From assembly GCF_011762125.1 (NCBI RefSeq), contig NZ_JAASQN010000009.1, positions 1 through 64,000 on the forward strand: a DNA stretch of 64,000 nt. Direction: 5' to 3'. Source of the DNA: Sphingopyxis panaciterrae (GTDB taxonomy: Bacteria; Pseudomonadota; Alphaproteobacteria; Sphingomonadales; Sphingomonadaceae). Made by a program: the position numbers and the translations under genes. Shown one piece after another: positions 1-64,000 of this stretch. Below the pieces are notes generated by a model. That model saw only the letters and a list, made by a program, of their open reading frames with translations. It made no database searches and was not told the DNA's origin. Each line of letters begins with the position of its first letter. Within the stretch, counting starts at the first letter, position 1.

Positions 1-53
1 CGCCGAAGGCGGCGCTCTTCCTCTTGCTCGCTGCGCTCGCGACCCACCCCTAA

Positions 54-74
54 CCCCTCCCTAAAAGGGAGGGG
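54..74. repeat. Short GC-rich hairpin downstream of fliS
   Basis: CCCCTCCCT and AGGGAGGGG are perfect 9-base arms around an AAA loop. The element lies about 80 bases beyond the fliS stop, so it could end the fliD-fliS transcript, but no clear T-run follows it on the minus strand (only TTAGGGG). Similar short CCCCTCCC/GGGAGGGG stem-loops occur elsewhere in the window (59442-59463, 51752-51775), so it may simply be one of the genome's dispersed palindromes. Bases 1-156 contain no convincing gene. Confidence 0.5.
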
Positions 75-156
75 AATGTCTCAAATCCACCCCAAGGCGG
101 ACATCCCGCCGTCGGGTTTCAATCGGTATCATCGCCTCGTCTTTTGTGAAGCGGCA

Positions 157-546
157 CTAGCGCAGTTGCCGCCAGGCGTTGCTGACCGTCAAAATCCCGT
201 CGAGCAGATCCTTGAGCCCCGCCTCGTCATTTGCCGCGACGACCTCGTCGAGCTTGCGGCGCATGCTGCGATAGACGCGCGACAGCGCTTCGGCGACATC
301 GCCGCCGGCCTCGCGGTCGAGCCCGGCATCGAGGCCGATCAGGATCGCGCGCGCGCGGTGCGCGGGCTCGGTTGCCGACACGCGCTGTCCTTGCCGGACC
401 ATCGCGGCGAGCACGCCCACCGCGACCTCCAGCTCGTCGTAAAGCATCGTCACCAGCTCGACCGGGTCGGCGGCGGCGGCGCGGCTTTCATGCTGCAATC
501 GGCGATAAAGCCCGGTCGCACGAACGGTCGAGGCGGTGGCATTCAC
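157..546 (-). CDS. fliS: Flagellin export chaperone FliS
   Basis: A 129-residue protein of the size usual for FliS, the cytoplasmic chaperone that binds the C-terminus of newly made flagellin and keeps it unpolymerised until export. The FliS signature is visible: an N-terminal Y-x-x-L start of helix 1, DPVELVTMLYDEL in the first third, a central RAILIGLDAGLD stretch and an L-S-x-V-Y-x-x-M helix. It lies 11 bases downstream of fliD on the same strand, the usual fliD-fliS pairing, so both are probably transcribed from the sigma-28-like promoter ahead of fliD. Its client would be the flagellin encoded at 14115-14927. Confidence 0.93.
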   Translation of the reverse strand: MNATASTVRATGLYRRLQHESRAAAADPVELVTMLYDELEVAVGVLAAMVRQGQRVSATEPAHRARAILIGLDAGLDREAGGDVAEALSRVYRSMRRKLDEVVAANDEAGLKDLLDGILTVSNAWRQLR

Positions 547-557
547 GGCGGCGGCCC

Positions 558-1931
558 TTAATTATTCTGGTTGTTCCACATCTCGATCTGCTGTTCGAGA
601 TAGGATTGCGTCGCCTTGAACGCCGCGAGCTTGGCGTCGAGCCCGCCGAATTGTTTCTCGAGCCGCGCTTTGTAACTGCCCTCGCGCTCCTCGATCTTTT
701 CGAGCTGCTCGGCGAGCGTTTCCTTCTTGGCGTCGAGCGATTTCGCCACCCGGTCGATGACGCCGTCGGTCGCCACCGCCTTGTCGCGGATCGCGTCGAG
801 CGCGAAGGCGATGCCGGGGTCGCTCGTCTCGGTATGCGTCGCGTCGCGTCGCGGATTGAACAGCGCCTCGACCGCCCCCGCGTCGGCCGCCAGAGCCTTG
901 TCGAGTTTGGCCGAATCGAGCGACAGCAGGCCGTCGCGCGTCGACGAAACGCCGATGTCGCTCAGCTTGTTGATGCTGCCGTGGCTGGTGACGACCTTGC
1001 TGACGAGCGCTGCAAGTTCGCGTTCGAGTTCGCGCAGCGCCGTCGTCGAACCCGACATATTGGCCGCCGACGACAGGCTCTTCTTCATCTGGTTATAGAC
1101 CGCGACGAAATCGCCGACGGTCTGCTTGATCATGTCGAGCGGCCGGCTCGCCCCGATATCGACCGGCTGGCCGGGCGCCGCCTTCTTGAGGGTCAGCGAC
1201 ATGCCGGGAACGACGTCGTCGACGATGTTGGAGGCGCGGCTGAACGCGACGCCGTCGATGGTGAACTCGGCATTGGCGGCGCTCTGGCCCAGCGTCATGC
1301 CGCCGCCCGAACCATAAGCGAATGTCGAAAGGCCGGGATCGGCCCCGCTGTCGGCGGTCAGGGTGAAGGCGCCGGTTTCGCCCGTCGGCCCTTTCAGGAT
1401 GATGCGGTGGCCGCCGTCGTCGGCGATGATCGACGCGGTGACGCCCGAGCCGCTCGCGTTGATTGCCTTGGCGAGGCCATCAAGGCTGTTGTTCGTGGCG
1501 CCGATGGTGATCGTCTTGTTCACCCCGCCGACGGTCAGCGTCATCGTGCCCGTGCCGATCGCGGCAGTCTTGTCGGCGACGACGCCCGAATAGGCGGTCT
1601 GCGCGCGCGCGAGCTGCGTCACCTCGACCGTTGCGGCAAAGCTGTCGGCGGCGATGCCGGCGCGCGATGTGGCGGACAGCACGCTGTCGTCGGAGACCGT
1701 GGGCGTGCTGCGCAACGTGCCGTCGGATACCATCTGGCCCAGCGAATCGGCGAAGCCGTCGAGGTCTGACCGCGCCTGCGCCAGCGCGCTGATCCGCGTC
1801 TGGTTCTCCTGCGTCAGCTGGTTGACGCGCTTGACCTTGGGCTCGCGCGACGCGGCCGAAAGGTCGGTGACCAATTGTTTGGTGTCGACCCCCGATCCGA
1901 AACCGAGGCTGTTGGCGATGGAGCTGACCAT
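558..1931 (-). CDS. fliD: Flagellar filament cap protein FliD (HAP2)
   Basis: A 457-residue filament cap protein, which sits at the distal tip of the filament and inserts flagellin subunits. The N-terminus (SLGFGSGVDTKQLVTDL) matches the conserved FliD start. The C-terminus is long and coiled-coil rich (EKIEEREGSYKARLEKQF then LAAFKATQSYLEQQIEMWN), as expected for the FliD D0 domain. The middle contains the Ig-like filament cap domain (around residues 200-330). The start has a good ribosome binding site (GAAGGA, 8 bases upstream) and a sigma-28-like promoter directly upstream. It is the first gene of a fliD-fliS operon, separate from the large fliE-flhB operon. Confidence 0.95.
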   Translation of the reverse strand: MVSSIANSLGFGSGVDTKQLVTDLSAASREPKVKRVNQLTQENQTRISALAQARSDLDGFADSLGQMVSDGTLRSTPTVSDDSVLSATSRAGIAADSFAATVEVTQLARAQTAYSGVVADKTAAIGTGTMTLTVGGVNKTITIGATNNSLDGLAKAINASGSGVTASIIADDGGHRIILKGPTGETGAFTLTADSGADPGLSTFAYGSGGGMTLGQSAANAEFTIDGVAFSRASNIVDDVVPGMSLTLKKAAPGQPVDIGASRPLDMIKQTVGDFVAVYNQMKKSLSSAANMSGSTTALRELERELAALVSKVVTSHGSINKLSDIGVSSTRDGLLSLDSAKLDKALAADAGAVEALFNPRRDATHTETSDPGIAFALDAIRDKAVATDGVIDRVAKSLDAKKETLAEQLEKIEEREGSYKARLEKQFGGLDAKLAAFKATQSYLEQQIEMWNNQNN

Positions 1932-1952
1932 ATTCGATATCCTTCGAACAGC

Positions 1953-1979
1953 TTAACGGCAGCGCGGGGCGAAGATTAA
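1953..1979 (-). promoter_or_regulatory. Candidate sigma-28 (FliA) promoter of fliD-fliS
   Basis: Read on the minus strand, TTAA (1979-1976), then 15 bases, then GCCGTTAA (1960-1953). The sigma-28 consensus is TAAA-N15-GCCGATAA, so spacing is exact and only a few bases differ. The same variant (CTTAATC ... GCCGTTA) is found at the same spacing ahead of fliC, which makes chance unlikely. The predicted start point is about 15 bases upstream of the fliD ATG, leaving a very short leader that still includes the Shine-Dalgarno sequence. Confidence 0.75.
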
Positions 1980-2031
1980 GCCCGGCGGTATGTCGGTTTT
2001 TTTTGGGGGAGCGGATGCTCGTTACCCATCC

Positions 2032-2113
2032 ATAACCGTCGCCCCCGCGAAGGCGGGGGCCGCTATCGGCCGAGCGTAAGGTTGCCAGCGGCCCCCGCCT
2101 CCGCGGGGGCGAC
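2032..2113. repeat. Palindromic intergenic repeat, family A, copy 1
   Basis: Two GC-rich arms (left 2032-2063, right 2088-2113), each built around a CCCCCGC/GCGGGGG stem, are separated by a 24-base spacer that contains TCGGCCGAG. It is nearly identical to 15077-15164 (copy 2), except that the last bases of the right arm diverge and one base differs in the right stem. A half copy occurs at 51691-51712. It lies between flhB, the last gene of the large flagellar operon, and fliD, and may act as a bidirectional terminator or transcript-end stabiliser. The remaining 1932-2132 bases hold only the fliD promoter and an 8-base T-run at 1997-2004. Confidence 0.85.
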
Positions 2114-2132
2114 AATGTCTTTTCCTGCCCGA

Positions 2133-3269
2133 CTACTGCCGCCGCCCGTCGGGATCGAAATGATGCGAGGGCGGCACGTCGACGGCGGGCTGGGTCCGGC
2201 CCTCGGCCATCGCGCGTTCGAGCTGGAAGACGAAGGCGAGTATCGTCGCGACCGCGACGAACAGCTCTTCGGGGATCACGCGTCCGGCGCGCGCGGTGAA
2301 ATAGATCGCCCGCGCGAGCTGTGGATATTCGAGGATCGGGACATCGGCACCGCGCGCCAGTTCGCGGATCGACAACGCGATGTCGCCGCGCCCGCGCGCG
2401 ACGACCACCGGCGCGGCATCGATGCCGGGGCGATAGCGCAGCGCGACCGAGAAATGCGTCGGGTTGGTCAGGATGACCGTGGCGTCGGACACCGCCTTGC
2501 GCGCCGAGCCGCTCAATATGTCGTGCGCGCGCTGGCGCTGCGCCTGCTTGAGTTCGGGGGCGCCGTCGGACTGGCGCATCTCCTCTTTCACTTCCTGCTT
2601 GCTCATCATCAGCCGCTGGTTGCGCTGGAACCAGACCGAGGGGACATCGATCAGCGCGATGACGACGAGCCCGCCGGCGAGCGCGACCATCGCCTGGCCG
2701 ATCGCCTGGCCGGCCAGCCCGATCGCGGCGTTGAGGTCGGTCGCGGCCATCGTCATGATCGCGGGCAGGTTTACCGCGACGAGCCAGTAGCCGATGGTGC
2801 CAAGCAGCAGCACCTTGGCGATCGTCTTGCCGAGTTCGATCACGCCGTGCAGTCCGAACATGCGCTTGATCCCGCTCATCGGGTTCATGCGATTGCCCTT
2901 GAAAGCGAGCGCCTTTTCGCGCCAGCCGAACGAGCCGAGCAGCGCGGGCGCGGCGATCGCGGCGCCGAGCGCGAGCGCGAACAGGCTGGCGAGCGGCAGC
3001 AGGATCTCGACCCCGTTGCGCAGCAGCGCCTCGCCCGGCGCGAAATCGCTGACGTCGGCGGCGGTGAGCGTCAAACCGCGACGGACGAGTTCGCCCGCCG
3101 ACTGGACGAACCAGCCGCCCGCGGCGATCAGCCAGCCCGCCGCGGCGAGCATCATCAGCGCGGTCGCGAGTTCGCGCGACATCAGCACATCGCCCTCGCG
3201 CGCGGCGTCGGCGCGCTTCTTCGGCGTCGGGGCTTCGGTTTTCTGGTCCTTTTCGGTTTCGCCGGCCAT
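2133..3269 (-). CDS. flhB: Flagellar export switch protein FlhB
   Basis: A 378-residue inner membrane protein that switches the flagellar type III export apparatus from rod/hook to filament substrates. The N-terminus shows the family pattern (EKTEAPTPKKRxxAxxxGxVxxSREL), four hydrophobic segments follow (roughly residues 36-56, 88-112, 146-168, 190-210), and the autocleavage motif NPTH is at residues 269-272, the same place as in enteric FlhB. The open frame extends upstream, but the start at MAGETEKDQK fits the family and lies 4 bases past the fliR stop. It is the last gene of the fliE-flhB operon. flhA is not in the window. Confidence 0.95.
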   Translation of the reverse strand: MAGETEKDQKTEAPTPKKRADAAREGDVLMSRELATALMMLAAAGWLIAAGGWFVQSAGELVRRGLTLTAADVSDFAPGEALLRNGVEILLPLASLFALALGAAIAAPALLGSFGWREKALAFKGNRMNPMSGIKRMFGLHGVIELGKTIAKVLLLGTIGYWLVAVNLPAIMTMAATDLNAAIGLAGQAIGQAMVALAGGLVVIALIDVPSVWFQRNQRLMMSKQEVKEEMRQSDGAPELKQAQRQRAHDILSGSARKAVSDATVILTNPTHFSVALRYRPGIDAAPVVVARGRGDIALSIRELARGADVPILEYPQLARAIYFTARAGRVIPEELFVAVATILAFVFQLERAMAEGRTQPAVDVPPSHHFDPDGRRQ

Positions 3270-3273
3270 GTCG

Positions 3274-4056
3274 TCAGCCCCCGGCCGCGAGCATGCGCGC
3301 GGCGTCGAGCGCGTCGGACAGCGCGCGTGCAATCGCTTCGGCCATCACCGGGGTCGCCATGCCAAGCAGCACGACGCCGGCGAGCAAGGTCGCGGGGATG
3401 CCGACCGCGAACAGGTTGAGCGCGGGCGCCGAGCGGCCGATGACCCCCATGATCATCTGGACGAGGATCAGCACGAAACCGACGGGCAGCGCGATCGTCA
3501 GGCCGGCGGCGAACATCAGGCTGCCGAACCGCAGCAGGCCGCCGATCGCATCGAACGAGGGAAAGGCATTGCCGGGTGGCAGCGCGCTATAGCTGTCAAC
3601 GATGATCTGGATCAGGATCAGATGTCCGTCGGCGGCGAGGAAGAGCGCGGTTGCGAGCATCGAGAGGAACTGGCCGATCGCCGAACTGGCGCTGCCGCTC
3701 AGGGGATCGACCATCGACGCGAAGCCGAGGCCCATCGCGTTGCTGATCGCCTCGCCCGCGAGCAGCGCCGCGGCGAGCCCCATCTGGAGCACAAAGCCGA
3801 TGCAGAGGCCGATCAGCGCCTCGCCGAGGATCAGCAGGAAACCGGGGAAAGAGACGATGCCTTCGGGCGGCAGCGCCATCCCCGACGCGGCGACCGCGGG
3901 CACGCCGACCGCGAGCGCGATGACGAGGCGGAGCTGCACCGGCACATTGGTCGCGCCGAACACCGGCGCGGCGATGAAGGCCGCGCCCGGGCGGATCATC
4001 CCCAGCATCCACAGCTGGAGCATCGCCTCGATATTGGGGACGTCGGCGGGGTTCAT
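3274..4056 (-). CDS. fliR: Flagellar export membrane protein FliR
   Basis: A 260-residue, almost entirely hydrophobic protein with the expected FliR length. FliR with FliP and FliQ forms the FliP5-Q4-R1 export gate in the MS ring. The N-terminal LWMLGMIRPGAAFIAAPVFG and the central PGFLLILGEALIGLCIGFVL are characteristic. It sits in the canonical fliP-fliQ-fliR-flhB order, 7 bases after fliQ and 4 bases before flhB, so it is surely co-transcribed and probably translationally coupled. Confidence 0.94.
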   Translation of the reverse strand: MNPADVPNIEAMLQLWMLGMIRPGAAFIAAPVFGATNVPVQLRLVIALAVGVPAVAASGMALPPEGIVSFPGFLLILGEALIGLCIGFVLQMGLAAALLAGEAISNAMGLGFASMVDPLSGSASSAIGQFLSMLATALFLAADGHLILIQIIVDSYSALPPGNAFPSFDAIGGLLRFGSLMFAAGLTIALPVGFVLILVQMIMGVIGRSAPALNLFAVGIPATLLAGVVLLGMATPVMAEAIARALSDALDAARMLAAGG

Positions 4057-4063
4057 CGATGCC

Positions 4064-4333
4064 CTAGCGGACGAGCGCCGGGATCTGCGCGAAGATTTCG
4101 CGCGTGAAATCGGCGAGCAGCACGAGAATGCTGCCGCCGAAGATCGCGAGGCAGATCGCCGCGACGATCAGCTTGGGCACGAAGGTCAGCGTCTGTTCGT
4201 TGATCGAGGTCGCCGCCTGCACCATGCCGAGCAGCACGCCGACGACGAGCACCGGGATCAGCAGCGGCGCCGAAGCGAGGGCGAGGATCCACAGCGCCTG
4301 CTGTGCCACGCCGATGAAATAGTCGGTTTCCAC
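4064..4333 (-). CDS. fliQ: Flagellar export membrane protein FliQ
   Basis: An 89-residue protein with two transmembrane helices, the standard FliQ size and topology. It forms the outer helical layer of the export gate with FliP and FliR. The central segment (QAATSINEQTLTFVPKLI) is the conserved loop between the two helices. It lies 4 bases downstream of fliP and 7 bases upstream of fliR in the same operon. Confidence 0.94.
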   Translation of the reverse strand: METDYFIGVAQQALWILALASAPLLIPVLVVGVLLGMVQAATSINEQTLTFVPKLIVAAICLAIFGGSILVLLADFTREIFAQIPALVR

Positions 4334-4337
4334 CCTG

Positions 4338-5105
4338 CTATCCTACGAAGGAGGAGGCGAGCGATCCCATCGTCAGCGCCCAGCCGTCGACGAGGACGAA
4401 GAGCAGCAGCTTGAACGGCATCGATATGATCGTCGGCGACAGCATCATCATGCCGAGCGACATCAGCGCCGACGCGACGATCAGGTCGATGACGAGGAAC
4501 GGCAGGAAGATCAGGAAGCCGATCTGGAACGCGGTCTTGAGTTCGCTGGTGACGAACGCCGGCAGCAGGATCGAGAAGGGGACGTCCTTCGGGCTCGCAT
4601 AGGCGGGCGCCTTGGCGATCTTCGCGAACATCATCAGGTCGGTCTTGCGCGTCTGCTTCATCATGAAGCCGTGGAGCGCGACGCCCGAACGCGACACCGC
4701 TTCGCCGATGTCGATTTGCTCTTGCCCGTAAGGCTCGATCGCGACGCGGTTCACTTCGCTGATCACCGGCTGCATCACGAACAGCGACAGGAAGAGGCTG
4801 AGGCCGACGAGCACCTGGTTCGGCGGGGTCTGCTGCAGCCCCAGCGCGTGGCGCAGGATCGACAGCACGATGATGATGCGCGTGAAGCTGGTCATCATGA
4901 GAAGCAGCGACGGCAGCACCGTCAACAGGCTCATCAGCACGAGGATTTGCAGCGACAGGCTCAAAGGACGGCCGTCGCCGCCGATTTCGGCGACCGCGCG
5001 GTTGAGGCCGTCGGCCTGGGCATAAGCGGCGGGCGCAGCGGCCAGCAGCGCGAGGCCGCCGATCAGCGCGGCGCGGCGCAGCCAGCGTTTGCGATCAGTC
5101 GGCAT
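4338..5105 (-). CDS. fliP: Flagellar export gate protein FliP
   Basis: A protein of about 255 residues, the pentameric core of the flagellar export gate. An N-terminal signal peptide ending in AAYAQA is followed by the conserved block LQILVLMSLLTVLPSLLLMM, the TSFTRIIIVLSILRHALGLQQTPPNQVL region and a C-terminal hydrophobic hairpin. A start nine codons further upstream is possible. The chosen ATG at 5105 overlaps the end of fliO by 11 bases and directly precedes the basic n-region (PTDRKRWLRR) of the signal sequence. Confidence 0.94.
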   Translation of the reverse strand: MPTDRKRWLRRAALIGGLALLAAAPAAYAQADGLNRAVAEIGGDGRPLSLSLQILVLMSLLTVLPSLLLMMTSFTRIIIVLSILRHALGLQQTPPNQVLVGLSLFLSLFVMQPVISEVNRVAIEPYGQEQIDIGEAVSRSGVALHGFMMKQTRKTDLMMFAKIAKAPAYASPKDVPFSILLPAFVTSELKTAFQIGFLIFLPFLVIDLIVASALMSLGMMMLSPTIISMPFKLLLFVLVDGWALTMGSLASSFVG

Positions 5106-5376
5106 GGAAATCGCCCTCGCTATTATCGGCAAGGCGGGTGATGCCGTTGCGCGACACCGCGACCAGGATCTGCTGGCCGGCGAATTCGACCACCGCCAGC
5201 TTCGACCCCGGGCCGAGCGGCAGCACGCCGACGAGTTCGACCGGCCGTGCCGGCCGCGTTCCTCCGCCGGTGAGCGGCACGCCCATCTGGACGCGCTTCC
5301 ACAGCCACAGGCTGCCCCATGCCAGGCCGCCGATCATCGGCAGCAGGATCAGCAGACGGAGGATATATTCGAGCAT
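5095..5376 (-). CDS. fliO: Flagellar biosynthesis protein FliO
   Basis: A 93-residue protein with one N-terminal membrane helix (about residues 4-26) and a short cytoplasmic beta-rich domain (VELVGVLPLGPGSKLAVVEF ... ILVAVSRNGITRL), the usual FliO layout. FliO is a scaffold that helps assemble FliP. Sequence similarity in this family is low, so the call rests on size, topology, the GPGSKLAVVEF-like pattern and position between fliN and fliP. Its start shares one base with the fliN stop (TGATG). Confidence 0.85.
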   Translation of the reverse strand: MLEYILRLLILLPMIGGLAWGSLWLWKRVQMGVPLTGGGTRPARPVELVGVLPLGPGSKLAVVEFAGQQILVAVSRNGITRLADNSEGDFHAD

Positions 5377-5708
5377 CAGACCCTCCGCTCGAAGCCCGCG
5401 ATGCCCCGGTCGGGGGCGACGACTTCGGCGACCTGGATGCCATAGCGGCCGTCGACGCTGACGATCTCGCCCTTCGCGATCAGCGTGCCGTTGGCGTAGA
5501 TGTCGAGCAGATCGGTCGCGGCGCGATCGAGTTCGATCACGCTGCCTTCGGACAAGGCGAGCAGTTCCGCGAGGGTCATCGACGTCGATCCGACCTCGAC
5601 CGACACGCGCAGCGAAACGCCGGCGAGCAGATCGAAATTGGGGGCTGCGGCGATATCCTTGTTGTCGCGGCGGTCGCGGCGCACGGGCGCTTCGCTCACA
5701 TCAGTCAT
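5376..5708 (-). CDS. fliN: Flagellar motor switch protein FliN
   Basis: A 110-residue C-ring protein. The C-terminal SpoA domain shows the standard pattern: LAGVSLRVSVEVGSTSMTL, LLALSEGSVIELDR, then IYANGTLIAKGEIVSVDGRYGI. FliN forms the base of the C-ring with FliM and is the docking site for FliH-FliI export complexes. Its start overlaps the fliM stop by 8 bases, suggesting coupled translation of the two switch proteins. Confidence 0.95.
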   Translation of the reverse strand: MTDVSEAPVRRDRRDNKDIAAAPNFDLLAGVSLRVSVEVGSTSMTLAELLALSEGSVIELDRAATDLLDIYANGTLIAKGEIVSVDGRYGIQVAEVVAPDRGIAGFERRV

Positions 5709-6630
5709 GGTCCGGTCCTTCCTCGATTTGTTCGATCATGATGGCGGCGTTGCCATTGGCCTCGCCGATGCTGCCAAAGGCAAAATTGCGGCCCGCGACG
5801 GTCACCGGCACATGGCGCGGCATCACGAGCGGGATGATGTCGCCGACCTCAAGCGCGAGCAGCTTGACAAGGCTGATCTCGGGGCGTGCGAGGACCGAGC
5901 GGACGGGCAGGCGCACATCGCGCAGCGCCTTGTTGAGCGCGCCGGTCCATGCGGGATCGGTGTCGGGTTCGCGCGTGTCGCCCGCCGCCTCGGCCCCGGC
6001 GATGCCGCGCAGTGCGGCAACCGGGTAGGCGCAGGCGATCGTCCGGCCCTCGAACGGCGCGCTGCGCAGGACGAAGCGCTGGACGAGCATGTCGTCGTCG
6101 GCGCGCACCGCGGCGAGCTTGGCGGGATCGGTGGTGACGCAGTCGAGTTCGGGCGCGATCGGCAGTTTGTCGCTCCACGCGGCCGCGAGCTGGAGCCCCA
6201 TGTCGCGGCCGATGCGCGCGGCAAAGCGTTCCTCGGCATCGGTCAGCTCTTCGCGCTCGGCGGCGAGCTGGCCCTTGCCGCCATAAAAAATGTCAACGAG
6301 CTGGAGGATCAGCGGGCGCGGCGCAGCGAGCAGCATCGGCCCCTTGAGCGGCGGGGCATGATAGCGCCAGAAGATTGCCGGGGCGGCTTCGGCGCACCAG
6401 GCGGCAAAGCCGAGCTGTTCGGCGCCGGCGCGTTCGACCTGGATCGCGGGCGCCCCAAGGGCGCGGAGCAGGTCGCGCAGGCTCCGCGCGAACCGGGCGG
6501 CGACGGCGTCGAGCGCGGGAAAGGCATAATTGCCCTCGGCACGGCGCAGCAGCAGCGACGCCTTGCTGTCGGGCGTCTCTGCGGCCGCGGCCTTGGCCAC
6601 CGCTTTGGGAGGTTTGGCGTGGAGCGTCAC
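5701..6630 (-). CDS. fliM: Flagellar motor switch protein FliM
   Basis: A 309-residue protein with the FliM middle domain and a C-terminal SpoA domain (VGDIIPLVMPRHVPVTVAGRNFAFGSIGEANGNAAI region, residues about 260-300). FliM links FliG to FliN in the C-ring and normally binds phospho-CheY through a short N-terminal motif. Here the first 30 residues are an Ala/Lys-rich stretch with no clear CheY-binding L-S-Q-x-E-I-D-x-L peptide, so control by CheY may be weak or use a different contact. The gene overlaps both fliL (4 bases) and fliN (8 bases). Confidence 0.9.
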   Translation of the reverse strand: MTLHAKPPKAVAKAAAAETPDSKASLLLRRAEGNYAFPALDAVAARFARSLRDLLRALGAPAIQVERAGAEQLGFAAWCAEAAPAIFWRYHAPPLKGPMLLAAPRPLILQLVDIFYGGKGQLAAEREELTDAEERFAARIGRDMGLQLAAAWSDKLPIAPELDCVTTDPAKLAAVRADDDMLVQRFVLRSAPFEGRTIACAYPVAALRGIAGAEAAGDTREPDTDPAWTGALNKALRDVRLPVRSVLARPEISLVKLLALEVGDIIPLVMPRHVPVTVAGRNFAFGSIGEANGNAAIMIEQIEEGPDHD

Positions 6631-7232
6631 TGGATCACCAGGCTCGTGAAATAGACATTGTCGACACCCCCGAAACCTTCCTTGTCGCGCAGCACATCGT
6701 TGATCGCCGCGGTCAGCTGACGCTGAAGCCGCTGCTTACCCTGCGATGTGGAGAGCAACGCCGGATCCTGTTCGGCGAGCACCATAAGCACGACCGAGCG
6801 GATCGGCACCGCCTGCCGTTTGATATTATTGATAACCTTGCCGTCATAGAAGGTGGAAAGGCTGATACCGATCTGCAGAAAACCCGATCCGTCGGCGAGG
6901 TTTGTCGTGAACGCTTCGGTGATCGGATAATAGGTGATCTCATATTTGCGCGGATCGACCTTATACTTGTCGTTCGGGACCGACACGGTGCCGGTCTTAA
7001 GCGGCGCCTCGTCGCCTTCACCTTCGGCGGCGGGTGCGGCTTCGCCCTTGTTGCGCAGGACGAGCTTGGGGAAATTATCCTCAGGCTTCGCCTCATGCGC
7101 CGATAGCGCGCCGAAATAGATACCCGCGCCGACGCCGGCGCCGATCAGCGTGATCGCGCCGACGCCGATGAACAGCAGCTTCTTGAACTTGCCCTTCTTC
7201 TTGGGCTCGGCTTCGACTTTATCCTTGGTCAT
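6627..7232 (-). CDS. fliL: Flagellar basal body-associated protein FliL
   Basis: A 201-residue single-pass membrane protein with a lysine-rich cytoplasmic N-terminus (about 20 residues), one transmembrane helix (FIGVGAITLIGAGVGAGIYF, about 26-45) and a periplasmic FliL domain (YYPITEAFTTNLADGSGFLQ ... INDVLRDKEGFGGVDNVYFT). FliL rings surround the stators and support torque. The gene lies 14 bases downstream of fliK and overlaps the start of fliM. Confidence 0.93.
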   Translation of the reverse strand: MTKDKVEAEPKKKGKFKKLLFIGVGAITLIGAGVGAGIYFGALSAHEAKPEDNFPKLVLRNKGEAAPAAEGEGDEAPLKTGTVSVPNDKYKVDPRKYEITYYPITEAFTTNLADGSGFLQIGISLSTFYDGKVINNIKRQAVPIRSVVLMVLAEQDPALLSTSQGKQRLQRQLTAAINDVLRDKEGFGGVDNVYFTSLVIQ

Positions 7233-7246
7233 GTCCTGGCTCCTGA

Positions 7247-8482
7247 TCAGGCGAAGCGGACGCGGGTCGCGGCGCGCTCATCGCTGGAGGATTTCGGGCG
7301 CGCCTCGGCGCGTTCGGGGGCGATTTCGATGAGATGGGCGGAATCCTGTGCGGCGCCGCGGCCCTGGCCGTGCCCTGTGCCTTGCTGCGACCCGCGACCG
7401 GTTTCGCCCGGCGTGCAGGTGACTTCGGCACCCGCGACCCGCACGCCCTGCTGGCGGAGATCCTCGACCAGGCGGCTCTGTGCGGCATGGACGACGGTGG
7501 CGGTCGCTTCATGCTGGGTGTCGAGCTTCAGCGACACGCCGCCCTCTTCCTGCCGCATCGCGACGTCGAGACGGCCGAGGTGGCGCGGCATCAGGCGAAA
7601 GCTGATATCGCCGCTTTGCGATTTCGTCGCGGCGATGTCGCGCGCGAGCTGGTCGATCCACGCATCGTCGCTCGTCATGTCGAGCACGCGTTCGGCGACC
7701 GGTGCCGCGGCGGCCGCTTCGGCAAACGATCCGGCGGCCACCTGTGCGGGGGGCGGCGTGAAGATAACCGTCATCGACGGACCCGCCTCGGCGATCTTGG
7801 TCTTGGGAAGGATGAAATCGGCCGCGATCGCAGCAGGCGGCGTGGCTTCGCGCGGCTTGGCAGCGGCGGAAAGCACCGATGCGTCGCCTTCGCGGGCCGG
7901 GTTCGCTGCGTTGGTGGCTTTGGCAGGGGCGGGCTTGGGCGCGGGCGATGCCGCGGGTGTGGCAAGAACCGGCGTCCAGACGGCGGCCGGTGCGGCGGGC
8001 TCACCCGTTTCGACGACGGCGGGATCGGCCGGGCCGTCTGCCCCGCTATCGACCTGTATGGCCGCCGCGGGCTTGGGAGCGCGGGTATCGCCCGGCAAGG
8101 CATAGCCGGGCTGGGCGGCGATCTGCTCTGCGACCGGCGCAGAAATCTGCCCGGTGACCGCGAGCAGGAGCTTCGTCGCCTTCGTCGCGGGATCGTCATG
8201 CGCCGGCGCTGCTTCGGCCGCGGTTTCAGGCTCGGCGGGCGGCGTGGCCGCCGTTGGTAACATGGGCGCCGTGCCGGTGACTGGCTGAGCCGGCATCATC
8301 GGAACGGGCAGCGGCAAGGCTGCGCCGGCCGGTGCTTCGGCCAGGACGGGCGGCATCGGCGCCGCGGCGACCAGTTGGTCGAATGCCGGCAAATCGCCGC
8401 CGGGCGATCCGGGCAGCGCGAGCGCGGCAAAGACGGGTGGCAGGCCGGCCGGGGCTGGGCTGTGCTGCAGCGCGCTCATCAT
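7247..8482 (-). CDS. fliK: Flagellar hook-length control protein FliK
   Basis: A protein of about 411 residues, very rich in Ala and Pro through the first 280 residues, as is usual for the secreted molecular-ruler part of FliK. A compact C-terminal domain follows (DISFRLMPRHLGRLDVAMRQ, then VSLKLDTQHEATATVVHAAQ, then LVEDLRQQGVRVAGAEV) matching the Flg_hook/FliK C-terminal fold that contacts FlhB. The open frame continues upstream over fliJ, but the doubled ATG at 8482/8479 overlaps the fliJ stop and is the likely start. Sequence identity across the N-terminal half will be low in any comparison. Confidence 0.88.
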   Translation of the reverse strand: MMSALQHSPAPAGLPPVFAALALPGSPGGDLPAFDQLVAAAPMPPVLAEAPAGAALPLPVPMMPAQPVTGTAPMLPTAATPPAEPETAAEAAPAHDDPATKATKLLLAVTGQISAPVAEQIAAQPGYALPGDTRAPKPAAAIQVDSGADGPADPAVVETGEPAAPAAVWTPVLATPAASPAPKPAPAKATNAANPAREGDASVLSAAAKPREATPPAAIAADFILPKTKIAEAGPSMTVIFTPPPAQVAAGSFAEAAAAAPVAERVLDMTSDDAWIDQLARDIAATKSQSGDISFRLMPRHLGRLDVAMRQEEGGVSLKLDTQHEATATVVHAAQSRLVEDLRQQGVRVAGAEVTCTPGETGRGSQQGTGHGQGRGAAQDSAHLIEIAPERAEARPKSSSDERAATRVRFA

Positions 8483-8922
8483 GCGATCCCGCCCTCGATC
8501 AGGCGCAGGCTCATCGTGCGGCGGCGGTGCGGACGGTTGGCGTCGCTGCGGCGCTCGGCTTCCTGTTCGGCCGATTTTCGGCCGCGCTCGTAGAGGCGCA
8601 CCGCCGATTCTTCCTTGACCATCGCGCTCTGGACGAGTGCGCCCATCTCGTCGCGGCGGGCGCTGGCGCCTGCCAGCGGAGCAACGAGATTTTCCTTCGC
8701 CATGTCGAGCCGCATCGCGAGTTCGCCCATCGTGTTGAGGGCGCGGCCGGCGACCGCCCCCTTCGCCATCGCGAGATCGGCGCGCAGCGTCTCGAGGCGC
8801 TTCTGCAGCTCGACGAGGCTCGCGAGTTCGCCGTTGGCGCGCGCCAGATTCGCCTCCGCCATCTGATGTTCGACGGAGCGCACGCGAATGATCCGTTTGC
8901 GGCGTGCGGTGCGAGCATTCAT
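8479..8922 (-). CDS. fliJ: Probable flagellar export protein FliJ
   Basis: A protein of about 147 residues predicted to be a long helical hairpin (coiled coil; many Ala, Glu, Arg and Leu, no Cys, few Pro), the fold of FliJ, the stalk-like subunit of the FliH-FliI-FliJ export ATPase. The call rests mainly on size, coiled-coil composition and position directly between fliI and fliK. The start MNARTARRKR gives a 4-base ATGA overlap with fliI; the longer open frame upstream lies inside fliI and is ignored. Confidence 0.75.
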   Translation of the reverse strand: MNARTARRKRIIRVRSVEHQMAEANLARANGELASLVELQKRLETLRADLAMAKGAVAGRALNTMGELAMRLDMAKENLVAPLAGASARRDEMGALVQSAMVKEESAVRLYERGRKSAEQEAERRSDANRPHRRRTMSLRLIEGGIA

Positions 8923-10250
8923 GCAGAAAATCCTTCGATAAGCGTCTGGCGCGAGGTGGGGAAATCGACCTGCGCGGCGGCAGGCTGGGAAACGAAAGCA
9001 AGCTGGTCGGCGCGGCACGCGATGGCCTCGTCGAGCACCGGATCGCTGCCCGCGACATAGGCGCCCATCAGCATCAGATCGCGATTCTCTTCATAGGCCG
9101 ACCAGAGCTTGCGGAAGCGCGCGGCGGCGGCGGCGTGCACCGGGTCGACCGAATCGGCCATGGTGCGCGACAGCGAGCGCGCGACGTCGATCGCGGGATA
9201 GACGCCCTGTTCGGCGAGCTGGCGCGACAGGATGATATGGCCGTCGACGATGGCGCGCGCGCTATCGACGACCGGATCGTCGATATCGCCGCCGTCGGCG
9301 AGGACGGTGTAGAGGGCGGTGATCGAGCCTCCGCTTTGCTTGTCGATGCCGGCGCGTTCGCACAACGAGGGAATGAGCGCGAAGACCGACGGCGGGTAAC
9401 CCTTCATCGTCGGCGGCTCGCCCAGGGTCAGCCCGATCTCGCGCTGCGCATGCGCGACGCGGGTCAGGCTGTCGATCAGCAGCAGCACCTTCTTGCCTTC
9501 GTCGCGAAAGGCTTCGGCGATCGCGGTCGCGCGCATCGCGGCGCGCAGGCGGAGCAGCGGCGGATGGTCGGCGGGGACCGCGACGACGACCGACTTCTTG
9601 CGGACTTCGGGGGGCAGCTTGGTCTCGACGAAGTCGCTGACCTCGCGGCTGCGTTCGCCGATCAGCCCGACGACGATGACGTCGCATTCGGTCCCGGCGA
9701 TCATCTGGCCCATCAGCACCGACTTGCCGACGCCCGAGCCCGCGATGATCGCGACGCGCTGGCCTTCGCCGACGGTGAGCAGGCCGTTGATCGCGCGCAC
9801 GCCCATGCCGAGCGGCTTGGTGACGCGGCCGCGGCGCAGCGGATTGACCTTGCGCCCGGCGAGCGGCCACTGGAACTGCGACTTGACCGGCGGGCGGCCG
9901 TCGAGCGGATTGCCCTGTGCGTCCATGATGCGGCCGAGCAGCGCCTTGCCGACGGGAACCATCGAGCTGGCGCCATGCGGTTCGACCGGCGCCCCGGTGA
10001 CGAGCGGCTTGTTCATGTCGAAGGGCAGGACCAGGCTGCGGTGACCGCGAAAGCCGACGACCTCGCCATAGACATAGTCATTGTCCGCCGACTTGATGCG
10101 GACGTTGCTGCCGAGCGGCTGCGGAAAGCCCGACACTTCGAGCATGATGCCTTCATGCGCGACGAGCGTGCCGATGCGGCGCGGCGATGATTTGGCGAGA
10201 TCGACGGGAGCGAGCAACTGCTGCGCGGTGATCGAAAGGCGGCGCGTCAT
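8919..10250 (-). CDS. fliI: Flagellum-specific export ATPase FliI
   Basis: A 443-residue rotary-type ATPase related to F1 beta that energises flagellar export. Walker A GSGVGKS is at residues 171-177, a Walker B-like KVLLLIDSLTR follows at about 270, and the conserved GERSREV and GYPPSVF motifs are present. It overlaps fliH by 4 bases at its start and fliJ by 4 bases at its end. Confidence 0.96.
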   Translation of the reverse strand: MTRRLSITAQQLLAPVDLAKSSPRRIGTLVAHEGIMLEVSGFPQPLGSNVRIKSADNDYVYGEVVGFRGHRSLVLPFDMNKPLVTGAPVEPHGASSMVPVGKALLGRIMDAQGNPLDGRPPVKSQFQWPLAGRKVNPLRRGRVTKPLGMGVRAINGLLTVGEGQRVAIIAGSGVGKSVLMGQMIAGTECDVIVVGLIGERSREVSDFVETKLPPEVRKKSVVVAVPADHPPLLRLRAAMRATAIAEAFRDEGKKVLLLIDSLTRVAHAQREIGLTLGEPPTMKGYPPSVFALIPSLCERAGIDKQSGGSITALYTVLADGGDIDDPVVDSARAIVDGHIILSRQLAEQGVYPAIDVARSLSRTMADSVDPVHAAAAARFRKLWSAYEENRDLMLMGAYVAGSDPVLDEAIACRADQLAFVSQPAAAQVDFPTSRQTLIEGFSA

Positions 10251-10852
10251 GCGGCGTCTCCGGTGCGGCCGAGCGCGGCGCTGAGTTCACCCAGATAGAC
10301 GGCGCGGCCATGCTCGATCCAGCCGGCCGAGCTTTCGATACGCACGGTGCCGCGCACCATTGCGGCGTCGGCTTCGACCGGCAGGCGAAGGTCGGCGTCG
10401 ACTAGCAGCGCGGCGTCGAGCGGGTGGACCCACAGGGTGCGCGCCTTGTCGGCTTCGGCGACGAGCGCGGCGGCGGTTTCGGCCTGCTCCTTCAGCCACG
10501 CGGGATCGATCGGCGCGTCGGCGACGATCTGGCGGACGAGGCGCTCGACGGTCTCGGCGATCAGCTGGGCGAGTTCCTCGCTCGGTTCATCCTGCAGCGC
10601 TTCGGCGCCGGCGATCAGCGCGAGCAGTTGATGGCGCTCGGCGGTGTGGGCGGCTTCGGCGAGGCGCTGGCCTTCGGCGAGGCCGCGGGCGAACGGATCG
10701 TCGGCGGGCTCGGGTTCGGCGCCTGTTTCGGCAGGCGCATCGGTGCTGCGTACCGCGGGGTCGAAGGACAGCGGGCGAAAGCCGCCGCCCCGCGCCATGG
10801 CGGCGGCGAGCGCGACGGGCGCAAAGCCGGTTTCGGAAGCGCGATCAGACAT
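10247..10852 (-). CDS. fliH: Probable flagellar assembly protein FliH
   Basis: A 201-residue protein at the canonical fliG-fliH-fliI position. FliH dimerises, holds FliI in check and tethers it to FliN. The helical middle (about residues 60-110), the DAPIDPAWLKEQAETAAALV helix and a C-terminal beta-alpha part (LWVHPLDAALL ... GTVRIESSAGWIEHG) agree with the FliH/YscL fold, where a similar L-x-V-x-P and G-x-V-x-x-x-x-G-x-I-D pattern occurs. The family is divergent, so part of the confidence comes from context. Confidence 0.85.
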   Translation of the reverse strand: MSDRASETGFAPVALAAAMARGGGFRPLSFDPAVRSTDAPAETGAEPEPADDPFARGLAEGQRLAEAAHTAERHQLLALIAGAEALQDEPSEELAQLIAETVERLVRQIVADAPIDPAWLKEQAETAAALVAEADKARTLWVHPLDAALLVDADLRLPVEADAAMVRGTVRIESSAGWIEHGRAVYLGELSAALGRTGDAA

Positions 10853-11879
10853 AATCGTCGCCCGCGCCCGCGATCATGATCTCGCCCGATGCCGCCATCT
10901 GGCGCACGACGAGCATGATCGCCTTTTGCGCCTCGTCGACGTCGGTGCGCTTGACCATCGTCATCTCGGCCATTTCGTCGCGGATCGTCTCCGACGCGCG
11001 CTTCGACATGGTGGCGAGGCAGAGGTCGACCATCTCTTCGTCGGTGCCCTTGAGCGCGATCGCGAGTTCGGCGGCATCGACCGAGCGCAGCACGGTGCCG
11101 AGGCTCTTCTTGTCGAGGTCGCGCAGATTCTCGAAGATGAACATTTCTTCCTCGATCGCCTGCGCGAGCAGTTTGTCGGTCTTCTTGAGCGCGCGGATCG
11201 TGCGCTCCGAAAGCTGCTTCGGCATTTTCTTCATGATCTTGGCGACGTCGCTCGGGCCACCGATCGCCTGTTTGGCGACGCGCTGGCCGTCGACATTGGC
11301 GCTGGCGAGGACGGCTTCGAGATCCTCGATCGCAGCGGCCGGAACCGAGGTGAGCTGCGCGGCGCGCAGCACGAGGTCGGCCTGGAGCAGTTCGTCGAGC
11401 GTTTCGATCGCGCGCGCGGCGATGTCGGGGACGAGCACCGACAGGATCAGCGCGCCGACCTGCGGATGCTCGCTGGCGAGCAGGCCGCTGATCGCGTCGA
11501 CGTCCATCCAGCGCAGCATTTCGAGCGATGCGGCGCTCCGCTGCGGCGCGACGGCGGCGAGGATATTGTCGGCGCGGACGTTACCGACCGCCTGGTTGAT
11601 CACGGTGCGAATGCGCGTGTCGGCACCGATCGCGAGCGCGCTGACATCGCGGCTGCGGACGACGAAACGGTCGAGCGCCTGCTCGATCTGCGCCTCGCTG
11701 GCGTTGGCGGTGTCGAACATCGCTTTCGCGAGCCCGCGCACTTCCTCGGGGCCGAGATGCTTGAGGATCGTCGCGGCTTCGCTTTCGTCGAGCAGCATCA
11801 GCAGGATCGCGGCGGCGGACGATCCGTCGATCGCGGGCTTCGGCGGCGCGGCGAGCATCATGTCGTCGGCATCAGCCAC
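10845..11879 (-). CDS. fliG: Flagellar motor switch protein FliG
   Basis: A 344-residue rotor protein with the three expected domains: an N-terminal FliF-binding domain (AAILLMLLDESEAATILKHL), a middle domain carrying the EHPQ motif (LASEHPQVGALILSVL, about residue 140), and the torque-generating C-terminal domain with charged residues on the helix facing the stator (FENLRDLDKKSLGTVLRSVD; MSKRASETIRDEMAEM). It overlaps fliF and fliH by 8 bases each, so the three are tightly coupled. Confidence 0.96.
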   Translation of the reverse strand: MADADDMMLAAPPKPAIDGSSAAAILLMLLDESEAATILKHLGPEEVRGLAKAMFDTANASEAQIEQALDRFVVRSRDVSALAIGADTRIRTVINQAVGNVRADNILAAVAPQRSAASLEMLRWMDVDAISGLLASEHPQVGALILSVLVPDIAARAIETLDELLQADLVLRAAQLTSVPAAAIEDLEAVLASANVDGQRVAKQAIGGPSDVAKIMKKMPKQLSERTIRALKKTDKLLAQAIEEEMFIFENLRDLDKKSLGTVLRSVDAAELAIALKGTDEEMVDLCLATMSKRASETIRDEMAEMTMVKRTDVDEAQKAIMLVVRQMAASGEIMIAGAGDDYV

Positions 11880-13524
11880 GGGCGCCCTCCTGCATCAGCT
11901 GGCGCACGACGAGCGCGGCGCGCGCCGAATCCTGGCGGACGAAGGCGCGGACGAGGTTGGCGCGGGCTTCATAGCTCGGCGCCGCCTCGATCATCTCGAG
12001 GGTGATTTCGCGGCGATTGCCGCCGGGCGGGAGTGCGGGCTGGCCGTCGGTCGCGGCGAGCAGCGAGGCTTCGAGCGAGGCATTCTGTGCGGCGCGCGAG
12101 GCGGCGCGTTCCTTGGCGGCGCGGATCAGCGGGCGGCCGATGAAGAAGAAGGCGAGCAGGGCAGCGATAATCGCGCCGACCTGTTTGACCAGCGGCAGGA
12201 ACCAGCCCTGATCGTAGAAGGCGGGGCTTTCGTCCTCGACCTTTGCGAAGGGGCGCTGGCTGATCGCGACCTGATCGCCGCGCGTCGCGTCGAAACCGAC
12301 CGCGCCTTTCACCAGCGCATCGATCTTTGCCATGTCGGCCTGCGACAGCGCCTTCTTGCCCTGGTTGAGCGCGACCGCGACCGACACGCGGCGGATCTGG
12401 CCCTGCGGCTGATGGGTCACCGAAATCTCGCGGCCGACTTCATAGGCGCGGGCGGCATTTTCGTTGCTTTGCGTTTCGGGGGCGCCGGCGGGGGCGGCGG
12501 CGGCGGCCGGGGCATTGCCCGCGACGGTCGTCGCCTGCGGCGGCTCGTTCGACAGCGCGCCGGGGATGCCGACCGCGGGGGGCGGGGCCTGGCCGCTGAC
12601 CTGGCGGGTGATCTGTTCGCTGCGCAGCGCGCGATCGTCCTTGGGAAAGCTTTCGCGCGTCGCCTGGCTTTCGGACATGTCGACGTCGGCGTGGACCTCG
12701 ACGCTATAATTGCCGGCGCCGAGCATCGGGCCGAGCAAGGTGTCGAGCGAGCGGCGAAAGCGGTCCTCGACCTGCGTCTGGAGCTGGAACGCCTTCATGT
12801 CGCCCGATGTCGCGGTGTCGGACAGCAACGCGCCGCGCTGGTCGATCACTGACACCTGGTCGGCGTTCATGCCGGGCACCGACGAGGCGACGAGGAAGCG
12901 GATCGCCTGGACCTGCCCGTCGGACAGCGAGCGGCCGTTCTGCAGCGTCAGCATCACCGACGCGGTCGCGGGCTTGTCTTCGCGGACGAACAGGCTGGGT
13001 TCGGCGGCGGCGATGTGGATGCGCGCGCTCTTGACCGCGTCGATCGCCTCGATCGTGCGGGCAAGGTCGGCTTCGCGCGCGGCGCGGAGCGTTTCGCCCT
13101 CGATCGCGCGGCTCGCGCCCATCGGCAGCGATGCGATCAGATTGTCGCCGTCGGGCGCCGCCTTGGGCAGCCCCTGCCCGGCGAGCGCGATCCGTGCGGC
13201 GTGCATCTTGTCGGCATCGACGGTCAGCGCGCCCGTCGCGGGATCGATGTTGTGCGCGATGCCCGCGGTCTGGAGCGCGTCGGCGACCGCCGACTTGTCG
13301 GCATCGGCGAGCCCGGCGAACAGCTGCGCCTGCGGTGCCGACTGCATCGTGAACCAGGCGAGCGCGGCAAGGCCGATCGCGGTGGTGGTGGCAATCGCGG
13401 GCAGTGCGCGCTGGACGGCGGGCTGGCGGACGAATTGCTGGAGCGGCGCGAGGCGATTGCCGAACGCGGGAACGGGCAGGCGGTTGCCGTTGTCGACGGG
13501 GGTGAGGGTCTGTGGGTCGGCCAT
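11872..13524 (-). CDS. fliF: Flagellar MS-ring protein FliF
   Basis: A 550-residue protein of the MS ring. Transmembrane helix 1 is at about residues 42-62, the YscJ-like ring-building domains follow (GLADADKSAVADALQTAGI and AREADLARTIEAIDAVKSAR), a low-complexity Ala/Pro loop is at about 310-350, and helix 2 is at about 446-466. The cytoplasmic tail ends with the FliG-binding helix (EARANLVRAFVRQDSARAAL). It starts 3 bases after fliE and is the second gene of the sigma-54 operon. Confidence 0.96.
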   Translation of the reverse strand: MADPQTLTPVDNGNRLPVPAFGNRLAPLQQFVRQPAVQRALPAIATTTAIGLAALAWFTMQSAPQAQLFAGLADADKSAVADALQTAGIAHNIDPATGALTVDADKMHAARIALAGQGLPKAAPDGDNLIASLPMGASRAIEGETLRAAREADLARTIEAIDAVKSARIHIAAAEPSLFVREDKPATASVMLTLQNGRSLSDGQVQAIRFLVASSVPGMNADQVSVIDQRGALLSDTATSGDMKAFQLQTQVEDRFRRSLDTLLGPMLGAGNYSVEVHADVDMSESQATRESFPKDDRALRSEQITRQVSGQAPPPAVGIPGALSNEPPQATTVAGNAPAAAAAPAGAPETQSNENAARAYEVGREISVTHQPQGQIRRVSVAVALNQGKKALSQADMAKIDALVKGAVGFDATRGDQVAISQRPFAKVEDESPAFYDQGWFLPLVKQVGAIIAALLAFFFIGRPLIRAAKERAASRAAQNASLEASLLAATDGQPALPPGGNRREITLEMIEAAPSYEARANLVRAFVRQDSARAALVVRQLMQEGARG

Positions 13525-13527
13525 GGG

Positions 13528-13869
13528 TTACACCGGCATGTTCATGATGTCGCGGTAGGCGGAGAGCAGCTTGTTGCGCACCTGCAGCGTCGTCTCGAAG
13601 CCGAGCGAGGCCTTCTGCCGTTCGATCATCACGCTGACGATGTCGTGCGTGTCGCCGCGCTCATAGGCTTCGCTGAGCTCGCCCGCCTTCGTCTGCTGGG
13701 CGTTGACCTGCTGCAGCGCATTGTTGATCGCGGCGCCGAAATCGGGCGTGGCTTCAGCGCCCTCGGCCGCGCCGATGCCGCCGCGGCCCGCGGCGCGTTG
13801 CAGCGCCTGGTTCTGATTGAGGATCGAACTGCGCATCTGCAGCAGCCGGCTCTGGTCAATCGTGCTCAT
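13528..13869 (-). CDS. fliE: Flagellar hook-basal body protein FliE
   Basis: A 113-residue adapter between the MS ring and the rod, the first substrate of the export apparatus. The C-terminal half (FGAAINNALQQVNAQQTKAG ... DIVSVMIERQKASLGFETTL then VRNKLLSAYRDIMNMPV) is the conserved FliE domain. The start at MSTIDQSRLL is preferred over an ATG 13 codons upstream because it leaves about 40 bases between a sigma-54 promoter and the gene. It is the promoter-proximal gene of the 15-gene operon that runs to flhB. Confidence 0.94.
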   Translation of the reverse strand: MSTIDQSRLLQMRSSILNQNQALQRAAGRGGIGAAEGAEATPDFGAAINNALQQVNAQQTKAGELSEAYERGDTHDIVSVMIERQKASLGFETTLQVRNKLLSAYRDIMNMPV

Positions 13870-13920
13870 TGCATTTTCATCCGTCCTGGGCGCGGCGGTG
13901 CGCCGCACGCAAAGAGTGAT

Positions 13921-13936
13921 GCAAAGCGCGTGCCAA
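13921..13936 (-). promoter_or_regulatory. Sigma-54 (RpoN) promoter of the fliE-flhB operon
   Basis: On the minus strand the sequence is TTGGCACGCGCTTTGC. This matches the RpoN consensus TGGCACG-N4-TTGC at every position, with GG (13934/13933) and GC (13922/13921) separated by exactly 10 bases. The predicted start point near 13909 leaves a leader of about 40 bases before the fliE ATG. It implies that the rod/ring/export operon needs RpoN plus an enhancer-binding activator (FleQ or FlbD type) encoded elsewhere. Confidence 0.9.
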
Positions 13937-14020
13937 AAAAATAATTATAGCAATTTCAAAAGGATGATTGTGAAGGCGCCACTGCCGGCCACCCATCGAA
14001 CATTTTTTTGACGGACCGGC

Positions 14021-14047
14021 TTAATCGCGGTGAACCCCCGCCGTTAC
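14021..14047 (+). promoter_or_regulatory. Candidate sigma-28 (FliA) promoter of fliC
   Basis: TTAA (14021-14024), 15 bases, then GCCGTTAC (14040-14047) fits TAAA-N15-GCCGATAA with exact spacing. The element matches the one ahead of fliD in both boxes and in the TC that follows TTAA. The predicted start point is near 14055, giving a leader of about 60 bases. The rest of the 245-base fliE-fliC gap holds only the divergent sigma-54 promoter and an A/T-rich stretch. Confidence 0.72.
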
Positions 14048-14114
14048 TGCTTTTCGTGACCGCTCGCCGAGCCCTCACACCACGGGAATGGCCCTTGGGC
14101 CGGAAAGGAACATT

Positions 14115-14927
14115 ATGACTGTCATCAACACCAATGTGAGCGCGCTTCGTGCCCAGAACAACTCGCGTGTTGCGGGCCGTATGCAGTCCGAAGCCATGGA
14201 GCGCCTGTCGAGCGGCAAGCGTATCAACAGCGCCAAGGACGACGCAGCCGGTCTTGCTATCGCAACCCGCATGGACGCCAGCGTCCGCGGTCTCAATCAG
14301 GCCGTGCGCAACGCCAACGACGGCATTTCGGCAGCGCAGACCGCCGAAGGCGCGATGGGCGGCATCTCGAACATCCTCGTTCGTATGCGTGAACTGGCGA
14401 TGCAGGCGTCGACCGGCACGATGGGCGACGACGACCGCGATGCGGTGCAGACCGAAGTCACCGCGCTGATCGCCCAGATCGGCGACATCTCGTCGCGCAC
14501 GACCTTCAACGGCACCGCGCTGCTCGACGGCACCGCCGACATCGACATCCAGACGGGCCTTAACGACACCGAAGTCGTCAACATCGCGATCGGCGATCTC
14601 TCGGCCACAGGTCTGGGCGTTGGCGGTCTCGACTTCTCGACCGCTGCCGGTGCCTCGGCCGCGCTCGCAACGCTCGACACGGGCATCCAGACGGTTGCTA
14701 CCGAGCGCGCCAATCTCGGTGCGCAGCAGAACCGCCTCGAAGCCACTGTCGACAATTTGACGTCGACTGTCGTGAATCTGGCGGACGCCAAGTCGCGCAT
14801 CGAAGACACGGACTTCTCGGCCGAATCGACGAAGCTCGCCGCGGCCGGCATTCTGGCCCAGGCGTCGACGGCGATGCTCGCCCAGGCGAACCAGAGCCAG
14901 CAGGGCGTGATGAACCTGCTCCGCTAA
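14115..14927 (+). CDS. fliC: Flagellin FliC
   Basis: A 270-residue flagellin, the filament subunit. The conserved D0/D1 N-terminus ([37 protein letters not shown]) and C-terminus ([33 protein letters not shown]) are intact, and the variable D2/D3 region is almost absent, so this is a short flagellin. The in-frame ATG nine codons upstream is rejected because the family starts MxVINTN and GGAAAGGAA lies just before this ATG. It is transcribed alone, opposite to fliE, and followed by a clear terminator. No second flagellin is in the window. Confidence 0.97.
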
Positions 14928-14983
14928 GCGGAACGCCTTATGAAATTCAGGCTATGTTGGTTGGTCCCTTGATAGCCTGATCG

Positions 14984-15020
14984 GATGCCCCGGCCCCCAC
15001 AGCCGGGGCATCTTCTTTTC
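14984..15020 (+). terminator. Rho-independent terminator of fliC
   Basis: GATGCCCCGGC (14984-14994) and GCCGGGGCATC (15002-15012) form a perfect 11-base stem around a short C/A loop, followed by TTCTTTTC. It starts 57 bases after the fliC stop. Confidence 0.9.
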
Positions 15021-15076
15021 GGGTGCGGGGAATCTCGCGGGACGGCGGATTGCGGCCGGTTGCGGACGCTAGCTAA

Positions 15077-15164
15077 ATAACCGTCGCCCCCGCGAAGGCG
15101 GGGGCCGCAATCGGCCGAGCGCAAGGTTGCCAGCGGCCCCCGCCTTCGCGGGGGCGACGGTTAT
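15077..15164. repeat. Palindromic intergenic repeat, family A, copy 2
   Basis: A perfect 32-base inverted repeat (arms 15077-15108 and 15133-15164) with a 24-base spacer holding TCGGCCGAG. Each arm contains its own CGCCCCCGCG...CGCGGGGGC-like stem. It is the best-preserved copy of the family also seen at 2032-2113 (full) and 51691-51712 (half). It lies between the fliC terminator and the 3' end of dnaE2, so it may also serve the convergent dnaE2 transcript. Nothing else is recognised between 15021 and 15220. Confidence 0.92.
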
Positions 15165-15220
15165 GGATGGTTAGCGAATGGCAGCTCCCCACCCCGAAGC
15201 CGGCATCAGCGGCCAGGCTT

Positions 15221-18200
15221 CTAATGAAAATCCCGTGATTTTGGCAGGATGCGCACGTTGCGCGGGTGGCCGTGGCGCTGGGCATGGCCGCGCGGCTGCT
15301 GCGGATGCCGGACCTCGTCCGCCGGGCAAAGCTCGGGATCGAATGGCTGGTCGCTCCCCAGTGCGTCGAGCATGTCGGTGCGGTCGACGATGCGGTTCGC
15401 CATCAGGTGGATGACACCCTCCATGCTTCGCTGCACCTCACCCTCGGCAAGCATCAGCCGCGACGCCATGACCGCGCGGCGATAGCGTTCGAACTGGCGC
15501 GCCCAGAGCAGGATGTTGACGATCCCGCTCTCATCCTCGAGCGTGATGAAGATCGCATTGCCCTTGCCCGGGCGCTGGCGGATCAGCACGACCCCTGCGG
15601 TGCGGACGATCGACCCGTTTTTTGCCGCCGCGACCCCTGCGGCGCTCAGCACCCCTTCGCGCTCGAAGTCGCGGCGGAGGAATGCCATCGGATGCCCCTT
15701 CAGCGACAGCCGCGTCGTCTGATAATCGGTGAGCACATGTTCGACCATCGGCGTCGGCGGCAGCCGGGCATCCGCTTCGTCGCCGAGTTCGTCCGCCCCG
15801 GCGGCACCGAACAGCGGCAACACCCCCTGCCGCACCCGCCGTGCATCCCACAGCGCCGGCCGCCGTTCGAGCCCCATCGACCGGCACGCATCGGCATCGG
15901 CGAGCAGGCGCAGGGCGCGCGAAGGAAGACTGGCGCGGCGGGCGAGTTCCGCGACCGAAGCGAAGGGGGCGGTACGCGCCTCGACGATTTGCTTCGCCCA
16001 TTCCTCGCGAAAGCCGTCGACCTGCCGGAAACCGAGCCGCAGCGCGAGGCTGTCATCGCCGCGCGGTTCGAGGCTGTTGTCCCAGCCGCTCGCATTCACC
16101 TCGACCCCGCGCACCTCGACCCCATGCTCCTGCGCATCGCGAACGAGCTGCGCGGGAGCATAGAAGCCCATCGGCTGCGAATTGAGGATGCCGCAGGCGA
16201 AGACGGCGGGGTGATAATGCTTGATCCACGAAGAGACATAGACGAGCCGCGCGAACGACTGGGCATGGCTTTCGGGAAAGCCATAGCTGCCGAAGCCCTC
16301 GATCTGCTTGAAACAACGTTCGGCGAAGTCCTGCTTGTAACCGCGTGCGACCATGCCGCCGATCATCTTCTCGCGAAAATTGTCGATCGTCCCGACATTG
16401 CGGAAGGTCGCCATCGCGCGCCGCAAACCGTTCGCTTCCTCGGGCGTGAAGCCGGCGGCAGTGATCGCAAGATTCATCGCTTGCTCTTGAAAGAGCGGCA
16501 CCCCGAATGTGTCACCCAAGACGTCAACCAGTTCGTCTTGGGGATATTGAGGGGCGGGCGAGGGATATTCGACCGGTTCCTCTTCATTCCGACGGCGGAG
16601 ATAGGGGTGTACCATATCACCTTCGATCGGTCCCGGACGAACGATCGCAACCTGCACGACCAGATCATAGAATTTCCGGGGGCGTAGGCGGGGCAACATG
16701 TTGATTTGCGCCCGGCTTTCGACCTGAAAGACGCCAATGCTGTCACCCTTGCACAGCATTTCGTAAACGGCTGGATCCTTGGAATCGATGTCGAGTTCCA
16801 AGGTGTGATTGCCCAGCCCATGCTCGCGCATCAGGTCGTAGCATTTGCGGATGCAGGTCAGCATGCCGAGTGCGAGGACGTCGACCTTCATGAGCCCGAG
16901 CGCGTCGATGTCATCCTTGTCCCATTCGATGAAGGTCCGATCCTCCATCGCGGCGTTGTGGATCGGGACGAGTTCGTCGAGCCGCCCTTCGGTCAGCACG
17001 AAGCCTCCGACATGCTGCGACAGGTGGCGCGGCGCTTTGAGCAATTCGCCGACGAAACGATGCAGCCGTTCGATCTCGCCATTATGCGGATTGAGACCCG
17101 CCTCGATCAGCCGTTCGATGGGCACTTCGTCGCCCCAGCTTCCCCAACTCGTGTCGGCGAGCCGCGCGGTTACGTCCTCGCTGAAGCCGAGTGCCTTGCC
17201 GACCTCGCGGATTGTGCTGCGAGGCCTGTAATGGATGACGGTCGCGGCGATCGCGGCGCGATCGCGGGTGTAACGATCATAGATATATTGGATCACCTCC
17301 TCACGCCGCTCATGTTCGAAGTCGACATCGATGTCGGGCGGCTCGTCACGTTCAGCGGACACAAAGCGCGAGAATAGCAATTTATGCTCCATCGGGTCGA
17401 CCGAGGTCACGCCGAGCAGGAAGCAGACGATCGAATTGGCGGCAGAGCCGCGGCCTTGGCAAAGAATTGGCGGTTTCTGTGAACGGGCATAGCGGACGAG
17501 ATCATGGACGGTGAGGAAATAATAGACGTATTTCCGCCTTCGAATCAGGCGAAGTTCGTTGCCGACAAGTTTGCGAACCTTGGGAGGAAGCGGGCTGCCA
17601 TAACGGGTCTCGGCCGCTGTCTTCACCAGATGATGCAGATAGGCAAAAGGCTTCCAGCCGGGCGGCACCGGCTCATGCGGATATTCATATTGCAGGTCTT
17701 CGAGGCGAAAGGCGATGCGCGCGAGCAGCTTCGCGCTTTCGTTGATTGCCTTGGGGTGATGCTTGAAGAGGCGCCCCATTTCGACCGGCGCTTTCAGATA
17801 GCGCTCACCATTGGCGCGCAGCAGCTTGCCTGCCTTCTGGACGGCCGTGCCTTCGCGGATGCAGGTGATGATGTCGTGGAGCGGGCGCTGGTGCCTGGTT
17901 GCATAAAGCGCATCATTGGTCGCCAGCAATGGCACCCCGGTCGCCGCCGACAGCCGCTGGCGCTCGGCCAGCCGGCGCGTATCGGCGCCCGATTGCGGCA
18001 TTGTTGCCGCGAGCCACAGTGATTTGGGCCGCGCGCGCTTGAGCGTGCGCAGCAGCGCTTCATTGCCTTCCATCGCGATCAACAGCAAGTCGTCGTAATG
18101 CTCCAGAAGATCCTCCAGATTGAGAACGCAATCGCCTTTTTGCGCGCGCAGGTTGCCGGTCGAGAGCAGCCGGGTCAGCCGCCCCCACCCATGACGGCTG

Positions 18201-18493
18201 ACCGGATAAGCGACGATGTCGGGCGTGCCGTCGGCAAAAACGAGTCGCGCCCCGACTACCAACCGGAAATTCGCGACGGTTGCAGGCTGTCTGACCTGCA
18301 GGTCCTTCAGGAACGCCCACGCCCGCACCACCCCCGCCACACTGTTGCGGTCGGCGATGCCGATACCGGACAAGCCGAGGTTGATCGCTTCCGCGACCAT
18401 CTCGGCGGGGTGAGAGGCGCCGCGCAGGAAGCTGTAGTTGGTCGCGGCGACGAGCTCGGCGAAGGCCGGCGCCGGGGCAGGCGTTTCGGTCAT
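15221..18493 (-). CDS. dnaE2: Error-prone DNA polymerase DnaE2 (ImuC)
   Basis: A C-family polymerase alpha subunit of about 1090 residues, the length usual for DnaE2. It carries out translesion synthesis with ImuA and ImuB in SOS mutagenesis. The N-terminal PHP domain starts with ELVAATNYSFLRGASHP. The catalytic palm has PPDIDVDFEHERREEV with the metal-binding aspartates, and the extreme C-terminus HPRNVRILPKSRDFH is the DnaE2 hallmark that replicative DnaE lacks. The start at MTETPAPAPA is chosen because it gives a 4-base ATGA overlap with imuB. It is the last gene of the LexA-controlled imuA-imuB-dnaE2 operon. Confidence 0.96.
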   Translation of the reverse strand: MTETPAPAPAFAELVAATNYSFLRGASHPAEMVAEAINLGLSGIGIADRNSVAGVVRAWAFLKDLQVRQPATVANFRLVVGARLVFADGTPDIVAYPVSRHGWGRLTRLLSTGNLRAQKGDCVLNLEDLLEHYDDLLLIAMEGNEALLRTLKRARPKSLWLAATMPQSGADTRRLAERQRLSAATGVPLLATNDALYATRHQRPLHDIITCIREGTAVQKAGKLLRANGERYLKAPVEMGRLFKHHPKAINESAKLLARIAFRLEDLQYEYPHEPVPPGWKPFAYLHHLVKTAAETRYGSPLPPKVRKLVGNELRLIRRRKYVYYFLTVHDLVRYARSQKPPILCQGRGSAANSIVCFLLGVTSVDPMEHKLLFSRFVSAERDEPPDIDVDFEHERREEVIQYIYDRYTRDRAAIAATVIHYRPRSTIREVGKALGFSEDVTARLADTSWGSWGDEVPIERLIEAGLNPHNGEIERLHRFVGELLKAPRHLSQHVGGFVLTEGRLDELVPIHNAAMEDRTFIEWDKDDIDALGLMKVDVLALGMLTCIRKCYDLMREHGLGNHTLELDIDSKDPAVYEMLCKGDSIGVFQVESRAQINMLPRLRPRKFYDLVVQVAIVRPGPIEGDMVHPYLRRRNEEEPVEYPSPAPQYPQDELVDVLGDTFGVPLFQEQAMNLAITAAGFTPEEANGLRRAMATFRNVGTIDNFREKMIGGMVARGYKQDFAERCFKQIEGFGSYGFPESHAQSFARLVYVSSWIKHYHPAVFACGILNSQPMGFYAPAQLVRDAQEHGVEVRGVEVNASGWDNSLEPRGDDSLALRLGFRQVDGFREEWAKQIVEARTAPFASVAELARRASLPSRALRLLADADACRSMGLERRPALWDARRVRQGVLPLFGAAGADELGDEADARLPPTPMVEHVLTDYQTTRLSLKGHPMAFLRRDFEREGVLSAAGVAAAKNGSIVRTAGVVLIRQRPGKGNAIFITLEDESGIVNILLWARQFERYRRAVMASRLMLAEGEVQRSMEGVIHLMANRIVDRTDMLDALGSDQPFDPELCPADEVRHPQQPRGHAQRHGHPRNVRILPKSRDFH

Positions 18494-20100
18494 GCGAACA
18501 GCCCGTGGATGTACCAGCGCGGATCGGCCTTTTCCTCGTAAAGCCCGTGGCGGAACAGCCAGTAGCGGCGCCCATGGACGTCCTCGACGCGGTAATAGTC
18601 GCGCGTCAGCCCGCCATTGTCGCGGCGCCGCCACCATTCGGCGGCGATGCGTTCGGGCCCCTCGTAGCGGCGCACCGCATGCGTCGCGCGCCGCCAGCGA
18701 AAGCGGTGCGGCGGGCCGTCGGGAACCTCGGCGATCACTTCGATCGGTTGCGGCGGATCGAAGAGATGGAAGGGGCGCGTCGGCGGTTCGCCGGGTTCGG
18801 GGGCGGGCCAGGGGGCGGGCGGCGGGGCGTCGGCGGCGGGAAGTTCGAGCTGCGTCTGTTCGGGGATATGCGTATCGGCGGGGCGATATTTGCGGATGCG
18901 CGCGCGCCCGAGCCGCGTCGCCAGCCGGTCGACGAGTTCATCGATCGCCCCCGCCTCGTTCGACGGGCGCACCGCGCCGCCTTCGAGCCCCAGTTGCGTC
19001 GCGGCAAGCGGGTCGAGGCGCGGGACGGCCAGGCGGATCATGTCGAAACCAAAGCCGGGGTCGAGCGGGTCCGCGAGGCTGTCCATCCGCTCGGCGAAGA
19101 GCCGCATGACCAGCGCCGCGTCGCGCGTCGCATGGCCGGTCTCGACCGCGATGCTGCGCGCCAGCCCGTCGCTGCGAAAGAAGGTGGCGCGGAAATGGCG
19201 CCCGCCCTTGCCGCGTTCGGCCAGAACGCCCATCGCCTCACCGGCGAGTTCGCCAAGGATCTTCGTCGCATGGGCGGTGCGCGCGATCGGTTCGGCAAAG
19301 CGGCGTTCGGCGATCACCGGCGGCAGCGTCCGGCGCGGGTCGAGGACGCTCAGCGCATCGCCGAGCAGGCGGCGCAGCGCGGTCGCGGCGTCGCTCCCGA
19401 AGCGCGCGGCGATATTCGCCATCGGCCGCGCGCTGAGGTCGCCGACCGTCTTGAGCCCCGCGCGGACCAGCGCGGTCGTCGCTTCGGCTTCGAGTTCGAG
19501 CGCCGCTATGGGCAGCCGGCGGACCGCGGCATCCTCGTCGGGCGCGGGCAGCGTCTGATAGCGCGCCAGCGCGCGCGCCGCTTCCGGCGTGCGCGCCGCG
19601 GCGTGGCGCAGCGTCATCCCCAGCCTGGTGATCCGCCGGTCGAGATCGTCGATCAGCCCCGTCTCGCCCGCGAACAGATGGGCGCAGCCGGTGATGTCGA
19701 GGATCAGTCCGTCGGGCGGGTCGAGCGCGACGAGCGGCGTATAGCGGCCGCAGCCCTCTGCCATCCGGTCGAGCCACAACTGGTCGAGTATGGGATCGTG
19801 CGGAACGGCGAGCAGGTCGGGGACGCGGGCGCGCGCATCGGCAAGCGGCATGCCGGCTGCGAGTCCGAGCGTCTGCGCGCGGACATCGGCGCTCGCAAGG
19901 CGGAAAGCACCGCGCTGCTTCTCGATCGTGACGAGCGGCGCGTCAGGCGGCTGCGGCGCCGCGCGGACGAGTCGCTCGGTGGAGAGCAGGGGAAAGAAGA
20001 GCGCCAGATAGCGCCGGCTCCCCGAAGCTTTGCCCAAAACCTTGCTCAAAACTTCGCCCGAAACTTCGCCCGAAACTTCGCCCAAAACTTCGTATGTCAT
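18490..20100 (-). CDS. imuB: Inactive Y-family polymerase-like protein ImuB
   Basis: A protein of about 536 residues related to Y-family polymerases that bridges DnaE2, ImuA and the sliding clamp. The core starts at RRYLALFFPLLSTERLVR, and LALDPPDGLILDITGCAHLF replaces the catalytic Asp-Glu motif, as in known ImuB proteins. QLGLEGG and QTQLELP are candidate clamp-binding peptides. The assigned ATG at 20100 adds an odd N-terminal extension of about 28 residues (EVLGEVSGEVSGEV...) encoded by a 12-bp tandem repeat that also encodes the imuA C-terminus. A non-ATG start just before SRRYLAL is possible, so the true N-terminus is uncertain. Confidence 0.9.
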   Translation of the reverse strand: MTYEVLGEVSGEVSGEVLSKVLGKASGSRRYLALFFPLLSTERLVRAAPQPPDAPLVTIEKQRGAFRLASADVRAQTLGLAAGMPLADARARVPDLLAVPHDPILDQLWLDRMAEGCGRYTPLVALDPPDGLILDITGCAHLFAGETGLIDDLDRRITRLGMTLRHAAARTPEAARALARYQTLPAPDEDAAVRRLPIAALELEAEATTALVRAGLKTVGDLSARPMANIAARFGSDAATALRRLLGDALSVLDPRRTLPPVIAERRFAEPIARTAHATKILGELAGEAMGVLAERGKGGRHFRATFFRSDGLARSIAVETGHATRDAALVMRLFAERMDSLADPLDPGFGFDMIRLAVPRLDPLAATQLGLEGGAVRPSNEAGAIDELVDRLATRLGRARIRKYRPADTHIPEQTQLELPAADAPPPAPWPAPEPGEPPTRPFHLFDPPQPIEVIAEVPDGPPHRFRWRRATHAVRRYEGPERIAAEWWRRRDNGGLTRDYYRVEDVHGRRYWLFRHGLYEEKADPRWYIHGLFA

Positions 20101-20791
20101 GATTCCATTCCAGCTGCCAGCGGGAGCCGGCGGGTCCGGCGCGCCAGCGAAGCAGTTCGAGGTCGAAAGCCGGCGCGCCGGGGGCGTTCGCTTCGCGTTC
20201 GCGCGAGGCGGCTGCGGTGATGCCCCAGCGCGTTTCGGCGACGCTCGGCACCGGTGCGGCATTCAGGCGAAGCATCAGCAACGTCGTGCCCGCATCGCGT
20301 GCGCCGAGCGCGAGGCGGCGGCCGGCGGTGAGGTCGAGCATGGGAAATTTGCCCCAGCTTTCGACGATCACCGCCGCCGATCCCGTGCAGCGGACCGCGT
20401 CGTTCGCACAGGCGAGCAGCATTTTGGGGTCGGGGGCCTCGACGAGCAGCAGCCGGTCGGGGTCGCCCCCCAGCTCGGCGATCCCGGGGGCATGGATATG
20501 GCCGGTCCGGCGCCCCGCATCGGTCGTGCGGAGCCACAGCAGCGGTGCGTTGCCCGGCCTGCGCAGCGCGACGAGCGCCGCGAAAGCCGCGGCACTCGTC
20601 GCGTCGAGCGCGTCGGCCGCGAAGAATTCATGACATCGTCCGGTCGCGAAACCGCCGCCGAGCGCCGCGTCGAAGGCATCGTCTCCAGACGCCAGCCAGC
20701 CTTCGGCCGGACGGCTTTCGAGGCCACCGCTGGCGGCGAGCCGGGCGACACGTTGGCGCAGTCCGGCGAGTTGAGGGGACGACTCGTGCAT
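19943..20791 (-). CDS. imuA: SOS mutagenesis protein ImuA
   Basis: A protein of about 282 residues related to RecA/SulA (ImuA), which interacts with ImuB and inhibits RecA in other species. The LGGGFATGRCHEFFA region resembles the RecA P-loop area but lacks an intact GxxxxGKT. The block GSRWQLEWNHD near the C-terminus is conserved in the family. The next 24 residues (SFGRSFGRSFGRSFEQGFGQ...) come from the tandem repeat at 20021-20092 and appear as an insertion before the normal tail. The start MHESSPQL is directly downstream of a LexA box, and the gene overlaps imuB by about 158 bases in another frame. Confidence 0.9.
   Translation of the reverse strand: MHESSPQLAGLRQRVARLAASGGLESRPAEGWLASGDDAFDAALGGGFATGRCHEFFAADALDATSAAAFAALVALRRPGNAPLLWLRTTDAGRRTGHIHAPGIAELGGDPDRLLLVEAPDPKMLLACANDAVRCTGSAAVIVESWGKFPMLDLTAGRRLALGARDAGTTLLMLRLNAAPVPSVAETRWGITAAASREREANAPGAPAFDLELLRWRAGPAGSRWQLEWNHDIRSFGRSFGRSFGRSFEQGFGQSFGEPALSGALLSPALHRATRPRGAAAA
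20021..20092. repeat. 12-bp tandem repeat inside the imuA/imuB overlap
   Basis: Six consecutive 12-base units can be read on the plus strand: CCCGAAGCTTTG, CCCAAAACCTTG, CTCAAAACTTCG, CCCGAAACTTCG (twice) and CCCAAAACTTCG. Unit length is a multiple of three, so changes in copy number would keep both reading frames. In imuA they encode (S/G)FGR-like repeats and in imuB GEVS/SKVL-like repeats. Confidence 0.92.
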
Positions 20792-20796
20792 AATTT

Positions 20797-20811
20797 GTTC
20801 CTGATATGTTC
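20797..20811 (-). promoter_or_regulatory. LexA operator (SOS box) of imuA-imuB-dnaE2
   Basis: GTTC-N7-GTTC on the plus strand (GAAC-N7-GAAC in the sense of the operon), the direct-repeat SOS box used by alphaproteobacterial LexA. Both half-sites are exact and spacing is exactly 7. It ends 5 bases before the imuA start codon, so LexA would block initiation or early elongation and the cassette should be DNA-damage inducible. Confidence 0.93.
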
Positions 20812-20901
20812 CATTAGCGCGCGAGCGGAGGCACTTGTCAAGCAAGACTCTGACACGCGGTCGCCGTTATTCGCCTGAGGGTGGAATAATGTCCGGCGCG
20901 C

Positions 20902-22137
20902 GTGCGTATGCGTTCCATGACGAAGCTTTCCGCCGTTTTTCCTTCGCTGTCGCGATACCGCGACGCCCGGACGAGACCGCTGCGCATCGCGCTTTTTTCC
21001 GGCAATTACGACTGTGTCCGCGATGGCGCGAACCGGGCGCTCAATCGCCTCGTCGCCTATCTGGAGGATCGGGCGGGGGCGGATGTCCGCATCTATTCAC
21101 CGACCGCGCCGCAAAAGGCTTTCGCATCGGTCGGCGATATATTTTCGGTCAAGTCGCTGTGCATCCCGGGCCGGCCGGAATATCGCCTGGCGCTGGGGCT
21201 GACGCGGGCTGCGCGGGAGAATCTTGCCGGGTTTGTGCCCGACATCGTCCATCTCTCGGCTCCCGACGCGCTCGGCCGTCAGGCGCAGAAATATGCGCGA
21301 TCCGCCGGAATTCCGGTCGTTGCCAGCCTGCACACGCGGTTCGAAACCTATCTCGACTATTACCGGCTCGGCATGCTGCGCCGCCCCGTCGATGCCTATC
21401 TTGCGCGATTTTACGGCGACGCCGACCATATCCTCGCCCCGACGCCGCCGATCCGCGACGAGCTGGCCGCCCGGTTCGGATCGGAAAAACTGTCGATCTG
21501 GTCGCGCGGGGTCGATCGCGACATGTTCGGGCAGGGGCTGCGCAGCCAGGCCTTTCGCGCGCGACTGGGCTATGGTCCCGACGATGTCGTGCCGCTTTTC
21601 TTCGGCCGTCTCGTCCTCGAAAAAGGACTGGGGGTTTTCGCCGATGCGATCGCCGCGCTCCGCGACCGGGGCCATGCCGTGCGCCCGGTCGTGATCGGCG
21701 AGGGACCGGCGCGCGACTGGCTCGCCCGGCGCCTTCCCAATGTGACCTTCCTCGGTTTCCTCGATGGCCGAAAACTGGGCGAGGCGGTGGCGAGCGCCGA
21801 CGTTCTGATCAACCCCAGCGTCACCGAGGCGTTCGGCAACGTCAATCTCGAGGCGATGGCATCGGGCCTCGCGGTCGTTTCGGCCGATGTCGACAGCGCT
21901 TCGGCGCTGATCGATGACGGGCGGACCGGCCTGCTCGTGCCGCCGCACGATGCCAATGCCTATGCCGATGCGGTCGCGTCGCTGATCCGCCAGCCGGCGC
22001 GTCTGCGCGACATGCGCCAATCGGCAGCGGTCGCCGTCGATCGCTATCGCTGGGATGCGATCCTGGCCGATGTGGTGCGGGTCTATGAACGGCTGGCGGG
22101 GCGCGATCCGGCCTTGCTTTACGCGAAGGTCGCCTGA
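20902..22137 (+). CDS. GT4-family glycosyltransferase
   Basis: A 411-residue retaining glycosyltransferase with two Rossmann domains. The N-terminal domain begins LRIALFSGNYDCVRDGANRAL, the donor domain has LFFGRLVLEKGLGVFADAI and VVIGEGPARDWL, and the E-x7-E motif is EAFGNVNLE. It resembles the alpha-mannosyltransferase / sulfoquinovosyl- or glucuronosyl-diacylglycerol transferase group (MgtA, SQD2-like) of GT4, so a glycolipid or cell-envelope sugar is the likely product; the exact donor and acceptor cannot be read from the sequence. The start is uncertain: MRMRSMTKLS and MTKLS (20917) both lack a strong ribosome binding site. It lies 40 bases upstream of an ECF sigma gene and may be co-transcribed with it. 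Confidence 0.85.
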   Translation: MRMRSMTKLSAVFPSLSRYRDARTRPLRIALFSGNYDCVRDGANRALNRLVAYLEDRAGADVRIYSPTAPQKAFASVGDIFSVKSLCIPGRPEYRLALGLTRAARENLAGFVPDIVHLSAPDALGRQAQKYARSAGIPVVASLHTRFETYLDYYRLGMLRRPVDAYLARFYGDADHILAPTPPIRDELAARFGSEKLSIWSRGVDRDMFGQGLRSQAFRARLGYGPDDVVPLFFGRLVLEKGLGVFADAIAALRDRGHAVRPVVIGEGPARDWLARRLPNVTFLGFLDGRKLGEAVASADVLINPSVTEAFGNVNLEAMASGLAVVSADVDSASALIDDGRTGLLVPPHDANAYADAVASLIRQPARLRDMRQSAAVAVDRYRWDAILADVVRVYERLAGRDPALLYAKVA

Positions 22138-22177
22138 CAATGCGGCCCATGATTTGGCGCAGTCGGGCGATAGAGGC

Positions 22178-22720
22178 GTGAAGGCCCGGTGGAACAAGGC
22201 ACGCGGCTTCGCCGACGACGTCGCCGCGATGCGCCGCTATGCGCGCTCGCTGACCCGCGATCGCGACGATGCCGACGATGTGGTTCAGGACGCGCTGGTT
22301 CGCGCGATCGAACGTCAGGCGACCTATCAGCAGGGCCGGGACCGGCGGCGCTGGCTGCTTGCCATCGTCCATAATGTCTTCGTTTCGGGGACGCGCCGCG
22401 AGGCGGCCGAGGCGCGCCGCAATGACCGTTTTGCCGAGACGCAGGTCGCGCATGCCGACGCCGCGCAGGAGCATCACACCCGGTTGAGCGAGATTGCGCG
22501 GAGCTTCGCGGCGCTGCCCGATCATCACCGCGCCGTGCTTCACCTGACCGCGATCGAAGGCTTGAGTTACCAGGAGTGCGCCGATGTGCTCGGCGTGCCG
22601 GTGGGAACGATCATGTCGCGCATAGCGCGGGCACGCGCGGCGTTGCGCCAACAGGAAGATCAGCGACCCGAACGGGCGCTGCGTATCGTGGGAGGACGAG
22701 ATGACGGCCACACCGAATGA
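22178..22720 (+). CDS. ECF-type RNA polymerase sigma factor
   Basis: A protein of about 180 residues with sigma region 2 (RYARSLTRDRDDADDVVQDA then RRWLLAIVHNVFVSGTRR) and region 4 (FAALPDHHRAVLHLTAIEGL ... ECADVLGVPVGTIMSRIARA). Regions 1 and 3 are missing, as in extracytoplasmic function sigma factors. The start is taken as GTG at 22178, preceded by GAGG, because the open frame further upstream lies inside the glycosyltransferase gene. Its last 20 bases overlap the next gene, which encodes a membrane-anchored partner, so it is probably held inactive by that anti-sigma factor until an envelope signal arrives. Confidence 0.9.
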   Translation: MKARWNKARGFADDVAAMRRYARSLTRDRDDADDVVQDALVRAIERQATYQQGRDRRRWLLAIVHNVFVSGTRREAAEARRNDRFAETQVAHADAAQEHHTRLSEIARSFAALPDHHRAVLHLTAIEGLSYQECADVLGVPVGTIMSRIARARAALRQQEDQRPERALRIVGGRDDGHTE

Positions 22721-23420
22721 TCAGGAGATCGACGCGTATATCGACGGGCAGCTCGATACCGAGGGGCGCTTTGCCGTCGAGGATTATCTGCGCCTTCACC
22801 CCGACATGGCGGCGCGCGTCATGGGCGATCTCGGGCGGCGGAGCGCGCTGCAACTGCTGGCGCGTGACAGCGATCCGCTGCCGTCCGGCTTCGACGCCGG
22901 CGCCGGGGTCCGCTCGTCGCCCTCCCGTCCGCGGTGGCGCCGCTGGGCGCCGATGGCCGGATTGACGGGGTCCGGGGTCGCGGCCGCCCTTCTGGTGATG
23001 CTGCAGGGGCCGCCGGCCTATGTCGACGATGCCCTGACGTCGCACATGGTCGCCGGGCTGCGCGCCGATATGGCTTCGCAGATCGAGGCGCCGAAGTTCG
23101 ACGCCCGCGAGATCCAGCGTGCGACCCGGATCGCGGTGCCGAAAGTCCCGGCCGACTGGAAGGTCACCGACGTGCAGCTTTTTCCGACCGATCGCGGACC
23201 GGCGGTGGTGATGGCGCTCCGGACAAAGGATGGCGACCATCTTTCGCTCTTCACAAAACGCGGACGAAACGGTGCGCCCGAACAGCCCGATGCCGTTCGC
23301 GAAGGAGCGCATTCGGTCGCTTATTGGCGCCGCGGGGACATGTCCTATGCGCTGGTCGGCGACCGCGGACCCGCAGCGATCGACGCCCGGGCCGAAGCCC
23401 TGGCGCGAACCTGGTCCTGA
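22701..23420 (+). CDS. Membrane anti-sigma factor
   Basis: A 239-residue protein with a short cytoplasmic N-terminal domain (DQEIDAYIDGQLDTEGRFAV, as in many anti-sigma proteins that start with a D-A-Y-I/V-D-G-x-L pattern), one transmembrane helix (about residues 88-107, AGLTGSGVAAALLVMLQGPP) and a periplasmic domain of about 130 residues. It overlaps the ECF sigma gene by 20 bases. No HxxxCxxC zinc motif is present, so it is not a ZAS-type anti-sigma. The periplasmic part (VTDVQLFPTDRGPAVVMALR ... VAYWRRGDMSYALVGD) resembles the sensor domain common to proteobacterial anti-sigma proteins of this type. Confidence 0.85.
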   Translation: MTATPNDQEIDAYIDGQLDTEGRFAVEDYLRLHPDMAARVMGDLGRRSALQLLARDSDPLPSGFDAGAGVRSSPSRPRWRRWAPMAGLTGSGVAAALLVMLQGPPAYVDDALTSHMVAGLRADMASQIEAPKFDAREIQRATRIAVPKVPADWKVTDVQLFPTDRGPAVVMALRTKDGDHLSLFTKRGRNGAPEQPDAVREGAHSVAYWRRGDMSYALVGDRGPAAIDARAEALARTWS

Positions 23421-23470
23421 TCGAAGATCAAACCGGAACCGGGAACGGTTCTTCATTTGAGGGGGATGAA

Positions 23471-23968
23471 ATGACACGGAACAGCATGTTGATGATCGCG
23501 GTGGCCGCGACCTTTGCCGCGGGCGGTTGCGCCAAGAAGGCGCCGAACGATCTGCCGCCACCGCCCGCCTGCTGCGGACCAGCGGACGAGGACCGGATCG
23601 TTCCGGGGTCGCAGCGCGACTTCCTCGCCAACATATCCTCGGACCGCGTCTATTTCGGCTATGACCAGTTCAACATCGACGCCGAGGATATGGCGACGCT
23701 CCGCAGCCAGGCCGCCTGGCTGGCCCGCTATCCCGGCGTCCGCGTGACGGTGGAAGGCCATGCCGACGAGCGCGGAACGCGGGATTATAATATCGCGCTG
23801 GGCGAACGGCGTGCGAATGCCGCAAAAAACTACCTCGCTTCGCTGGGTGTCGACCCCGATCGCATGGGCGTCATCAGCTATGGCAAGGAACGGCCGGCGG
23901 CGGCCGGTTCGAACGAGGAAGCCTATGCCCAGAACCGGCGGGCGGTGACGCTGGTCATCGAACGCTGA
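23471..23968 (+). CDS. Pal-like OmpA-family outer membrane lipoprotein
   Basis: A 165-residue lipoprotein. The signal peptide ends in the lipobox AAGGC, a short Pro-rich linker (DLPPPPACCGPA) follows, and an OmpA/Pal peptidoglycan-binding domain fills residues 50-165 (VYFGYDQFNIDAEDMATLRS ... VTVEGHADERGTRDYNIALG ... RRANAAKNYLASLGV). It looks like peptidoglycan-associated lipoprotein but stands apart from tol genes, so it may be a paralogue of the housekeeping Pal. Its position after the ECF sigma/anti-sigma pair, with about 50 bases of gap, suggests co-expression in an envelope stress module. The adjacent cysteines in ACCGP after the linker are unusual. Confidence 0.88.
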   Translation: MTRNSMLMIAVAATFAAGGCAKKAPNDLPPPPACCGPADEDRIVPGSQRDFLANISSDRVYFGYDQFNIDAEDMATLRSQAAWLARYPGVRVTVEGHADERGTRDYNIALGERRANAAKNYLASLGVDPDRMGVISYGKERPAAAGSNEEAYAQNRRAVTLVIER

Positions 23969-23990
23969 TCAAAAAGGTTCGGCGGCGCGA

Positions 23991-25415
23991 TCAGGGCGTG
24001 GCCGCACCCGCGCCGCTGTCGCCGCCCAAGGCCCGGAACAGCGCGATCCGCGTGTTCACGAGCAGCAACTGGGTCGCGATCTCGCTGCGCCGCGCCGCAT
24101 AGAGGCTGCGCTGGGCATCGAGGCTGGCGAGGAAGCTGTCGACGCCGCCCTTGTAGCGCGCGTCGGTGAGCGTCGCGGTGTCGGCGGCGGCTTCGGTGTT
24201 CGCCGCCGCGGCGCGGACGCGTTCGGATATCGTGCCTTGCACCGCGAGCGCATCGGCGGTCTCGCGGAACGCCGTCTGGATCGCGCCCTCATAGCCCGCG
24301 AGCGCAGCGTCGCGCTGGGCCTTCGTGACATCGACCCCGGCGCGGCGGCCGCCGGCGTCGAAGATCGTCGCGGCCGCATCGCCGCCCGCCGACCAGTTGA
24401 AGGCACCGCTGTCGAACAAGCCGCCGAGCGCATTGCTGGCGAAACCGAGCAGTCCGGTCAGCGAGATCGACGGGAACAATCGCGCGCGCGCGACGCCGAT
24501 GTCGGCGTTGGCGGCGCGCAGGCGATATTCGGCCTCGATCACGTCGGGGCGGCGGAGCAATATCTGCGAGCTGACCCCGGCGGGTAGCGCGACCACGCCC
24601 GGCGTCACTTCGGCGAGGCCGGCGGGAAACAACTGGCGGTCGACATCGCCGCCGACGAGCAGGCGGATGAGATTTTCGTCCTGCGCGATCGCGCTCGTCT
24701 GCGCAGCGATCGCATCCTCGGCGGTTGCCAATATCTGTTCGGCCTGGCGCAGATCGGTGCGCGGCGCGACGCCGCCGTCGAGCCGCGCCTTGGTCAGCCG
24801 GACATTCTCGCGCGCGTTGGCCGCGGTATCGCGCGCGATGGCCAGCAGGTCGCGGTCGGCGCCATAGGTTGCCCACGCCTGCGCCAGGTCGGCGATCAGC
24901 GCCAGCCGGACGGTGCGCGACGCGGCTTCGGTGGCGAGCGCGCTGTTGCGGTCGGATTCGGCGGCATTGGCAAGGCGGCCGAACAGGTCGAGTTCGAATG
25001 CGGTGATGCCGCCGCGCAGCGAGAAATCGCCGCTGCCCCCCCTGTTTCCGGCGCCGCTGCCGCTGCCATTGCTTCCAGAGTCCGAATAGCTGGCGCCGGC
25101 GCTGATCCCGATCTCCGGGAACTGCCCCGCGCGGCTGACGCGCGCCTGCGCGCGCGCGGCGGCGACATTGGCATAGGCGACGCGAAGGTCGCGGTTGTTG
25201 GCGAGTGCCTGTTCGGCAAGCGCCTGCAACCGCGGGTCGGTGAAGACGGTGCGATAGGAGAGGATCGGCAGCACCGCCTCGCTCTGCAGCAGATAGGCGT
25301 CGCCGACCGGCCAGCTTTGCGGCACCGGCGGCGCGGGGAGCACCGTCTTCGGCGCGAGCGAGCAGCCCGCCAGCGCCAGCGTTCCGGCGAGCAGGAGGGG
25401 ACGCGTCATCCTCAT
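23991..25415 (-). CDS. RND efflux outer membrane factor (OprM/NodT family)
   Basis: An outer membrane channel lipoprotein of about 474 residues. A signal peptide with lipobox ALAGC is followed by two OEP repeats (about residues 60-250 and 265-460) with typical phrases: ELDLFGRLANAAESDRNSAL, VAPRTDLRQAEQILATAEDA, RRPDVIEAEYRLRAANADIG and ARLFPSISLTGLLGFAS. It forms the TolC-like exit duct for the RND pump encoded just upstream. The start ATG at 25415 overlaps the pump stop codon (ATGA); the longer open frame upstream is a shadow of the pump gene. It converges with the Pal-like gene 22 bases away. Confidence 0.94.
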   Translation of the reverse strand: MRMTRPLLLAGTLALAGCSLAPKTVLPAPPVPQSWPVGDAYLLQSEAVLPILSYRTVFTDPRLQALAEQALANNRDLRVAYANVAAARAQARVSRAGQFPEIGISAGASYSDSGSNGSGSGAGNRGGSGDFSLRGGITAFELDLFGRLANAAESDRNSALATEAASRTVRLALIADLAQAWATYGADRDLLAIARDTAANARENVRLTKARLDGGVAPRTDLRQAEQILATAEDAIAAQTSAIAQDENLIRLLVGGDVDRQLFPAGLAEVTPGVVALPAGVSSQILLRRPDVIEAEYRLRAANADIGVARARLFPSISLTGLLGFASNALGGLFDSGAFNWSAGGDAAATIFDAGGRRAGVDVTKAQRDAALAGYEGAIQTAFRETADALAVQGTISERVRAAAANTEAAADTATLTDARYKGGVDSFLASLDAQRSLYAARRSEIATQLLLVNTRIALFRALGGDSGAGAATP

Positions 25416-28400
25416 GCCGGAAGCTCCGTTCCGGGTGTGTCCTTGTCCCCGCCCTTGTCTTTGCCGAAGCGGCGGCGCAGCGCGGCGAGACCGTCGCGTA
25501 CCCCCCTTCTGACGAGGACGAAGAAGAGCGGGATGAAGAAGATGGCGAGGAAGGCGGCGGTCAGCATGCCGCCGATCACCGCAGTACCGATCGCGACGCG
25601 GCTGTTCGCCCCGGCGCCCGTCGCGATCGCCAGCGGCAGCACGCCGAAGATGAAGGCGAAGCTGGTCATCAGGATCGGGCGCAGGCGAATGCGCGCCGCG
25701 TCGATCGCCGCTTCGATCACGCGTTTGCCCTTGCGTTCTTCCTGCTCGGCGAACTCGATCATCAGGATCGCATTCTTCGCCGCGAGCCCCATCGTCGTGA
25801 GCAGGCCGATCTGGAGATAGACGTCGTTTTCGAGCCCGCGCAGGGTCACGCCGACCACCGCGCCGATCAGGCCGAGCGGTACGACGAGGATCACCGCGAG
25901 CGGGATCGACCAGCTTTCGTACAGCGCGGCGAGACAGAGGAAGACGACGAGCAGCGAAACCGCATAGAGGAAGGGCGCCTGCCCCGACGACAGCCGCTCC
26001 TGATAGGAAGACCCCGACCAGGCCACGCTGGTGCCGGGGATTTGTCCCGCCATCGCCTCCATCGCGTCCATCGCCTCGCCCGAGCTGACGCCCGCGGCGG
26101 GCTGGCCCGAAATCTCGAACGCCGGAACGCCCTGAAAGCGCGAGGTGCTCGACGGCGTCGTCGCCCAGCCGATGCGCGAAAAGGCCGAGAAGGGCGACAT
26201 TTCGCCGTCGGCCGAGCGCACATACCATTGATCGAGATCCTCGGGCTTGGCGCGATAGGGGGCGTCGCCCTGGACATAGACGCGCTTGACGCGGCCCTTG
26301 TCGATGAAGTCGTTGACGTAACGCCCGCCCCACGCGGTCGCGAGCGTGTTGTTCACGTCGCTGTTGCTGAGACCGTAGGCGGTGAGCCGCTGCGTATCGA
26401 TATCGATCTTGAGCGTCGCGACGTCGGGAAGATCGGACAGGCGCACCGACGTCAGCCTGGGGTCGGCATTCGCCATCGCGAGCAGCCGGTCGCGCGCGGC
26501 GGCGAATTGCTCGCGGCTGAGGCCGCCGCGGTTCTGGAACTGCATCGTGAAACCCGACGTGTCGCCAAGGCCGCGCACCGCGCCGGGGACGAGCGCGAAG
26601 ACCTGTGCGTCGCGCAGCCCGCTCAGCGCCTTGCGCGCGCGCTCGGTGATCGCATCGGCGGTGTTTTCCTTGCCCGGCCGGTCGTCCCAGTCGACGAGGT
26701 TGACGAATCCCTGGCCGGTATTCTGGCCCGCTGCCGCGCCGCCGCCGCCGCCGGCGATCAGGAACAAGGCGCCGGTGTTCGCCTTTTCATGGTTCAGGAA
26801 ATAATTTTCGACCGCGTTGCGCACTTCGAGCGTGCGCTCCTGGGTGGCGCCGGCAGGCAGGCGGAACTGGACCTGGACGCGGCCCTGATCCTCGTTCGGC
26901 AGGAAGCCGCCGGGCAGGCGGAGGAACAGGACGGCGAGGAGAACGAGGATGACGGCATAGATGCCGAGGAAGATCCATTTGCGGTCGACGACCGCGCCGA
27001 CGCTGCCGACATAGCGGTTCACTATGCGGTCGAAGCGGGTGTTGAAACCGGTCTTCAGCCGTTCGCCAATCGCGTGCAGGCGCGGAAAACGATGCGCCCC
27101 GACCGTCTCGCCATGCGCTCTCGGCTTGAGCAGGCTCGACGTCAGCGCCGGGCTCAGGATCAGCGCGACGAGCACCGACAGCGCCATCGCCGAGACGATG
27201 GTGATCGAGAATTGCCGGTAGATGACGCCGGTCGAACCACCGAAAAAGGCCATCGGCAGGAACACCGCCGACAGCACGAGCGCGATCGCGATCAGCGCGA
27301 CCTGCAGTTCCTGCATCGACTGGATCGTTGCCTCGCGCGCCGACATGCCGGGATTTTCTTCCATCAACCGCTCGACATTCTCGACGACGACGATCGCATC
27401 GTCGACGAGCAGGCCGATCGCGAGCGTCAGCCCGAACAGGGTCATCGTGTTGATGCTGAATCCGGCCATATAGAAAATGCCGAAGGTGCCGAGCAGCACG
27501 ACGGGCACCGCGATCGCGGGGATCAGCACCGCGCGCCAGCTTTGCAGGAAGACGAACATGACGAGGATGACGAGCAAGATCGCCTCGAACAGCGATTTCT
27601 GTACTTCGCTGACCGACAGCTTGATGAAGGCGGTCGCGTCGTTGGCGTAAGAATAGGTAACGCCGTCGGGGAAGTCGGCGGCGAGCTCTTCCATCCGGGC
27701 CTTCACCCGCTCGGCGGTGTCGAGCGCGTCGGACCCGGGCGACAGCGAGATCGACATGCCGGCGCCGGGGTGGCCGTTGATGCGGCTGATGACGGCATAG
27801 CTTTCGGCGCCGATCTCGACGCGAGCGATGTCCTTGATCCGCACGCTCGACCCGTCGGGAAGCGTCTTGAGGACGATATTCTCGAACTCTTCGACGGTCT
27901 GCATCCGCGATTGCGCGGTGACCGTCGCGTTGAGCATCTGTCCTTGCGGCGCGGGCAGCCCGCCGACGTCGCCGGCAGCGACTTCGCTGTTCTGCGCGGT
28001 GATCGCCGAAATCACATCGCCCGGCATCAGCGACACCGCGGCCAGCCGCTGCGGATTCAGCCAGATGCGCATCGCGTGCGGCGCGCCATAGATATTGACG
28101 TCGCCGACCCCTTCGACGCGCGACAGCGGGTCCTGGATGTTCGACGCCATATAGTCGGACACGTCCTGGTTCGACCGCGTATTGGTCGAATCATAGACGG
28201 CGACGAGCAGCAGCGTATCGGCGTTCGACTTGGTGACGCGCACGCCCTGTTGCTGCACCTGTTGCGGCAGGCGCGAGATCGCCGACTGGATCTTGTTCTG
28301 GACCTGTACCTGCGCGATGTCGGGGTCGGTGCCCTTTTCGAAGATCGCGGTGATGTTCGCCTGCCCGCGCGAACTCGACTGCGAACTGAAATAGAGCAGG

Positions 28401-28621
28401 CCGTCGATCCCGGTCAGCTGCTGTTCGAGCACCTGCGTGACGCTGTTCTCGATGGTTTCGGCCGATGCGCCGGGATAGGTCGCGCGGATGTTGACCTGCG
28501 CCGGCGCGATGTCGGGATATTGTTCGATCGGCAGCGAAAAGAGCGCGCCCAAGCCACCGAGCATGACGATGATCGCGAGCACCCAGGCAAAGATCGGCCG
28601 GTCGATGAAAAGGCGCGACAT
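25412..28621 (-). CDS. RND multidrug efflux pump inner membrane subunit (HAE1 family, AcrB-like)
   Basis: A 1069-residue proton-driven exporter with the complete HAE1 layout: SRLFIDRPIFAWVLAIIVML at the N-terminus, two six-helix bundles, and two large periplasmic porter loops. The proton-relay helix GLLVDDAIVVVENVER carries the paired Asp residues of family helix 4, and GFFLPNEDQG-like PGGFLPNEDQGRVQV opens the second porter loop. The second half contains TTMGLAAKNAILMIEFAEQ. It lies between the adaptor (6 bases upstream) and the outer membrane factor (overlapping), a complete tripartite operon. Hydrophobic drugs or natural products are likely substrates. No local TetR repressor is visible. 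Confidence 0.95.
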   Translation of the reverse strand: MSRLFIDRPIFAWVLAIIVMLGGLGALFSLPIEQYPDIAPAQVNIRATYPGASAETIENSVTQVLEQQLTGIDGLLYFSSQSSSRGQANITAIFEKGTDPDIAQVQVQNKIQSAISRLPQQVQQQGVRVTKSNADTLLLVAVYDSTNTRSNQDVSDYMASNIQDPLSRVEGVGDVNIYGAPHAMRIWLNPQRLAAVSLMPGDVISAITAQNSEVAAGDVGGLPAPQGQMLNATVTAQSRMQTVEEFENIVLKTLPDGSSVRIKDIARVEIGAESYAVISRINGHPGAGMSISLSPGSDALDTAERVKARMEELAADFPDGVTYSYANDATAFIKLSVSEVQKSLFEAILLVILVMFVFLQSWRAVLIPAIAVPVVLLGTFGIFYMAGFSINTMTLFGLTLAIGLLVDDAIVVVENVERLMEENPGMSAREATIQSMQELQVALIAIALVLSAVFLPMAFFGGSTGVIYRQFSITIVSAMALSVLVALILSPALTSSLLKPRAHGETVGAHRFPRLHAIGERLKTGFNTRFDRIVNRYVGSVGAVVDRKWIFLGIYAVILVLLAVLFLRLPGGFLPNEDQGRVQVQFRLPAGATQERTLEVRNAVENYFLNHEKANTGALFLIAGGGGGAAAGQNTGQGFVNLVDWDDRPGKENTADAITERARKALSGLRDAQVFALVPGAVRGLGDTSGFTMQFQNRGGLSREQFAAARDRLLAMANADPRLTSVRLSDLPDVATLKIDIDTQRLTAYGLSNSDVNNTLATAWGGRYVNDFIDKGRVKRVYVQGDAPYRAKPEDLDQWYVRSADGEMSPFSAFSRIGWATTPSSTSRFQGVPAFEISGQPAAGVSSGEAMDAMEAMAGQIPGTSVAWSGSSYQERLSSGQAPFLYAVSLLVVFLCLAALYESWSIPLAVILVVPLGLIGAVVGVTLRGLENDVYLQIGLLTTMGLAAKNAILMIEFAEQEERKGKRVIEAAIDAARIRLRPILMTSFAFIFGVLPLAIATGAGANSRVAIGTAVIGGMLTAAFLAIFFIPLFFVLVRRGVRDGLAALRRRFGKDKGGDKDTPGTELPA

Positions 28622-28627
28622 GGGGGC

Positions 28628-29830
28628 TTATTTCCCTTTTTCTGCGCCTGCTGCGCCTTTGCCCGCGGGTGCCCCCACCCGCTGCGGGCTGTTCGCCGGA
28701 ACCGGCTTGATCGCGGCGCCCTGTTTCAGGTTGCCGAGCCCCTGGGTGATCACCTTTTCGCCGGGCTTCAGCCCATCGGTGACGACCCAGTTGGCGCCGA
28801 CCGTCCGTTCGGCAGTGACCTTGCGGCGCGCCGCCTTGTTGTCCTTGCCGACCAGATAGACAAAGGCCGACCCGTCGAAGTCGCGCTGCAACGCGGTTTG
28901 CGGGACGAGGATCGCGGCGGGGTTGATCGCCTGGTCGAACAGCGCGGTGACGAACATGCCGGGCAAAAGCAGCCCCTGCGGATTGGGGAAACGCGCGCGC
29001 AGCGTCACCGTGCCCGTCGCTTCGCTGACCGTGATGTCGGAAAACTGGACCGTGCCCGTGAAGCCGTAATCGCTGCCGTCCTCGAGCTTCAGCCGCACCG
29101 TGGTGCTCCCCGGCTGAGTGCCGCCGCTCGCCAGCGCCTGGCGCAGCCGCGTCAGCTCGGCGCTCGATTGCTGCATGTCGACATAGAGGGGATCGGTCTG
29201 CTGGATCAGCGCGAGCGGTTCGGCCTGGCTTGCGCTGACGAGCGCGCCGGGGGTCGCGAGGCTGCGGCCGATGCGCCCGCTGATCGGCGCCGACAGCGTC
29301 GTGAAGCGCAGGTTGATGCGCGCGGTATCGAGCGCCGCGGCATTTTGCGCGACGGCGGCGCGGGCGACGCGCGCCTGGGCCAGTGCGTCGGTATAATCCT
29401 GCTGCGCGACCGCCTGCATCTTGGCCAGCGGTTCGAAACGCTTCGCCTTTTCCTCGGCCGCCTGCGCGCTGGCGCGGGCGCTGGCGAGATTGGCCGACGC
29501 CTGGTCGACCGCGGCCTGATAGAGGCTGGGGTCGATCTGGTAGAGCGGCTGACCGGCGCGGACGAGGCTGCCCTCGGTGAACAGGCGGCGGCGGATCAGG
29601 CCATTGACCTGCGGGCGCACCTCGCTCGTTTCGAACGCGACGGTGCGGCCGCCGAGTTGGGTGGTGACCGGAACCGCCTGCATCGTGACGGTGACATATC
29701 CGACCTCGGGCGCCCCGCGTCCGCGGCCGCCCGCGTCATCCTTGCCGGAACAGGCGCCCAGCGACAGCATCATGGCACACCAAGCTCCGGCGCGGAGCAG
29801 CGGCCTTTTGTCCAGCATAGTCGCCAGCAT
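28628..29830 (-). CDS. RND efflux periplasmic adaptor (AcrA/MexA family)
   Basis: A 400-residue membrane fusion lipoprotein (lipobox SLGAC) that joins the RND pump to the outer membrane factor. The lipoyl-like half domains are visible (VRPQVNGLIRRRLFTEGSLV and TLSAPISGRIGRSLATPGAL), the alpha-hairpin lies between them (ASARASAQAAEEKAKRFEPL, QDYTDALAQARVARAAVAQN), and the beta-barrel region contains LLLPGMFVTALFDQ. The tail is Lys/Ala/Pro-rich. It is the first gene of the operon, divergent from kduI across a 201-base gap; an ATG four codons downstream is an alternative start. Confidence 0.94.
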   Translation of the reverse strand: MLATMLDKRPLLRAGAWCAMMLSLGACSGKDDAGGRGRGAPEVGYVTVTMQAVPVTTQLGGRTVAFETSEVRPQVNGLIRRRLFTEGSLVRAGQPLYQIDPSLYQAAVDQASANLASARASAQAAEEKAKRFEPLAKMQAVAQQDYTDALAQARVARAAVAQNAAALDTARINLRFTTLSAPISGRIGRSLATPGALVSASQAEPLALIQQTDPLYVDMQQSSAELTRLRQALASGGTQPGSTTVRLKLEDGSDYGFTGTVQFSDITVSEATGTVTLRARFPNPQGLLLPGMFVTALFDQAINPAAILVPQTALQRDFDGSAFVYLVGKDNKAARRKVTAERTVGANWVVTDGLKPGEKVITQGLGNLKQGAAIKPVPANSPQRVGAPAGKGAAGAEKGK

Positions 29831-29900
29831 ATTGATTGGTCTCGTGTCGGTCCGCCGACGGCGGGGGGATGGCGCCTATTCCACCATTTGGAAGGTCGCA

Positions 29901-29914
29901 TGCAAGCGCTTTCA
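29901..29914. promoter_or_regulatory. Candidate LacI-family operator between efflux operon and kduI
   Basis: TGCAAGCGCTTTCA is a near-perfect palindrome (one mismatched pair) of the TGAAAGCGCTTTCA type recognised by several LacI-family regulators. It differs from the TGACACCGGT-type operator 55 bases downstream, so it may bind a second LacI-type protein. A 10-base-phased direct repeat TGCGACAA (29921 and 29931) follows. Which of the two divergent operons it serves is not known. Confidence 0.45.
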
Positions 29915-29968
29915 AGCCTTTGCGACAAAGTGCGACAATTTGGCTGCGGCTTTGCCCGGCCGGAACAT

Positions 29969-29982
29969 TGACACCGGTTACC
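29969..29982 (+). promoter_or_regulatory. Predicted uronate repressor operator and promoter of kduI
   Basis: TGACACCGGTTACC, copy 1 of the palindromic element shared by three units of the uronate locus (also 33155, 33288 inverted, 38890). It overlaps a consensus -35 box TTGACA (29968-29973), with TAGCCA 17 bases downstream as a possible -10. A protein bound here would block polymerase access to the kduI-kduD-kdgK promoter. The ACCGGT core with a central CG step is typical of LacI-family sites. Confidence 0.75.
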
Positions 29983-30031
29983 TTTGCGTTTAGCCAGACG
30001 CCAGCCCCGAAATCTGCGATGAGGATGCATC

Positions 30032-30868
30032 ATGTTCGCCAAAACCTATCACGCCACCCATCCCGACATGATGGAATGCGTCGACAATGACGCGCTGCGC
30101 GACCGCTATCTGGTGTCGGGCATGTTCGAAGCGGGCGCGGTCAACCTCAACTATTCGCACAATGAACGATTCGTCATCGGTGGCGCGGTGCCGCAGGGCG
30201 GGGCGCTGAAGCTTCCCGACCAGACCGCGCCCGCGTCCGCGGCCGGACACCCCCTCCTCGAACGGCGCGAGCTGGCCGCGGTCAATATCGGTACCGCCGG
30301 GGCGATCAGCGTCGACGGCCAGCGCTTCGAGATGAAGAACAAGGAATGCCTCTATATCCCGATGGGATCGAAAGAGGTGCTCTTCGAAGGCGATGGCGCG
30401 CGTTTCTATCTCGCCTCGCTTCCCGCGCACAAGGTGTGCCCGATCAAGCATATCACGCTCGACCAGGCCAATCCGCTCGCGCGCGGCGACCTTGCCAATT
30501 CGAACCAGCGGACGATCTACCAGCTCGTCATTCCGGGCGTCTGCGAAAGCGCGCAACTGCTCCTCGGCCTGACGGTGCTCGAGGAAGGCAGCGTCTGGAA
30601 CACGATGCCGCCGCACCTCCACGACCGCCGCAGCGAAATTTATCTCTATTTCGACCTGCCCGAGGAAAATGATCGCATCTTCCATTATATGGGCGAGCCC
30701 GACAGCATGCGGCACATCGTGATCGGCAACGAGGAAGCGGTGATCAGCCCGCCCTGGTCGATCCACATGGGGTCGGGGACGAAGAAATATGCCTTCATCT
30801 GGGCGATGGGCGGCGAGAATCTCGACTATACCGACATGAACGTCCTCGACATCTGCCAGTTGAAATAG
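30032..30868 (+). CDS. kduI: 5-keto-4-deoxyuronate isomerase
   Basis: A 278-residue cupin isomerase (KduI) that converts 5-keto-4-deoxyuronate, formed from the unsaturated uronic acid ends left by polysaccharide lyases, to 2,5-diketo-3-deoxygluconate (DKII). The metal site [13 protein letters not shown] (H-x-H and Glu) followed later by the SIHMGSG histidine is intact, and the length equals that of characterised KduI. It is the first gene of a kduI-kduD-kdgK series under a predicted LacI-type operator. The product is the substrate of the KduD encoded next. Confidence 0.95.
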
Positions 30869-30884
30869 TCTGGGCCCACTCGCT

Positions 30885-30969
30885 TCGTCATCCCGGACTT
30901 GATCCGGGATCGATTTGCGAAGGACTGCGCTTTGGGTCATGGACCCCGGATCAAGTCCGGGGTGACGAG
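30885..30969. repeat. Palindromic intergenic repeat, family B, copy 1
   Basis: Outer arms CGTCATCCCGG...and CCGGGGTGACG, with inner CCGGACTTGATCCGG and CCGGATCAAGTCCGG elements that are themselves near-palindromic. Three further copies lie at 32873-32970, 49936-50014 and 51906-51996. This copy fills nearly the whole kduI-kduD gap and ends just before the kduD ribosome binding site (GAGAGGA), so it may set differential expression or mRNA processing within the operon. Confidence 0.9.
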
Positions 30970-30984
30970 AGGATAAGACGAACG

Positions 30985-31752
30985 ATGCAAATGTTCGACC
31001 TGACAGGAAAAGTCGCGCTCGTCACCGGCGCCAACACCGGCATCGGCCAGGGCATCGCGCTCGCGCTTGCCGAAGCGGGTGCCGACATCGCCGCCGCGGG
31101 CCGGTCGCCCGCCGAAGAAACCGTCGGCAAGGTGCGCGGATTGGGACGTCGGGCCGAGAATTTCGCCGCCGACCTGTCGAGCGTCGGGGCGGTGCAGCCG
31201 CTCGTCGATGCGGTGCTGGCCGAGTTCGGCCGCATCGACATCCTCGTCAACAATGCCGGGATCATCCGGCGCGCCGATGCGGTCGACTTCACCGAAGCCG
31301 ATTGGGACGCGGTGATGGACACCAATTTGAAGACGCTGTTCTTCCTATGCCAGGCGGCCGGACGCCATATGATCGCGCGTATCGAGCAAGAGGGGGGGGG
31401 CGGCAAGATCATCAACATCGCCTCGATGCTGACCTTTCAGGGCGGCATTCGCGTGCCGAGCTATACCGCGTCGAAATCGGGGGTCGGCGGCCTGACCAAG
31501 CTGCTCGCCAACGAATGGGCAGCGAAAGGAATACAGGTCAACGCGATCGCACCGGGCTATATCGCGACGAACAATACGACGGCACTGCAGGCGGACGAGA
31601 CGCGCAATCGCCAGATCGTCGAGCGCATTCCAGCCGGCCGCTGGGGCGATCCGGCCGATATCGGCGGCGCGGCGGTGTTCCTCGCGTCGTCGGCGTCGGA
31701 TTATGTGCAGGGCCATATCCTCGCCGTCGACGGCGGCTGGCTCGCGCGCTAG
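30985..31752 (+). CDS. kduD: 2-keto-3-deoxy-D-gluconate dehydrogenase (SDR family)
   Basis: A 255-residue short-chain dehydrogenase that reduces 2,5-diketo-3-deoxygluconate to 2-keto-3-deoxygluconate. The cofactor motif TGANTGIGQG, the NNAG strand end, Ser in INIASMLTFQGG, and the YTASKSG catalytic Tyr-Lys are present, and MLTFQGGIRVPSYTASKSGV is diagnostic for KduD. A run of nine G residues (31392-31400) encodes EGGGG shortly before the catalytic Ser and is a potential slippage site. Co-transcribed with kduI and kdgK; kdgK follows 9 bases downstream. Confidence 0.94.
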   Translation: MQMFDLTGKVALVTGANTGIGQGIALALAEAGADIAAAGRSPAEETVGKVRGLGRRAENFAADLSSVGAVQPLVDAVLAEFGRIDILVNNAGIIRRADAVDFTEADWDAVMDTNLKTLFFLCQAAGRHMIARIEQEGGGGKIINIASMLTFQGGIRVPSYTASKSGVGGLTKLLANEWAAKGIQVNAIAPGYIATNNTTALQADETRNRQIVERIPAGRWGDPADIGGAAVFLASSASDYVQGHILAVDGGWLAR

Positions 31753-31761
31753 TCCGACGCG

Positions 31762-32772
31762 ATGTCCGACCGTCTTGTCTTCTTCGGCGAACTGCTGATC
31801 CGCCTGACCGCGCCGGGCAACGAGTTGCTGATGCAATCGCCGTCGTTCGCGCTCCACGTCGGCGGCGCCGAAGCCAATGTCGCGATCGGGCTGGCGCATC
31901 TCGGCCATGATTGCGCGATGGTCGGCCGGGTTCCCGACAATGCGCTCGGACGCGGCGCGGTGGCGGCGGTGCGCGGCGCGGGCGTCGATTGCGCCGCGGT
32001 CGCCAGCGGCCCGGGGCGGATGGGGCTGTATTTCCTCAGCGTCGGCGCGGGGCTTCGCGCGTCGGAGATCGTCTACGACCGCGCCGGGTCGAGCTTCGCC
32101 GCGAGCGGTGCGGCGGATTATGACTGGGATGCGCTGCTCGCCGGTGCGGGCCTGCTTCATCTGTCGGGGATCACCTCGGCGCTCGGAGCACGCTCGGCGG
32201 AGGCCGCGCTGGCGGCCGCGCGCACGGCGAAGCGGCTTGGCGTCCCCGTCAGCTTCGACGGCAATTATCGCGCGATGCTGTGGGAAGCGTGGGACAGCGA
32301 TCCGCGCGCGATCCTTTCGGAACTCATCGGCGCCGCCGACATCCTCTTCGGCAACCACCGCGACCTGTCGCTCGTGCTCGGCCGTGAATTCAGCGGTGAC
32401 GGCGCGGACCGGCGGCGCGAAGCCGCCGAAGCCGGCTTTGCCGCTTTCCCGAATCTCTGTTTGATCGCGTCGACCGCGCGCCACACGGCGACCGCCGATC
32501 ATCACCGCATCGCGGCGCGCGTCGATCTTCGCGCCTCCGCGCACCAGACCGACGAGGTCGACGTCACCGGCATCGTCGATCGCATTGGCGCGGGCGATGC
32601 CTTTGCCGCCGGGGTGCTCCACGCCTGGCGCACCGGCGGCGATGCGCGCGCGATGGCCGAAACCGGCCTCGCGCTGACCTGCCTCAAACATTCGCTGCCG
32701 GGCGACGCGAGCCGCTTCGGCGCGGCCGATATCGCGGCCTTCCATGCCGGCGGACTCGATGTGCGGCGGTAG
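31762..32772 (+). CDS. kdgK: 2-keto-3-deoxygluconate kinase (PfkB family)
   Basis: A 336-residue ribokinase-fold sugar kinase. The N-terminus FFGELLIRLTAPG, the substrate-side GGAEANVAIGLAHLG and the C-terminal signature RIGAGDAFAAG with the catalytic Asp are all present. With kduI and kduD upstream the expected reaction is phosphorylation of 2-keto-3-deoxygluconate to KDPG. The KDPG aldolase (Eda) needed to finish the route is not in the window. The start has no strong Shine-Dalgarno sequence but lies 9 bases after the kduD stop, so translation is probably coupled. Confidence 0.92.
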   Translation: MSDRLVFFGELLIRLTAPGNELLMQSPSFALHVGGAEANVAIGLAHLGHDCAMVGRVPDNALGRGAVAAVRGAGVDCAAVASGPGRMGLYFLSVGAGLRASEIVYDRAGSSFAASGAADYDWDALLAGAGLLHLSGITSALGARSAEAALAAARTAKRLGVPVSFDGNYRAMLWEAWDSDPRAILSELIGAADILFGNHRDLSLVLGREFSGDGADRRREAAEAGFAAFPNLCLIASTARHTATADHHRIAARVDLRASAHQTDEVDVTGIVDRIGAGDAFAAGVLHAWRTGGDARAMAETGLALTCLKHSLPGDASRFGAADIAAFHAGGLDVRR

Positions 32773-32872
32773 GCGCGGCAATTGGCATTATCGCTTCGGT
32801 AATGATGTCGATTGCACGCCCGGCCGAGGAATGTCTGAATTGGGGTGGGGAGCGGACGTTGCTTCGCCCATC

Positions 32873-32970
32873 CTCGTCATCCCGGGCTTGACCCGGGATC
32901 CCGCTTTTCTTGGGGAGCACCGGCAGTTTCGGCATCAAGCGGGACCCCGGATCAAGTCCGGGGTGACGAT
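32873..32970. repeat. Palindromic intergenic repeat, family B, copy 2
   Basis: TCGTCATCCCGGGCTTGACCCGGGAT on the left (two substitutions that keep the inner palindrome) and GGACCCCGGATCAAGTCCGG plus GGTGACGA on the right; the spacer also contains CCCGC/GCGGG flanks. It lies in the 571-base gap between kdgK and the TonB receptor. A GAATTGGGGTGGGGAGCGGAC segment just upstream (32837-32858) resembles bases 51724-51744 and may be part of a third repeat family. Between 32971 and 33120 no gene is seen. Confidence 0.88.
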
Positions 32971-33154
32971 GAAGGGAATGTCCACTCCCGGCCGATAACC
33001 GCGGCTTCTGCCCTGGGTATGCGAACCAATATAATCGTCGTATCTTGCAAATCTTGCCGGAACCGGGCCGGCAATGGACCGGCGTCCGCACGCGCTCACC
33101 CGAGTTGTACGACAAACGTGCTTGACATCGATCATGCAATGTTTCAACTTCCTA

Positions 33155-33168
33155 TGACACCGGTTACC
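33155..33168 (+). promoter_or_regulatory. Predicted uronate repressor operator upstream of the TonB receptor, distal copy
   Basis: TGACACCGGTTACC, identical to the site ahead of kduI. A TTGACA -35-like hexamer is at 33122-33127, so this operator lies about where transcription would start. Its centre is 133 bases from that of the inverted copy at 33288-33301, a spacing compatible with DNA looping by a tetramer or by two dimers. Confidence 0.72.
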
Positions 33169-33255
33169 TGAATCGGTCAACGAAATGATAAAAGGGGAGA
33201 GGGCGCTTGGCCCGCCGGATTGCGGCGGCCTCCAGCCACTCTCGAAAAAATTCGG

Positions 33256-33279
33256 CAAAATGGTCATTCGGCCATTTTG
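33256..33279 (+). other. Stem-loop in the TonB receptor leader
   Basis: CAAAATGG (33256-33263) and CCATTTTG (33272-33279) form a perfect 8-base stem with an 8-base loop, located between the two predicted operators and 64 bases upstream of the receptor start. It is followed by TTTGGGG, too short a T-run for a confident terminator. It could be an attenuator or simply a further protein-binding palindrome. Confidence 0.4.
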
Positions 33280-33287
33280 TTTGGGGA

Positions 33288-33301
33288 AGTAACCGGTGTC
33301 A
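33288..33301 (-). promoter_or_regulatory. Predicted uronate repressor operator upstream of the TonB receptor, proximal copy
   Basis: AGTAACCGGTGTCA, the reverse complement of the TGACACCGGTTAC(C/T) element. It lies 42 bases upstream of the receptor start codon and is the second of two sites in this promoter region. Confidence 0.7.
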
Positions 33302-33343
33302 TTTCTTGCTTCGGCGGACATGCGCTGCGAAAGGGAGGACCAT

Positions 33344-35956
33344 ATGGCTATTCGAACGAAGCGGGGCGTGGGCGTATTGGCGAAGCTGGCGGGCGGCGTG
33401 TCGCTTGCCGTGCTGGCATCGGTACCGGCCTTTGCGCAGGATGCGGGCGGGCCTGGCGGTGCGGGGGCGCCGGCGGATGAAATCATCGTCACCGGCATCC
33501 GCGCGTCGCTCGAGCAGGCGGCCGACATCAAGCGCGAAGCGGCGCAGGTGATGGACGTCATCACCGCCGAGGATGTCGGCAAGCTGCCCGACGCCAACGT
33601 CGCCGAAGCGCTGCAGCGCGTCACCGGCGTTCAGATCACCCGCGTCTTCGGCGAAGGCCAGTCGGTGTCGGTGCGCGGCCTGCAACAGGTTCGCGTCGAA
33701 GTCGACGGGCGGACGCTGCTCGGCTGGTCGGCGCGGCTGTCGCCGCCCGAAAACGACCAGCTCGGCCGCTCGTCGGGGCTCGACTCGGTGCCCTCCAGCC
33801 TGTTCGGCCGCCTTGAGGTGCGCAAGTCGCCGCTCGCGAGCCAGGCCGAAGGCGGTCTGGGCGGCACGGTCAATCTCGTCACGCCCAAGCCGCTATCGTT
33901 CAAGGAACCCACGGCTTCGCTTCGCGTCCAGGGCGTCTATTCGGAGAATAGCGACAAGTTCGAACCCGCGATCACCGGCTTCGCGACGACGAAGTTCGCG
34001 GATGACCGCATCGGCATCATGATCGCGGGCGAATATCAGAAGCGCACCTCGGTCACCCAGACGTTCGAGCGCAACAATTTCCTTAATCGTACCTATACGG
34101 GCCCCAATGGCGGCGTGATCCCGACCCCGACGCTGCTGCAATATGAGCAGTTCACCGTCGATCGCTCGCGCCTCGGCCTCAACGGTGCGATCCAGTTCGA
34201 GGTGACGCCCGAATTCACCCTCACCGCCGACGCGCTCTATTCGAAACTCAAGACCGGGCGGCGGCAGGACTTTTTCGCCTTCCGTCTGCCGACCGGCGCC
34301 AACCCGGTCACCAACCGCGTCGTCGAGGACGGCATGGTCGTCGCGGGCAACGCCAATGGTACCGTCACGACCGCCAGCCAGATCCGCAACGAGCCGACCG
34401 AGAGTTTTCTCTATGGTCTCAACGGCAAATATGAGAGCGGCGGGCTGACGATCGAGGCCGACGGCTATTACAGCAAGGGCACGATCGACCAGACGATCCA
34501 GATCATCACGCTGCAAGGGACTGCGCTGGTCCCTGGCGCTTTCGATTTTCGCGGCGGCGGCATTCCGTCGCTCGACCTCGGCAGCTTCGATCCGACCAGC
34601 TATTCATCGTACAACCCCGCCACCAACGGCGTGCGCAGCAACCGGCTGATCGGATTGCTCGAGGAATGGACCGGCAAGCTCGACGTCAGCTATGAAACCG
34701 CGGGCGGCGTGACCATCTCCGCCGGGGTGCGCTACACCGACCTCCACGCCCGGTCGAACGCCTTCCGCAGCCAGGTCACCCCGACGCGCGCCGAGATCGA
34801 ACCGTTTTTGAAACCGATCGGTGGTTTCCTGCCCGACATCGCGGGGAATTTTCCGCGGAGTTTCCTCGGTCTGTCGCCGGATTATGATTATATCTTCAAT
34901 CGTGCCCAAGGGGCGGAACCCAATCCCGACGCGAACGGCAAGTCGACCTTGCTGCCCAATTTGCAGCGCGACTATGATTTCAGCGAACGGACGCTCGCGG
35001 GCTATCTGATGGTGTCGGGCGAAGGCGAAATCCTCGGCATGCCGTACAAGGCCAACGCCGGGGTCCGCATCGCGTCGACGCGCCTGTCGGTGGACTCCTA
35101 TGTCAACGTCGGCAGTGTCAGCACGTTGCGCAACGACAGGAATCGCTACACCAACGTGCTGCCCAGCGCGAATATCGCCTTCAACGTCAGCGACAATTTC
35201 CTGATCCGCGTGTCGGGGTCGCAGACGATGCAGCGCGCGTCGATCGCCGATCTCGCGCCGTCGACCTTCTTCAACGCGACGAACCTGTCGGTCACCGGCG
35301 GCAACGTGAATCTGAAGCCGCCGATTTCGACGCAGGCCGACATCAGCTTCGAATATTATACCGGCAAGAGCTCGCTGATCTCGGGGGCGGTCTTCTACAA
35401 GGATGTGCAGGATTTCATCGCCAGCTTCGTGACCACCGGCGTCGATCTCGACCTCGACGACCAGGGCCGCGAACTGACCTTCTCGCGTCCCGAAAATCTC
35501 GCGAGCGCGAAGATCAAGGGATTCGAAATCGGCATCCAGCAGTTCGCCGACTTCCTGCCCTCGCCGTTCGACGGCCTCGGGATCATCGCCAACTACACCT
35601 ATTCGGATTCGGAGGACAATGCCGGCTTCCCGCTCGTCGCGGTGTCGAAGAACAGCTACAATCTGGTCGGCCTGTACGAAAAAGGCCCTTTCTCGGCGCG
35701 CGTCGCCTATAATTATCGCGACGAGGCGGTGTTCGAATTTTCCGAAGGCCGGCCCAGCTTCGTCGGGTCGCGGTCGCAGCTCGATGCCCAGCTCGGCTTC
35801 GACATTACCGAGAATTTCGCGCTGTCGCTGCAGGCGCAGAACCTGATGCCGAAGAAATCGGCGACGAGCGAATATAGCAATTTCAACCCGACCGCGCTCA
35901 ACAGCTATGCGCTTTCGGAGCGCCGCTTCTCGGTCGGGGTGCGGGCGAAATTCTGA
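33344..35956 (+). CDS. TonB-dependent outer membrane receptor for uronides (predicted)
   Basis: An 870-residue TonB-dependent receptor. The signal peptide ends ASVPAFAQ, a TonB-box-like DEIIVTGIRASLEQAADIKR follows, then the plug domain (VMDVITAEDVGKLPDANVAEAL, VSVRGLQQVRVEVDGRTLLG, EGGLGGTVNLVT) and a 22-strand barrel ending in a Phe (SVGVRAKF). The plug type (GIRASLE, AEDVGKLPDANVAEALQR) is that of carbohydrate-specific receptors of Caulobacter, Xanthomonas and sphingomonads. The start is chosen at MAIRTKRG with GGGAGG 6 bases upstream. Two predicted repressor sites precede it and a secreted beta-helix protein follows, so oligo-uronides are the likely cargo. Exact substrate is not readable. 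Confidence 0.92.
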   Translation: MAIRTKRGVGVLAKLAGGVSLAVLASVPAFAQDAGGPGGAGAPADEIIVTGIRASLEQAADIKREAAQVMDVITAEDVGKLPDANVAEALQRVTGVQITRVFGEGQSVSVRGLQQVRVEVDGRTLLGWSARLSPPENDQLGRSSGLDSVPSSLFGRLEVRKSPLASQAEGGLGGTVNLVTPKPLSFKEPTASLRVQGVYSENSDKFEPAITGFATTKFADDRIGIMIAGEYQKRTSVTQTFERNNFLNRTYTGPNGGVIPTPTLLQYEQFTVDRSRLGLNGAIQFEVTPEFTLTADALYSKLKTGRRQDFFAFRLPTGANPVTNRVVEDGMVVAGNANGTVTTASQIRNEPTESFLYGLNGKYESGGLTIEADGYYSKGTIDQTIQIITLQGTALVPGAFDFRGGGIPSLDLGSFDPTSYSSYNPATNGVRSNRLIGLLEEWTGKLDVSYETAGGVTISAGVRYTDLHARSNAFRSQVTPTRAEIEPFLKPIGGFLPDIAGNFPRSFLGLSPDYDYIFNRAQGAEPNPDANGKSTLLPNLQRDYDFSERTLAGYLMVSGEGEILGMPYKANAGVRIASTRLSVDSYVNVGSVSTLRNDRNRYTNVLPSANIAFNVSDNFLIRVSGSQTMQRASIADLAPSTFFNATNLSVTGGNVNLKPPISTQADISFEYYTGKSSLISGAVFYKDVQDFIASFVTTGVDLDLDDQGRELTFSRPENLASAKIKGFEIGIQQFADFLPSPFDGLGIIANYTYSDSEDNAGFPLVAVSKNSYNLVGLYEKGPFSARVAYNYRDEAVFEFSEGRPSFVGSRSQLDAQLGFDITENFALSLQAQNLMPKKSATSEYSNFNPTALNSYALSERRFSVGVRAKF

Positions 35957-36023
35957 TCCTGTATCCGGCGGCGGCATCCGTCCACGCCGCCGCCGGAGCC
36001 GGGTCGCAAGGAGATGGAATGTG

Positions 36024-37715
36024 ATGATTTCGGGTAAGCGGCGTGCGCATCTTGTTGCTGGCGCGGCAGCCGGCGCGATGCTGGTCCTGCCGGCGCACGC
36101 CGAACCGGCGAAATTGCCCGAAATCCTCTCCGCCCGCGCGACGATGGCGGCCAATCCGCTGCCCGATTTCTCCTACGCCGGCTATGGTTTCGGCATCGCG
36201 CCGATCCCCTCCGACGCGGGAACGATCGTCGACGTCACCGACCATGGCGCGATCCCCGACGACGGGCTCGACGATACGAAGGCGGTGCTGCGCGCGCTCG
36301 CCGCGGCCAATGCGGTGAAGGGCAAGGTCACGCTGCGCTTTCCCAAGGGACGGACGCAGATCACCGAAGTGCTGCGGATCACGCGCAGCGACATCGTCCT
36401 CGACGGCGCGGGCGACGGCCCCGGCGGCAGCGAACTCTGGTTCCCGCGCCCGCTGAAGCTGATCGACCAGAGCCATGATTATGACGAGCTGCGCGCCTAT
36501 CTGGTCCACGAAAAAAAATATCAGGTCGAGCCCGAAAACAACATCGATTACCTGTTCACCGAATATAGCTGGGCGGGCGGCATGATTCTCGTCGCCCCTG
36601 AAAAGAGCCGGCCGGTCTCCTACGACGGCAGCAAGGACGTCCGCGATCCGGTGCTCGCGAACGGCGTGTCGGGCAAGCAGTTCGGGCGGACGCTGACGGT
36701 CGACAATCCGGCGAAGCTGAAGGTCGGCGCCGTCGTCCAGCTGCAATGGTTCTCGGTCGCCGGGCCGGACAGCAAGATATTGAAATCGCTCTATGGCGAC
36801 ACCGACCTGCCGATCGGCTCGCACCACTGGACCTCGCCGAACAGGCCGGTCGTCGTGCAGGCGACGCGCGTCGCGGCGATCCGCGGCAAGACGGTGACGC
36901 TCGGCGATCCGCTGCTCCACGACGTGCGTGCCGACCAGCCCGCGGTGCTTGCCGACTGGCGGCATCTCGAACATGTCGGCATCCAGAATCTGCGGCTGCA
37001 ATTCCCCGAGGCGCCGGCGTTCGGCCACCATCTCGAGCAGGGGTATAACGGCATCTACATGACCGGCGTCTTCGACGGCTGGGTGAAGAAGCTGACGATC
37101 GACCGGTCGGACAGCGGCGTTCTCACCGACAATGCCGCCAGCCTGACGATTGCCGACGTCATCACGACGGGCGACCGCCGCGCGCATTATTCGGTCCATG
37201 TCGGCGCGGTGCACAATGTGCTGGTCCGCGATCTCAAGGTCGAAAATCCGGTCGTCCATCCGCTCAGCATCAACACGCGCTCGACGCGGTCGGTCTTCCT
37301 GCGCTCCACCGTCGCGCTGGAAGGCGTGATCGATCAGCACAGCGGGTCGAACCACCAGAATCTGTTCGACCAGGTCACGCTGCACATCGACCCGAAACAG
37401 GACCCGAAGCAAGAGGGGGCCGCGTGGCACTATCGGCTGTGGATGGGCGGCGGCGCGCCCTATTGGAAGCCCGGGCACGGGCTGTACAACACGCTGTGGA
37501 ATGCGCGGCTGGTGATCCCCGACGCCGTTCCGGCGGACGCCGAGGTCGCGATCACCAGCGGCCTCGAAGGGCCGGGCGAGCGCATCGTCGGGCTGCACGC
37601 GAACCGCAAGATCACCGTGAGCTACGATCCCGCGCCCTATATCGAGGCGACGGGCGAGGCGATCGATGCCGTCCCTTCGCTCTACGACTATCAGCTGGCG
37701 CGGCGCCGCCGCTGA
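36024..37715 (+). CDS. Secreted beta-helix protein, possible polysaccharide lyase
   Basis: A protein of about 563 residues with a signal peptide (cleavage after PAHA) and a right-handed parallel beta-helix. The start of the helix matches the pectate-lyase-3 type (IVDVTDHGAIPDDGLDDTKA, LRFPKGRTQITEVLRITRSD), and later turns include HVGIQNLRLQFPE, GWVKKLTIDRSDSGVLTDNA and VHNVLVRDLKVENPVVHPLS. The C-terminal 130 residues hold HSGSNHQNLFDQVTLHID, WHYRLWMGGGAPYWKPGHG and a small beta domain. It follows the TonB receptor by 67 bases and is probably co-expressed. Context points to a periplasmic or surface lyase or hydrolase releasing uronic acids. I cannot place it in a known PL or GH family. GTG at 36021 is an alternative start. 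Confidence 0.78.
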   Translation: MISGKRRAHLVAGAAAGAMLVLPAHAEPAKLPEILSARATMAANPLPDFSYAGYGFGIAPIPSDAGTIVDVTDHGAIPDDGLDDTKAVLRALAAANAVKGKVTLRFPKGRTQITEVLRITRSDIVLDGAGDGPGGSELWFPRPLKLIDQSHDYDELRAYLVHEKKYQVEPENNIDYLFTEYSWAGGMILVAPEKSRPVSYDGSKDVRDPVLANGVSGKQFGRTLTVDNPAKLKVGAVVQLQWFSVAGPDSKILKSLYGDTDLPIGSHHWTSPNRPVVVQATRVAAIRGKTVTLGDPLLHDVRADQPAVLADWRHLEHVGIQNLRLQFPEAPAFGHHLEQGYNGIYMTGVFDGWVKKLTIDRSDSGVLTDNAASLTIADVITTGDRRAHYSVHVGAVHNVLVRDLKVENPVVHPLSINTRSTRSVFLRSTVALEGVIDQHSGSNHQNLFDQVTLHIDPKQDPKQEGAAWHYRLWMGGGAPYWKPGHGLYNTLWNARLVIPDAVPADAEVAITSGLEGPGERIVGLHANRKITVSYDPAPYIEATGEAIDAVPSLYDYQLARRRR

Positions 37716-37718
37716 GCT

Positions 37719-38762
37719 CTACCGGCCGGGCGGCGCGACCGACTGGCGTTCGACGAAAGTCGAGGTGAGCGCGGCGGGATCGGCGTCGATCGCCTTGGCG
37801 CCCGAGCCGAGGAAATCGGGGACGAGCAGCTGCGCCGCGCGCACGCCCATCTGGCGGATCGGCCAGCGCACCGTGCTGAGCGCGGGCCAGATATGCGTCG
37901 CGGTCGGCGAATCGTCGAAACCGATGATCGACAGGCGGCCGGGCACCGCGACGCCCTTGCTATGCGCGACGCTCATCACGCCCGCCGCCATTTCGTCGTT
38001 CGAACAGAAGATCGCGGTCGGCGGCTCGGCCAGCGCCAGCAGCTTTTCGCCCGCTTCGATTCCCGCCGTATAGCGATAATTGCCCGGTGCATAATGGTCG
38101 TCGGCCAGGCTCAACCCCGCCTCGGCCAGCGCCTCGTGAAACCCTTTTTCGCGCTCGGCGGCCGAGCGGAACCCCTCTGGCCCGCGCACGAAGCCGATGC
38201 GGCGGTGGCCGAGGTCGACCAGCTTGCGAACGGCCTCCTTGACGACGTCATGATCGTTCGAGGACACGCAATGCTGCGGATCGTCGAGCGGGGCCGATCC
38301 GACGCGCACATAACGCACGCCCAGGCTTTCGCAGAGCGCCGCCAGCTCGTCATTCTCCGAAATCGGCGGCAACAGCATCGCGCCGATCGGCCGCTGTTTC
38401 TCGAGGAAGGTGCGGACATCGTCGAGCATCCTGTCCGATCCGCGGTCGACCGGGCGGACGAGCAGCGCGAGGTCGCTGTCCTTGATCGCGTCGAGCACGC
38501 CCTGCTGGAAACCCAGCACCGTCTGCGCGTTGGGGTTGTCGTGGAGCAGCGCGATCAGGAAATTGCGGCGGAAGGCGAGTGCGCGCGCCTGCGGATTGGG
38601 CACGAAGCCGAGCGTTTCGATCGCCTGCTGCACCGCCTTGCGCGTCTTTTCGCTGATGAATTCGGACCGGTTGATGACGCGGCTGACCGTTTTTTTCGAA
38701 ACCCCGGCGAGCGCCGCCACGTCATTGATCGTCGGTTGTTTTCCGCCCGTCTGTCCCGCCAT
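37719..38762 (-). CDS. LacI-family transcriptional repressor, predicted uronate regulator
   Basis: A protein of about 347 residues. The N-terminal helix-turn-helix and hinge (TINDVAALAGVSKKTVSRVI, NPQARALAFRR) are those of LacI, and the periplasmic-binding-type effector domain contains GVLDAIKDSDLALLVRP, HRRIGFVRGPEG, PTAIFCSNDEMAAGVM and LSIIGFDDSPTATHIWPALS. The start is set at MAGQTGGKQP, with the predicted TGACACC operator 128 bases upstream. It is convergent with the beta-helix gene and divergent from the hydratase-exuT-uxaC-uxuB unit. It is the only LacI-type gene in the window and the best candidate to bind the four shared palindromes, with a uronate intermediate as inducer. Confidence 0.93.
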   Translation of the reverse strand: MAGQTGGKQPTINDVAALAGVSKKTVSRVINRSEFISEKTRKAVQQAIETLGFVPNPQARALAFRRNFLIALLHDNPNAQTVLGFQQGVLDAIKDSDLALLVRPVDRGSDRMLDDVRTFLEKQRPIGAMLLPPISENDELAALCESLGVRYVRVGSAPLDDPQHCVSSNDHDVVKEAVRKLVDLGHRRIGFVRGPEGFRSAAEREKGFHEALAEAGLSLADDHYAPGNYRYTAGIEAGEKLLALAEPPTAIFCSNDEMAAGVMSVAHSKGVAVPGRLSIIGFDDSPTATHIWPALSTVRWPIRQMGVRAAQLLVPDFLGSGAKAIDADPAALTSTFVERQSVAPPGR

Positions 38763-38889
38763 GATATCCGCTTTCCTCCGCAAGCCCTGCCCGATGCGCA
38801 GCATCGGTCCCACCATTTTGGCCCGCGACATCCTTGATGGGGGTTCGGGGGGGCAAAATCAACAGCGACGGCGGCTATTCGCTTGCTTT

Positions 38890-38903
38890 TGACACCGGTG
38901 TCT
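38890..38903 (+). promoter_or_regulatory. Predicted uronate repressor operator of the hydratase-exuT-uxaC-uxuB unit
   Basis: TGACACCGGTGTCT, the most symmetrical copy of the shared palindrome (one end base breaks symmetry). It overlaps a TTGACA -35-like hexamer (38889-38894) and lies 36 bases upstream of the hydratase start. It is in the divergent gap to the LacI gene, so autoregulation is possible. Confidence 0.77.
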
Positions 38904-38939
38904 TTTAAGCCTGTCCGCGGAAGAGGGAAAAGCACGCAA

Positions 38940-39725
38940 ATGGCAGCGACCACCGATCAGCAAAATGTCGCCAAGGCGTTTCTCGCCGCGCGCGAAAAAA
39001 AGACACCGCTTACCTTGTATCCCGGCGCGATGCCCGAAGCGATGGCCGACGCCTATCGGATCCAGGACGCCGCGATCGGGTTCGACGGCCGGCGGATCGG
39101 CGGGTGGAAGGTGGGGCGAATCGCCGCCGACCTCATCGACCGCTACGGCGACAATCGCCTGACGGGACCGATCTTCGCCGACGAGATTGTCGATGGCGCG
39201 GGTGACGTCCGGCCCGTCATGCCCGTCTATACGGACGGTTTCGCGGCGGCGGAGGCGGAGGTCCTGCTGTGCTTCGGCACGGTCGAAGACCGCGATTACG
39301 ACCTTGTTTCGGTGCGCGATTGCATCGCCGACGTGCGCACGGGAATCGAGATTGCGAGTTCGCCCTTTCCCGAGATCAACCGGCACGGACCTGCGGTCAC
39401 CGCATCGGACTATGGCAATAACAAGGGGCTGGTGCTCGGTCCGCCGATCGCCGATTGGCGGACCAAGGACTTGATCCGTATGCCCGTCGAATTCGCGATC
39501 GATGGCGAAACCGTGGGCGCGGCGACGATGGAGGCGATGCTCGACGGCCCGTTCGGGTCGGCGCTGTTCCTGATCCGCACCCTCCGCGCGCGCGGGATCG
39601 CCTTGCTTCCGGGGACGTGGCTGTCGTCGGGCGCGATCACCGGAATCCATGAAATTCGTCCCGGTCAATGCGGCGAAGCGCTGTTCGACGGAAAAATCCG
39701 CGTCGGCTGCACGATTACGGACTAA
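38940..39725 (+). CDS. 2-keto-4-pentenoate hydratase-like protein (FAH superfamily)
   Basis: A protein of about 261 residues like MhpD/HpcG hydratases of the fumarylacetoacetase superfamily. Visible features are IGGWKVG near the N-terminus, the metal-binding E-x-E in FAAAEAEVLLCFG, GIEIASSPFPEIN and a C-terminal LPGTWLSSGAITGIHEIRPG. In aromatic degradation this family hydrates 2-hydroxypenta-2,4-dienoate, but no meta-cleavage gene is near; instead it heads an operon with a hexuronate transporter and uronate isomerase behind a predicted LacI operator. It may act on a 2-keto-3-deoxy or unsaturated keto acid arising from uronates. That role is inference. The chosen ATG lies 36 bases after the operator. 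Confidence 0.8.
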   Translation: MAATTDQQNVAKAFLAAREKKTPLTLYPGAMPEAMADAYRIQDAAIGFDGRRIGGWKVGRIAADLIDRYGDNRLTGPIFADEIVDGAGDVRPVMPVYTDGFAAAEAEVLLCFGTVEDRDYDLVSVRDCIADVRTGIEIASSPFPEINRHGPAVTASDYGNNKGLVLGPPIADWRTKDLIRMPVEFAIDGETVGAATMEAMLDGPFGSALFLIRTLRARGIALLPGTWLSSGAITGIHEIRPGQCGEALFDGKIRVGCTITD

Positions 39726-39746
39726 TAGACAGATCGGGAGAGATTT

Positions 39747-41048
39747 ATGGCACAGGCAATCGCGGGCGAAGGAGCGGCGCCGGTGCCGAAGACCGGGCGC
39801 TATCGCTGGCTGATCGTCGCGCTGCTGTTCGCCGCGACGACGGTCAATTACATCGACCGCACGATGCTCGGCCTGCTCGCGCCCGTCCTCGGCGACGAGC
39901 TGCGCTGGTCCGAAAACGACTATGGCAATATCGTCACCGCGTTTCAGGCCGCCTATGCGCTCGGTTTCCTGGCCATGGGCTGGCTGATCGACCGCTTCGG
40001 CCCGAAGATCGGTTACAGCATCGCGATCGCCGTCTGGACGATCGGCCATGTCGCACACGGCTTCGCCTCGTCCGTGGTCTCCTTCATGCTCGCGCGCGTC
40101 ATACTCGGAGTTGGCGAGGCAGGGCATTTTCCGTCGGTCGTCCGCGCCTCGAGCGAATGGTTCCCGCAAAAGGAGCGCGCCTATGCGATCGGCTGGGTCA
40201 ACAGCGCGACGACGATCGGCGTCATATTGACCGCGCCGACATTGTGGCTGTTCATGACCTGGCTCGGCTTCGACTGGCGCCAGACCTTCATCTATACCGG
40301 GCTGTTCGGCGCCGCGCTGTTGCTGCTCTGGCTCTGGCTCTACAGCAATCCGCGCGAAAGCGGGAAGGTCAGCGACGCCGAACTCGCGTGGATCGAACAT
40401 GATCCGCCCGAACAGGTCCTTCACATCGGCTGGGGCCGCATCGTCACCAAGCGCGAGGCCTGGGCGTTTGCGATCGCCAAATTCCTGACCGACCCCGTCT
40501 GGTTCCTGATGCTGTTCTGGCTGCCCAAATATTTCAGCACCACCTATGACGTCGACCTGAAGGTCGTGCTGCTGCCGATGATCATCATGTATCTCTTGTC
40601 CGATGCGGGCAGCATCGTCGGCGGCTGGGTGTCGTCGAAGCTGATCCACATGGGGCGCAGCGTCAATTTCGCGCGCAAGGCGACGATGCTCGGCGCCGGC
40701 TGCTGCGTGCTGCCGTTGCTGTTCGTCACCGGGCTCGACAATATGTGGCTCGCGGTTGTCCTGATCGGCATCGCCCTCGCCGGGCACCAGGCCTTTTCGT
40801 CGACGATCCTGTCGATCCCGCCCGACATGTTCCCGAAACGCGCGGTGGGGTCGGTGATCGGGCTCGGCGGCTTCATGGGCGGCGTCGGCGGGATGATCAT
40901 GGCGAAGTCGACCGGGCTCGTCCTCGACGCGACGAACGGCAATTACACCGTCATCTTCGCGGCGTGCACGGTCGTCTATTTCCTCGCGGTGTTTGCGGTC
41001 CATCTCTTGAGCCCGCGCCTCGCGCCGGTGACGGTGGAGCGCGCATGA
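39747..41048 (+). CDS. MFS hexuronate transporter (ExuT-like)
   Basis: A 433-residue major facilitator with 12 predicted helices. The N-terminal YRWLIVALLFAATTVNYIDR and the loop motif MGWLIDRFGPKIGYS are typical of the anion:cation symporter group that includes ExuT and GudP. SSEWFPQKERAYAIGWVNSA after helix 4 is also characteristic. It lies between the hydratase and uxaC; the uxaC start codon overlaps its stop. Uptake of glucuronate and/or galacturonate from the periplasm is the expected job, fed by the TonB receptor and beta-helix protein. Confidence 0.9.
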   Translation: MAQAIAGEGAAPVPKTGRYRWLIVALLFAATTVNYIDRTMLGLLAPVLGDELRWSENDYGNIVTAFQAAYALGFLAMGWLIDRFGPKIGYSIAIAVWTIGHVAHGFASSVVSFMLARVILGVGEAGHFPSVVRASSEWFPQKERAYAIGWVNSATTIGVILTAPTLWLFMTWLGFDWRQTFIYTGLFGAALLLLWLWLYSNPRESGKVSDAELAWIEHDPPEQVLHIGWGRIVTKREAWAFAIAKFLTDPVWFLMLFWLPKYFSTTYDVDLKVVLLPMIIMYLLSDAGSIVGGWVSSKLIHMGRSVNFARKATMLGAGCCVLPLLFVTGLDNMWLAVVLIGIALAGHQAFSSTILSIPPDMFPKRAVGSVIGLGGFMGGVGGMIMAKSTGLVLDATNGNYTVIFAACTVVYFLAVFAVHLLSPRLAPVTVERA

Positions 41049-42457
41049 CGCGTCCGCTGATCCTGCATCCCGACCGGCTGTTCCCGTCCGGCCCGGCGCA
41101 GCGCGATATGGCGCGCCGGCTCTATGCCGAAGTCGCGGACCTGCCGATCGTCAGCCCGCACGGGCATACCGATCCGGCATGGTTCGCGGGCAATGCGCCG
41201 TTCGGCAACGCCGCCGAACTGCTGCTGCATCCCGACCATTATGTGTTCCGGATGCTCTATTCGCAGGGCATTTCGCTCGATGCGCTCGGCATCGGTAATC
41301 CTGCTGCCGACCCCCGGACAAGCTGGCGGCTGTTCGCGGAAAACTATCATCTGTTCCGCGGCACCCCGACCCGGATGTGGATGGACTGGGTCTTCGCCGA
41401 AGCGTTCGGCCTCGACGTGGCGTTCGAAGCGGCGACGGCGGATCATTATTACGACCATATCACCGACGCGCTCGCGACCGACGCCTTTCGCCCGCGTGCG
41501 CTGTTCGACCGTTTCGGGATCGAGGTGATCGCGACGACCGAAAGCCCGCTCGACACGCTGGAACATCATGCCGCGATCCGCGCCGCGAACGAAAGCGGCG
41601 CCTGGGCGGGGCGGGTGATCACCGCCTATCGCCCCGATCCCGTTGTCGATCCCGAATATGAGGGGTTCCGCGACAATCTGACGCGTTTCTCCGACCTGTC
41701 GGGCGAAGATGCCTTCAGCTACGCCGGTTATCTCGCCGCGCACCGGAATCGCCGCGCCTTTTTCGCCGAAATGGGCGCGACCTCGACCGACCACGGTCAT
41801 CCGACCGCCGCGACCGCCGACTTGCCGGACGCCGAGGCCGAGGCGCTGTTCGCGCGCGTCACCGCGGCCAATGTCAGCGCCGCCGATGCCGAACTGTTTC
41901 GCGCGCATATGCTGACCGTGATGGCAGGGATGAGCGCCGACGACGGGCTGGTGATGCAGATCCACCCCGGCAGCTTCCGCAATCACAACCCCTGGCTGTT
42001 CGGCCGCTACGGCCGCGACAAGGGCGCCGACATCCCGACGCGCACCGATTATGTCCACGCGCTGCGCCCGCTGCTCGGCAAATATGGCAATGAAGCGGGG
42101 CTGACGATCATCCTCTTCACGCTCGACGAAACAAGCTATGCGCGCGAACTCGCGCCGCTCGCGGGCCATTATCCGGCGCTGAAGCTCGGCCCCGCCTGGT
42201 GGTTCCACGACAGTCCCGAAGGGATGCGGCGTTTCCGCTCGCAGACCACCGAAACCGCGGGCTTCTATAATAGTGTCGGCTTCAACGACGACACGCGCGC
42301 CTTCCTGTCGATCCCGGCGCGCCACGACGTCGCGCGGCGCATCGACTGCGGCTTTCTGGCCGGGCTCGTCGCCGAGCACCGGCTTGCGGAATGGGAGGCC
42401 GCCGAGCTCGCGGCCGACCTCAGCTACCGTCTCGCCAAGGCAGCGTACCGGCTGTGA
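41045..42457 (+). CDS. uxaC: Uronate isomerase
   Basis: A 470-residue UxaC, a TIM-barrel amidohydrolase-fold enzyme that interconverts D-glucuronate and D-fructuronate, or D-galacturonate and D-tagaturonate. The N-terminal metal-site motif SPHGHTDPAWF, the TTESPLDTLEHH region (YDHITDALAT upstream), QIHPGSFRNHN, and the C-terminal GPAWWFHDSPEGM with SIPARHDVARR are all characteristic. The start ATG is embedded in the stop of the transporter gene (ATGA overlap), and the stop overlaps the GTG of the next gene, so the three are translationally coupled. Confidence 0.96.
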   Translation: MTRPLILHPDRLFPSGPAQRDMARRLYAEVADLPIVSPHGHTDPAWFAGNAPFGNAAELLLHPDHYVFRMLYSQGISLDALGIGNPAADPRTSWRLFAENYHLFRGTPTRMWMDWVFAEAFGLDVAFEAATADHYYDHITDALATDAFRPRALFDRFGIEVIATTESPLDTLEHHAAIRAANESGAWAGRVITAYRPDPVVDPEYEGFRDNLTRFSDLSGEDAFSYAGYLAAHRNRRAFFAEMGATSTDHGHPTAATADLPDAEAEALFARVTAANVSAADAELFRAHMLTVMAGMSADDGLVMQIHPGSFRNHNPWLFGRYGRDKGADIPTRTDYVHALRPLLGKYGNEAGLTIILFTLDETSYARELAPLAGHYPALKLGPAWWFHDSPEGMRRFRSQTTETAGFYNSVGFNDDTRAFLSIPARHDVARRIDCGFLAGLVAEHRLAEWEAAELAADLSYRLAKAAYRL

Positions 42458-43770
42458 GGCTCTCTGCGCAAACACCGCTCCCGCCCGCCGTCCGACGGCC
42501 CGATTACGACCGCTCGGCACAGGCGGCGGGGATTGTCCACATCGGCATCGGCGCCTTTCACCGCGCGCATCAGGCGGTCTACACCGACCGCGCGATGCGC
42601 GCGGGCGACCGCGACTGGGGCATCATCGGCGTGTCGCTGCGCTCGGGCGACGTCGCGGCGCAGCTGAACCCGCAGGACGGCCTCTACACGGTCAGCGCGC
42701 GCAGCGCGGCCGGCACCGATCTTCGGCTGATCGGTGCGGTACAGAAAATCCTCGTCGCGGCCGACGATCCGCAGGCCGTGGTCGACGCGATCGCGGCGCC
42801 GACGACGCATATCGTCAGTTTCACGGTGACCGAGAAAGCCTATCTGCGCCGCCCCGACGGCGCGCTCGACCTCGCTGCCGCGGTGTATCCGGCGAGCCTC
42901 TACCGGTTCGTTGCCGCCGGTCTTGCCGCGCGCAAGGCGGCCGGGCTGCCCGGGCTGACCCTGCTCAGCTGCGACAATCTTGCCGGCAATGGCGCGGTGC
43001 TGCGCGGCCTCATGCGTGCTTATCTCGCCGCCTATCATCCCGGCCTCGCCGCGTGGTTCGACGGCGAATGCACCTGTCCCGCGACGATGGTCGACCGCAT
43101 CGTGCCCAGGGCGACCGACGCCGATCGCGCGACGGTCGAAGCCGAACTCGGCGTGCGCGACGAGGGCGCGGTGGTGACCGAGGCGTTCAGCCAATGGGTG
43201 ATCGAGGATGATTTCGCCGGGCCGCGCCCGCGCTGGGACCGCGTCGGCGCCGAACTCGTCGCCGATGTCGCGCCCTATGAAACCGCGAAACTGCGCATGC
43301 TCAACGGCGCGCATTCGGCGCTCGCCTATATCGGGCTCGGGCGCGGGCATGAATTCGTCCATCAGGCGATCGCCGATCCCGGCATCCGGCCGGTCATCGA
43401 ACGGCTGATGCGCGATGAAGCCGCCCCGACGATCCCCGCGGCGCCCGGACAGGATCTGGCTACCTATGCGGGCGCGCTGCTCGACCGCTTCGCCAACCCC
43501 GCGCTCCATCACCGGCTGGCGCAGATCGCGATGGACGGCAGCCAGAAGATTCCGCAGCGCTGGCTGGCGACGCTCGCCTGGCATCAGGAGCGCGGTAACC
43601 GTTGCCTGTCGCTCGAAGCCGCCATCGCAGCGTGGATCGCCTTCCTGCGCAGCGGCAATCCGATCGACGATCCGCTCGCAGGCAAGCTGCGCGACGCGGC
43701 GGCAGGCCCCTATGCGATCGAACGGCTGTTCGGCGACGGCGGCCTGATCGCGTCCGACTGGCGGCCCTAA
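42454..43770 (+). CDS. uxuB: Mannitol dehydrogenase family protein, probable fructuronate reductase
   Basis: A protein of about 438 residues of the polyol-specific long-chain dehydrogenase family. The N-terminal IVHIGIGAFHRAHQAVYTD and the catalytic-lysine motif KLRMLNGAHSALAYIG (K-x4-N-x2-H) are intact. With uxaC directly upstream (GTGA overlap) the expected reaction is D-fructuronate + NADH to D-mannonate (UxuB), although D-tagaturonate or plain mannitol dehydrogenase activity cannot be excluded. GTG is used as start; the open frame further upstream lies inside uxaC. No mannonate dehydratase (uxuA) is present nearby. Its stop codon overlaps that of the convergent LysR gene by a few bases. 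Confidence 0.88.
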   Translation: MRLSAQTPLPPAVRRPDYDRSAQAAGIVHIGIGAFHRAHQAVYTDRAMRAGDRDWGIIGVSLRSGDVAAQLNPQDGLYTVSARSAAGTDLRLIGAVQKILVAADDPQAVVDAIAAPTTHIVSFTVTEKAYLRRPDGALDLAAAVYPASLYRFVAAGLAARKAAGLPGLTLLSCDNLAGNGAVLRGLMRAYLAAYHPGLAAWFDGECTCPATMVDRIVPRATDADRATVEAELGVRDEGAVVTEAFSQWVIEDDFAGPRPRWDRVGAELVADVAPYETAKLRMLNGAHSALAYIGLGRGHEFVHQAIADPGIRPVIERLMRDEAAPTIPAAPGQDLATYAGALLDRFANPALHHRLAQIAMDGSQKIPQRWLATLAWHQERGNRCLSLEAAIAAWIAFLRSGNPIDDPLAGKLRDAAAGPYAIERLFGDGGLIASDWRP

Positions 43771-44654
43771 GCGGGAACCAGCAACCCCCGATTTTCCCGT
43801 ACCTCGGCGTCGAGCCAGTCGATGAAGGCGCGGATGCGCGGTTGCGGCGCGACGTCGCGGTGGAGTGCGAGCCAGAAGGCGCGCGCGATGACCTGGCCGG
43901 GCCGCACACGCACCAGCGCCGGATCGCCTGCGGCGATGAAGCAGGGCAGCACGCCGACGCCGGCGCCGCCCGCGATCATCCGCCGCTGGGCAAGGATCGA
44001 CGAGGATCGCACATTGGCGCGCAGCCCCGGCTCGATCTCGTCCAGATAATCGAGTTCGGGGGCATAGAGGATGTCGGGCATATAGCCGATCACCGGGATG
44101 CCTGCGCGCAGCAATGGCACCGCCGACGCCGCCTCCTGCCAGTCCGGGCGGTCCGCGGGGGCATAAAGGCCAAGGCTGTAATCGGACAGCTTGCGCGTGA
44201 TCAGCGGGCCCTTGCGGGGGCGCGCGAGCAGCACCGCCATGTCGGCCTCGCGCCGCGACGGGTTGAGGAAGCCCGACGAGGCGACCAGGTCGATCTCCAG
44301 ATCGGGATGCGCGGCGACGAAACTGCCGAGCCGCGGCGCGATGAAGCTGTTGCCGAAACCTTCGGTCACGCTGAGGCGCAACTGCCCCGACAGGACCGCG
44401 CCGCCGCCCGGAGCCATATGGATGCGCGCCGCCGCCGCCGCCATTGCTTCGGCGTGCGGGAGGAGCGTGCGGCCCGCCGCGGTCAGCACGAATCCCGTCG
44501 GCGCGCGTTCGAAGAGCGTCTGGCCGAGCGATGCTTCGAGCGTGCTGACGCGGCGGCTGACCGTTGTTGCATCGACATGCAATGCCGCGCCGGCGCGGGC
44601 GAGTGTGCCATGTTGCGCGACGAGCAGGAAATATTGCAGCTTGTCCCAATCCAT
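43767..44654 (-). CDS. LysR-family transcriptional regulator
   Basis: A 295-residue LysR regulator: winged helix N-terminus (KLQYFLLVAQHGTLARAGAA, then TTVSRRVSTLEASLGQTLFE) and a C-terminal periplasmic-binding-like effector domain. It is divergent from mmsA across 99 bases that contain a CTGCA-N4-TGCAG palindrome touching its own start, the usual arrangement for a LysR protein that represses itself and activates the neighbour. A valine catabolite inducer is plausible. In other bacteria mmsAB is often controlled by an AraC-type MmsR instead, so the regulator type differs here. The start MDWDKLQYF fits the family. Confidence 0.92.
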   Translation of the reverse strand: MDWDKLQYFLLVAQHGTLARAGAALHVDATTVSRRVSTLEASLGQTLFERAPTGFVLTAAGRTLLPHAEAMAAAAARIHMAPGGGAVLSGQLRLSVTEGFGNSFIAPRLGSFVAAHPDLEIDLVASSGFLNPSRREADMAVLLARPRKGPLITRKLSDYSLGLYAPADRPDWQEAASAVPLLRAGIPVIGYMPDILYAPELDYLDEIEPGLRANVRSSSILAQRRMIAGGAGVGVLPCFIAAGDPALVRVRPGQVIARAFWLALHRDVAPQPRIRAFIDWLDAEVRENRGLLVPA

Positions 44655-44657
44655 ATG

Positions 44658-44671
44658 CTGCAAATATGCAG
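44658..44671. promoter_or_regulatory. Candidate LysR binding palindrome between lysR and mmsA
   Basis: CTGCAAATATGCAG has 5-base palindromic arms around an A/T-rich centre and begins 3 bases upstream of the lysR start codon. Further TTGCA/TGCAA half-sites follow in the gap (CCTGCAAG, CTTGCATT, GTTGCAAC at roughly 10-21 base steps up to 44725), as expected for regulatory and activation sites of a LysR protein. Confidence 0.55.
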
Positions 44672-44753
44672 GGTCAACCTGCAAGTCTATCCCTTGCATT
44701 CGCGGCGCATATGGTCTGTTGCAACGGGCAATCACAGACGGGAGATTCTTTCC

Positions 44754-46271
<1,518 letters not shown>

Positions 46272-46358
46272 CGGGACGAACCAATGAAACCCGGCTCGGC
46301 CATCGGGCATTCTTTGGGCGGTGCGGACATCGGGTCGGCGCCGCTCAGGAGAATGACG

Positions 46359-46898
46359 ATGACGCGCTGGGTCTTGCTTGCCGGAACGCTTTTTCTCGCT
46401 GCATGTAGCGGCGGCAAGGATGAGGAGTCCGGCCCCGAAGCCAGCGCGACGATCGGGCCGCTGCAAAAGGCCGATCGCCCGGCGCCCGCCAAAGCGCCTG
46501 AAGCGACGGTGGACGCCGACCTTCCCGAAGCCGCCGAAAAAGCAGCTGCAAAACCCGAAGCGGCAACGAAGGGCGACGGCAAGACGATCCCGACGGCCAT
46601 TCGCGGGCGCTGGGCGCTGAAGGCGGCCGACTGCGCTGCGAAGAAAGGCACCGACCTCACCGCGCTGACGATCGATGCGACGAACCTGCGCTTTTACGAA
46701 TCACACGGTGAACTGGCACGGGTTCGCGAGAGCGATGCGAACCGCATCACTGCCGATTACCGGTTCAGCGGCGAGGGAGAGGAATGGGATCGCCGGATGC
46801 AACTCGAACTCGCCGATGGCGGCAAGGCGCTCGTCCGCCGCGATACGGGTGAGGGTGCCGCTACCGGCGCAATGCGCTATACGCGCTGCGCCGGTTGA
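46359..46898 (+). CDS. Hypothetical lipoprotein
   Basis: A protein of about 179 residues with a lipoprotein signal (RWVLLAGTLFLAACSGG). A low-complexity, acidic Ala/Glu/Pro/Lys linker follows (about residues 20-85), then a small domain of about 85 residues with three cysteines (IRGRWALKAADCAAKKGTDL, then LTIDATNLRFYESHGELARV, ending TGAMRYTRCAG). Similar small RW-x-x-x-x-x-C-type domains occur in many sphingomonad envelope proteins; the function is unknown. The ATG at 46359 has AGGAG at 7 bases, which is better spaced than the upstream ATG at 46353. It sits between mmsA and a second small lipoprotein. Confidence 0.8.
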   Translation: MTRWVLLAGTLFLAACSGGKDEESGPEASATIGPLQKADRPAPAKAPEATVDADLPEAAEKAAAKPEAATKGDGKTIPTAIRGRWALKAADCAAKKGTDLTALTIDATNLRFYESHGELARVRESDANRITADYRFSGEGEEWDRRMQLELADGGKALVRRDTGEGAATGAMRYTRCAG

Positions 46899-46923
46899 CG
46901 GCTTTTCGAAAGGGAGACTCACG

Positions 46924-47229
46924 ATGGACCTTCGCATCATCGCAATCGCCGCCATATTGCCGCTCGCCGCCTGCACGCAAGAACGGCCGCCCGTCGAATC
47001 GGCGCCGCCGCCGCCCGAAGCCGAAATGACGTGCAAGGCCGACGCGGTGCAATCCTATGTCGGCCAGAGCGTCACCCCCGACCTCGGTGCGGCCATCCTC
47101 AAGGCATCGGGCGCCCGCACTTTGCGCTGGGGCCCGCCGCGCTCGGCGATGACGATGGACTATCGCGTCGACCGCGTGAACATCATGTACGACGACGCCT
47201 CGAAGATCACGCAGGTCACCTGTGGCTGA
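46924..47229 (+). CDS. Peptidase inhibitor I78-family lipoprotein
   Basis: A 101-residue protein with a lipobox (LPLAAC) and a C-terminal domain that fits the I78 inhibitor family of secreted serine protease inhibitors: VGQSVTPDLGAAILKASGAR, then LRWGPPRSAMTMDYRVDRVN, then the terminal ITQVTCG. The two cysteines (in MTCKAD and VTCG) could form the expected disulfide. It overlaps the start of the RidA gene by 8 bases, so translation is coupled to a valine-pathway operon despite the unrelated function. Confidence 0.82.
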   Translation: MDLRIIAIAAILPLAACTQERPPVESAPPPPEAEMTCKADAVQSYVGQSVTPDLGAAILKASGARTLRWGPPRSAMTMDYRVDRVNIMYDDASKITQVTCG

Positions 47230-47617
47230 GTCCGGCCGTCGCAATCACAGCTCGGCGTCCCCCTTCGAACCCGTCTACGGCTATAGCCGCGCGGTCCGGG
47301 TGGGCAGCCGCATCGACGTCGCGGGTTGCGCGCCGATCGAACCCGACGGTTCGTCGACCCCCGGCGACGCCGGGGCGCAGGCGGCGCGCTGCATCGCGAT
47401 CATCGGCGAGGCGCTTGCAGCGCTCGGCGGCAGCCTTGCCGACGTCGTGCGCACCCGCATGTACATCACCGACGCGGCCGATGCCGATCTGGTCGGGCGG
47501 GCGCACGGATCGGCATTCAAAAATGTGCGTCCGGCATCGACGATGCTGGTTGTGCCGGCGCTGATCCGGCCCGAATGGAAAGTCGAAATCGAAGCCGAAG
47601 CCATTATCGAGAAATGA
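47222..47617 (+). CDS. RidA/YjgF/UK114 family protein
   Basis: A 131-residue protein of the RidA family, which hydrolyses reactive enamine/imine intermediates released by PLP enzymes. FEPVYGYSRAVRVGSRIDVAG, the central GGSLADVVRTRMYITDAADA and the C-terminal RPASTMLVVPALIRPEWKVE are characteristic; the Arg in VVRTRMY equals the substrate-carboxylate-binding Arg of active family members. It overlaps the I78 gene upstream (8 bases) and the acyl-CoA dehydrogenase downstream (4 bases). Placement in a branched-chain amino acid operon suggests a detoxifying role linked to amino acid deamination, which is inference. Confidence 0.9.
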   Translation: MAESGRRNHSSASPFEPVYGYSRAVRVGSRIDVAGCAPIEPDGSSTPGDAGAQAARCIAIIGEALAALGGSLADVVRTRMYITDAADADLVGRAHGSAFKNVRPASTMLVVPALIRPEWKVEIEAEAIIEK

Positions 47618-48765
47618 CCATGACCGACCAGTTCCAGCTTACCGACGACCAGCTCGCCATCCAGGATATGGCGCGCAAATTCACCGCCGACCGTATCACG
47701 CCCTTCGCGGCCGAATGGGACGAGAAGCATCATTATCCCGTCGATGTGTGGAAGGCGGCGGGCGAACTCGGCTTCGGCGCGATTTACGTGGCCGAGGAAT
47801 CGGGCGGCATCGGGCTCGGCCGGATGGAGGCGGCGCTGATCATGGAGGCGATGGCCTACGGCTGCCCCGCGACCAGCGCCTATGTCTCGATCCACAATAT
47901 GGCGACGTGGATGATCGACCGCTTCGGTGGGACGGAGATCAAGGCGCGCTTCCTGCCCGACCTCGTCAGCATGGAAAAAATCGCCAGCTATTGCCTCACC
48001 GAACCGGGATCGGGGTCCGACGCCGCCGCGCTCAAGGCGACCGCGAAAAGGGATGGCGACCATTATGTGCTGAACGGGACGAAGCAATTTATCTCGGGAG
48101 CGGGCTATAACGACATCTATGTCTGCATGGTCCGTACCAGCGAGGAGAAGTCGAAAGGCATCTCCTGCCTCGTTATCGAAAAGGACACGCCGGGCCTCAG
48201 CTTCGGCGCCCCCGAGAAAAAGCTCGGCTGGAATGCATCCCCCACCGCGCAGGTGATCTTCGAGGATTGCCGCGTGCCGGTCGAAAATCTGGTCGGCGCC
48301 GAGGGCGATGGCTTCCGTTTCGCGATGGCGGGGCTCGACGGCGGGCGCCTCAATATCGGCGCCTGCTCGCTCGGCGGCGCGCAGCGCTGCCTCGACGAAG
48401 CGATCGCCTATACCAAGGACCGCCAGCAGTTCGGGCAGCCGATCGCCGATTTCCAGAACACCCAGTTCATGCTCGCCGACATGGCGACCGACCTCGAAGC
48501 CGCGCGCGCGCTGCTCTATATGGCGGCCGCGAAAGTCACCGCGAACGCGCCCGACAAATCCCGCTTCTCGGCGATGGCGAAGCGGCTCGCGACCGACAAT
48601 GGCAGCAAGATCGTCAATGACGCGCTCCAGCTGTTCGGCGGCTATGGCTATCTCAGGGATTATCCGATCGAGCGGTTCTGGCGCGACCTGCGCGTCCATT
48701 CGATCCTCGAAGGCACCAATCAGGTGATGCGGATGATCGTCGGAAGGGACCTGCTGCGCCAATGA
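47614..48765 (+). CDS. Acyl-CoA dehydrogenase, probable isobutyryl-CoA dehydrogenase
   Basis: A 383-residue FAD acyl-CoA dehydrogenase. Visible signatures are CLTEPGSGSDAAALKATAKR (flavin/substrate loop), GGYGYLRDYPIERFWRDLRV and the final LEGTNQVMRMIVGRDLL. The family catalytic base falls in that C-terminal LEGTN segment, and the overall sequence is close to ACAD8-type isobutyryl-CoA dehydrogenase. Given mmsA, the HIBYL-CoA hydrolase, enoyl-CoA hydratase and mmsB around it, oxidation of isobutyryl-CoA to methacrylyl-CoA is the expected step. The start overlaps the RidA stop (ATGA). A 2-methylbutyryl-CoA activity is also possible. Confidence 0.92.
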   Translation: MTMTDQFQLTDDQLAIQDMARKFTADRITPFAAEWDEKHHYPVDVWKAAGELGFGAIYVAEESGGIGLGRMEAALIMEAMAYGCPATSAYVSIHNMATWMIDRFGGTEIKARFLPDLVSMEKIASYCLTEPGSGSDAAALKATAKRDGDHYVLNGTKQFISGAGYNDIYVCMVRTSEEKSKGISCLVIEKDTPGLSFGAPEKKLGWNASPTAQVIFEDCRVPVENLVGAEGDGFRFAMAGLDGGRLNIGACSLGGAQRCLDEAIAYTKDRQQFGQPIADFQNTQFMLADMATDLEAARALLYMAAAKVTANAPDKSRFSAMAKRLATDNGSKIVNDALQLFGGYGYLRDYPIERFWRDLRVHSILEGTNQVMRMIVGRDLLRQ

Positions 48766-48767
48766 TG

Positions 48768-48876
48768 CTTCGAGACGCCATTTCGACGAGCTCAATGGCT
48801 CCTCAGCACAAACGGGGTTTGTGGATTGCCGCTCGTCCTGAGGAGGGACTGAGCTTGGCGAAGGCCCGTCTCGAAG
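48768..48876. repeat. Nested palindromic repeat, family C
   Basis: Outer arms CTTCGAGACG (48768-48777) and CGTCTCGAAG (48867-48876), with an inner pair CTCCTCAG (48799-48806) and CTGAGGAG (48838-48845). The element fills the whole gap between the dehydrogenase and the hydrolase. Its right arm provides the AAGGA used as the Shine-Dalgarno sequence of the next gene. This type of element with GCTCGTCCTGAGGAG is widespread in sphingomonad genomes. Confidence 0.88.
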
Positions 48877-48886
48877 GACATTGCGC

Positions 48887-49933
48887 GTGACCGACGACAT
48901 TCTGATTTCGACCGACGGCCGCATCGGCCGCCTGTCGCTCAACCGCCCGAAGGCGATCCACGCGCTGAACCTTGCGATGTGCGAGGCGATGATCGACGCG
49001 CTCGTCAAATGGCGTGACGACGATAGCGTCGACGCCGTCATCATCGACCATAGCGAAGGCCGCGGCTTCTGCGCCGGCGGCGACATCCGCATGCTCGCGG
49101 AAAGCGGCGCGAAGGACGGCAAGGAGGCGCGCGCCTTCTTCCACACCGAATATCGCCTCAACCATCTGCTCTTCACTTACCCCAAGCCCGTCGTTGCCTT
49201 CATGGACGGCATCACCATGGGCGGCGGGGTCGGCATTTCGCAGCCGGCGAAATATCGCGTCGCGACCGAGCACACCCGTTTCGCGATGCCCGAGACCGGG
49301 ATCGGCCTGTTCCCCGATGTCGGTGGCGGCTGGTATCTGCCGCGCCTCGAAGGCCGCGTCGGGGCGTATCTTGCGCTCACCGGCGCGCGGCTCGACGGCG
49401 CCGAATGCCTCGCGCTCGGCCTCGCGACCCATTATCTGCCGTCCGAACAGCTCGCCGAAGCGAAGGAACGCATCGCGCAGCATCCGGATCGCATCGGCGG
49501 TATCCTCGGCGACCTCGCGATCACCGCGCCGCCGGCCGCGATCAGCCAGCATATCGACAAGATCAACCGGCTGTTCGCGAGCGATGCCTATGAGGATATC
49601 CTCGCCGCGCTCGAAACCGACGGCGGCGACTGGGCGCAAAAGGAACTGGGCACGCTGCGCGCCAAAAGCCCGCAGACGTGCAAGGTCGCGCTCCGCCAAC
49701 TCAGGGAAGGCGGCGAGATGCACGACTTCGCCGCGCAAATGACGCAGGAATATGCGATTGGCAGCCGTGTCGTTCAGATGCACGACTTCATCGAGGGTGT
49801 CCGCGCGCTGATTATCGACAAGGACAACAGCCCGAAATGGGACCCGCCGACGCCCGAGGCGGTCACCGACGACTGGATCGACGCGATCTTCGCGCCGCTG
49901 CCCGAAGCTGAAAGATGGACGCCGCTAATCTAA
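48887..49933 (+). CDS. 3-hydroxyisobutyryl-CoA hydrolase
   Basis: A protein of about 348 residues of the crotonase fold, longer than simple hydratases, as expected for HIBCH. GRGFCAGGDIRMLAESG, the oxyanion segment DGITMGGGVGIS and FAMPETGIGLFPDVGGGWYL are diagnostic of the hydrolase rather than a hydratase. It releases CoA from 3-hydroxyisobutyryl-CoA in valine breakdown, producing the substrate of MmsB. GTG is used as start (AAGGA 8 bases upstream); an in-frame TTG at 48881 is an alternative. It follows a palindromic repeat within the operon. Confidence 0.94.
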   Translation: MTDDILISTDGRIGRLSLNRPKAIHALNLAMCEAMIDALVKWRDDDSVDAVIIDHSEGRGFCAGGDIRMLAESGAKDGKEARAFFHTEYRLNHLLFTYPKPVVAFMDGITMGGGVGISQPAKYRVATEHTRFAMPETGIGLFPDVGGGWYLPRLEGRVGAYLALTGARLDGAECLALGLATHYLPSEQLAEAKERIAQHPDRIGGILGDLAITAPPAAISQHIDKINRLFASDAYEDILAALETDGGDWAQKELGTLRAKSPQTCKVALRQLREGGEMHDFAAQMTQEYAIGSRVVQMHDFIEGVRALIIDKDNSPKWDPPTPEAVTDDWIDAIFAPLPEAERWTPLI

Positions 49934-49935
49934 GC

Positions 49936-50014
49936 TCGTCACCCCGGACTTGATCCGGGGTCCCGCTTCTTGACCCTTGCAAAGCAGGATGCCGGATCAA
50001 GTCCGGCATGACGA
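49936..50014. repeat. Palindromic intergenic repeat, family B, copy 3
   Basis: TCGTCACCCCGGACTTGATC on the left and GCCGGATCAAGTCCGGCATG on the right; the base changes in each arm are compensated within its own small palindrome. It fills the gap between the hydrolase and hydratase genes and ends 16 bases before the hydratase start. Confidence 0.88.
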
Positions 50015-50030
50015 AAAACCGGAGATACGA

Positions 50031-50813
50031 ATGACCTACGAAACCCTCCTCGTCGAACAACGCGGCGCCGTCACGCTGGTGACGCTTAACCGGCCGCAGG
50101 CGCTCAACGCGCTCAATTCGGGTGTGCTGGAAGACCTGATCGCCGCCTTTGCCGCTTTCGAAGCCGACCCCGCCCAGCGCTGCGCCGTCCTCACCGGCTC
50201 GGGCGACAAGGCCTTCGCCGCGGGTGCCGACATCAAGGAAATGGCCGACAAGCCCGCGTCTGATTTCTACCTTGAGGATTTCTTCTCGAAATGGACGAGC
50301 GACTTCGTGAAGAAAGTCCGCAAGCCGTGGATCGCCGCAGTGAACGGCTTCGCGCTCGGCGGCGGCTGCGAACTGGCGATGATGGCCGACTTCATCATTG
50401 CCAGCGACAAGGCGAAATTCGGCCAGCCCGAAATCAAGCTCGGCGTCGCCCCCGGCATGGGCGGCTCGCAGCGGCTGACCCGCGCGATCGGCAAGGCGAA
50501 GGCGATGGAAATGTGTCTGACCGGCCGGATGATGGATGGTGCCGAGGCCGAGCGGTCGGGCCTCGTCGCGCGCGTCGTCGCGCATGAAAGCCTCGTCGAT
50601 GAAGCGCTGAAGACCGCAGCCACGATCGCCAGCATGCCGCCGATGGCCGCGATGGTGAACAAGGACATGGTCAACGCCGCCTATGAAACGACGCTCGACC
50701 AGGGGCTGATCTACGAACGCCGCCTGTTCCAGATCCTCGCCGCGACCGAGGACAAGGCCGAAGGCATGGCCGCCTTCATCGAGAAACGCGAAGGCGTATG
50801 GAAGGGTCGCTGA
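50031..50813 (+). CDS. Enoyl-CoA hydratase
   Basis: A 260-residue crotonase. The sequence carries [20 protein letters not shown], the oxyanion hole parts [11 protein letters not shown] and [18 protein letters not shown], and the two catalytic glutamates in the [20 protein letters not shown] area. It is close to short-chain enoyl-CoA hydratase (EchA/ECHS1 type). In this operon it should hydrate methacrylyl-CoA to 3-hydroxyisobutyryl-CoA, and it could also serve general short-chain beta-oxidation. GGAG lies 7 bases ahead of the ATG. mmsB starts 1 base after its stop. Confidence 0.93.
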
Positions 50814-50814
50814 C

Positions 50815-51690
50815 ATGAAAATCGCATTCATCGGGCTCGGCAATATGGGCGGCGGCATGGCCGCGAACCTGGCGAAGGCGGGACATGACGTCCGCGCCTT
50901 CGACCTCAGCGAAGAGGCGCTGGCGCGCGCTGTCGAGTCGGGCTGCACCCGCGCCGCGTCGGCCGCCGAAGCGGTGAGCGGCGCCGAGGCGGTGGTGACG
51001 ATGCTCCCCGCGGGCAAGCATGTCGCCGCAGTCTATGAAGCCGACGTCTTCCCGAACGCTGCGGCGGGCACCTTGCTGCTCGATTGCTCGACGATCGACG
51101 TCGCCACCGCGCGCGCGAATATCGAAGCTGCAACCGCCAAGGGCCTCGTCGCGGTCGACGCGCCGGTCTCGGGCGGCATCGCCGCTGCCAATGCGGGCAC
51201 GCTGACCTTCATGGTCGGCGGCACCGATGACGGCTTCGCGCGCGCCGAACCGATCCTCGCCAAGATGGGCAAGGCGGTGATCCACGCCGGCGATGCGGGC
51301 GCGGGGCAGGGGGCGAAGATCTGCAACAACATGCTGCTCGGCGCCTCGATGGTCGCGACGTGCGAAACGCTTGCGCTCGCGCAGAAGCTGGGGCTCGATC
51401 CGCAGAAATTCTTCGACATCGCCTCGGTCAGCTCGGGCCAGTGCTGGTCGCTGACCAGCTATGCCCCGCTGCCCGGCGTCGGACCGGCGACCCCCGCCGA
51501 CAATGATTACAAGGGCGGTTTCGCCGCGGCGCTGATGCTCAAGGATCTGCGCCTCGCGATGGAGGCGGCGGCGAGCGTCGACGCCGATGTCCCGATGGGG
51601 TCGAAAGCGCGCGAGCTTTACGAGGCGTTTGTCGAGGCTGACAAGGACGGCCGCGACTTTTCGGCGATCATCCAGGCTTTGCAAAAATAA
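50815..51690 (+). CDS. mmsB: 3-hydroxyisobutyrate dehydrogenase
   Basis: A 291-residue beta-hydroxyacid dehydrogenase: NAD motif FIGLGNMGGGMAANLAKAGH, substrate motif VDAPVSGGIAAANAGTLTFM, the catalytic Lys in GAGQGAKICNNMLLGASMV, and the C-terminal SVDADVPMGSKARELYEAFV. It oxidises 3-hydroxyisobutyrate to methylmalonate semialdehyde, the substrate of MmsA at the other end of the operon. It is the last gene of the valine cluster. Confidence 0.95.
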   Translation: MKIAFIGLGNMGGGMAANLAKAGHDVRAFDLSEEALARAVESGCTRAASAAEAVSGAEAVVTMLPAGKHVAAVYEADVFPNAAAGTLLLDCSTIDVATARANIEAATAKGLVAVDAPVSGGIAAANAGTLTFMVGGTDDGFARAEPILAKMGKAVIHAGDAGAGQGAKICNNMLLGASMVATCETLALAQKLGLDPQKFFDIASVSSGQCWSLTSYAPLPGVGPATPADNDYKGGFAAALMLKDLRLAMEAAASVDADVPMGSKARELYEAFVEADKDGRDFSAIIQALQK

Positions 51691-51996
51691 CTGTCGCCCC
51701 CGCGAAGGCGGAGAGCGAAAGTCGGTTTTGGGGTGGTGAGCGGACATATAGCCCTCTCCCCTTTAGGGGAGAGGGTTGGGAGAGGGGGACTTCATTCCGG
51801 CCCCTCTCAACTGCGGCTAGCCAGCAAGCTGGCAAGCCTGCGTATCTCTCCCCTGAAGGGGAGAGAGCGAGCCGTGAAACGCCGATACCCGCCACTTCCC
51901 ACTTTTCGTCATCCCGGACTTGATCCGGGATCCCGCTTTTGGAGGCGCAGCAGGTCTTGAGGTCAAGCGGGACCCCGGATCAAGTCCGGGGTGACG
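51691..51996. repeat. Cluster of palindromic repeats in the mmsB downstream gap
   Basis: This gap holds no gene but four repeat elements: a half copy of family A (51691-51712, left arm only), a hairpin CCCTCTCCCCT/AGGGGAGAGGG (51752-51775), a second hairpin CTCTCCCC/GGGGAGAG (51846-51865), and a full family B copy (51906-51996). The segment 51724-51744 (GGTTTTGGGGTGGTGAGCGGA) resembles 32837-32858. The remaining bases to 52053 show nothing recognisable. The cluster could terminate the valine operon transcript, but no classical terminator with a T-run is seen. Confidence 0.85.
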
Positions 51997-52053
51997 ATGA
52001 AAGAGAAGGCGGCTACCGGCAAAAACTCGCCGTCACCTATGCATCTGAGCCAC

Positions 52054-52290
52054 TCAATAAAAATCCGCCGTCTCGCCGCCATTCTGCCGCGTCGTGCGAT
52101 GCACCTGCGTCGGCGCGTCACTTCGCCCGGTCCGCACCTCGATCCGTCCGTCCACGCGCCGCACCTCGGCGGGCGACACGATGCGCGCCCGCGCGACACC
52201 GACCGCGGTCGCCTGCGACTTTGGCGCCGGCACGGCGGCCGGGGCGCTCGCGGCGAGTAGCAAGGCGGCGGCAAAGGACATGGCGTTCAT
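52054..52290 (-). CDS. Small exported protein of unknown function
   Basis: A 78-residue open frame starting at MNAMSFAAALLLAASAPAAV, which looks like a complete signal peptide, followed by a mature part of about 55 residues rich in Arg, Val and Thr (ARARIVSPAEVRRVDGRIEV ... RTTRQNGGETADFY). Short sphingomonad proteins with an A-R-I-V-S-x-x-E/x-V start after a signal peptide are known to me only as hypotheticals. No strong ribosome binding site is present. It is downstream of, and on the same strand as, the bifunctional hydratase/dehydrogenase gene but beyond that gene's... upstream-side gap terminator lies between them only in reverse order, so it is an isolated gene. Moderate evidence only. 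Confidence 0.5.
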   Translation of the reverse strand: MNAMSFAAALLLAASAPAAVPAPKSQATAVGVARARIVSPAEVRRVDGRIEVRTGRSDAPTQVHRTTRQNGGETADFY

Positions 52291-52365
52291 GCTCTGCCGT
52301 AACGGCAGGTCCTGCCAGCGCTTTAACCCTGAATCGCAACATTTGGCAGGGTCGAAGGCCGGTTT

Positions 52366-52409
52366 CCGGCAAAAGAAAGGCCGCCTGCCCCACGCCGGGA
52401 CAGGCGGCC
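52366..52409 (-). terminator. Rho-independent terminator of the hydroxyacyl-CoA operon
   Basis: On the minus strand GGCCGCCTGTCCC and GGGGCAGGCGGCC form a long stem (52409-52379) followed by TTTCTTTTG (52378-52369). It begins 25 bases past the stop of the bifunctional gene at 52434 and should end the seven-gene minus-strand operon. Confidence 0.88.
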
Positions 52410-52433
52410 ATCTTTTCGTAAGCGAAAGGAGGC

Positions 52434-54467
52434 TTAGAAGCCGGCCTTCGCCGCCGCCTTTTCCTTGAGCAGCGGTGCGACCTCGAAACCGTGGCTTTCC
52501 AGCGCGGCGGCGATCTTGTCGGTGCCTTCCAGCCCGGCCCAGAACATCGGGCCGCCGCGATAGACCGGCCAGCCATAGCCATAGATCCACACGACATCGA
52601 TGTCGCTCGCGCGCTGCGCCTTGCCCTCGGCAAGGATCAAGGCGCCTTCGTTGACCATCGGATAGAGGGTGCGCTCGATGATCTCCTGATCGGTGATTGC
52701 GCGCTTCTCGATCCCCGCCTTCCCTCGGAATTCGTCGATGATCTCGCCGACGCGCGCGCTTTCCGACGGATTGCGCTTGTCGTCATAGTCGTAGAAGCCC
52801 GCCTGCTTCTTCTGGCCCCAGCGGCCCTCGGCGCACAGCGCGTCGCGGATGCTTTCGATCCGGTTCGGATCGCGGTGCCAGCCGATGTCGACGCCCGCGA
52901 GGTCGCTCATCTGGAACGGCCCCATCGGCATGCCGAAATCGGTGTGGACCTTGTCGACCTGCGCCGGGGTCGCGCCTTCGAGCAGCAGCTTCTGCGCTTC
53001 GATCTGACGCGGCGCGAGCATGCGGTTGCCGATGAAGCCGTGGCACACGCCCGCGACGACCGCGACCTTGCCGATCTTCTTGCCAATAGACATGGCTGTG
53101 GCGAGGACATCGTCGGCGGTCTTGTCGCCGCGCACGACCTCGAGCAGCTTCATGACGTTGGCGGGCGAGAAAAAGTGCATGCCGAGCACGTCGCCGGGGC
53201 GGCTCGTCGATGCCGCAATCTCGTTGACGTCGAGATAGCTGGTGTTCGACGCGAGGATGGCGCCGGGCTTGGCGATCTGGTCGAGCTTGCCGAAGATCTC
53301 CTTCTTGACGTCCATATTCTCATAGACCGCCTCGATGATCAGGTCGCAGTCGGCGAGCGCTTCGAGTTCGAGCGACGGGGTGATGAGCCCCATCATCTGG
53401 TCGACCTGTTCGGGCTTGAAGCGGCCCTTGGCGGCGCTGGCGTCGTAATTCTTGCGAATGACGCCCAGCCCGCGGTCGAGTGCGTCCTGCTGCATCTCAA
53501 CGATCGTGCAGCGGAACCCCTTTTGCAGGAAATTCATCATGATGCCGCCGCCCATCGTCCCGGCGCCGATGATGCCGACATGCTGGACGTCGCGCAGCTT
53601 GATGTCCTTGGGCAGGCCGTCGATCTTCGCGGCCTGGCGCTCGGCGAAGAAGATATGGCGCTGCGCGGCCGACTGGCTGCCGAACATCAGCTTGGTGAAT
53701 TCCTCGCGCTCGAAGGCGAGGCCCTCGTCGAACGGCAGGCGCGTCGCCGCCTCGACGCAGGCGAGGTTCGCATAAGGCGCGTCGAAACCGCGCCAGCGCT
53801 TGGCATTGGCGGTCTTGAGTTGCTCGATCACCGCGACGTCGCCGAACACCGCGCGTTCGCGCGTCGGGCGCGGGCCGTCGGCGATCTTGGTGCGGGCAAA
53901 GGCGATGGCATCGGCGGCCAGGCTGTCCTCGCCGGCGAGGGCATCGACAAGGCCGAGCTCCTTCGCCTTGGCGGCGGGCAGCGGTTCGCCGAGCGAGGTC
54001 ATCGTCGCCGCGGCCTCGACCCCGACGACGCGCGGCAGGCGCTGGGTGCCGCCGGCGCCCGGCAGCAGGCCGAGCTTGACCTCGGGCACGCCGAGCTTCG
54101 CCGAGGGGACGGCGACGCGGTAATGGCAGACGAGCGCGGTTTCGAGCCCGCCGCCGAGCGCCGTGCCGTGGATCGCGGCGACCACCGGCTTGGTCGCGGC
54201 TTCGATGCTGTTCAGCACCGCGTTGAAATCGGGACCGCGCGGCGCCTTGCCGAACTCGCTGATGTCGGCGCCCGCAATGAAGGTGCTGCCGTCGCAGCGC
54301 AGCACGATCGCCTTGACGCTATCGTCGGCCAGCGCCGCGGCGAAATGGTCGGCGAGGCCCTGGCGGACGTGCCAGCTCAGCGCGTTGACCGGCGGGTTGT
54401 TGACGATGACGACGGCGACCTCGCCATCCTTTTCCATCGTAACGCTGACGGGGGTTTCTTCGGACAT
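52434..54467 (-). CDS. Bifunctional enoyl-CoA hydratase / 3-hydroxyacyl-CoA dehydrogenase
   Basis: A 677-residue multifunctional enzyme. The crotonase domain is at residues 1-190 ([48 protein letters not shown]). The NAD-binding hydroxyacyl-CoA dehydrogenase domain starts at about 297 ([20 protein letters not shown]) and includes [15 protein letters not shown] and [17 protein letters not shown], followed by two C-terminal helical domains. It resembles FadJ and peroxisomal MFE1 more than FadB and lacks an isomerase-specific extension. It is the last gene of the operon that starts at 60760; the product needs a thiolase from elsewhere. It is 23 bases downstream of the serine hydrolase gene. Confidence 0.93.
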
Positions 54468-54490
54468 GGGAGACTCCTTGGTTCTAACAG

Positions 54491-55693
54491 TCAGTCATCG
54501 ATCGCGGCGTGGACGAGCGTCTTGACCTCGCGCCGCACGGGATAGGTGGAGGAGGGCATGAGCTGGGTCATGAAGACCATGCAGATTTCCTCGACCGGAT
54601 CGACGAAGAAGCCGGTCGAAAACATGCCGCCCCAGTAAAAATCGCCCGCCGAGCCCGGAATACCCGCCGCCGCCGGGTCGAGCGTGACCGCGAAGCCGAG
54701 CCCGAAGCCGACCCCGGCATTCTCGTCCTCGCTGAAGATGCCGACGCTATGCTGGGTCAGGTCGCCGCCGCCGGCGAGATGGTTCGACGTCATCAGGTCG
54801 AGCGTCTTGCGGCTGACGATCCGCACATCGCCCAGCTTGCCGCCGCCGAGCAGCATCAGGCAGAAGCGGTGATAATCATCGAGCGTCGAGGCGAGCCCGC
54901 CGCCCCCCGAATGGAAGCTGCGGTCTTTTGCCCAGCGGCTGCGCGCGCCGCCGTCGAAACCCTGCATCTTGTCCTTCGGGTGAAAGGCATAGGCGTCGGT
55001 CAGCCGGTGCTGCTGGCCGGCCGGGACCTGGAATCCGGTGTCGACCATGCCAAGCGGCGCGAAGATGCGCTCGTGCAGCACCTCTCCGAACGGCTTGCCC
55101 TCGATCCGCTCGATCACCGCGCCGAGCACATCGGTCGCCATCGAATAGTTCCAGTGCGCGCCGGGATCGAACTGCAGCGGGATTTTCGCGAGGTCGGCGA
55201 TGAAGCTGTCCATCGTGTAATCGGCGTCGAAATCGTCGATGCGTGCCTTGCGATAGGCGGCGTCGACCGGGGTGCGCTCCTGAAAGCCATAGGTCAGCCC
55301 GGCGGTGTGGCGCAGCAGGTCGACCATCAGGATCGGCCGCGCCGGCGGGCGCGTCAGGAACGGCACATTGCCGCCGCCCGCGACGAAGACGCCGGTGTCC
55401 CTGAATTCGGGGCAGAACTTCACCAGCGGGTCGGACAGCGCGACCTTGCCCTCCTCTACCAGCATCATGAAGGCGATGCTGGTGATCGGCTTGGTCATGC
55501 TGGCGATGCGGAAGATCGCATCATCCTTCAGCGGCTCGCCCGGCCGCGCTTCGCCGATGCACGAGCGGTGCGCGATCTCGCCGCGCCGCGACACCAAAGT
55601 CGCCGCGTGCGGCAAGCGGCCGGTATCGACATATTTGGTGGCGAGAAAGGCGGGGATGCGGCCCAGCCGCGCGGTGTCGAATCCATGGGTCAT
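54491..55693 (-). CDS. Beta-lactamase-fold serine hydrolase (class C / EstB-like)
   Basis: A 400-residue serine hydrolase of the penicillin-binding-protein / class C beta-lactamase fold. The nucleophile motif S-x-x-K is SMTK at residues 65-68 ([20 protein letters not shown]), the Tyr motif lies in [17 protein letters not shown], and a [15 protein letters not shown] segment occupies the usual position of the late structural motif. No signal peptide is visible, so it is probably cytoplasmic and an esterase, lactonase or amidase rather than a beta-lactamase. Its place in an acyl-CoA operon with a 4-hydroxyacyl kinase-like protein makes a lactone or hydroxy-ester hydrolase attractive, which is inference. 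Confidence 0.87.
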
Positions 55694-55706
55694 GCGCGCA
55701 GGCCTA

Positions 55707-56513
55707 TCAGTGCGAGGTCTGGCCGAGCAACTGGCGTGTCACCGGGTGCGAACTGGTCAGCCCGCCATCGACCGCGATCGCCTGTCCGTTGACATAGCTC
55801 GCCTGATCGCTCGCCAGGAACAGCGCGACGTTCGCCAGTTCCTCGGGCTGTGCCGCGCGGCGCAGCGGGTTCAATTGGCCGAGCTTGTGCGTGACCTCTT
55901 TCGCTTTCGCATAGTCGAAGGTCGGTTTGGTCATGCCGGTTTCGGTCAGCCCGGGGCACACCGCGTTCACCCGCACGCCGCTCGTCGACAGCTGCTGCGC
56001 GGCGACCTTGGCAAGGTTGATCACCCCCGCCTTCGACGCCGAATAGGCGCCGGGGCCGGCGCCCGAATTGATCCCCGCGACGCTCGCGGTCAGCACGATC
56101 GCGCCGCCGCGCCCCTGATCGACCATTGCCTTGCCCGCATGCTTCACCATCAGCGCCGGGCCGATCAGGTTGACGCGCAAAGTCTCGGCCCAGGCGGCGG
56201 GATCGAAATCGAAGATGCCGCCCATGTCGCCGATGATCCCGGCGTTGGCGAAGGCGACATCGAGCGCGCCATAAGTGTCTTTGGCGGCCGCGACGAGGCT
56301 CGCGACGTCGGCTTCGATGCCTGCGTCGATTTCGAACGCGACGGCCTCGCCACCGGCATCTTTCACCAGCTGCGCGGTCTCATGCACCGCCGGGGTCTTG
56401 TCGCCGAGCACCAGCTTCGCCCCCTCGGCGGCGAAGCGCAGCGCGCTGGCGCGGCCGATGCCCGATCCGGCGCCGGTGATGATCGCGACCTTGCCGTCCA
56501 ATGCTCCGCTCAT
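55707..56513 (-). CDS. Short-chain dehydrogenase/reductase 1 of the acyl-CoA operon
   Basis: A 268-residue classical [24 protein letters not shown] at the end of the fourth strand, the Ser in [13 protein letters not shown], and AYSASKAGV with catalytic Tyr and Lys. The start MSGALDGKV forms an ATGA overlap with the preceding SDR gene; the longer open frame lies inside that gene. Likely oxidises or reduces a hydroxyacyl-CoA or alcohol intermediate. The end of the protein ([20 protein letters not shown]) shows no targeting signal. Confidence 0.9.
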
Positions 56514-57271
56514 ACCACCACACCTCCATCGAGAACCATTGTCTGCCCGGTCATGAAACTCGACGCTTCCGAGCCCAGATACACCGCCGCGCCCGCGATC
56601 TCGCGCGGCTCGCCGATGCGGCCGAGGCAGGCATTCGAGGTCGAGGCTTTCAGATTTTCGGGATTTTCCCACAACGCCTTGGCGAAATCGGTCTTTACCA
56701 GCCCCGGCGCGATCGCGTTGATCCGGATGTTCGATGGCCCGAACTCGCGCGCAAGATTTTTGACCATCTGGATATCGGCGGCCTTGGTGATCGCGTAAGT
56801 GCCGATGATCGCGGTCCCGCGCAGGCCGCCGATCGACGAAACAAGGATGATCGACCCCGCCTTGCGCTCGCGCATGCCCGGCACGACCATCGTGATCAGC
56901 CAGTGCTGCGCGACGATATTATGGTCGAGCGTCTTGCGCAGCGCTTCGTCGCTGATCGTTTCCATCGGGCCGTAGTGCGGGTTCGATGCGGCGTTGCAGA
57001 CGAGGATATCGATCCGACCGAAGGCGGCGCGCCCGGCGTCGACCATGGCCTGCAGCGATTCCTTCGACGACAGGCTCGACGATACCGCAATCGCATGGCC
57101 GGGATGCTTGGCGTTGATCGCCGCGGCGATCTCTTCGCACGGTTCCAGATTGCGGCTGGTGATCACGACCTTCGCGCCATGATCGGCATATTCCTCGGCG
57201 ATCGCGCGCCCGATGCCGCGCGACGACCCGGTGATGATCGCGACCTTGCCGCTGAGGTCGAACAGGCTCAT
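56510..57271 (-). CDS. Short-chain dehydrogenase/reductase 2 of the acyl-CoA operon
   Basis: A 253-residue classical SDR: TGSSRGIGRAIAEEY, CNAAS in place of the NNAG motif, ILVSSIGG and TYAITKAAD with catalytic Tyr-Lys. It resembles the DHRS4/YhdF-like and LvaD-like group. The LvaD protein of the levulinate pathway, which acts after the kinase/dehydrogenase steps, is of similar type, but SDR substrate cannot be read from sequence. Overlaps the kinase-like gene upstream and the first SDR downstream, each by 4 bases. Confidence 0.9.
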   Translation of the reverse strand: MSLFDLSGKVAIITGSSRGIGRAIAEEYADHGAKVVITSRNLEPCEEIAAAINAKHPGHAIAVSSSLSSKESLQAMVDAGRAAFGRIDILVCNAASNPHYGPMETISDEALRKTLDHNIVAQHWLITMVVPGMRERKAGSIILVSSIGGLRGTAIIGTYAITKAADIQMVKNLAREFGPSNIRINAIAPGLVKTDFAKALWENPENLKASTSNACLGRIGEPREIAGAAVYLGSEASSFMTGQTMVLDGGVVV

Positions 57272-58335
57272 GCCCCGGCTTTCTTCGCGAAGTCCCATGC
57301 CGTTTCGGCGAGCGGGCGGACGCGTTCGGACATGTCCTTCGCATGCTGGGACGAGGCGGTTCCCTCGATCACCCGCTTCTTGATGCCCTGGATGATGCCC
57401 GCGAGGCGGAAGAAATTATAGGCGAAATACCAGTTCATGTCGGGCACGCCGTCACGGCCGGTGGCGGCGCAATAGCGGGTGACCACCTCGTCGAGCTCCG
57501 GAATGCCGAGCGCCTTGCGGTCGAGATCGGCGACGCCCGACCGCCCGCCATTATCGGTCACCCAGGCCATCGCGACATAGGTGAAATCGGCGAGCGGATC
57601 GCCGAGGGTCGACAGCTCCCAGTCGAGCACCGCGAGCACTTCGGGCCGATCCCTGGCAAAGATCATATTGTCGATGCGGTAATCGCCATGGACGACGCTG
57701 GTGCGCGTCTGCTCGGGCAGGGTCGCGGGCAGCCAGGCGATCAGCCGCTCCATCTCGTCCATCGTTTCGGTTTCGGAGAGCCGGTACTGCTTCGTCCAGC
57801 GATCGACCTGGCGGCCGAAATAATTGCCGGGCTTGCCGAAATCCGCAAGCCCCGCCGCCTCGACATCGACGCTGTGGAGCGCCGCGAGCGTGTCGATCAT
57901 CGCCTCATAAGTGGCGCGGCGGTTTTCGGGGGTCGATCCCGGCATCGCGCCGTCCCAGATCGTCTGGCCGTCGACCATGCCCATCACATAGAACCAGCTG
58001 CCGACGACGCTGTCGTCGGTGCACAGGCCATATTGGCGCGCCACGGGAAAGCCCGCCTTATGAAGTCCCGCCTGCACCTTATATTCGCGATCGACCGCAT
58101 GCGCCGATGGCAGCAATTGGCCAAAAGGCTTGCGGCGGAGCACATAATTGCCCGACTGCGCCGCGATCTTGTACGTCGGGTTCGACTGGCCGCCGGCAAA
58201 TTTGCCCTGCGTCAGCGGCCCTTCGAAACCTTCGACATGGGCTTCCATCCATTGGGTCAGCTTTGCTTCGTCAAGGATGTCGGCGCCTTCGGGGGCGACG
58301 GTGCCGCTGAAGGCCTTTTGTGCATCTAATGTCAT
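57268..58335 (-). CDS. ACAD10/11-type phosphotransferase (4-hydroxyacyl-CoA kinase-like)
   Basis: A 355-residue aminoglycoside-phosphotransferase-fold kinase. GGQSNPTYKI near the N-terminus, LRRKPFGQLLPSAHAVDREY, the catalytic loop HGDYRIDNMIF (H-x-D-x4-N) and the metal-binding VLDWELSTLGDPLADF are present. These phrases match the N-terminal kinase half of vertebrate ACAD10/ACAD11 closely, and the group also contains LvaA of bacterial levulinate degradation. Such kinases phosphorylate the 4-hydroxyl of 4-hydroxyacyl-CoA so that a partner acyl-CoA dehydrogenase can eliminate phosphate. The partner is the first gene of this operon (59471-60760). Overlaps the alcohol dehydrogenase gene by 4 bases. 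Confidence 0.9.
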   Translation of the reverse strand: MTLDAQKAFSGTVAPEGADILDEAKLTQWMEAHVEGFEGPLTQGKFAGGQSNPTYKIAAQSGNYVLRRKPFGQLLPSAHAVDREYKVQAGLHKAGFPVARQYGLCTDDSVVGSWFYVMGMVDGQTIWDGAMPGSTPENRRATYEAMIDTLAALHSVDVEAAGLADFGKPGNYFGRQVDRWTKQYRLSETETMDEMERLIAWLPATLPEQTRTSVVHGDYRIDNMIFARDRPEVLAVLDWELSTLGDPLADFTYVAMAWVTDNGGRSGVADLDRKALGIPELDEVVTRYCAATGRDGVPDMNWYFAYNFFRLAGIIQGIKKRVIEGTASSQHAKDMSERVRPLAETAWDFAKKAGA

Positions 58336-59423
58336 TGGCCGAATACGATCACCGACCGTGCGGCGTCGCCCTTTTTCATGCGGTCGAAACCGTCGTTGAT
58401 CTTTTCGAGCGGGATCGTCTCGGCGACGATCGAGTCGAGGTCGAGCAGTCCGCGCAGGTAGAAATCGACGAGGCGCGGGATATCGACGGGGAAGCGGTTG
58501 CCGCCCATGATCGCGCCCTGCAATTTCTTGCCCGAAAGCAGGTCCATCGCGCTGAGCCCGACCTTTTCCGACAGCGGCATCATGCCGAGGATCGTCGCGG
58601 TGCCGCCGCGGCGCAGCGAGGCGACCGCGAGGCTCGCCGAAGCCGGACGCCCGACCGCCTCGATCGCATGATCGACGCCGCCCTTGGTCAACTCCAGAAT
58701 CTGCTTTGCGGCATCATCGGCAAGCGCGTCGACCACATCGGTCGCGCCGAGCTTTACCGCCAGTGCGCGCTTTTCGGCAACCGGGTCGGCGGCGATGATG
58801 CGGCCCGCGCCGGCGATCTTCGCGGCGTTGATCGTCGCGAGACCCACACCGCCGCAGCCGACGACCGCGACGGTCTCGCCCGGGGTCAGCTTGCATGCGT
58901 TGAAGATCGTCCCCGCGCCCGTCGTCACCGCGCAGCCGATCACCGCGGCGCGGTCGAGCGGCATGTCGGGATCGATGCGCACGCAGGCATGTTCGTGGAC
59001 CAGCATCGTCTCGGCAAAGGCGCTGAGGTTCAGCATCTGGTTGACGATGCTGCCGTCGGGGCGGGTGATCCGCGGCGGCTGGCCCGGTGCGCGGCGCGTG
59101 TCGCCGCCCATGCACAGCGACATGCGGCCGCTGACGCAAAATTCGCAGTGGCCGCAAAAGGCGCTGAGGCAGGTGACGACCGCATCGCCGACCTTCACCG
59201 TGCGCACTTCGCTGCCGACCGCCTCGACGATGCCCGCGGCTTCATGGCCGGGGATCGCGGGCAGGGGGTGCGGATAGGCGCCGTCGATGAAGTGCAGGTC
59301 CGAATGGCAGAGCCCGCACGCGGCGGTGCGGATGCGCACCTCGTGCGGGCCGCAGTCGGCGATCTGGACGGTCTCGATCGACAGCGGCTGGCCCGGCTCG
59401 ATCAGGATGGCGGCTTTGGTCAT
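58332..59423 (-). CDS. Zinc-dependent alcohol dehydrogenase (class III-like)
   Basis: A 363-residue medium-chain dehydrogenase. The catalytic zinc ligand Cys is in AACGLCHSDLHF, the GHEAAGIVEAVG motif follows, the structural zinc Cys cluster is CGHCEFCVSGRMSLC, and the NAD motif is VVGCGGVGLATINA. It is like the mycobacterial AdhD and the S-(hydroxymethyl)mycothiol/glutathione dehydrogenase group in overall layout, but the context suggests oxidation of a hydroxylated acid or alcohol. It lies between the acyl-CoA dehydrogenase and the kinase of the ACAD10/11-like pair. Confidence 0.91.
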   Translation of the reverse strand: MTKAAILIEPGQPLSIETVQIADCGPHEVRIRTAACGLCHSDLHFIDGAYPHPLPAIPGHEAAGIVEAVGSEVRTVKVGDAVVTCLSAFCGHCEFCVSGRMSLCMGGDTRRAPGQPPRITRPDGSIVNQMLNLSAFAETMLVHEHACVRIDPDMPLDRAAVIGCAVTTGAGTIFNACKLTPGETVAVVGCGGVGLATINAAKIAGAGRIIAADPVAEKRALAVKLGATDVVDALADDAAKQILELTKGGVDHAIEAVGRPASASLAVASLRRGGTATILGMMPLSEKVGLSAMDLLSGKKLQGAIMGGNRFPVDIPRLVDFYLRGLLDLDSIVAETIPLEKINDGFDRMKKGDAARSVIVFGQ

Positions 59424-59441
59424 CTAAGGCTCCGTTCTGTC

Positions 59442-59463
59442 CCCCTCCCGCAAGCGGGAGGGG
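59442..59463. repeat. Short perfect hairpin inside the acyl-CoA operon
   Basis: CCCCTCCCGC and GCGGGAGGGG with an AA loop, in the 47-base gap between the acyl-CoA dehydrogenase and the alcohol dehydrogenase genes. It resembles the element at 54-74. Without a T-run it is more likely an mRNA stability or processing element than a terminator. Confidence 0.75.
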
Positions 59464-59470
59464 AGAAAGC

Positions 59471-60760
59471 TTACCGCGAGGCGCCGATGTCGCCCGACGA
59501 AAAGCCCGGCTCGGCGGCATCGCTGTGCTTGGCGAATTCGATGCGCGCGATCGCACGTTCGTGGACTTCGTCGGGACCGTCGGCCAGACGCAGGGTGCGT
59601 TGATGGGCATAAGCCTTGGCCAGCCCGAAATCCTCGGACACGCCCGCGCCGCCATGCGCCTGGATCGCATCGTCGATGATCTGCAAGGCCATGTTCGGCG
59701 CCTGCACCTTGATCATCGCGATTTCCGCCGCTGCCGACTTGTTGCCGACCTTGTCCATCATGTCGGCGGCCTTGAGGCAGAGCAGGCGCGTCATCTCGAT
59801 GTCGATGCGCGCGCGCGCCAGGCGATGTTCCCAGATGCTGTATTCGGCAACCTTGCGGCCGAAGGCGACGCGCGACTGCAGCCGCTTCGCCATCTTCGAA
59901 ATCGCTTCTTCGGCGACGCCGATCGTACGCATGCAGTGATGGATGCGGCCCGGGCCGAGGCGCCCCTGCGCGATTTCGAAACCGCGGCCCTCGCCGAGCA
60001 GCATCGCGTCCTCGGCGTTGACGCGGACGTCCTTCAGCTCGATTTCCATATGGCCGTGCGGCGCATCGTCATAGCCGAAGACGGGCAGGTGGCGCAGGAT
60101 GTTCACGCCGGGGGCGTTCAGCGGCATCAATACCATCGACTGCTGCGCGTGGCGCTTGGCGGCAAAGTCGGTCTTGCCCATGACGATCGCGACTTCGCAG
60201 CGCGGATCGCCCGCACCCGACGACCACCATTTGGTGCCGTTGATCACATAATCGTCGCCGTCGCGTTCGATCCGCGTCTCGATATTCGTCGCGTCGGACG
60301 AGGCGACCGCGGGCTCGGTCATCAGGAAGGCCGAACGGATCTGGCCGTTCATCAGGCGGCCGAGATATTTTTCCTTCTGCTTGGCCGTTCCGTAACGGTG
60401 AAATACTTCCATATTGCCGGTGTCGGGCGCCGAGCAGTTGAACACTTCGCTGGCAAAGCCGACGCGGCCCATTTCCTCGGCGCACAGCGCATATTCAAGG
60501 TTGGTGAGGCCGGGGCCTTCGAATTCGAACGTCTCGTCGACATGATGATGCGCGCCCGACCTGGGCGGCATGAACAGGTTCCAGATGCCGGCTTCTTTCG
60601 CTTCAGCCTTCAGATCCTCGACGATCTGGATCACCTTCCAGCGCTCGCCGGCCTTGTCCTGCTTGTCATAGGTGGGGACGGCGGGGCGAACCTTGCGCTC
60701 GATGAAATCGCGCACCCGATCGCGCCAATAGACCTGCCGGTCGGTGAGGTCGAAATCCAT
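59471..60760 (-). CDS. ACAD10/11-type acyl-CoA dehydrogenase
   Basis: A 429-residue FAD acyl-CoA dehydrogenase with the markers of the ACAD10/ACAD11 C-terminal half: [51 protein letters not shown] and [20 protein letters not shown]. These enzymes act with an APH-fold kinase (here at 57268-58335) on 4-phospho-acyl-CoAs. The start [10 protein letters not shown] has a strong GGGAAGGA Shine-Dalgarno sequence, and an exact TTTACGT palindrome ends 16 bases upstream. It is the first gene of the seven-gene minus-strand operon. The same protein could also serve as an ordinary long-chain acyl-CoA dehydrogenase. Confidence 0.93.
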
Positions 60761-60775
60761 CTTCGCATCCTTCCC

Positions 60776-60791
60776 TTTACGTTCACGTAAA
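60776..60791. promoter_or_regulatory. LiuR-like (MerR family) operator ahead of the acyl-CoA operon
   Basis: TTTACGTTCACGTAAA, a perfect 7-base inverted repeat with a 2-base centre. It resembles the TTTACGT-N2-ACGTAAA sites that, as I recall, MerR-family LiuR-type regulators use for branched-chain amino acid and fatty acid genes. It lies between the preceding gene and the ribosome binding site of the acyl-CoA dehydrogenase. A variant copy is at 63299-63314. No MerR-type gene is in the window. Confidence 0.7.
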
Positions 60792-60869
60792 CCATTGGAC
60801 CGATTCGCCGGGCTTGCCAAGTCCCGCGGTCCGAAAATTACATCATCGCGCCGCACGGCGACATGATCG

Positions 60870-62333
60870 TTACGGATGCGGCCTCGCCGTCTCGGCAGCG
60901 ACCGCTGCCATCGCCGCGATGCGCGCCTCATGATCCGACCGCGAAATCGGGAAGCGGGCGATGAACGCGACGCTGGCCAGCGAAAAACCGACCAGGATGA
61001 GCAGATAATAGATGGCGAAATCGTTGAGGATCGTCTGGCCGATCATACCCGGCTGCGCCTGCGCCGGGATGCCGGCGGCGCTGATGATCACCCCGGTCAG
61101 GAACAGCCCGATCCCGGTCGCGCATTTCTGGATGAAGAAATAGGCCGAGAAGAACAGCCCTTCGGACCGCTCGCCGGTCTGTTCCTGCGACGCTTCGATG
61201 ATGTCGGCGGCCATCGATTGTCCCAGCATCATCGATGCGACGGCGCAGGCGTTGGACAGGGTGACGAGAGTGAACAGCGCGGGGATCAGTGCCGGATCAT
61301 GATTGGCGGGAAAGGCGCCGACATATCGCAACGCATAGGGGGCGACCGCGAGCAGCAGCGCGGCGATGCCGGCACCGACCGCCCCGGTCCGCTTTTCGAT
61401 CCGCTTTTGCAGCAATCCGACGATCAGGAACGCGCCGACGACGCCGATGAACAGGGTCACCGAATAAGCGAGGAAGCCCGCCTGCGGCATCTCCCAATAA
61501 TAGCTCAGCATGTACGTCGTTGCCGAAAAGGTCATGCCCTGGTTCACATAGGCGAACAGCGAACTGGCGAGCAGGATCAGGAAGGCGCGGTTGCCCAGCG
61601 TCCGGCCGATCTTGCGCAACGTCTCGCCCAGCGGCAGGTGCGTCGGGGGGCTGCTGTCCAGCCGCGCGATGCGGCGATGCGTGGTGATCGCCGAAACGCT
61701 CGTCGCGACGATCATCAGCGCGGCGCCGGTCCAGCCGTAAAGCTGGTAACCATCGACGTTGAGCTGGCCGACCGGATATTTGTCCGACGGCACCAGATAC
61801 ACCGCGAACGCCAGCGTCAGCATCAACAGACCGCCTGCCCAGCCGAACATAAAGCGCCAGCGGGTCAGCGACGTGCGATCATCATAGTCGCTGGTCAACC
61901 CGGGGACGACCGACAGCGCCGGTATTTCATAACAGGATACCGCGGCGCGCATCAGGAAGGCGAACAGGAGCAGATAGCCATAGAGCCAGCCCGACGCGGC
62001 GGCGGGCGGGTGCCACAGCATCATCCAGGCGGCCGCCATCGGCAGGATCGACGCGTACATCCACGGATGGCGCTTGCCCCAGCGGCTGTGCGTCTTGTCG
62101 CCCCAATAGCCGACCAGCGGGTCGACGATCGCATCGAGCAGCAGCGCGATCAGCAGGATGAAGCCGACGATCCTGGCGTCGAGCCCCAGCACCTGATTAT
62201 AGAACAGCATCAACAGCGTCGCGAAACCATTGTCCTTGACGCCGTACGCCACCGACCCGAAGCCGTTGCCCAGCTTGATATGCAGCGGCAGTTTTTCCGT
62301 CGGCGGCAGCGGCGCCGCGCTCGCCGCACTCAC
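60870..62333 (-). CDS. GPH-family (MelB-like) sodium/sugar symporter
   Basis: A 487-residue transporter with 12 predicted helices. [49 protein letters not shown] (split over two parts of the first loop) and the RTSLTRWRF segment identify the glycoside-pentoside-hexuronide:cation symporter family. Neighbours are SDR and acyl-CoA genes and not sugar genes, so a carboxylate or lipid-derived solute is as likely as a glycoside. It starts in a 4-base overlap with the SDR gene upstream, and the two form a short minus-strand unit. Confidence 0.9.
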
Positions 62334-63187
62334 GCGTCGGTTCCGGCCTTGGCCGCCTCCTCCATCTGGGTGAGCGCGTCGAACAGCCCGGGCGCCTCGG
62401 GATCCCAGGCGTGGCGCTGGCCGATCGTCAGCCCGCCATCGACCAGCATGTGCGTGCCGGTCATGAACGAGCTTTCCTCGCTCGCCAGATAAGCGACGGC
62501 ATTGGCGATATCATCGGGCTGGCCGCCGCGCGCGACGGGCTGCGCCGCCTCGCTCATCCCGGCGATGATCGCCTTGGCCATATCCTTGCTCGCGTCGGGC
62601 ACGTCGAGCGACGAGGTGAAGATATTGGTGTTGATAAAGCCCGGGCAGATCGCGTTGACCCGGATGCCATAGCGCGCCAGATCGGTCGCCGCGACTTTCG
62701 ACAGGTGCAAAACACCCGCCTTCGCCACCGCATAGGCGATCGGCGAATAGCCCGCGCCGAGTGCCGCGACGCTCGCGGTGTTGACGATGCTGGCGCCCTT
62801 CCGCCCCTTCATGTGCGGCGCGGCGTAACGGATGCCCATCGCGACGGACTTGAGCACCAGGTCCATCGTCCGGTCCCAGCCTTCGGGGCTGATCTCGTCG
62901 ATCGGGGCCCGGTCGCCGCCCGCGGCGGCATTGTTGAAGACGATGTCGATGCCGCCGGCTTTCGCCGCCGCCTCGTTCATCAGCGCCTCGATATCGGACG
63001 GCTTGGTGACATCGCAGCGGACGAAGTCGATCTTGCCGTTCGATGCTGCGGCGAGCGCTTGTCCGCCGGCCTCGTCGATGTCGGCGGCGAAGACATGCGC
63101 GCCCTCGCTCGCGAGTTTCAATACCGTGGCTTTGCCGATGCCTGACGCCGCACCCGTGACGACCGCTACCTTGCCTGCGAATCGCAT
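62330..63187 (-). CDS. Short-chain dehydrogenase/reductase
   Basis: A 285-residue classical SDR: VTGAASGIGKATVLKL, FNNAAAGGDRAP, IVNTASVAALGAG and AYAVAKAGVLHL with catalytic Tyr and Lys, ending with an extra tail of about 30 residues (HAWDPEAPGLFDALTQMEEA). It has similarity in layout to 3-oxoacyl-reductase and steroid/bile-acid-type SDRs. It is divergent from the acyl-CoA dehydrogenase at 63362. The start MRFAGKV fits the family; the long open frame upstream crosses a promoter region and is rejected. Confidence 0.89.
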   Translation of the reverse strand: MRFAGKVAVVTGAASGIGKATVLKLASEGAHVFAADIDEAGGQALAAASNGKIDFVRCDVTKPSDIEALMNEAAAKAGGIDIVFNNAAAGGDRAPIDEISPEGWDRTMDLVLKSVAMGIRYAAPHMKGRKGASIVNTASVAALGAGYSPIAYAVAKAGVLHLSKVAATDLARYGIRVNAICPGFINTNIFTSSLDVPDASKDMAKAIIAGMSEAAQPVARGGQPDDIANAVAYLASEESSFMTGTHMLVDGGLTIGQRHAWDPEAPGLFDALTQMEEAAKAGTDA

Positions 63188-63298
63188 TGACCCATTCTCC
63201 CGTTTTCTTTTGCCACTTAGCTTAGGCGCCAAAGGAGACGCGTCAACGCCGGTCAAACGGACGCTACGGCGCCGTAACGGCAGGTGCGCCCGGCCAAG

Positions 63299-63314
63299 TT
63301 GACGCTTGCGTAAA
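63299..63314. promoter_or_regulatory. Second LiuR-like operator, divergent SDR / acyl-CoA dehydrogenase promoter region
   Basis: TTGACGCTTGCGTAAA fits TTKACGY-N2-RCGTAAA and so resembles the perfect palindrome at 60776-60791. It lies 47 bases before the start of the acyl-CoA dehydrogenase gene and 111 bases from the start of the divergent SDR gene, so it could control both. Confidence 0.55.
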
Positions 63315-63361
63315 GTAGCGAACCGGACGTAGATTTGCACAAAGGAAGAGGAGCCGAGAGG

Positions 63362-64000
63362 ATGAGCGAACTGGACGCTTTCCGCACCGAGGTGCGCGAA
63401 TGGCTGGAGGCGAACTGCCCCGCCGAGATGCGTGAGCCCGTGCGTGATGAGGGCGACGTCTGCTGGGGCGGGCGCAACTTCAAGTTCAAGAATGACGCCC
63501 AGAAACGATGGCTCGAAGCCTGTGTTGCCAAGGGCTATACCGTCCCCGACTGGCCCAGGCCTTATGGCGGCGCCGGGCTGACGGCGGAGCAGACCAAGGT
63601 TTTCAAACAGGAAATGAAGCGCATCCATGCGCGCTCGCCGCTCGACAGCTTCGGCATCTGGATGCTCGGCCCCGCGCTGCTGCAATTCGGCACCGAGGAG
63701 CAGAAGGTCCACTATCTGAACCCGATTGCACGCGGCGAAATCCGCTGGTGCCAGGGCTATTCGGAACCCGGCTCGGGCAGCGACCTCGTCAGTCTGCAGA
63801 CCTTCGGCGAAGACAAGGGCGATCATTGGGTCGTCAACGGCTCGAAGATCTGGACGAGCTACGCCGACAAGGCCGACTGGATCTTCTGCCTCGTCCGCAC
63901 CGACAAGACGAACAAATATCAGGGCATCACCTTCATGCTCTTCGACATGGCGAGCAAGGGCGTCACGACCAAGCCGATCCTGCTGATCAGCGGCAACTCG
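63362..64000 (+). CDS. Acyl-CoA dehydrogenase, N-terminal part (cut by the window end)
   Basis: The first 213 codons of an acyl-CoA dehydrogenase run to the end of the window without a stop. The FAD/substrate part is visible: PDWPRPYGGAGLTAEQTKVF, QGYSEPGSGSDLVSLQTFGE and NGSKIWTSYADKADWIFCLV. It belongs to the FadE-like group seen in steroid and long-chain pathways (W-C-Q-G-Y-S-E-P-x-x-G-S-D-L). GAGAGGATG places a good ribosome binding site just before the ATG. It starts a plus-strand unit that continues outside the window. Confidence 0.92.
   Translation, partial: MSELDAFRTEVREWLEANCPAEMREPVRDEGDVCWGGRNFKFKNDAQKRWLEACVAKGYTVPDWPRPYGGAGLTAEQTKVFKQEMKRIHARSPLDSFGIWMLGPALLQFGTEEQKVHYLNPIARGEIRWCQGYSEPGSGSDLVSLQTFGEDKGDHWVVNGSKIWTSYADKADWIFCLVRTDKTNKYQGITFMLFDMASKGVTTKPILLISGNS

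Follow-up and report, generated by a model that had tools for sequence, protein, structure and literature searches.

Which substrate would be served by a gene row that brings together a kinase, an acyl-CoA dehydrogenase (ACAD) and enzymes of β-oxidation in Sphingopyxis panaciterrae? Within the 64,000-nt stretch of DNA analysed here (contig NZ_JAASQN010000009.1, positions 1 to 64,000; hereafter the window), the original prediction had taken a kinase-like gene (57268–58335) and an ACAD gene (59471–60760) for a split bacterial version of vertebrate ACAD10/11, related to the bacterial LvaA/LvaC pair and lying in one overlapping operon that would feed lactones or 4-hydroxy acids into β-oxidation. 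Both ORFs are confirmed on the minus strand, and all five phrases quoted from the proteins are present.

The cluster is bigger than first described. Nine cluster proteins are encoded on the minus strand between 52434 and 63187: SDR3 (62330–63187; PF13561, scanned from 63130), an MFS_2 (GPH-type) transporter with a GTG start (60870–62333; PF13347, 1.2e-100), the ACAD (429 aa), a Zn-dependent medium-chain alcohol dehydrogenase (ADH; 58332–59423, 363 aa, ADH_N/ADH_zinc_N with zinc-site motifs, matching class I-type ADH chains at best at 2.5e-76), the kinase (355 aa), SDR1 (56510–57271, 253 aa, PF13561), SDR2 (55707–56513, 268 aa, PF13561), a putative family VIII (beta-lactamase-fold) esterase (54491–55693) and a FadB/MFE1-type enoyl-CoA hydratase/3-hydroxyacyl-CoA dehydrogenase (52434–54467, 677 aa). 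The last carries ECH_1, 3HCDH_N and 3HCDH domains and the motifs GGGLE, VPEVKLG and HFFSP, and matches 6ium at 1.3e-191 and the peroxisomal bifunctional enzyme at 6e-136. Divergent from this row, on the plus strand, ACADx begins at 63362 and runs on past the window (63362–64000, start only), with ACADy and an SDR coming next, beyond the window; the cluster thereby gains a two-subunit ACAD pair. The interval 57268–60760 assigned earlier to the row does hold the kinase and the ACAD, whereas the esterase and FadB genes fall outside it.

The single overlapping operon is likewise borne out in part: coordinates and sequence give 4-nt overlaps at ADH/kinase, kinase/SDR1, SDR1/SDR2 and SDR3/transporter, whereas gaps of 47 nt (ACAD-ADH), 13 nt (SDR2-esterase) and 23 nt (esterase-FadB) separate other genes. 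The overlap of kinase and SDR1 goes with the ATG at 57271, most likely the true SDR1 start, rather than with the mechanical ORF start at 57298 used in the domain scan; the gene caller's codon model was trained partly on an out-of-frame SDR1 stretch. Since the 109-nt gap between transporter and ACAD contains a perfect palindrome, the ACAD gene may have a transcript start of its own; a promoter scan returned 2 sites versus 1.7 expected, with none near the ACAD start. After the FadB gene lies a minus-strand terminator-like hairpin of 14 pairs (52379–52409), notable through its length alone, given that the scan around the FadB end counted 11 terminator-like sites versus 7.3 in shuffles. No Rfam match reached the gathering score in 49000–64000, and there is no tRNA within the window.

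How close is the pair to ACAD11? The kinase carries an APH domain (PF01636, 5.8e-51), and the ACAD carries the acyl-CoA dehydrogenase N, middle and C domains of Pfam. In a comparison with solved structures, 3dxp (6.6e-116, 51% identity) and mouse ACAD11 (1.8e-71, 38%) come up for the kinase, and human and mouse ACAD11 (2wbi/8v3u; about 1e-125, 53% to mouse) for the ACAD, a likeness that, as judged by these scores, is far beyond chance. The ACAD keeps the equivalents of R626, R631, H634, R637 and D753; in the available part of PMC12440821, R626, H634 and R637 are described as phosphate contacts and D753 as the Asp base. The full residue set is found in 4 of the 37 ACADs examined from this genome and is missing from the other 33. 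On this footing we predict a 4-phosphoacyl-CoA eliminase. The kinase, a predicted 4-hydroxyacyl-CoA kinase, keeps D220, N225 and R176 (mouse ACAD11 numbering); the same part of PMC12440821 gives D220 and N225 as catalytic and R176 and R86 as CoA contacts, with R86 beside the alpha-C glutamate. Near R86 a DRE triplet aligns between the window and mouse proteins, but the numbering used here puts position 86 on an F of the mouse protein and a Y of the window kinase, leaving R86 unplaced.

Phylogeny agrees with the residues. The window ACAD falls with mammalian ACAD11 in a 24-row clade (support 100/99), and the window kinase with mouse ACAD11 and 3dxp in a 22-row clade (93/99); both trees are midpoint-rooted, with clades read as splits, and both hold long branches, long-branch joins in the ACAD tree being possible outside the clade of interest. 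The 22-row clade does not take in the paralogous C2 kinase or three family rows, and the kinase on C1 lies on the LvaA side of the tree, whereas the C1 ACAD adjoins the ACAD11 clade. The predicted match to the two halves of ACAD11 is thus upheld by identities, catalytic residues and both trees, and the kinase and ACAD are, by homology, a bacterial ACAD10/11-type split pair. There is no single fused polypeptide, and we speak of a split ACAD10/11-type pair rather than of ACAD11 because the two are separate ORFs with the ADH gene between them; the mammalian comparison was made with ACAD11 sequences. Such split pairs are already known and assayed: the portion of PMC11342911 available to us reports that split bacterial orthologues replace each ACAD10 domain in vitro, and in that portion we found nothing on the present gene cluster.

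The other proposed relatives, LvaA and LvaC, fit less well. As references we used four loci picked by lva gene order rather than fetched by name: a gene of ~650 aa divergent from genes for a kinase, DUF6285, an ACAD, an SDR and an AMP-ligase, continued in three of the four by two genes of about 77–107 and 531–552 aa, the fourth ending with its contig. The regulator and the last two genes were assigned by length and place alone, and LvaB was equated with DUF6285 from gene order in these four loci; six other candidate loci did not have the lva gene order. LvaA-type kinases are 24–27% and LvaC-type ACADs 30–32% identical to the window proteins, and each type forms a branch apart from the window pair in its tree. 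Of the proposed kinship, which phylogeny was to check, the grouping with ACAD11 stands, whereas LvaA/LvaC, at 24–32% identity and on separate branches, are not the nearest relatives.

That the cluster serves levulinate-type (lva) catabolism as in Pseudomonas we hold to be barely credible. The same two enzyme activities are predicted in both, LvaC-type ACADs retain the same R/R/H/R/D active-site set, and SDR1–SDR3 are 31–35% identical to LvaD-type SDRs, about as near as other SDRs; against this, besides the trees, LvaB (DUF6285), the LvaE acyl-CoA synthetase and the LvaR regulator are all absent from the cluster genes, and the genome has its own LvaC-like ACAD on C1 (54–55% to LvaC-type). Its DUF6285 matches sit on C3. 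Gene content and trees lead us to reject an lva operon as a candidate, and sequence evidence identifies the locus as an ACAD10/11-type pair instead.

The gene cluster is conserved in relatives. In a 200-genome sample of the phylum, with a 10-kb distance criterion and strand not considered, 38 other genomes hold both kinase and ACAD, at most 10 kb apart in 25 and not that close in 13; half of the near pairs (13/26) are separated by less than 200 nt and the rest by 0.9–2.2 kb. A further 11 genomes of the sample have the ACAD without a kinase above the chosen cut-off. In the genome studied here, a paralogous row on C2 reads ACAD-kinase-SDR-FadB-thiolase, and its SDR is 62% identical to SDR1. An SDR1-type SDR is often the direct neighbour of the kinase (17/51 loci, with an identity cut-off of 50%). 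Other neighbour counts use best-match identity with a cut-off of 45% (35% for the transporter; an earlier tally used 35% throughout); the tally omits locus L216, and locus L128 yielded no genes.

Does the esterase make this a lactone pathway? The serine hydrolase has the marks of a family VIII esterase: the domain (PF00144, 5.1e-62), the S-x-x-K nucleophile motif (S-M-T-K), the catalytic Tyr (NYS) and W-x-G (WGG), and, as the solved structure nearest to it, the family VIII esterase 7pp3 (EH7; 7.7e-108). A dedicated route for lactones or 4-hydroxy acids, in which this enzyme opens gamma-lactones, would be in keeping with the presence of its gene in the same row in 29/29 full-flank Sphingopyxis-titled loci, and with the 16 of 64 family genomes having an orthologue in which orthologue and kinase copy are at most 10 kb apart, where less than one genome would be expected by chance (20 kb in about 3 Mb). 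Yet 48 of the 64 orthologues are more than 10 kb from a kinase copy or on another contig, and 13 of the 22 full-flank loci not titled Sphingopyxis have no esterase near the kinase while keeping ACAD, ADH and kinase. Nor is there an acyl-CoA ligase or CoA-transferase among the nine cluster proteins (Pfam, 52434–63187). EH7 is described in PMC9795927, as far as its main text goes, as a broad ester hydrolase for which 66 esters are reported, and a term count found no 'lacton' in that main text. We consider the lactone pathway highly improbable and set the lactonase role aside, having found no evidence for it in what is a promiscuous ester-hydrolase family. What survives of the proposed entry route into β-oxidation is a split pair placed among β-oxidation genes.

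Evidence on control points the same way. The palindrome before the ACAD gene, TTTACGTGAACGTAAA (60776–60791, 0 mismatches), is the predicted operator of the ACAD-to-FadB transcript and recurs in 35/36 Sphingopyxis-titled loci; a variant with 3 mismatches to it, TTTACGCAAGCGTCAA (63299–63314), lies in the divergent intergenic region, with counterparts in 31/35 such loci. Searching the genome for TTTACGTGAACGTAAA with up to 2 mismatches gave 8 places (reversed control: 0), each no more than 50 nt away from the start of a called ORF. Five precede ACAD, enoyl-CoA hydratase, etfBA or MerR+ACAD genes, and three precede genes not linked to β-oxidation in this analysis (one saccharopine-dehydrogenase-like, two ORFs on C4); no operator was found upstream of the paralogous C2 pair. 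Because similar sites precede etfBA, ACAD, enoyl-CoA hydratase and MerR genes, the operator-like sites suggest a β-oxidation regulon that includes the ACAD-to-FadB cluster. It is probably under a MerR-family regulator, the MerR gene being tied to the sites solely by one site upstream of it. The LiuR motif, from the same family, resembles TTTACGT-n2-ACGTAAA.

The divergent pair nevertheless raises a different substrate. ACADx is matched best by Tcur3483 (6wy9, 3.4e-40), ACADy matches its partner Tcur3481 (6wy8, 3.9e-37), and each also matches one of the two subunits of 4x28. We take 6wy8/6wy9 and 4x28 to be steroid side-chain ACADs. ACADx, ACADy and the divergent SDR are all present in 51/51 named full-flank loci, and three SDRs would suit ring hydroxyls. 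In such a scheme ACADx/ACADy and the SDRs would form the main pathway and the kinase/ACAD pair, adapted to a substrate that bears a ring or is branched (a terpenoid or steroid-like acid), would strip one hydroxyl en route by dehydrating the hydroxyacyl-CoA via phosphorylation. However, the Tcur3481 match of ACADy is level with its top row, 4kto (3.8e-37; called isovaleryl-CoA dehydrogenase), and the nearest NCBIfam models are pimeloyl-CoA dehydrogenase subunits, far below cut-offs. In addition, the operator joins the cluster to etfBA, ACAD, thiolase and enoyl-CoA hydratase genes, as in general fatty-acid oxidation, and the pocket has the residues of ACAD11, an enzyme tested on linear substrates. 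We regard a ring-bearing or branched substrate as rather unlikely; it is compatible with a 4-hydroxyacyl-CoA module and differs from it in the substrate.

The reading that we favour as likely is a bacterial module that salvages 4-hydroxyacyl-CoAs and is coupled to β-oxidation. It draws on homology, residues, phylogeny, synteny and operator conservation, while the reactions, the substrate, the binding regulator and the parts assigned to the SDRs, ADH, transporter and esterase are all predictions. The kinase would use ATP to phosphorylate a 4-hydroxyacyl-CoA on its 4-hydroxyl; the ACAD, using FAD, would remove the phosphate to give a 2-enoyl-CoA with zero net oxidation; and the FadB/MFE1-type enzyme would hydrate and then oxidise this product. 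At least one SDR and the ADH would probably either interconvert 4-oxo and 4-hydroxy forms or put the stereochemistry right, and the esterase may release the acid from an ester form; genes elsewhere would supply CoA activation and thiolysis. The palindrome before the ACAD would bring these steps under joint control with etfBA and further β-oxidation genes, in a regulon that is probably MerR-family-controlled. With the kinase just 38% identical to ACAD11, the sequence does not settle where the hydroxyl sits or how long the chain is. Many substrates would suit a set of three SDRs, an ADH and two more ACADs.

A wider proposal is more tentative, and we would put it somewhat below even chances: a Sphingomonadaceae-wide, fixed and co-regulated 4-hydroxy-lipid module, with shared paired operators co-varying from lineage to lineage and a MerR-type regulator that would link it, in Sphingopyxis, to etfBA/β-oxidation. 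Its suggested composition, to which we give similarly guarded credence, is the ACAD11-type split pair, the EHHADH/MFE1-like enzyme and the divergent two-subunit ACAD pair. If true, this would amount to a bacterial equivalent of the peroxisomal route through ACAD11 and the bifunctional enzyme, and 4-hydroxy acids would be ordinary fatty-acid food rather than a special substrate. ACAD10/11 function was assigned only in 2024–2025; this chemistry becomes tractable in a bacterial version that is widespread, genetically simple and fixed in its neighbourhood, and the control site is a first clue to physiological role. The pair is real and conserved, and the additions made here are the larger cluster, the divergent ACAD pair, the conservation and the operator sites. 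ACAD10/11-type pairs and LvaA/LvaC, treated together in those parts of the literature we drew on, are now separated as two branches.

Among known systems, the Pseudomonas lva operon likewise has a kinase followed by a phosphate-eliminating ACAD, but its LvaB, LvaE and LvaR have no counterparts in the Sphingopyxis cluster and identity is 24–32%. LiuR regulons compare in that here, too, a MerR-family gene stands beside an ACAD gene with a palindrome upstream; LiuR, however, serves branched-chain amino acid use in Proteobacteria, according to the available parts of PMC3223726 and PMC5343134. EH7 (7pp3) shares S-x-x-K, the tyrosine motif and W-G-G with the window esterase and differs as a broad ester hydrolase of metagenomic origin, as its paper's main text has it. 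The 3dxp protein, 51% identical to the window kinase, bears the PDB name 'putative acyl-CoA dehydrogenase' though matched by the kinase, and we found no function reported with the entry. The Burkholderia pseudomallei pair, likened here by its description in the available portion of PMC11342911, also consists of a separate kinase and ACAD, in another organism. Mammalian ACAD11 (8V3U/8V3V, 2WBI) has the phosphate-pocket and catalytic residues in common with the window pair and falls in the same clade in both trees, but is fused there, whereas here two genes lie amid SDRs, an esterase, an MFE1-type enzyme and a transporter.

The kinase (57268-58335) and the acyl-CoA dehydrogenase (ACAD; 59471-60760) are genuine open reading frames as originally predicted, with all five phrases quoted for them lying inside. 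The kinase-like assignment of the former holds as well: the protein is an APH kinase by profile, in agreement with its matches among the solved structures searched, the best being 3dxp (6.6e-116) and mouse ACAD11 (1.8e-71). The best solved matches of the ACAD are human and mouse ACAD11 (E about 1e-125). The order on the minus strand is SDR3 (62330-63187), an MFS_2 transporter (60870-62333), ACAD, a Zn-ADH (58332-59423), the kinase, SDR1 (56510-57271), SDR2 (55707-56513), a family VIII esterase (54491-55693) and a FadB/MFE1-type enzyme (52434-54467), the last nearer to peroxisomal bifunctional enzyme (6e-136) than to the mitochondrial trifunctional alpha subunit (1.5e-89). Divergent from the cluster and running past the window edge are ACADx (from 63362), ACADy and a further SDR (SDRz); the ACADx/ACADy pair resembles two-subunit ACADs. 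A profile scan detected neither an acyl-CoA ligase nor a thiolase among the cluster proteins. A hairpin, CTCCCGCTTGCGGGAG, lies between ACAD and ADH (59445-59460) and is its own sole window match at up to 2 mismatches. Adjoining the cluster on the opposite strand (47614-51690) are genes of valine-type degradation: an ACAD, a 3-hydroxyisobutyrate dehydrogenase and two crotonase-type genes, the latter recognised by eye.

In mouse ACAD11, as described in PMC12440821, R626, H634 and R637 hold the phosphate of the intermediate, R631 is a further residue of this set and D753 is the base; in the kinase part, catalysis depends on D220 and N225, and CoA is contacted by R176 and R86. The window ACAD keeps all of the R626/H634/R637/R631/D753 places (R, H, R, R, D), and the window kinase has D, N and R at the D220, N225 and R176 places; the R86 place was not located. 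Among 37 unique ACADs collected from the same genome (a 212-aa piece of an already counted gene was excluded), 33 lack the full residue set and four carry it: those of the window, of the pairs on contigs C2 and C1, and an LvaC-like gene on C1.

The C2 cluster (C2:900000-919999) is a second row, ACAD-kinase-SDR-FadB-thiolase, without the esterase; identities to the window are 68% for ACAD, 59% for the kinase, 62% for SDR1 and 61% for FadB. The LvaC-like ACAD (L238:5737-6909; C1 near 1511075) sits in an ACAD-rich region, carries the full phosphate-pocket signature and is 54-55% identical to LvaC types, with the nearest kinase match on its contig about 16 kb off. Contig C3 holds two further kinase and ACAD rows (L015, L016), one with a DUF6285 gene and the other with a DUF6285 match within the kinase ORF. 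Since the ACADs of both rows have Glu as the base and lack the phosphate pocket, these rows probably serve a different reaction.

The kinase is widespread: at E <=1e-90 it occurs in 118/149 family genomes, own included, and in a phylum sample of 200 genomes, own included, it was found in 40 (1e-60) and the ACAD in 50 (1e-100). Leaving out the own genome, 38 genomes of that sample have both, within 10 kb of each other in 25; 13 of the sample's 26 pairs within 10 kb are spaced by less than 200 nt. Across 40 family loci selected across the identity range, neighbours of the kinase include ACADx (33), ACAD (32), ADH (31), FadB (16) and the esterase (14). Named-genome loci were picked by kinase likeness (the best 80 of 154, L216 left out; 51 with full flanks), so their counts describe near relatives: ACAD, ADH, transporter, ACADx, ACADy and SDRz are each present in 51/51, followed by SDR3 (43), esterase (38), SDR2 (37), the SDR1 type (36) and FadB (32). 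In the 29 Sphingopyxis-titled loci of this full-flank set the esterase is present in 29/29 and FadB in 28/29; kinase identity in Sphingopyxis-titled loci among the best 80 is 89-95%, with two exceptions at 82-84%, and the own genome is accordingly assigned to Sphingopyxis. The transporter varies among relatives: two Sphingopyxis loci have it at 94-95% identity, some loci at 71-76% and most below 50%, and sometimes two stand in tandem. At the SDR1 place two types alternate, the window's in few loci and that of the C2 cluster in more.

Besides the own genome, 64 genomes of the family have an esterase orthologue (E <1e-100), and each of the 64 also has a kinase copy. The two lie within 10 kb in 16/64, which is above chance, yet a minority. 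The nearest solved relative is the esterase 7pp3; the EH7 paper naming 7PP3 reports 66 esters, and 'lacton' is absent from its main text.

A palindrome, TTTACGTGAACGTAAA (60776-60791), lies 15 nt upstream of the ACAD start. Allowing up to 3 mismatches gives two matches in the window against 0.23 expected (as many in 2/100 shuffles): this site, with zero mismatches, and a second palindromic operator candidate at 63299-63314. With up to 2 mismatches allowed, the best 80 of 154 named loci (1.45 Mb) contain 43 sites. In these 80, the site stands at the ACAD start in 40/72 loci with a called ACAD, 35/36 Sphingopyxis-titled versus 5/36 other, and a variant, TTTACGC-n2-GCGTCAA, in the divergent region of 31/35 versus 6/33. 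An alternative palindrome, TTAA-n-CG-n2-CG-n-TTAA, is found in the non-Sphingopyxis-titled loci of the same 80 before ACAD (19/36) and in the divergent region (15/33), and about a third of them have neither palindrome. The palindromes before ACAD and in the divergent region change in step, which suggests that a single regulator serves the ACAD unit and the divergent unit. The own genome has 8 places at up to 2 mismatches (reversed control, 0), those outside the window being C2:378331, C1:1600789, C3:254509, C11:6192, C1:1293416, C4:288372 and C4:293208. The genes that these 8 places precede are the window ACAD, one for an enoyl-CoA hydratase, a MerR-family gene with a 600-aa ACAD after it, the etfB-etfA pair, a row of ACAD, thiolase and SDR, a gene resembling saccharopine dehydrogenase, and two ORFs on C4; searches of the C2 cluster and of the 47614-51690 genes gave no copy. 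The predicted operator shared by etfBA, ACAD-thiolase, enoyl-CoA hydratase and MerR-family genes makes a beta-oxidation regulon of Sphingopyxis probable.

ACAD10/11 are reported to combine a 4-hydroxyacyl-CoA kinase with a phosphate eliminase (PMC12440821, PMC11342911), and PMC11342911 adds that the work of each ACAD10 domain can be taken over by a B. pseudomallei protein, one a kinase and the other an ACAD. The kinase, ACAD and FadB steps are predicted by homology to assayed enzymes; any role given to the SDRs, ADH, transporter or esterase is a guess. Since the ACAD10 kinase prefers the R form (PMC11342911), an oxidation-reduction step correcting stereochemistry would be one plausible use. 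The divergent ACAD pair, in its likeness to two-subunit ACADs, leaves room for a substrate that is ring-bearing or branched. No literature on the present gene cluster was found among the matches listed (open-licence papers, by titles and abstract openings). Two additions merit following up: the control site and the divergent unit, the latter conserved.

The original prediction likened the pair to both ACAD10/11 and LvaA/LvaC. The first likeness is borne out by trees of 37 (ACAD) and 39 (kinase) rows, whose midpoint roots mean that groups are read as splits. The window ACAD joins ACAD11 in a 24-row clade (100/99), next to which falls the C1 copy (99/96), with the LvaC types beside (97/95). The window kinase and that of mouse ACAD11 share a clade of 22 rows (93/99), in which the mouse protein nests in a five-row set of bacterial kinases (100/97). 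Outside this clade, at an unsettled position, fall the C2 kinase and three rows of the family. The C3 kinases group with the LvaA types (99/95), and these together with the C1 kinase and 9o56 form an 11-row set (95/96). Identity to mouse ACAD11 is 38% for the kinase and 53% for the ACAD, as against 24-27% to LvaA types and 30-32% to LvaC types, the LvaC assignment coming from gene order only. Homologues of lvaABCD are cited for Alpha-, Beta- and Gammaproteobacteria, and lvaA without lvaB for P. citronellolis (PMC6692424). These groupings and identities make ACAD10/11 the nearest known kind, LvaA/LvaC being a branch apart with the same predicted chemistry. The locus holds a genuine bacterial pair of ACAD10/11 type, which is widespread and belongs to a kind already known.
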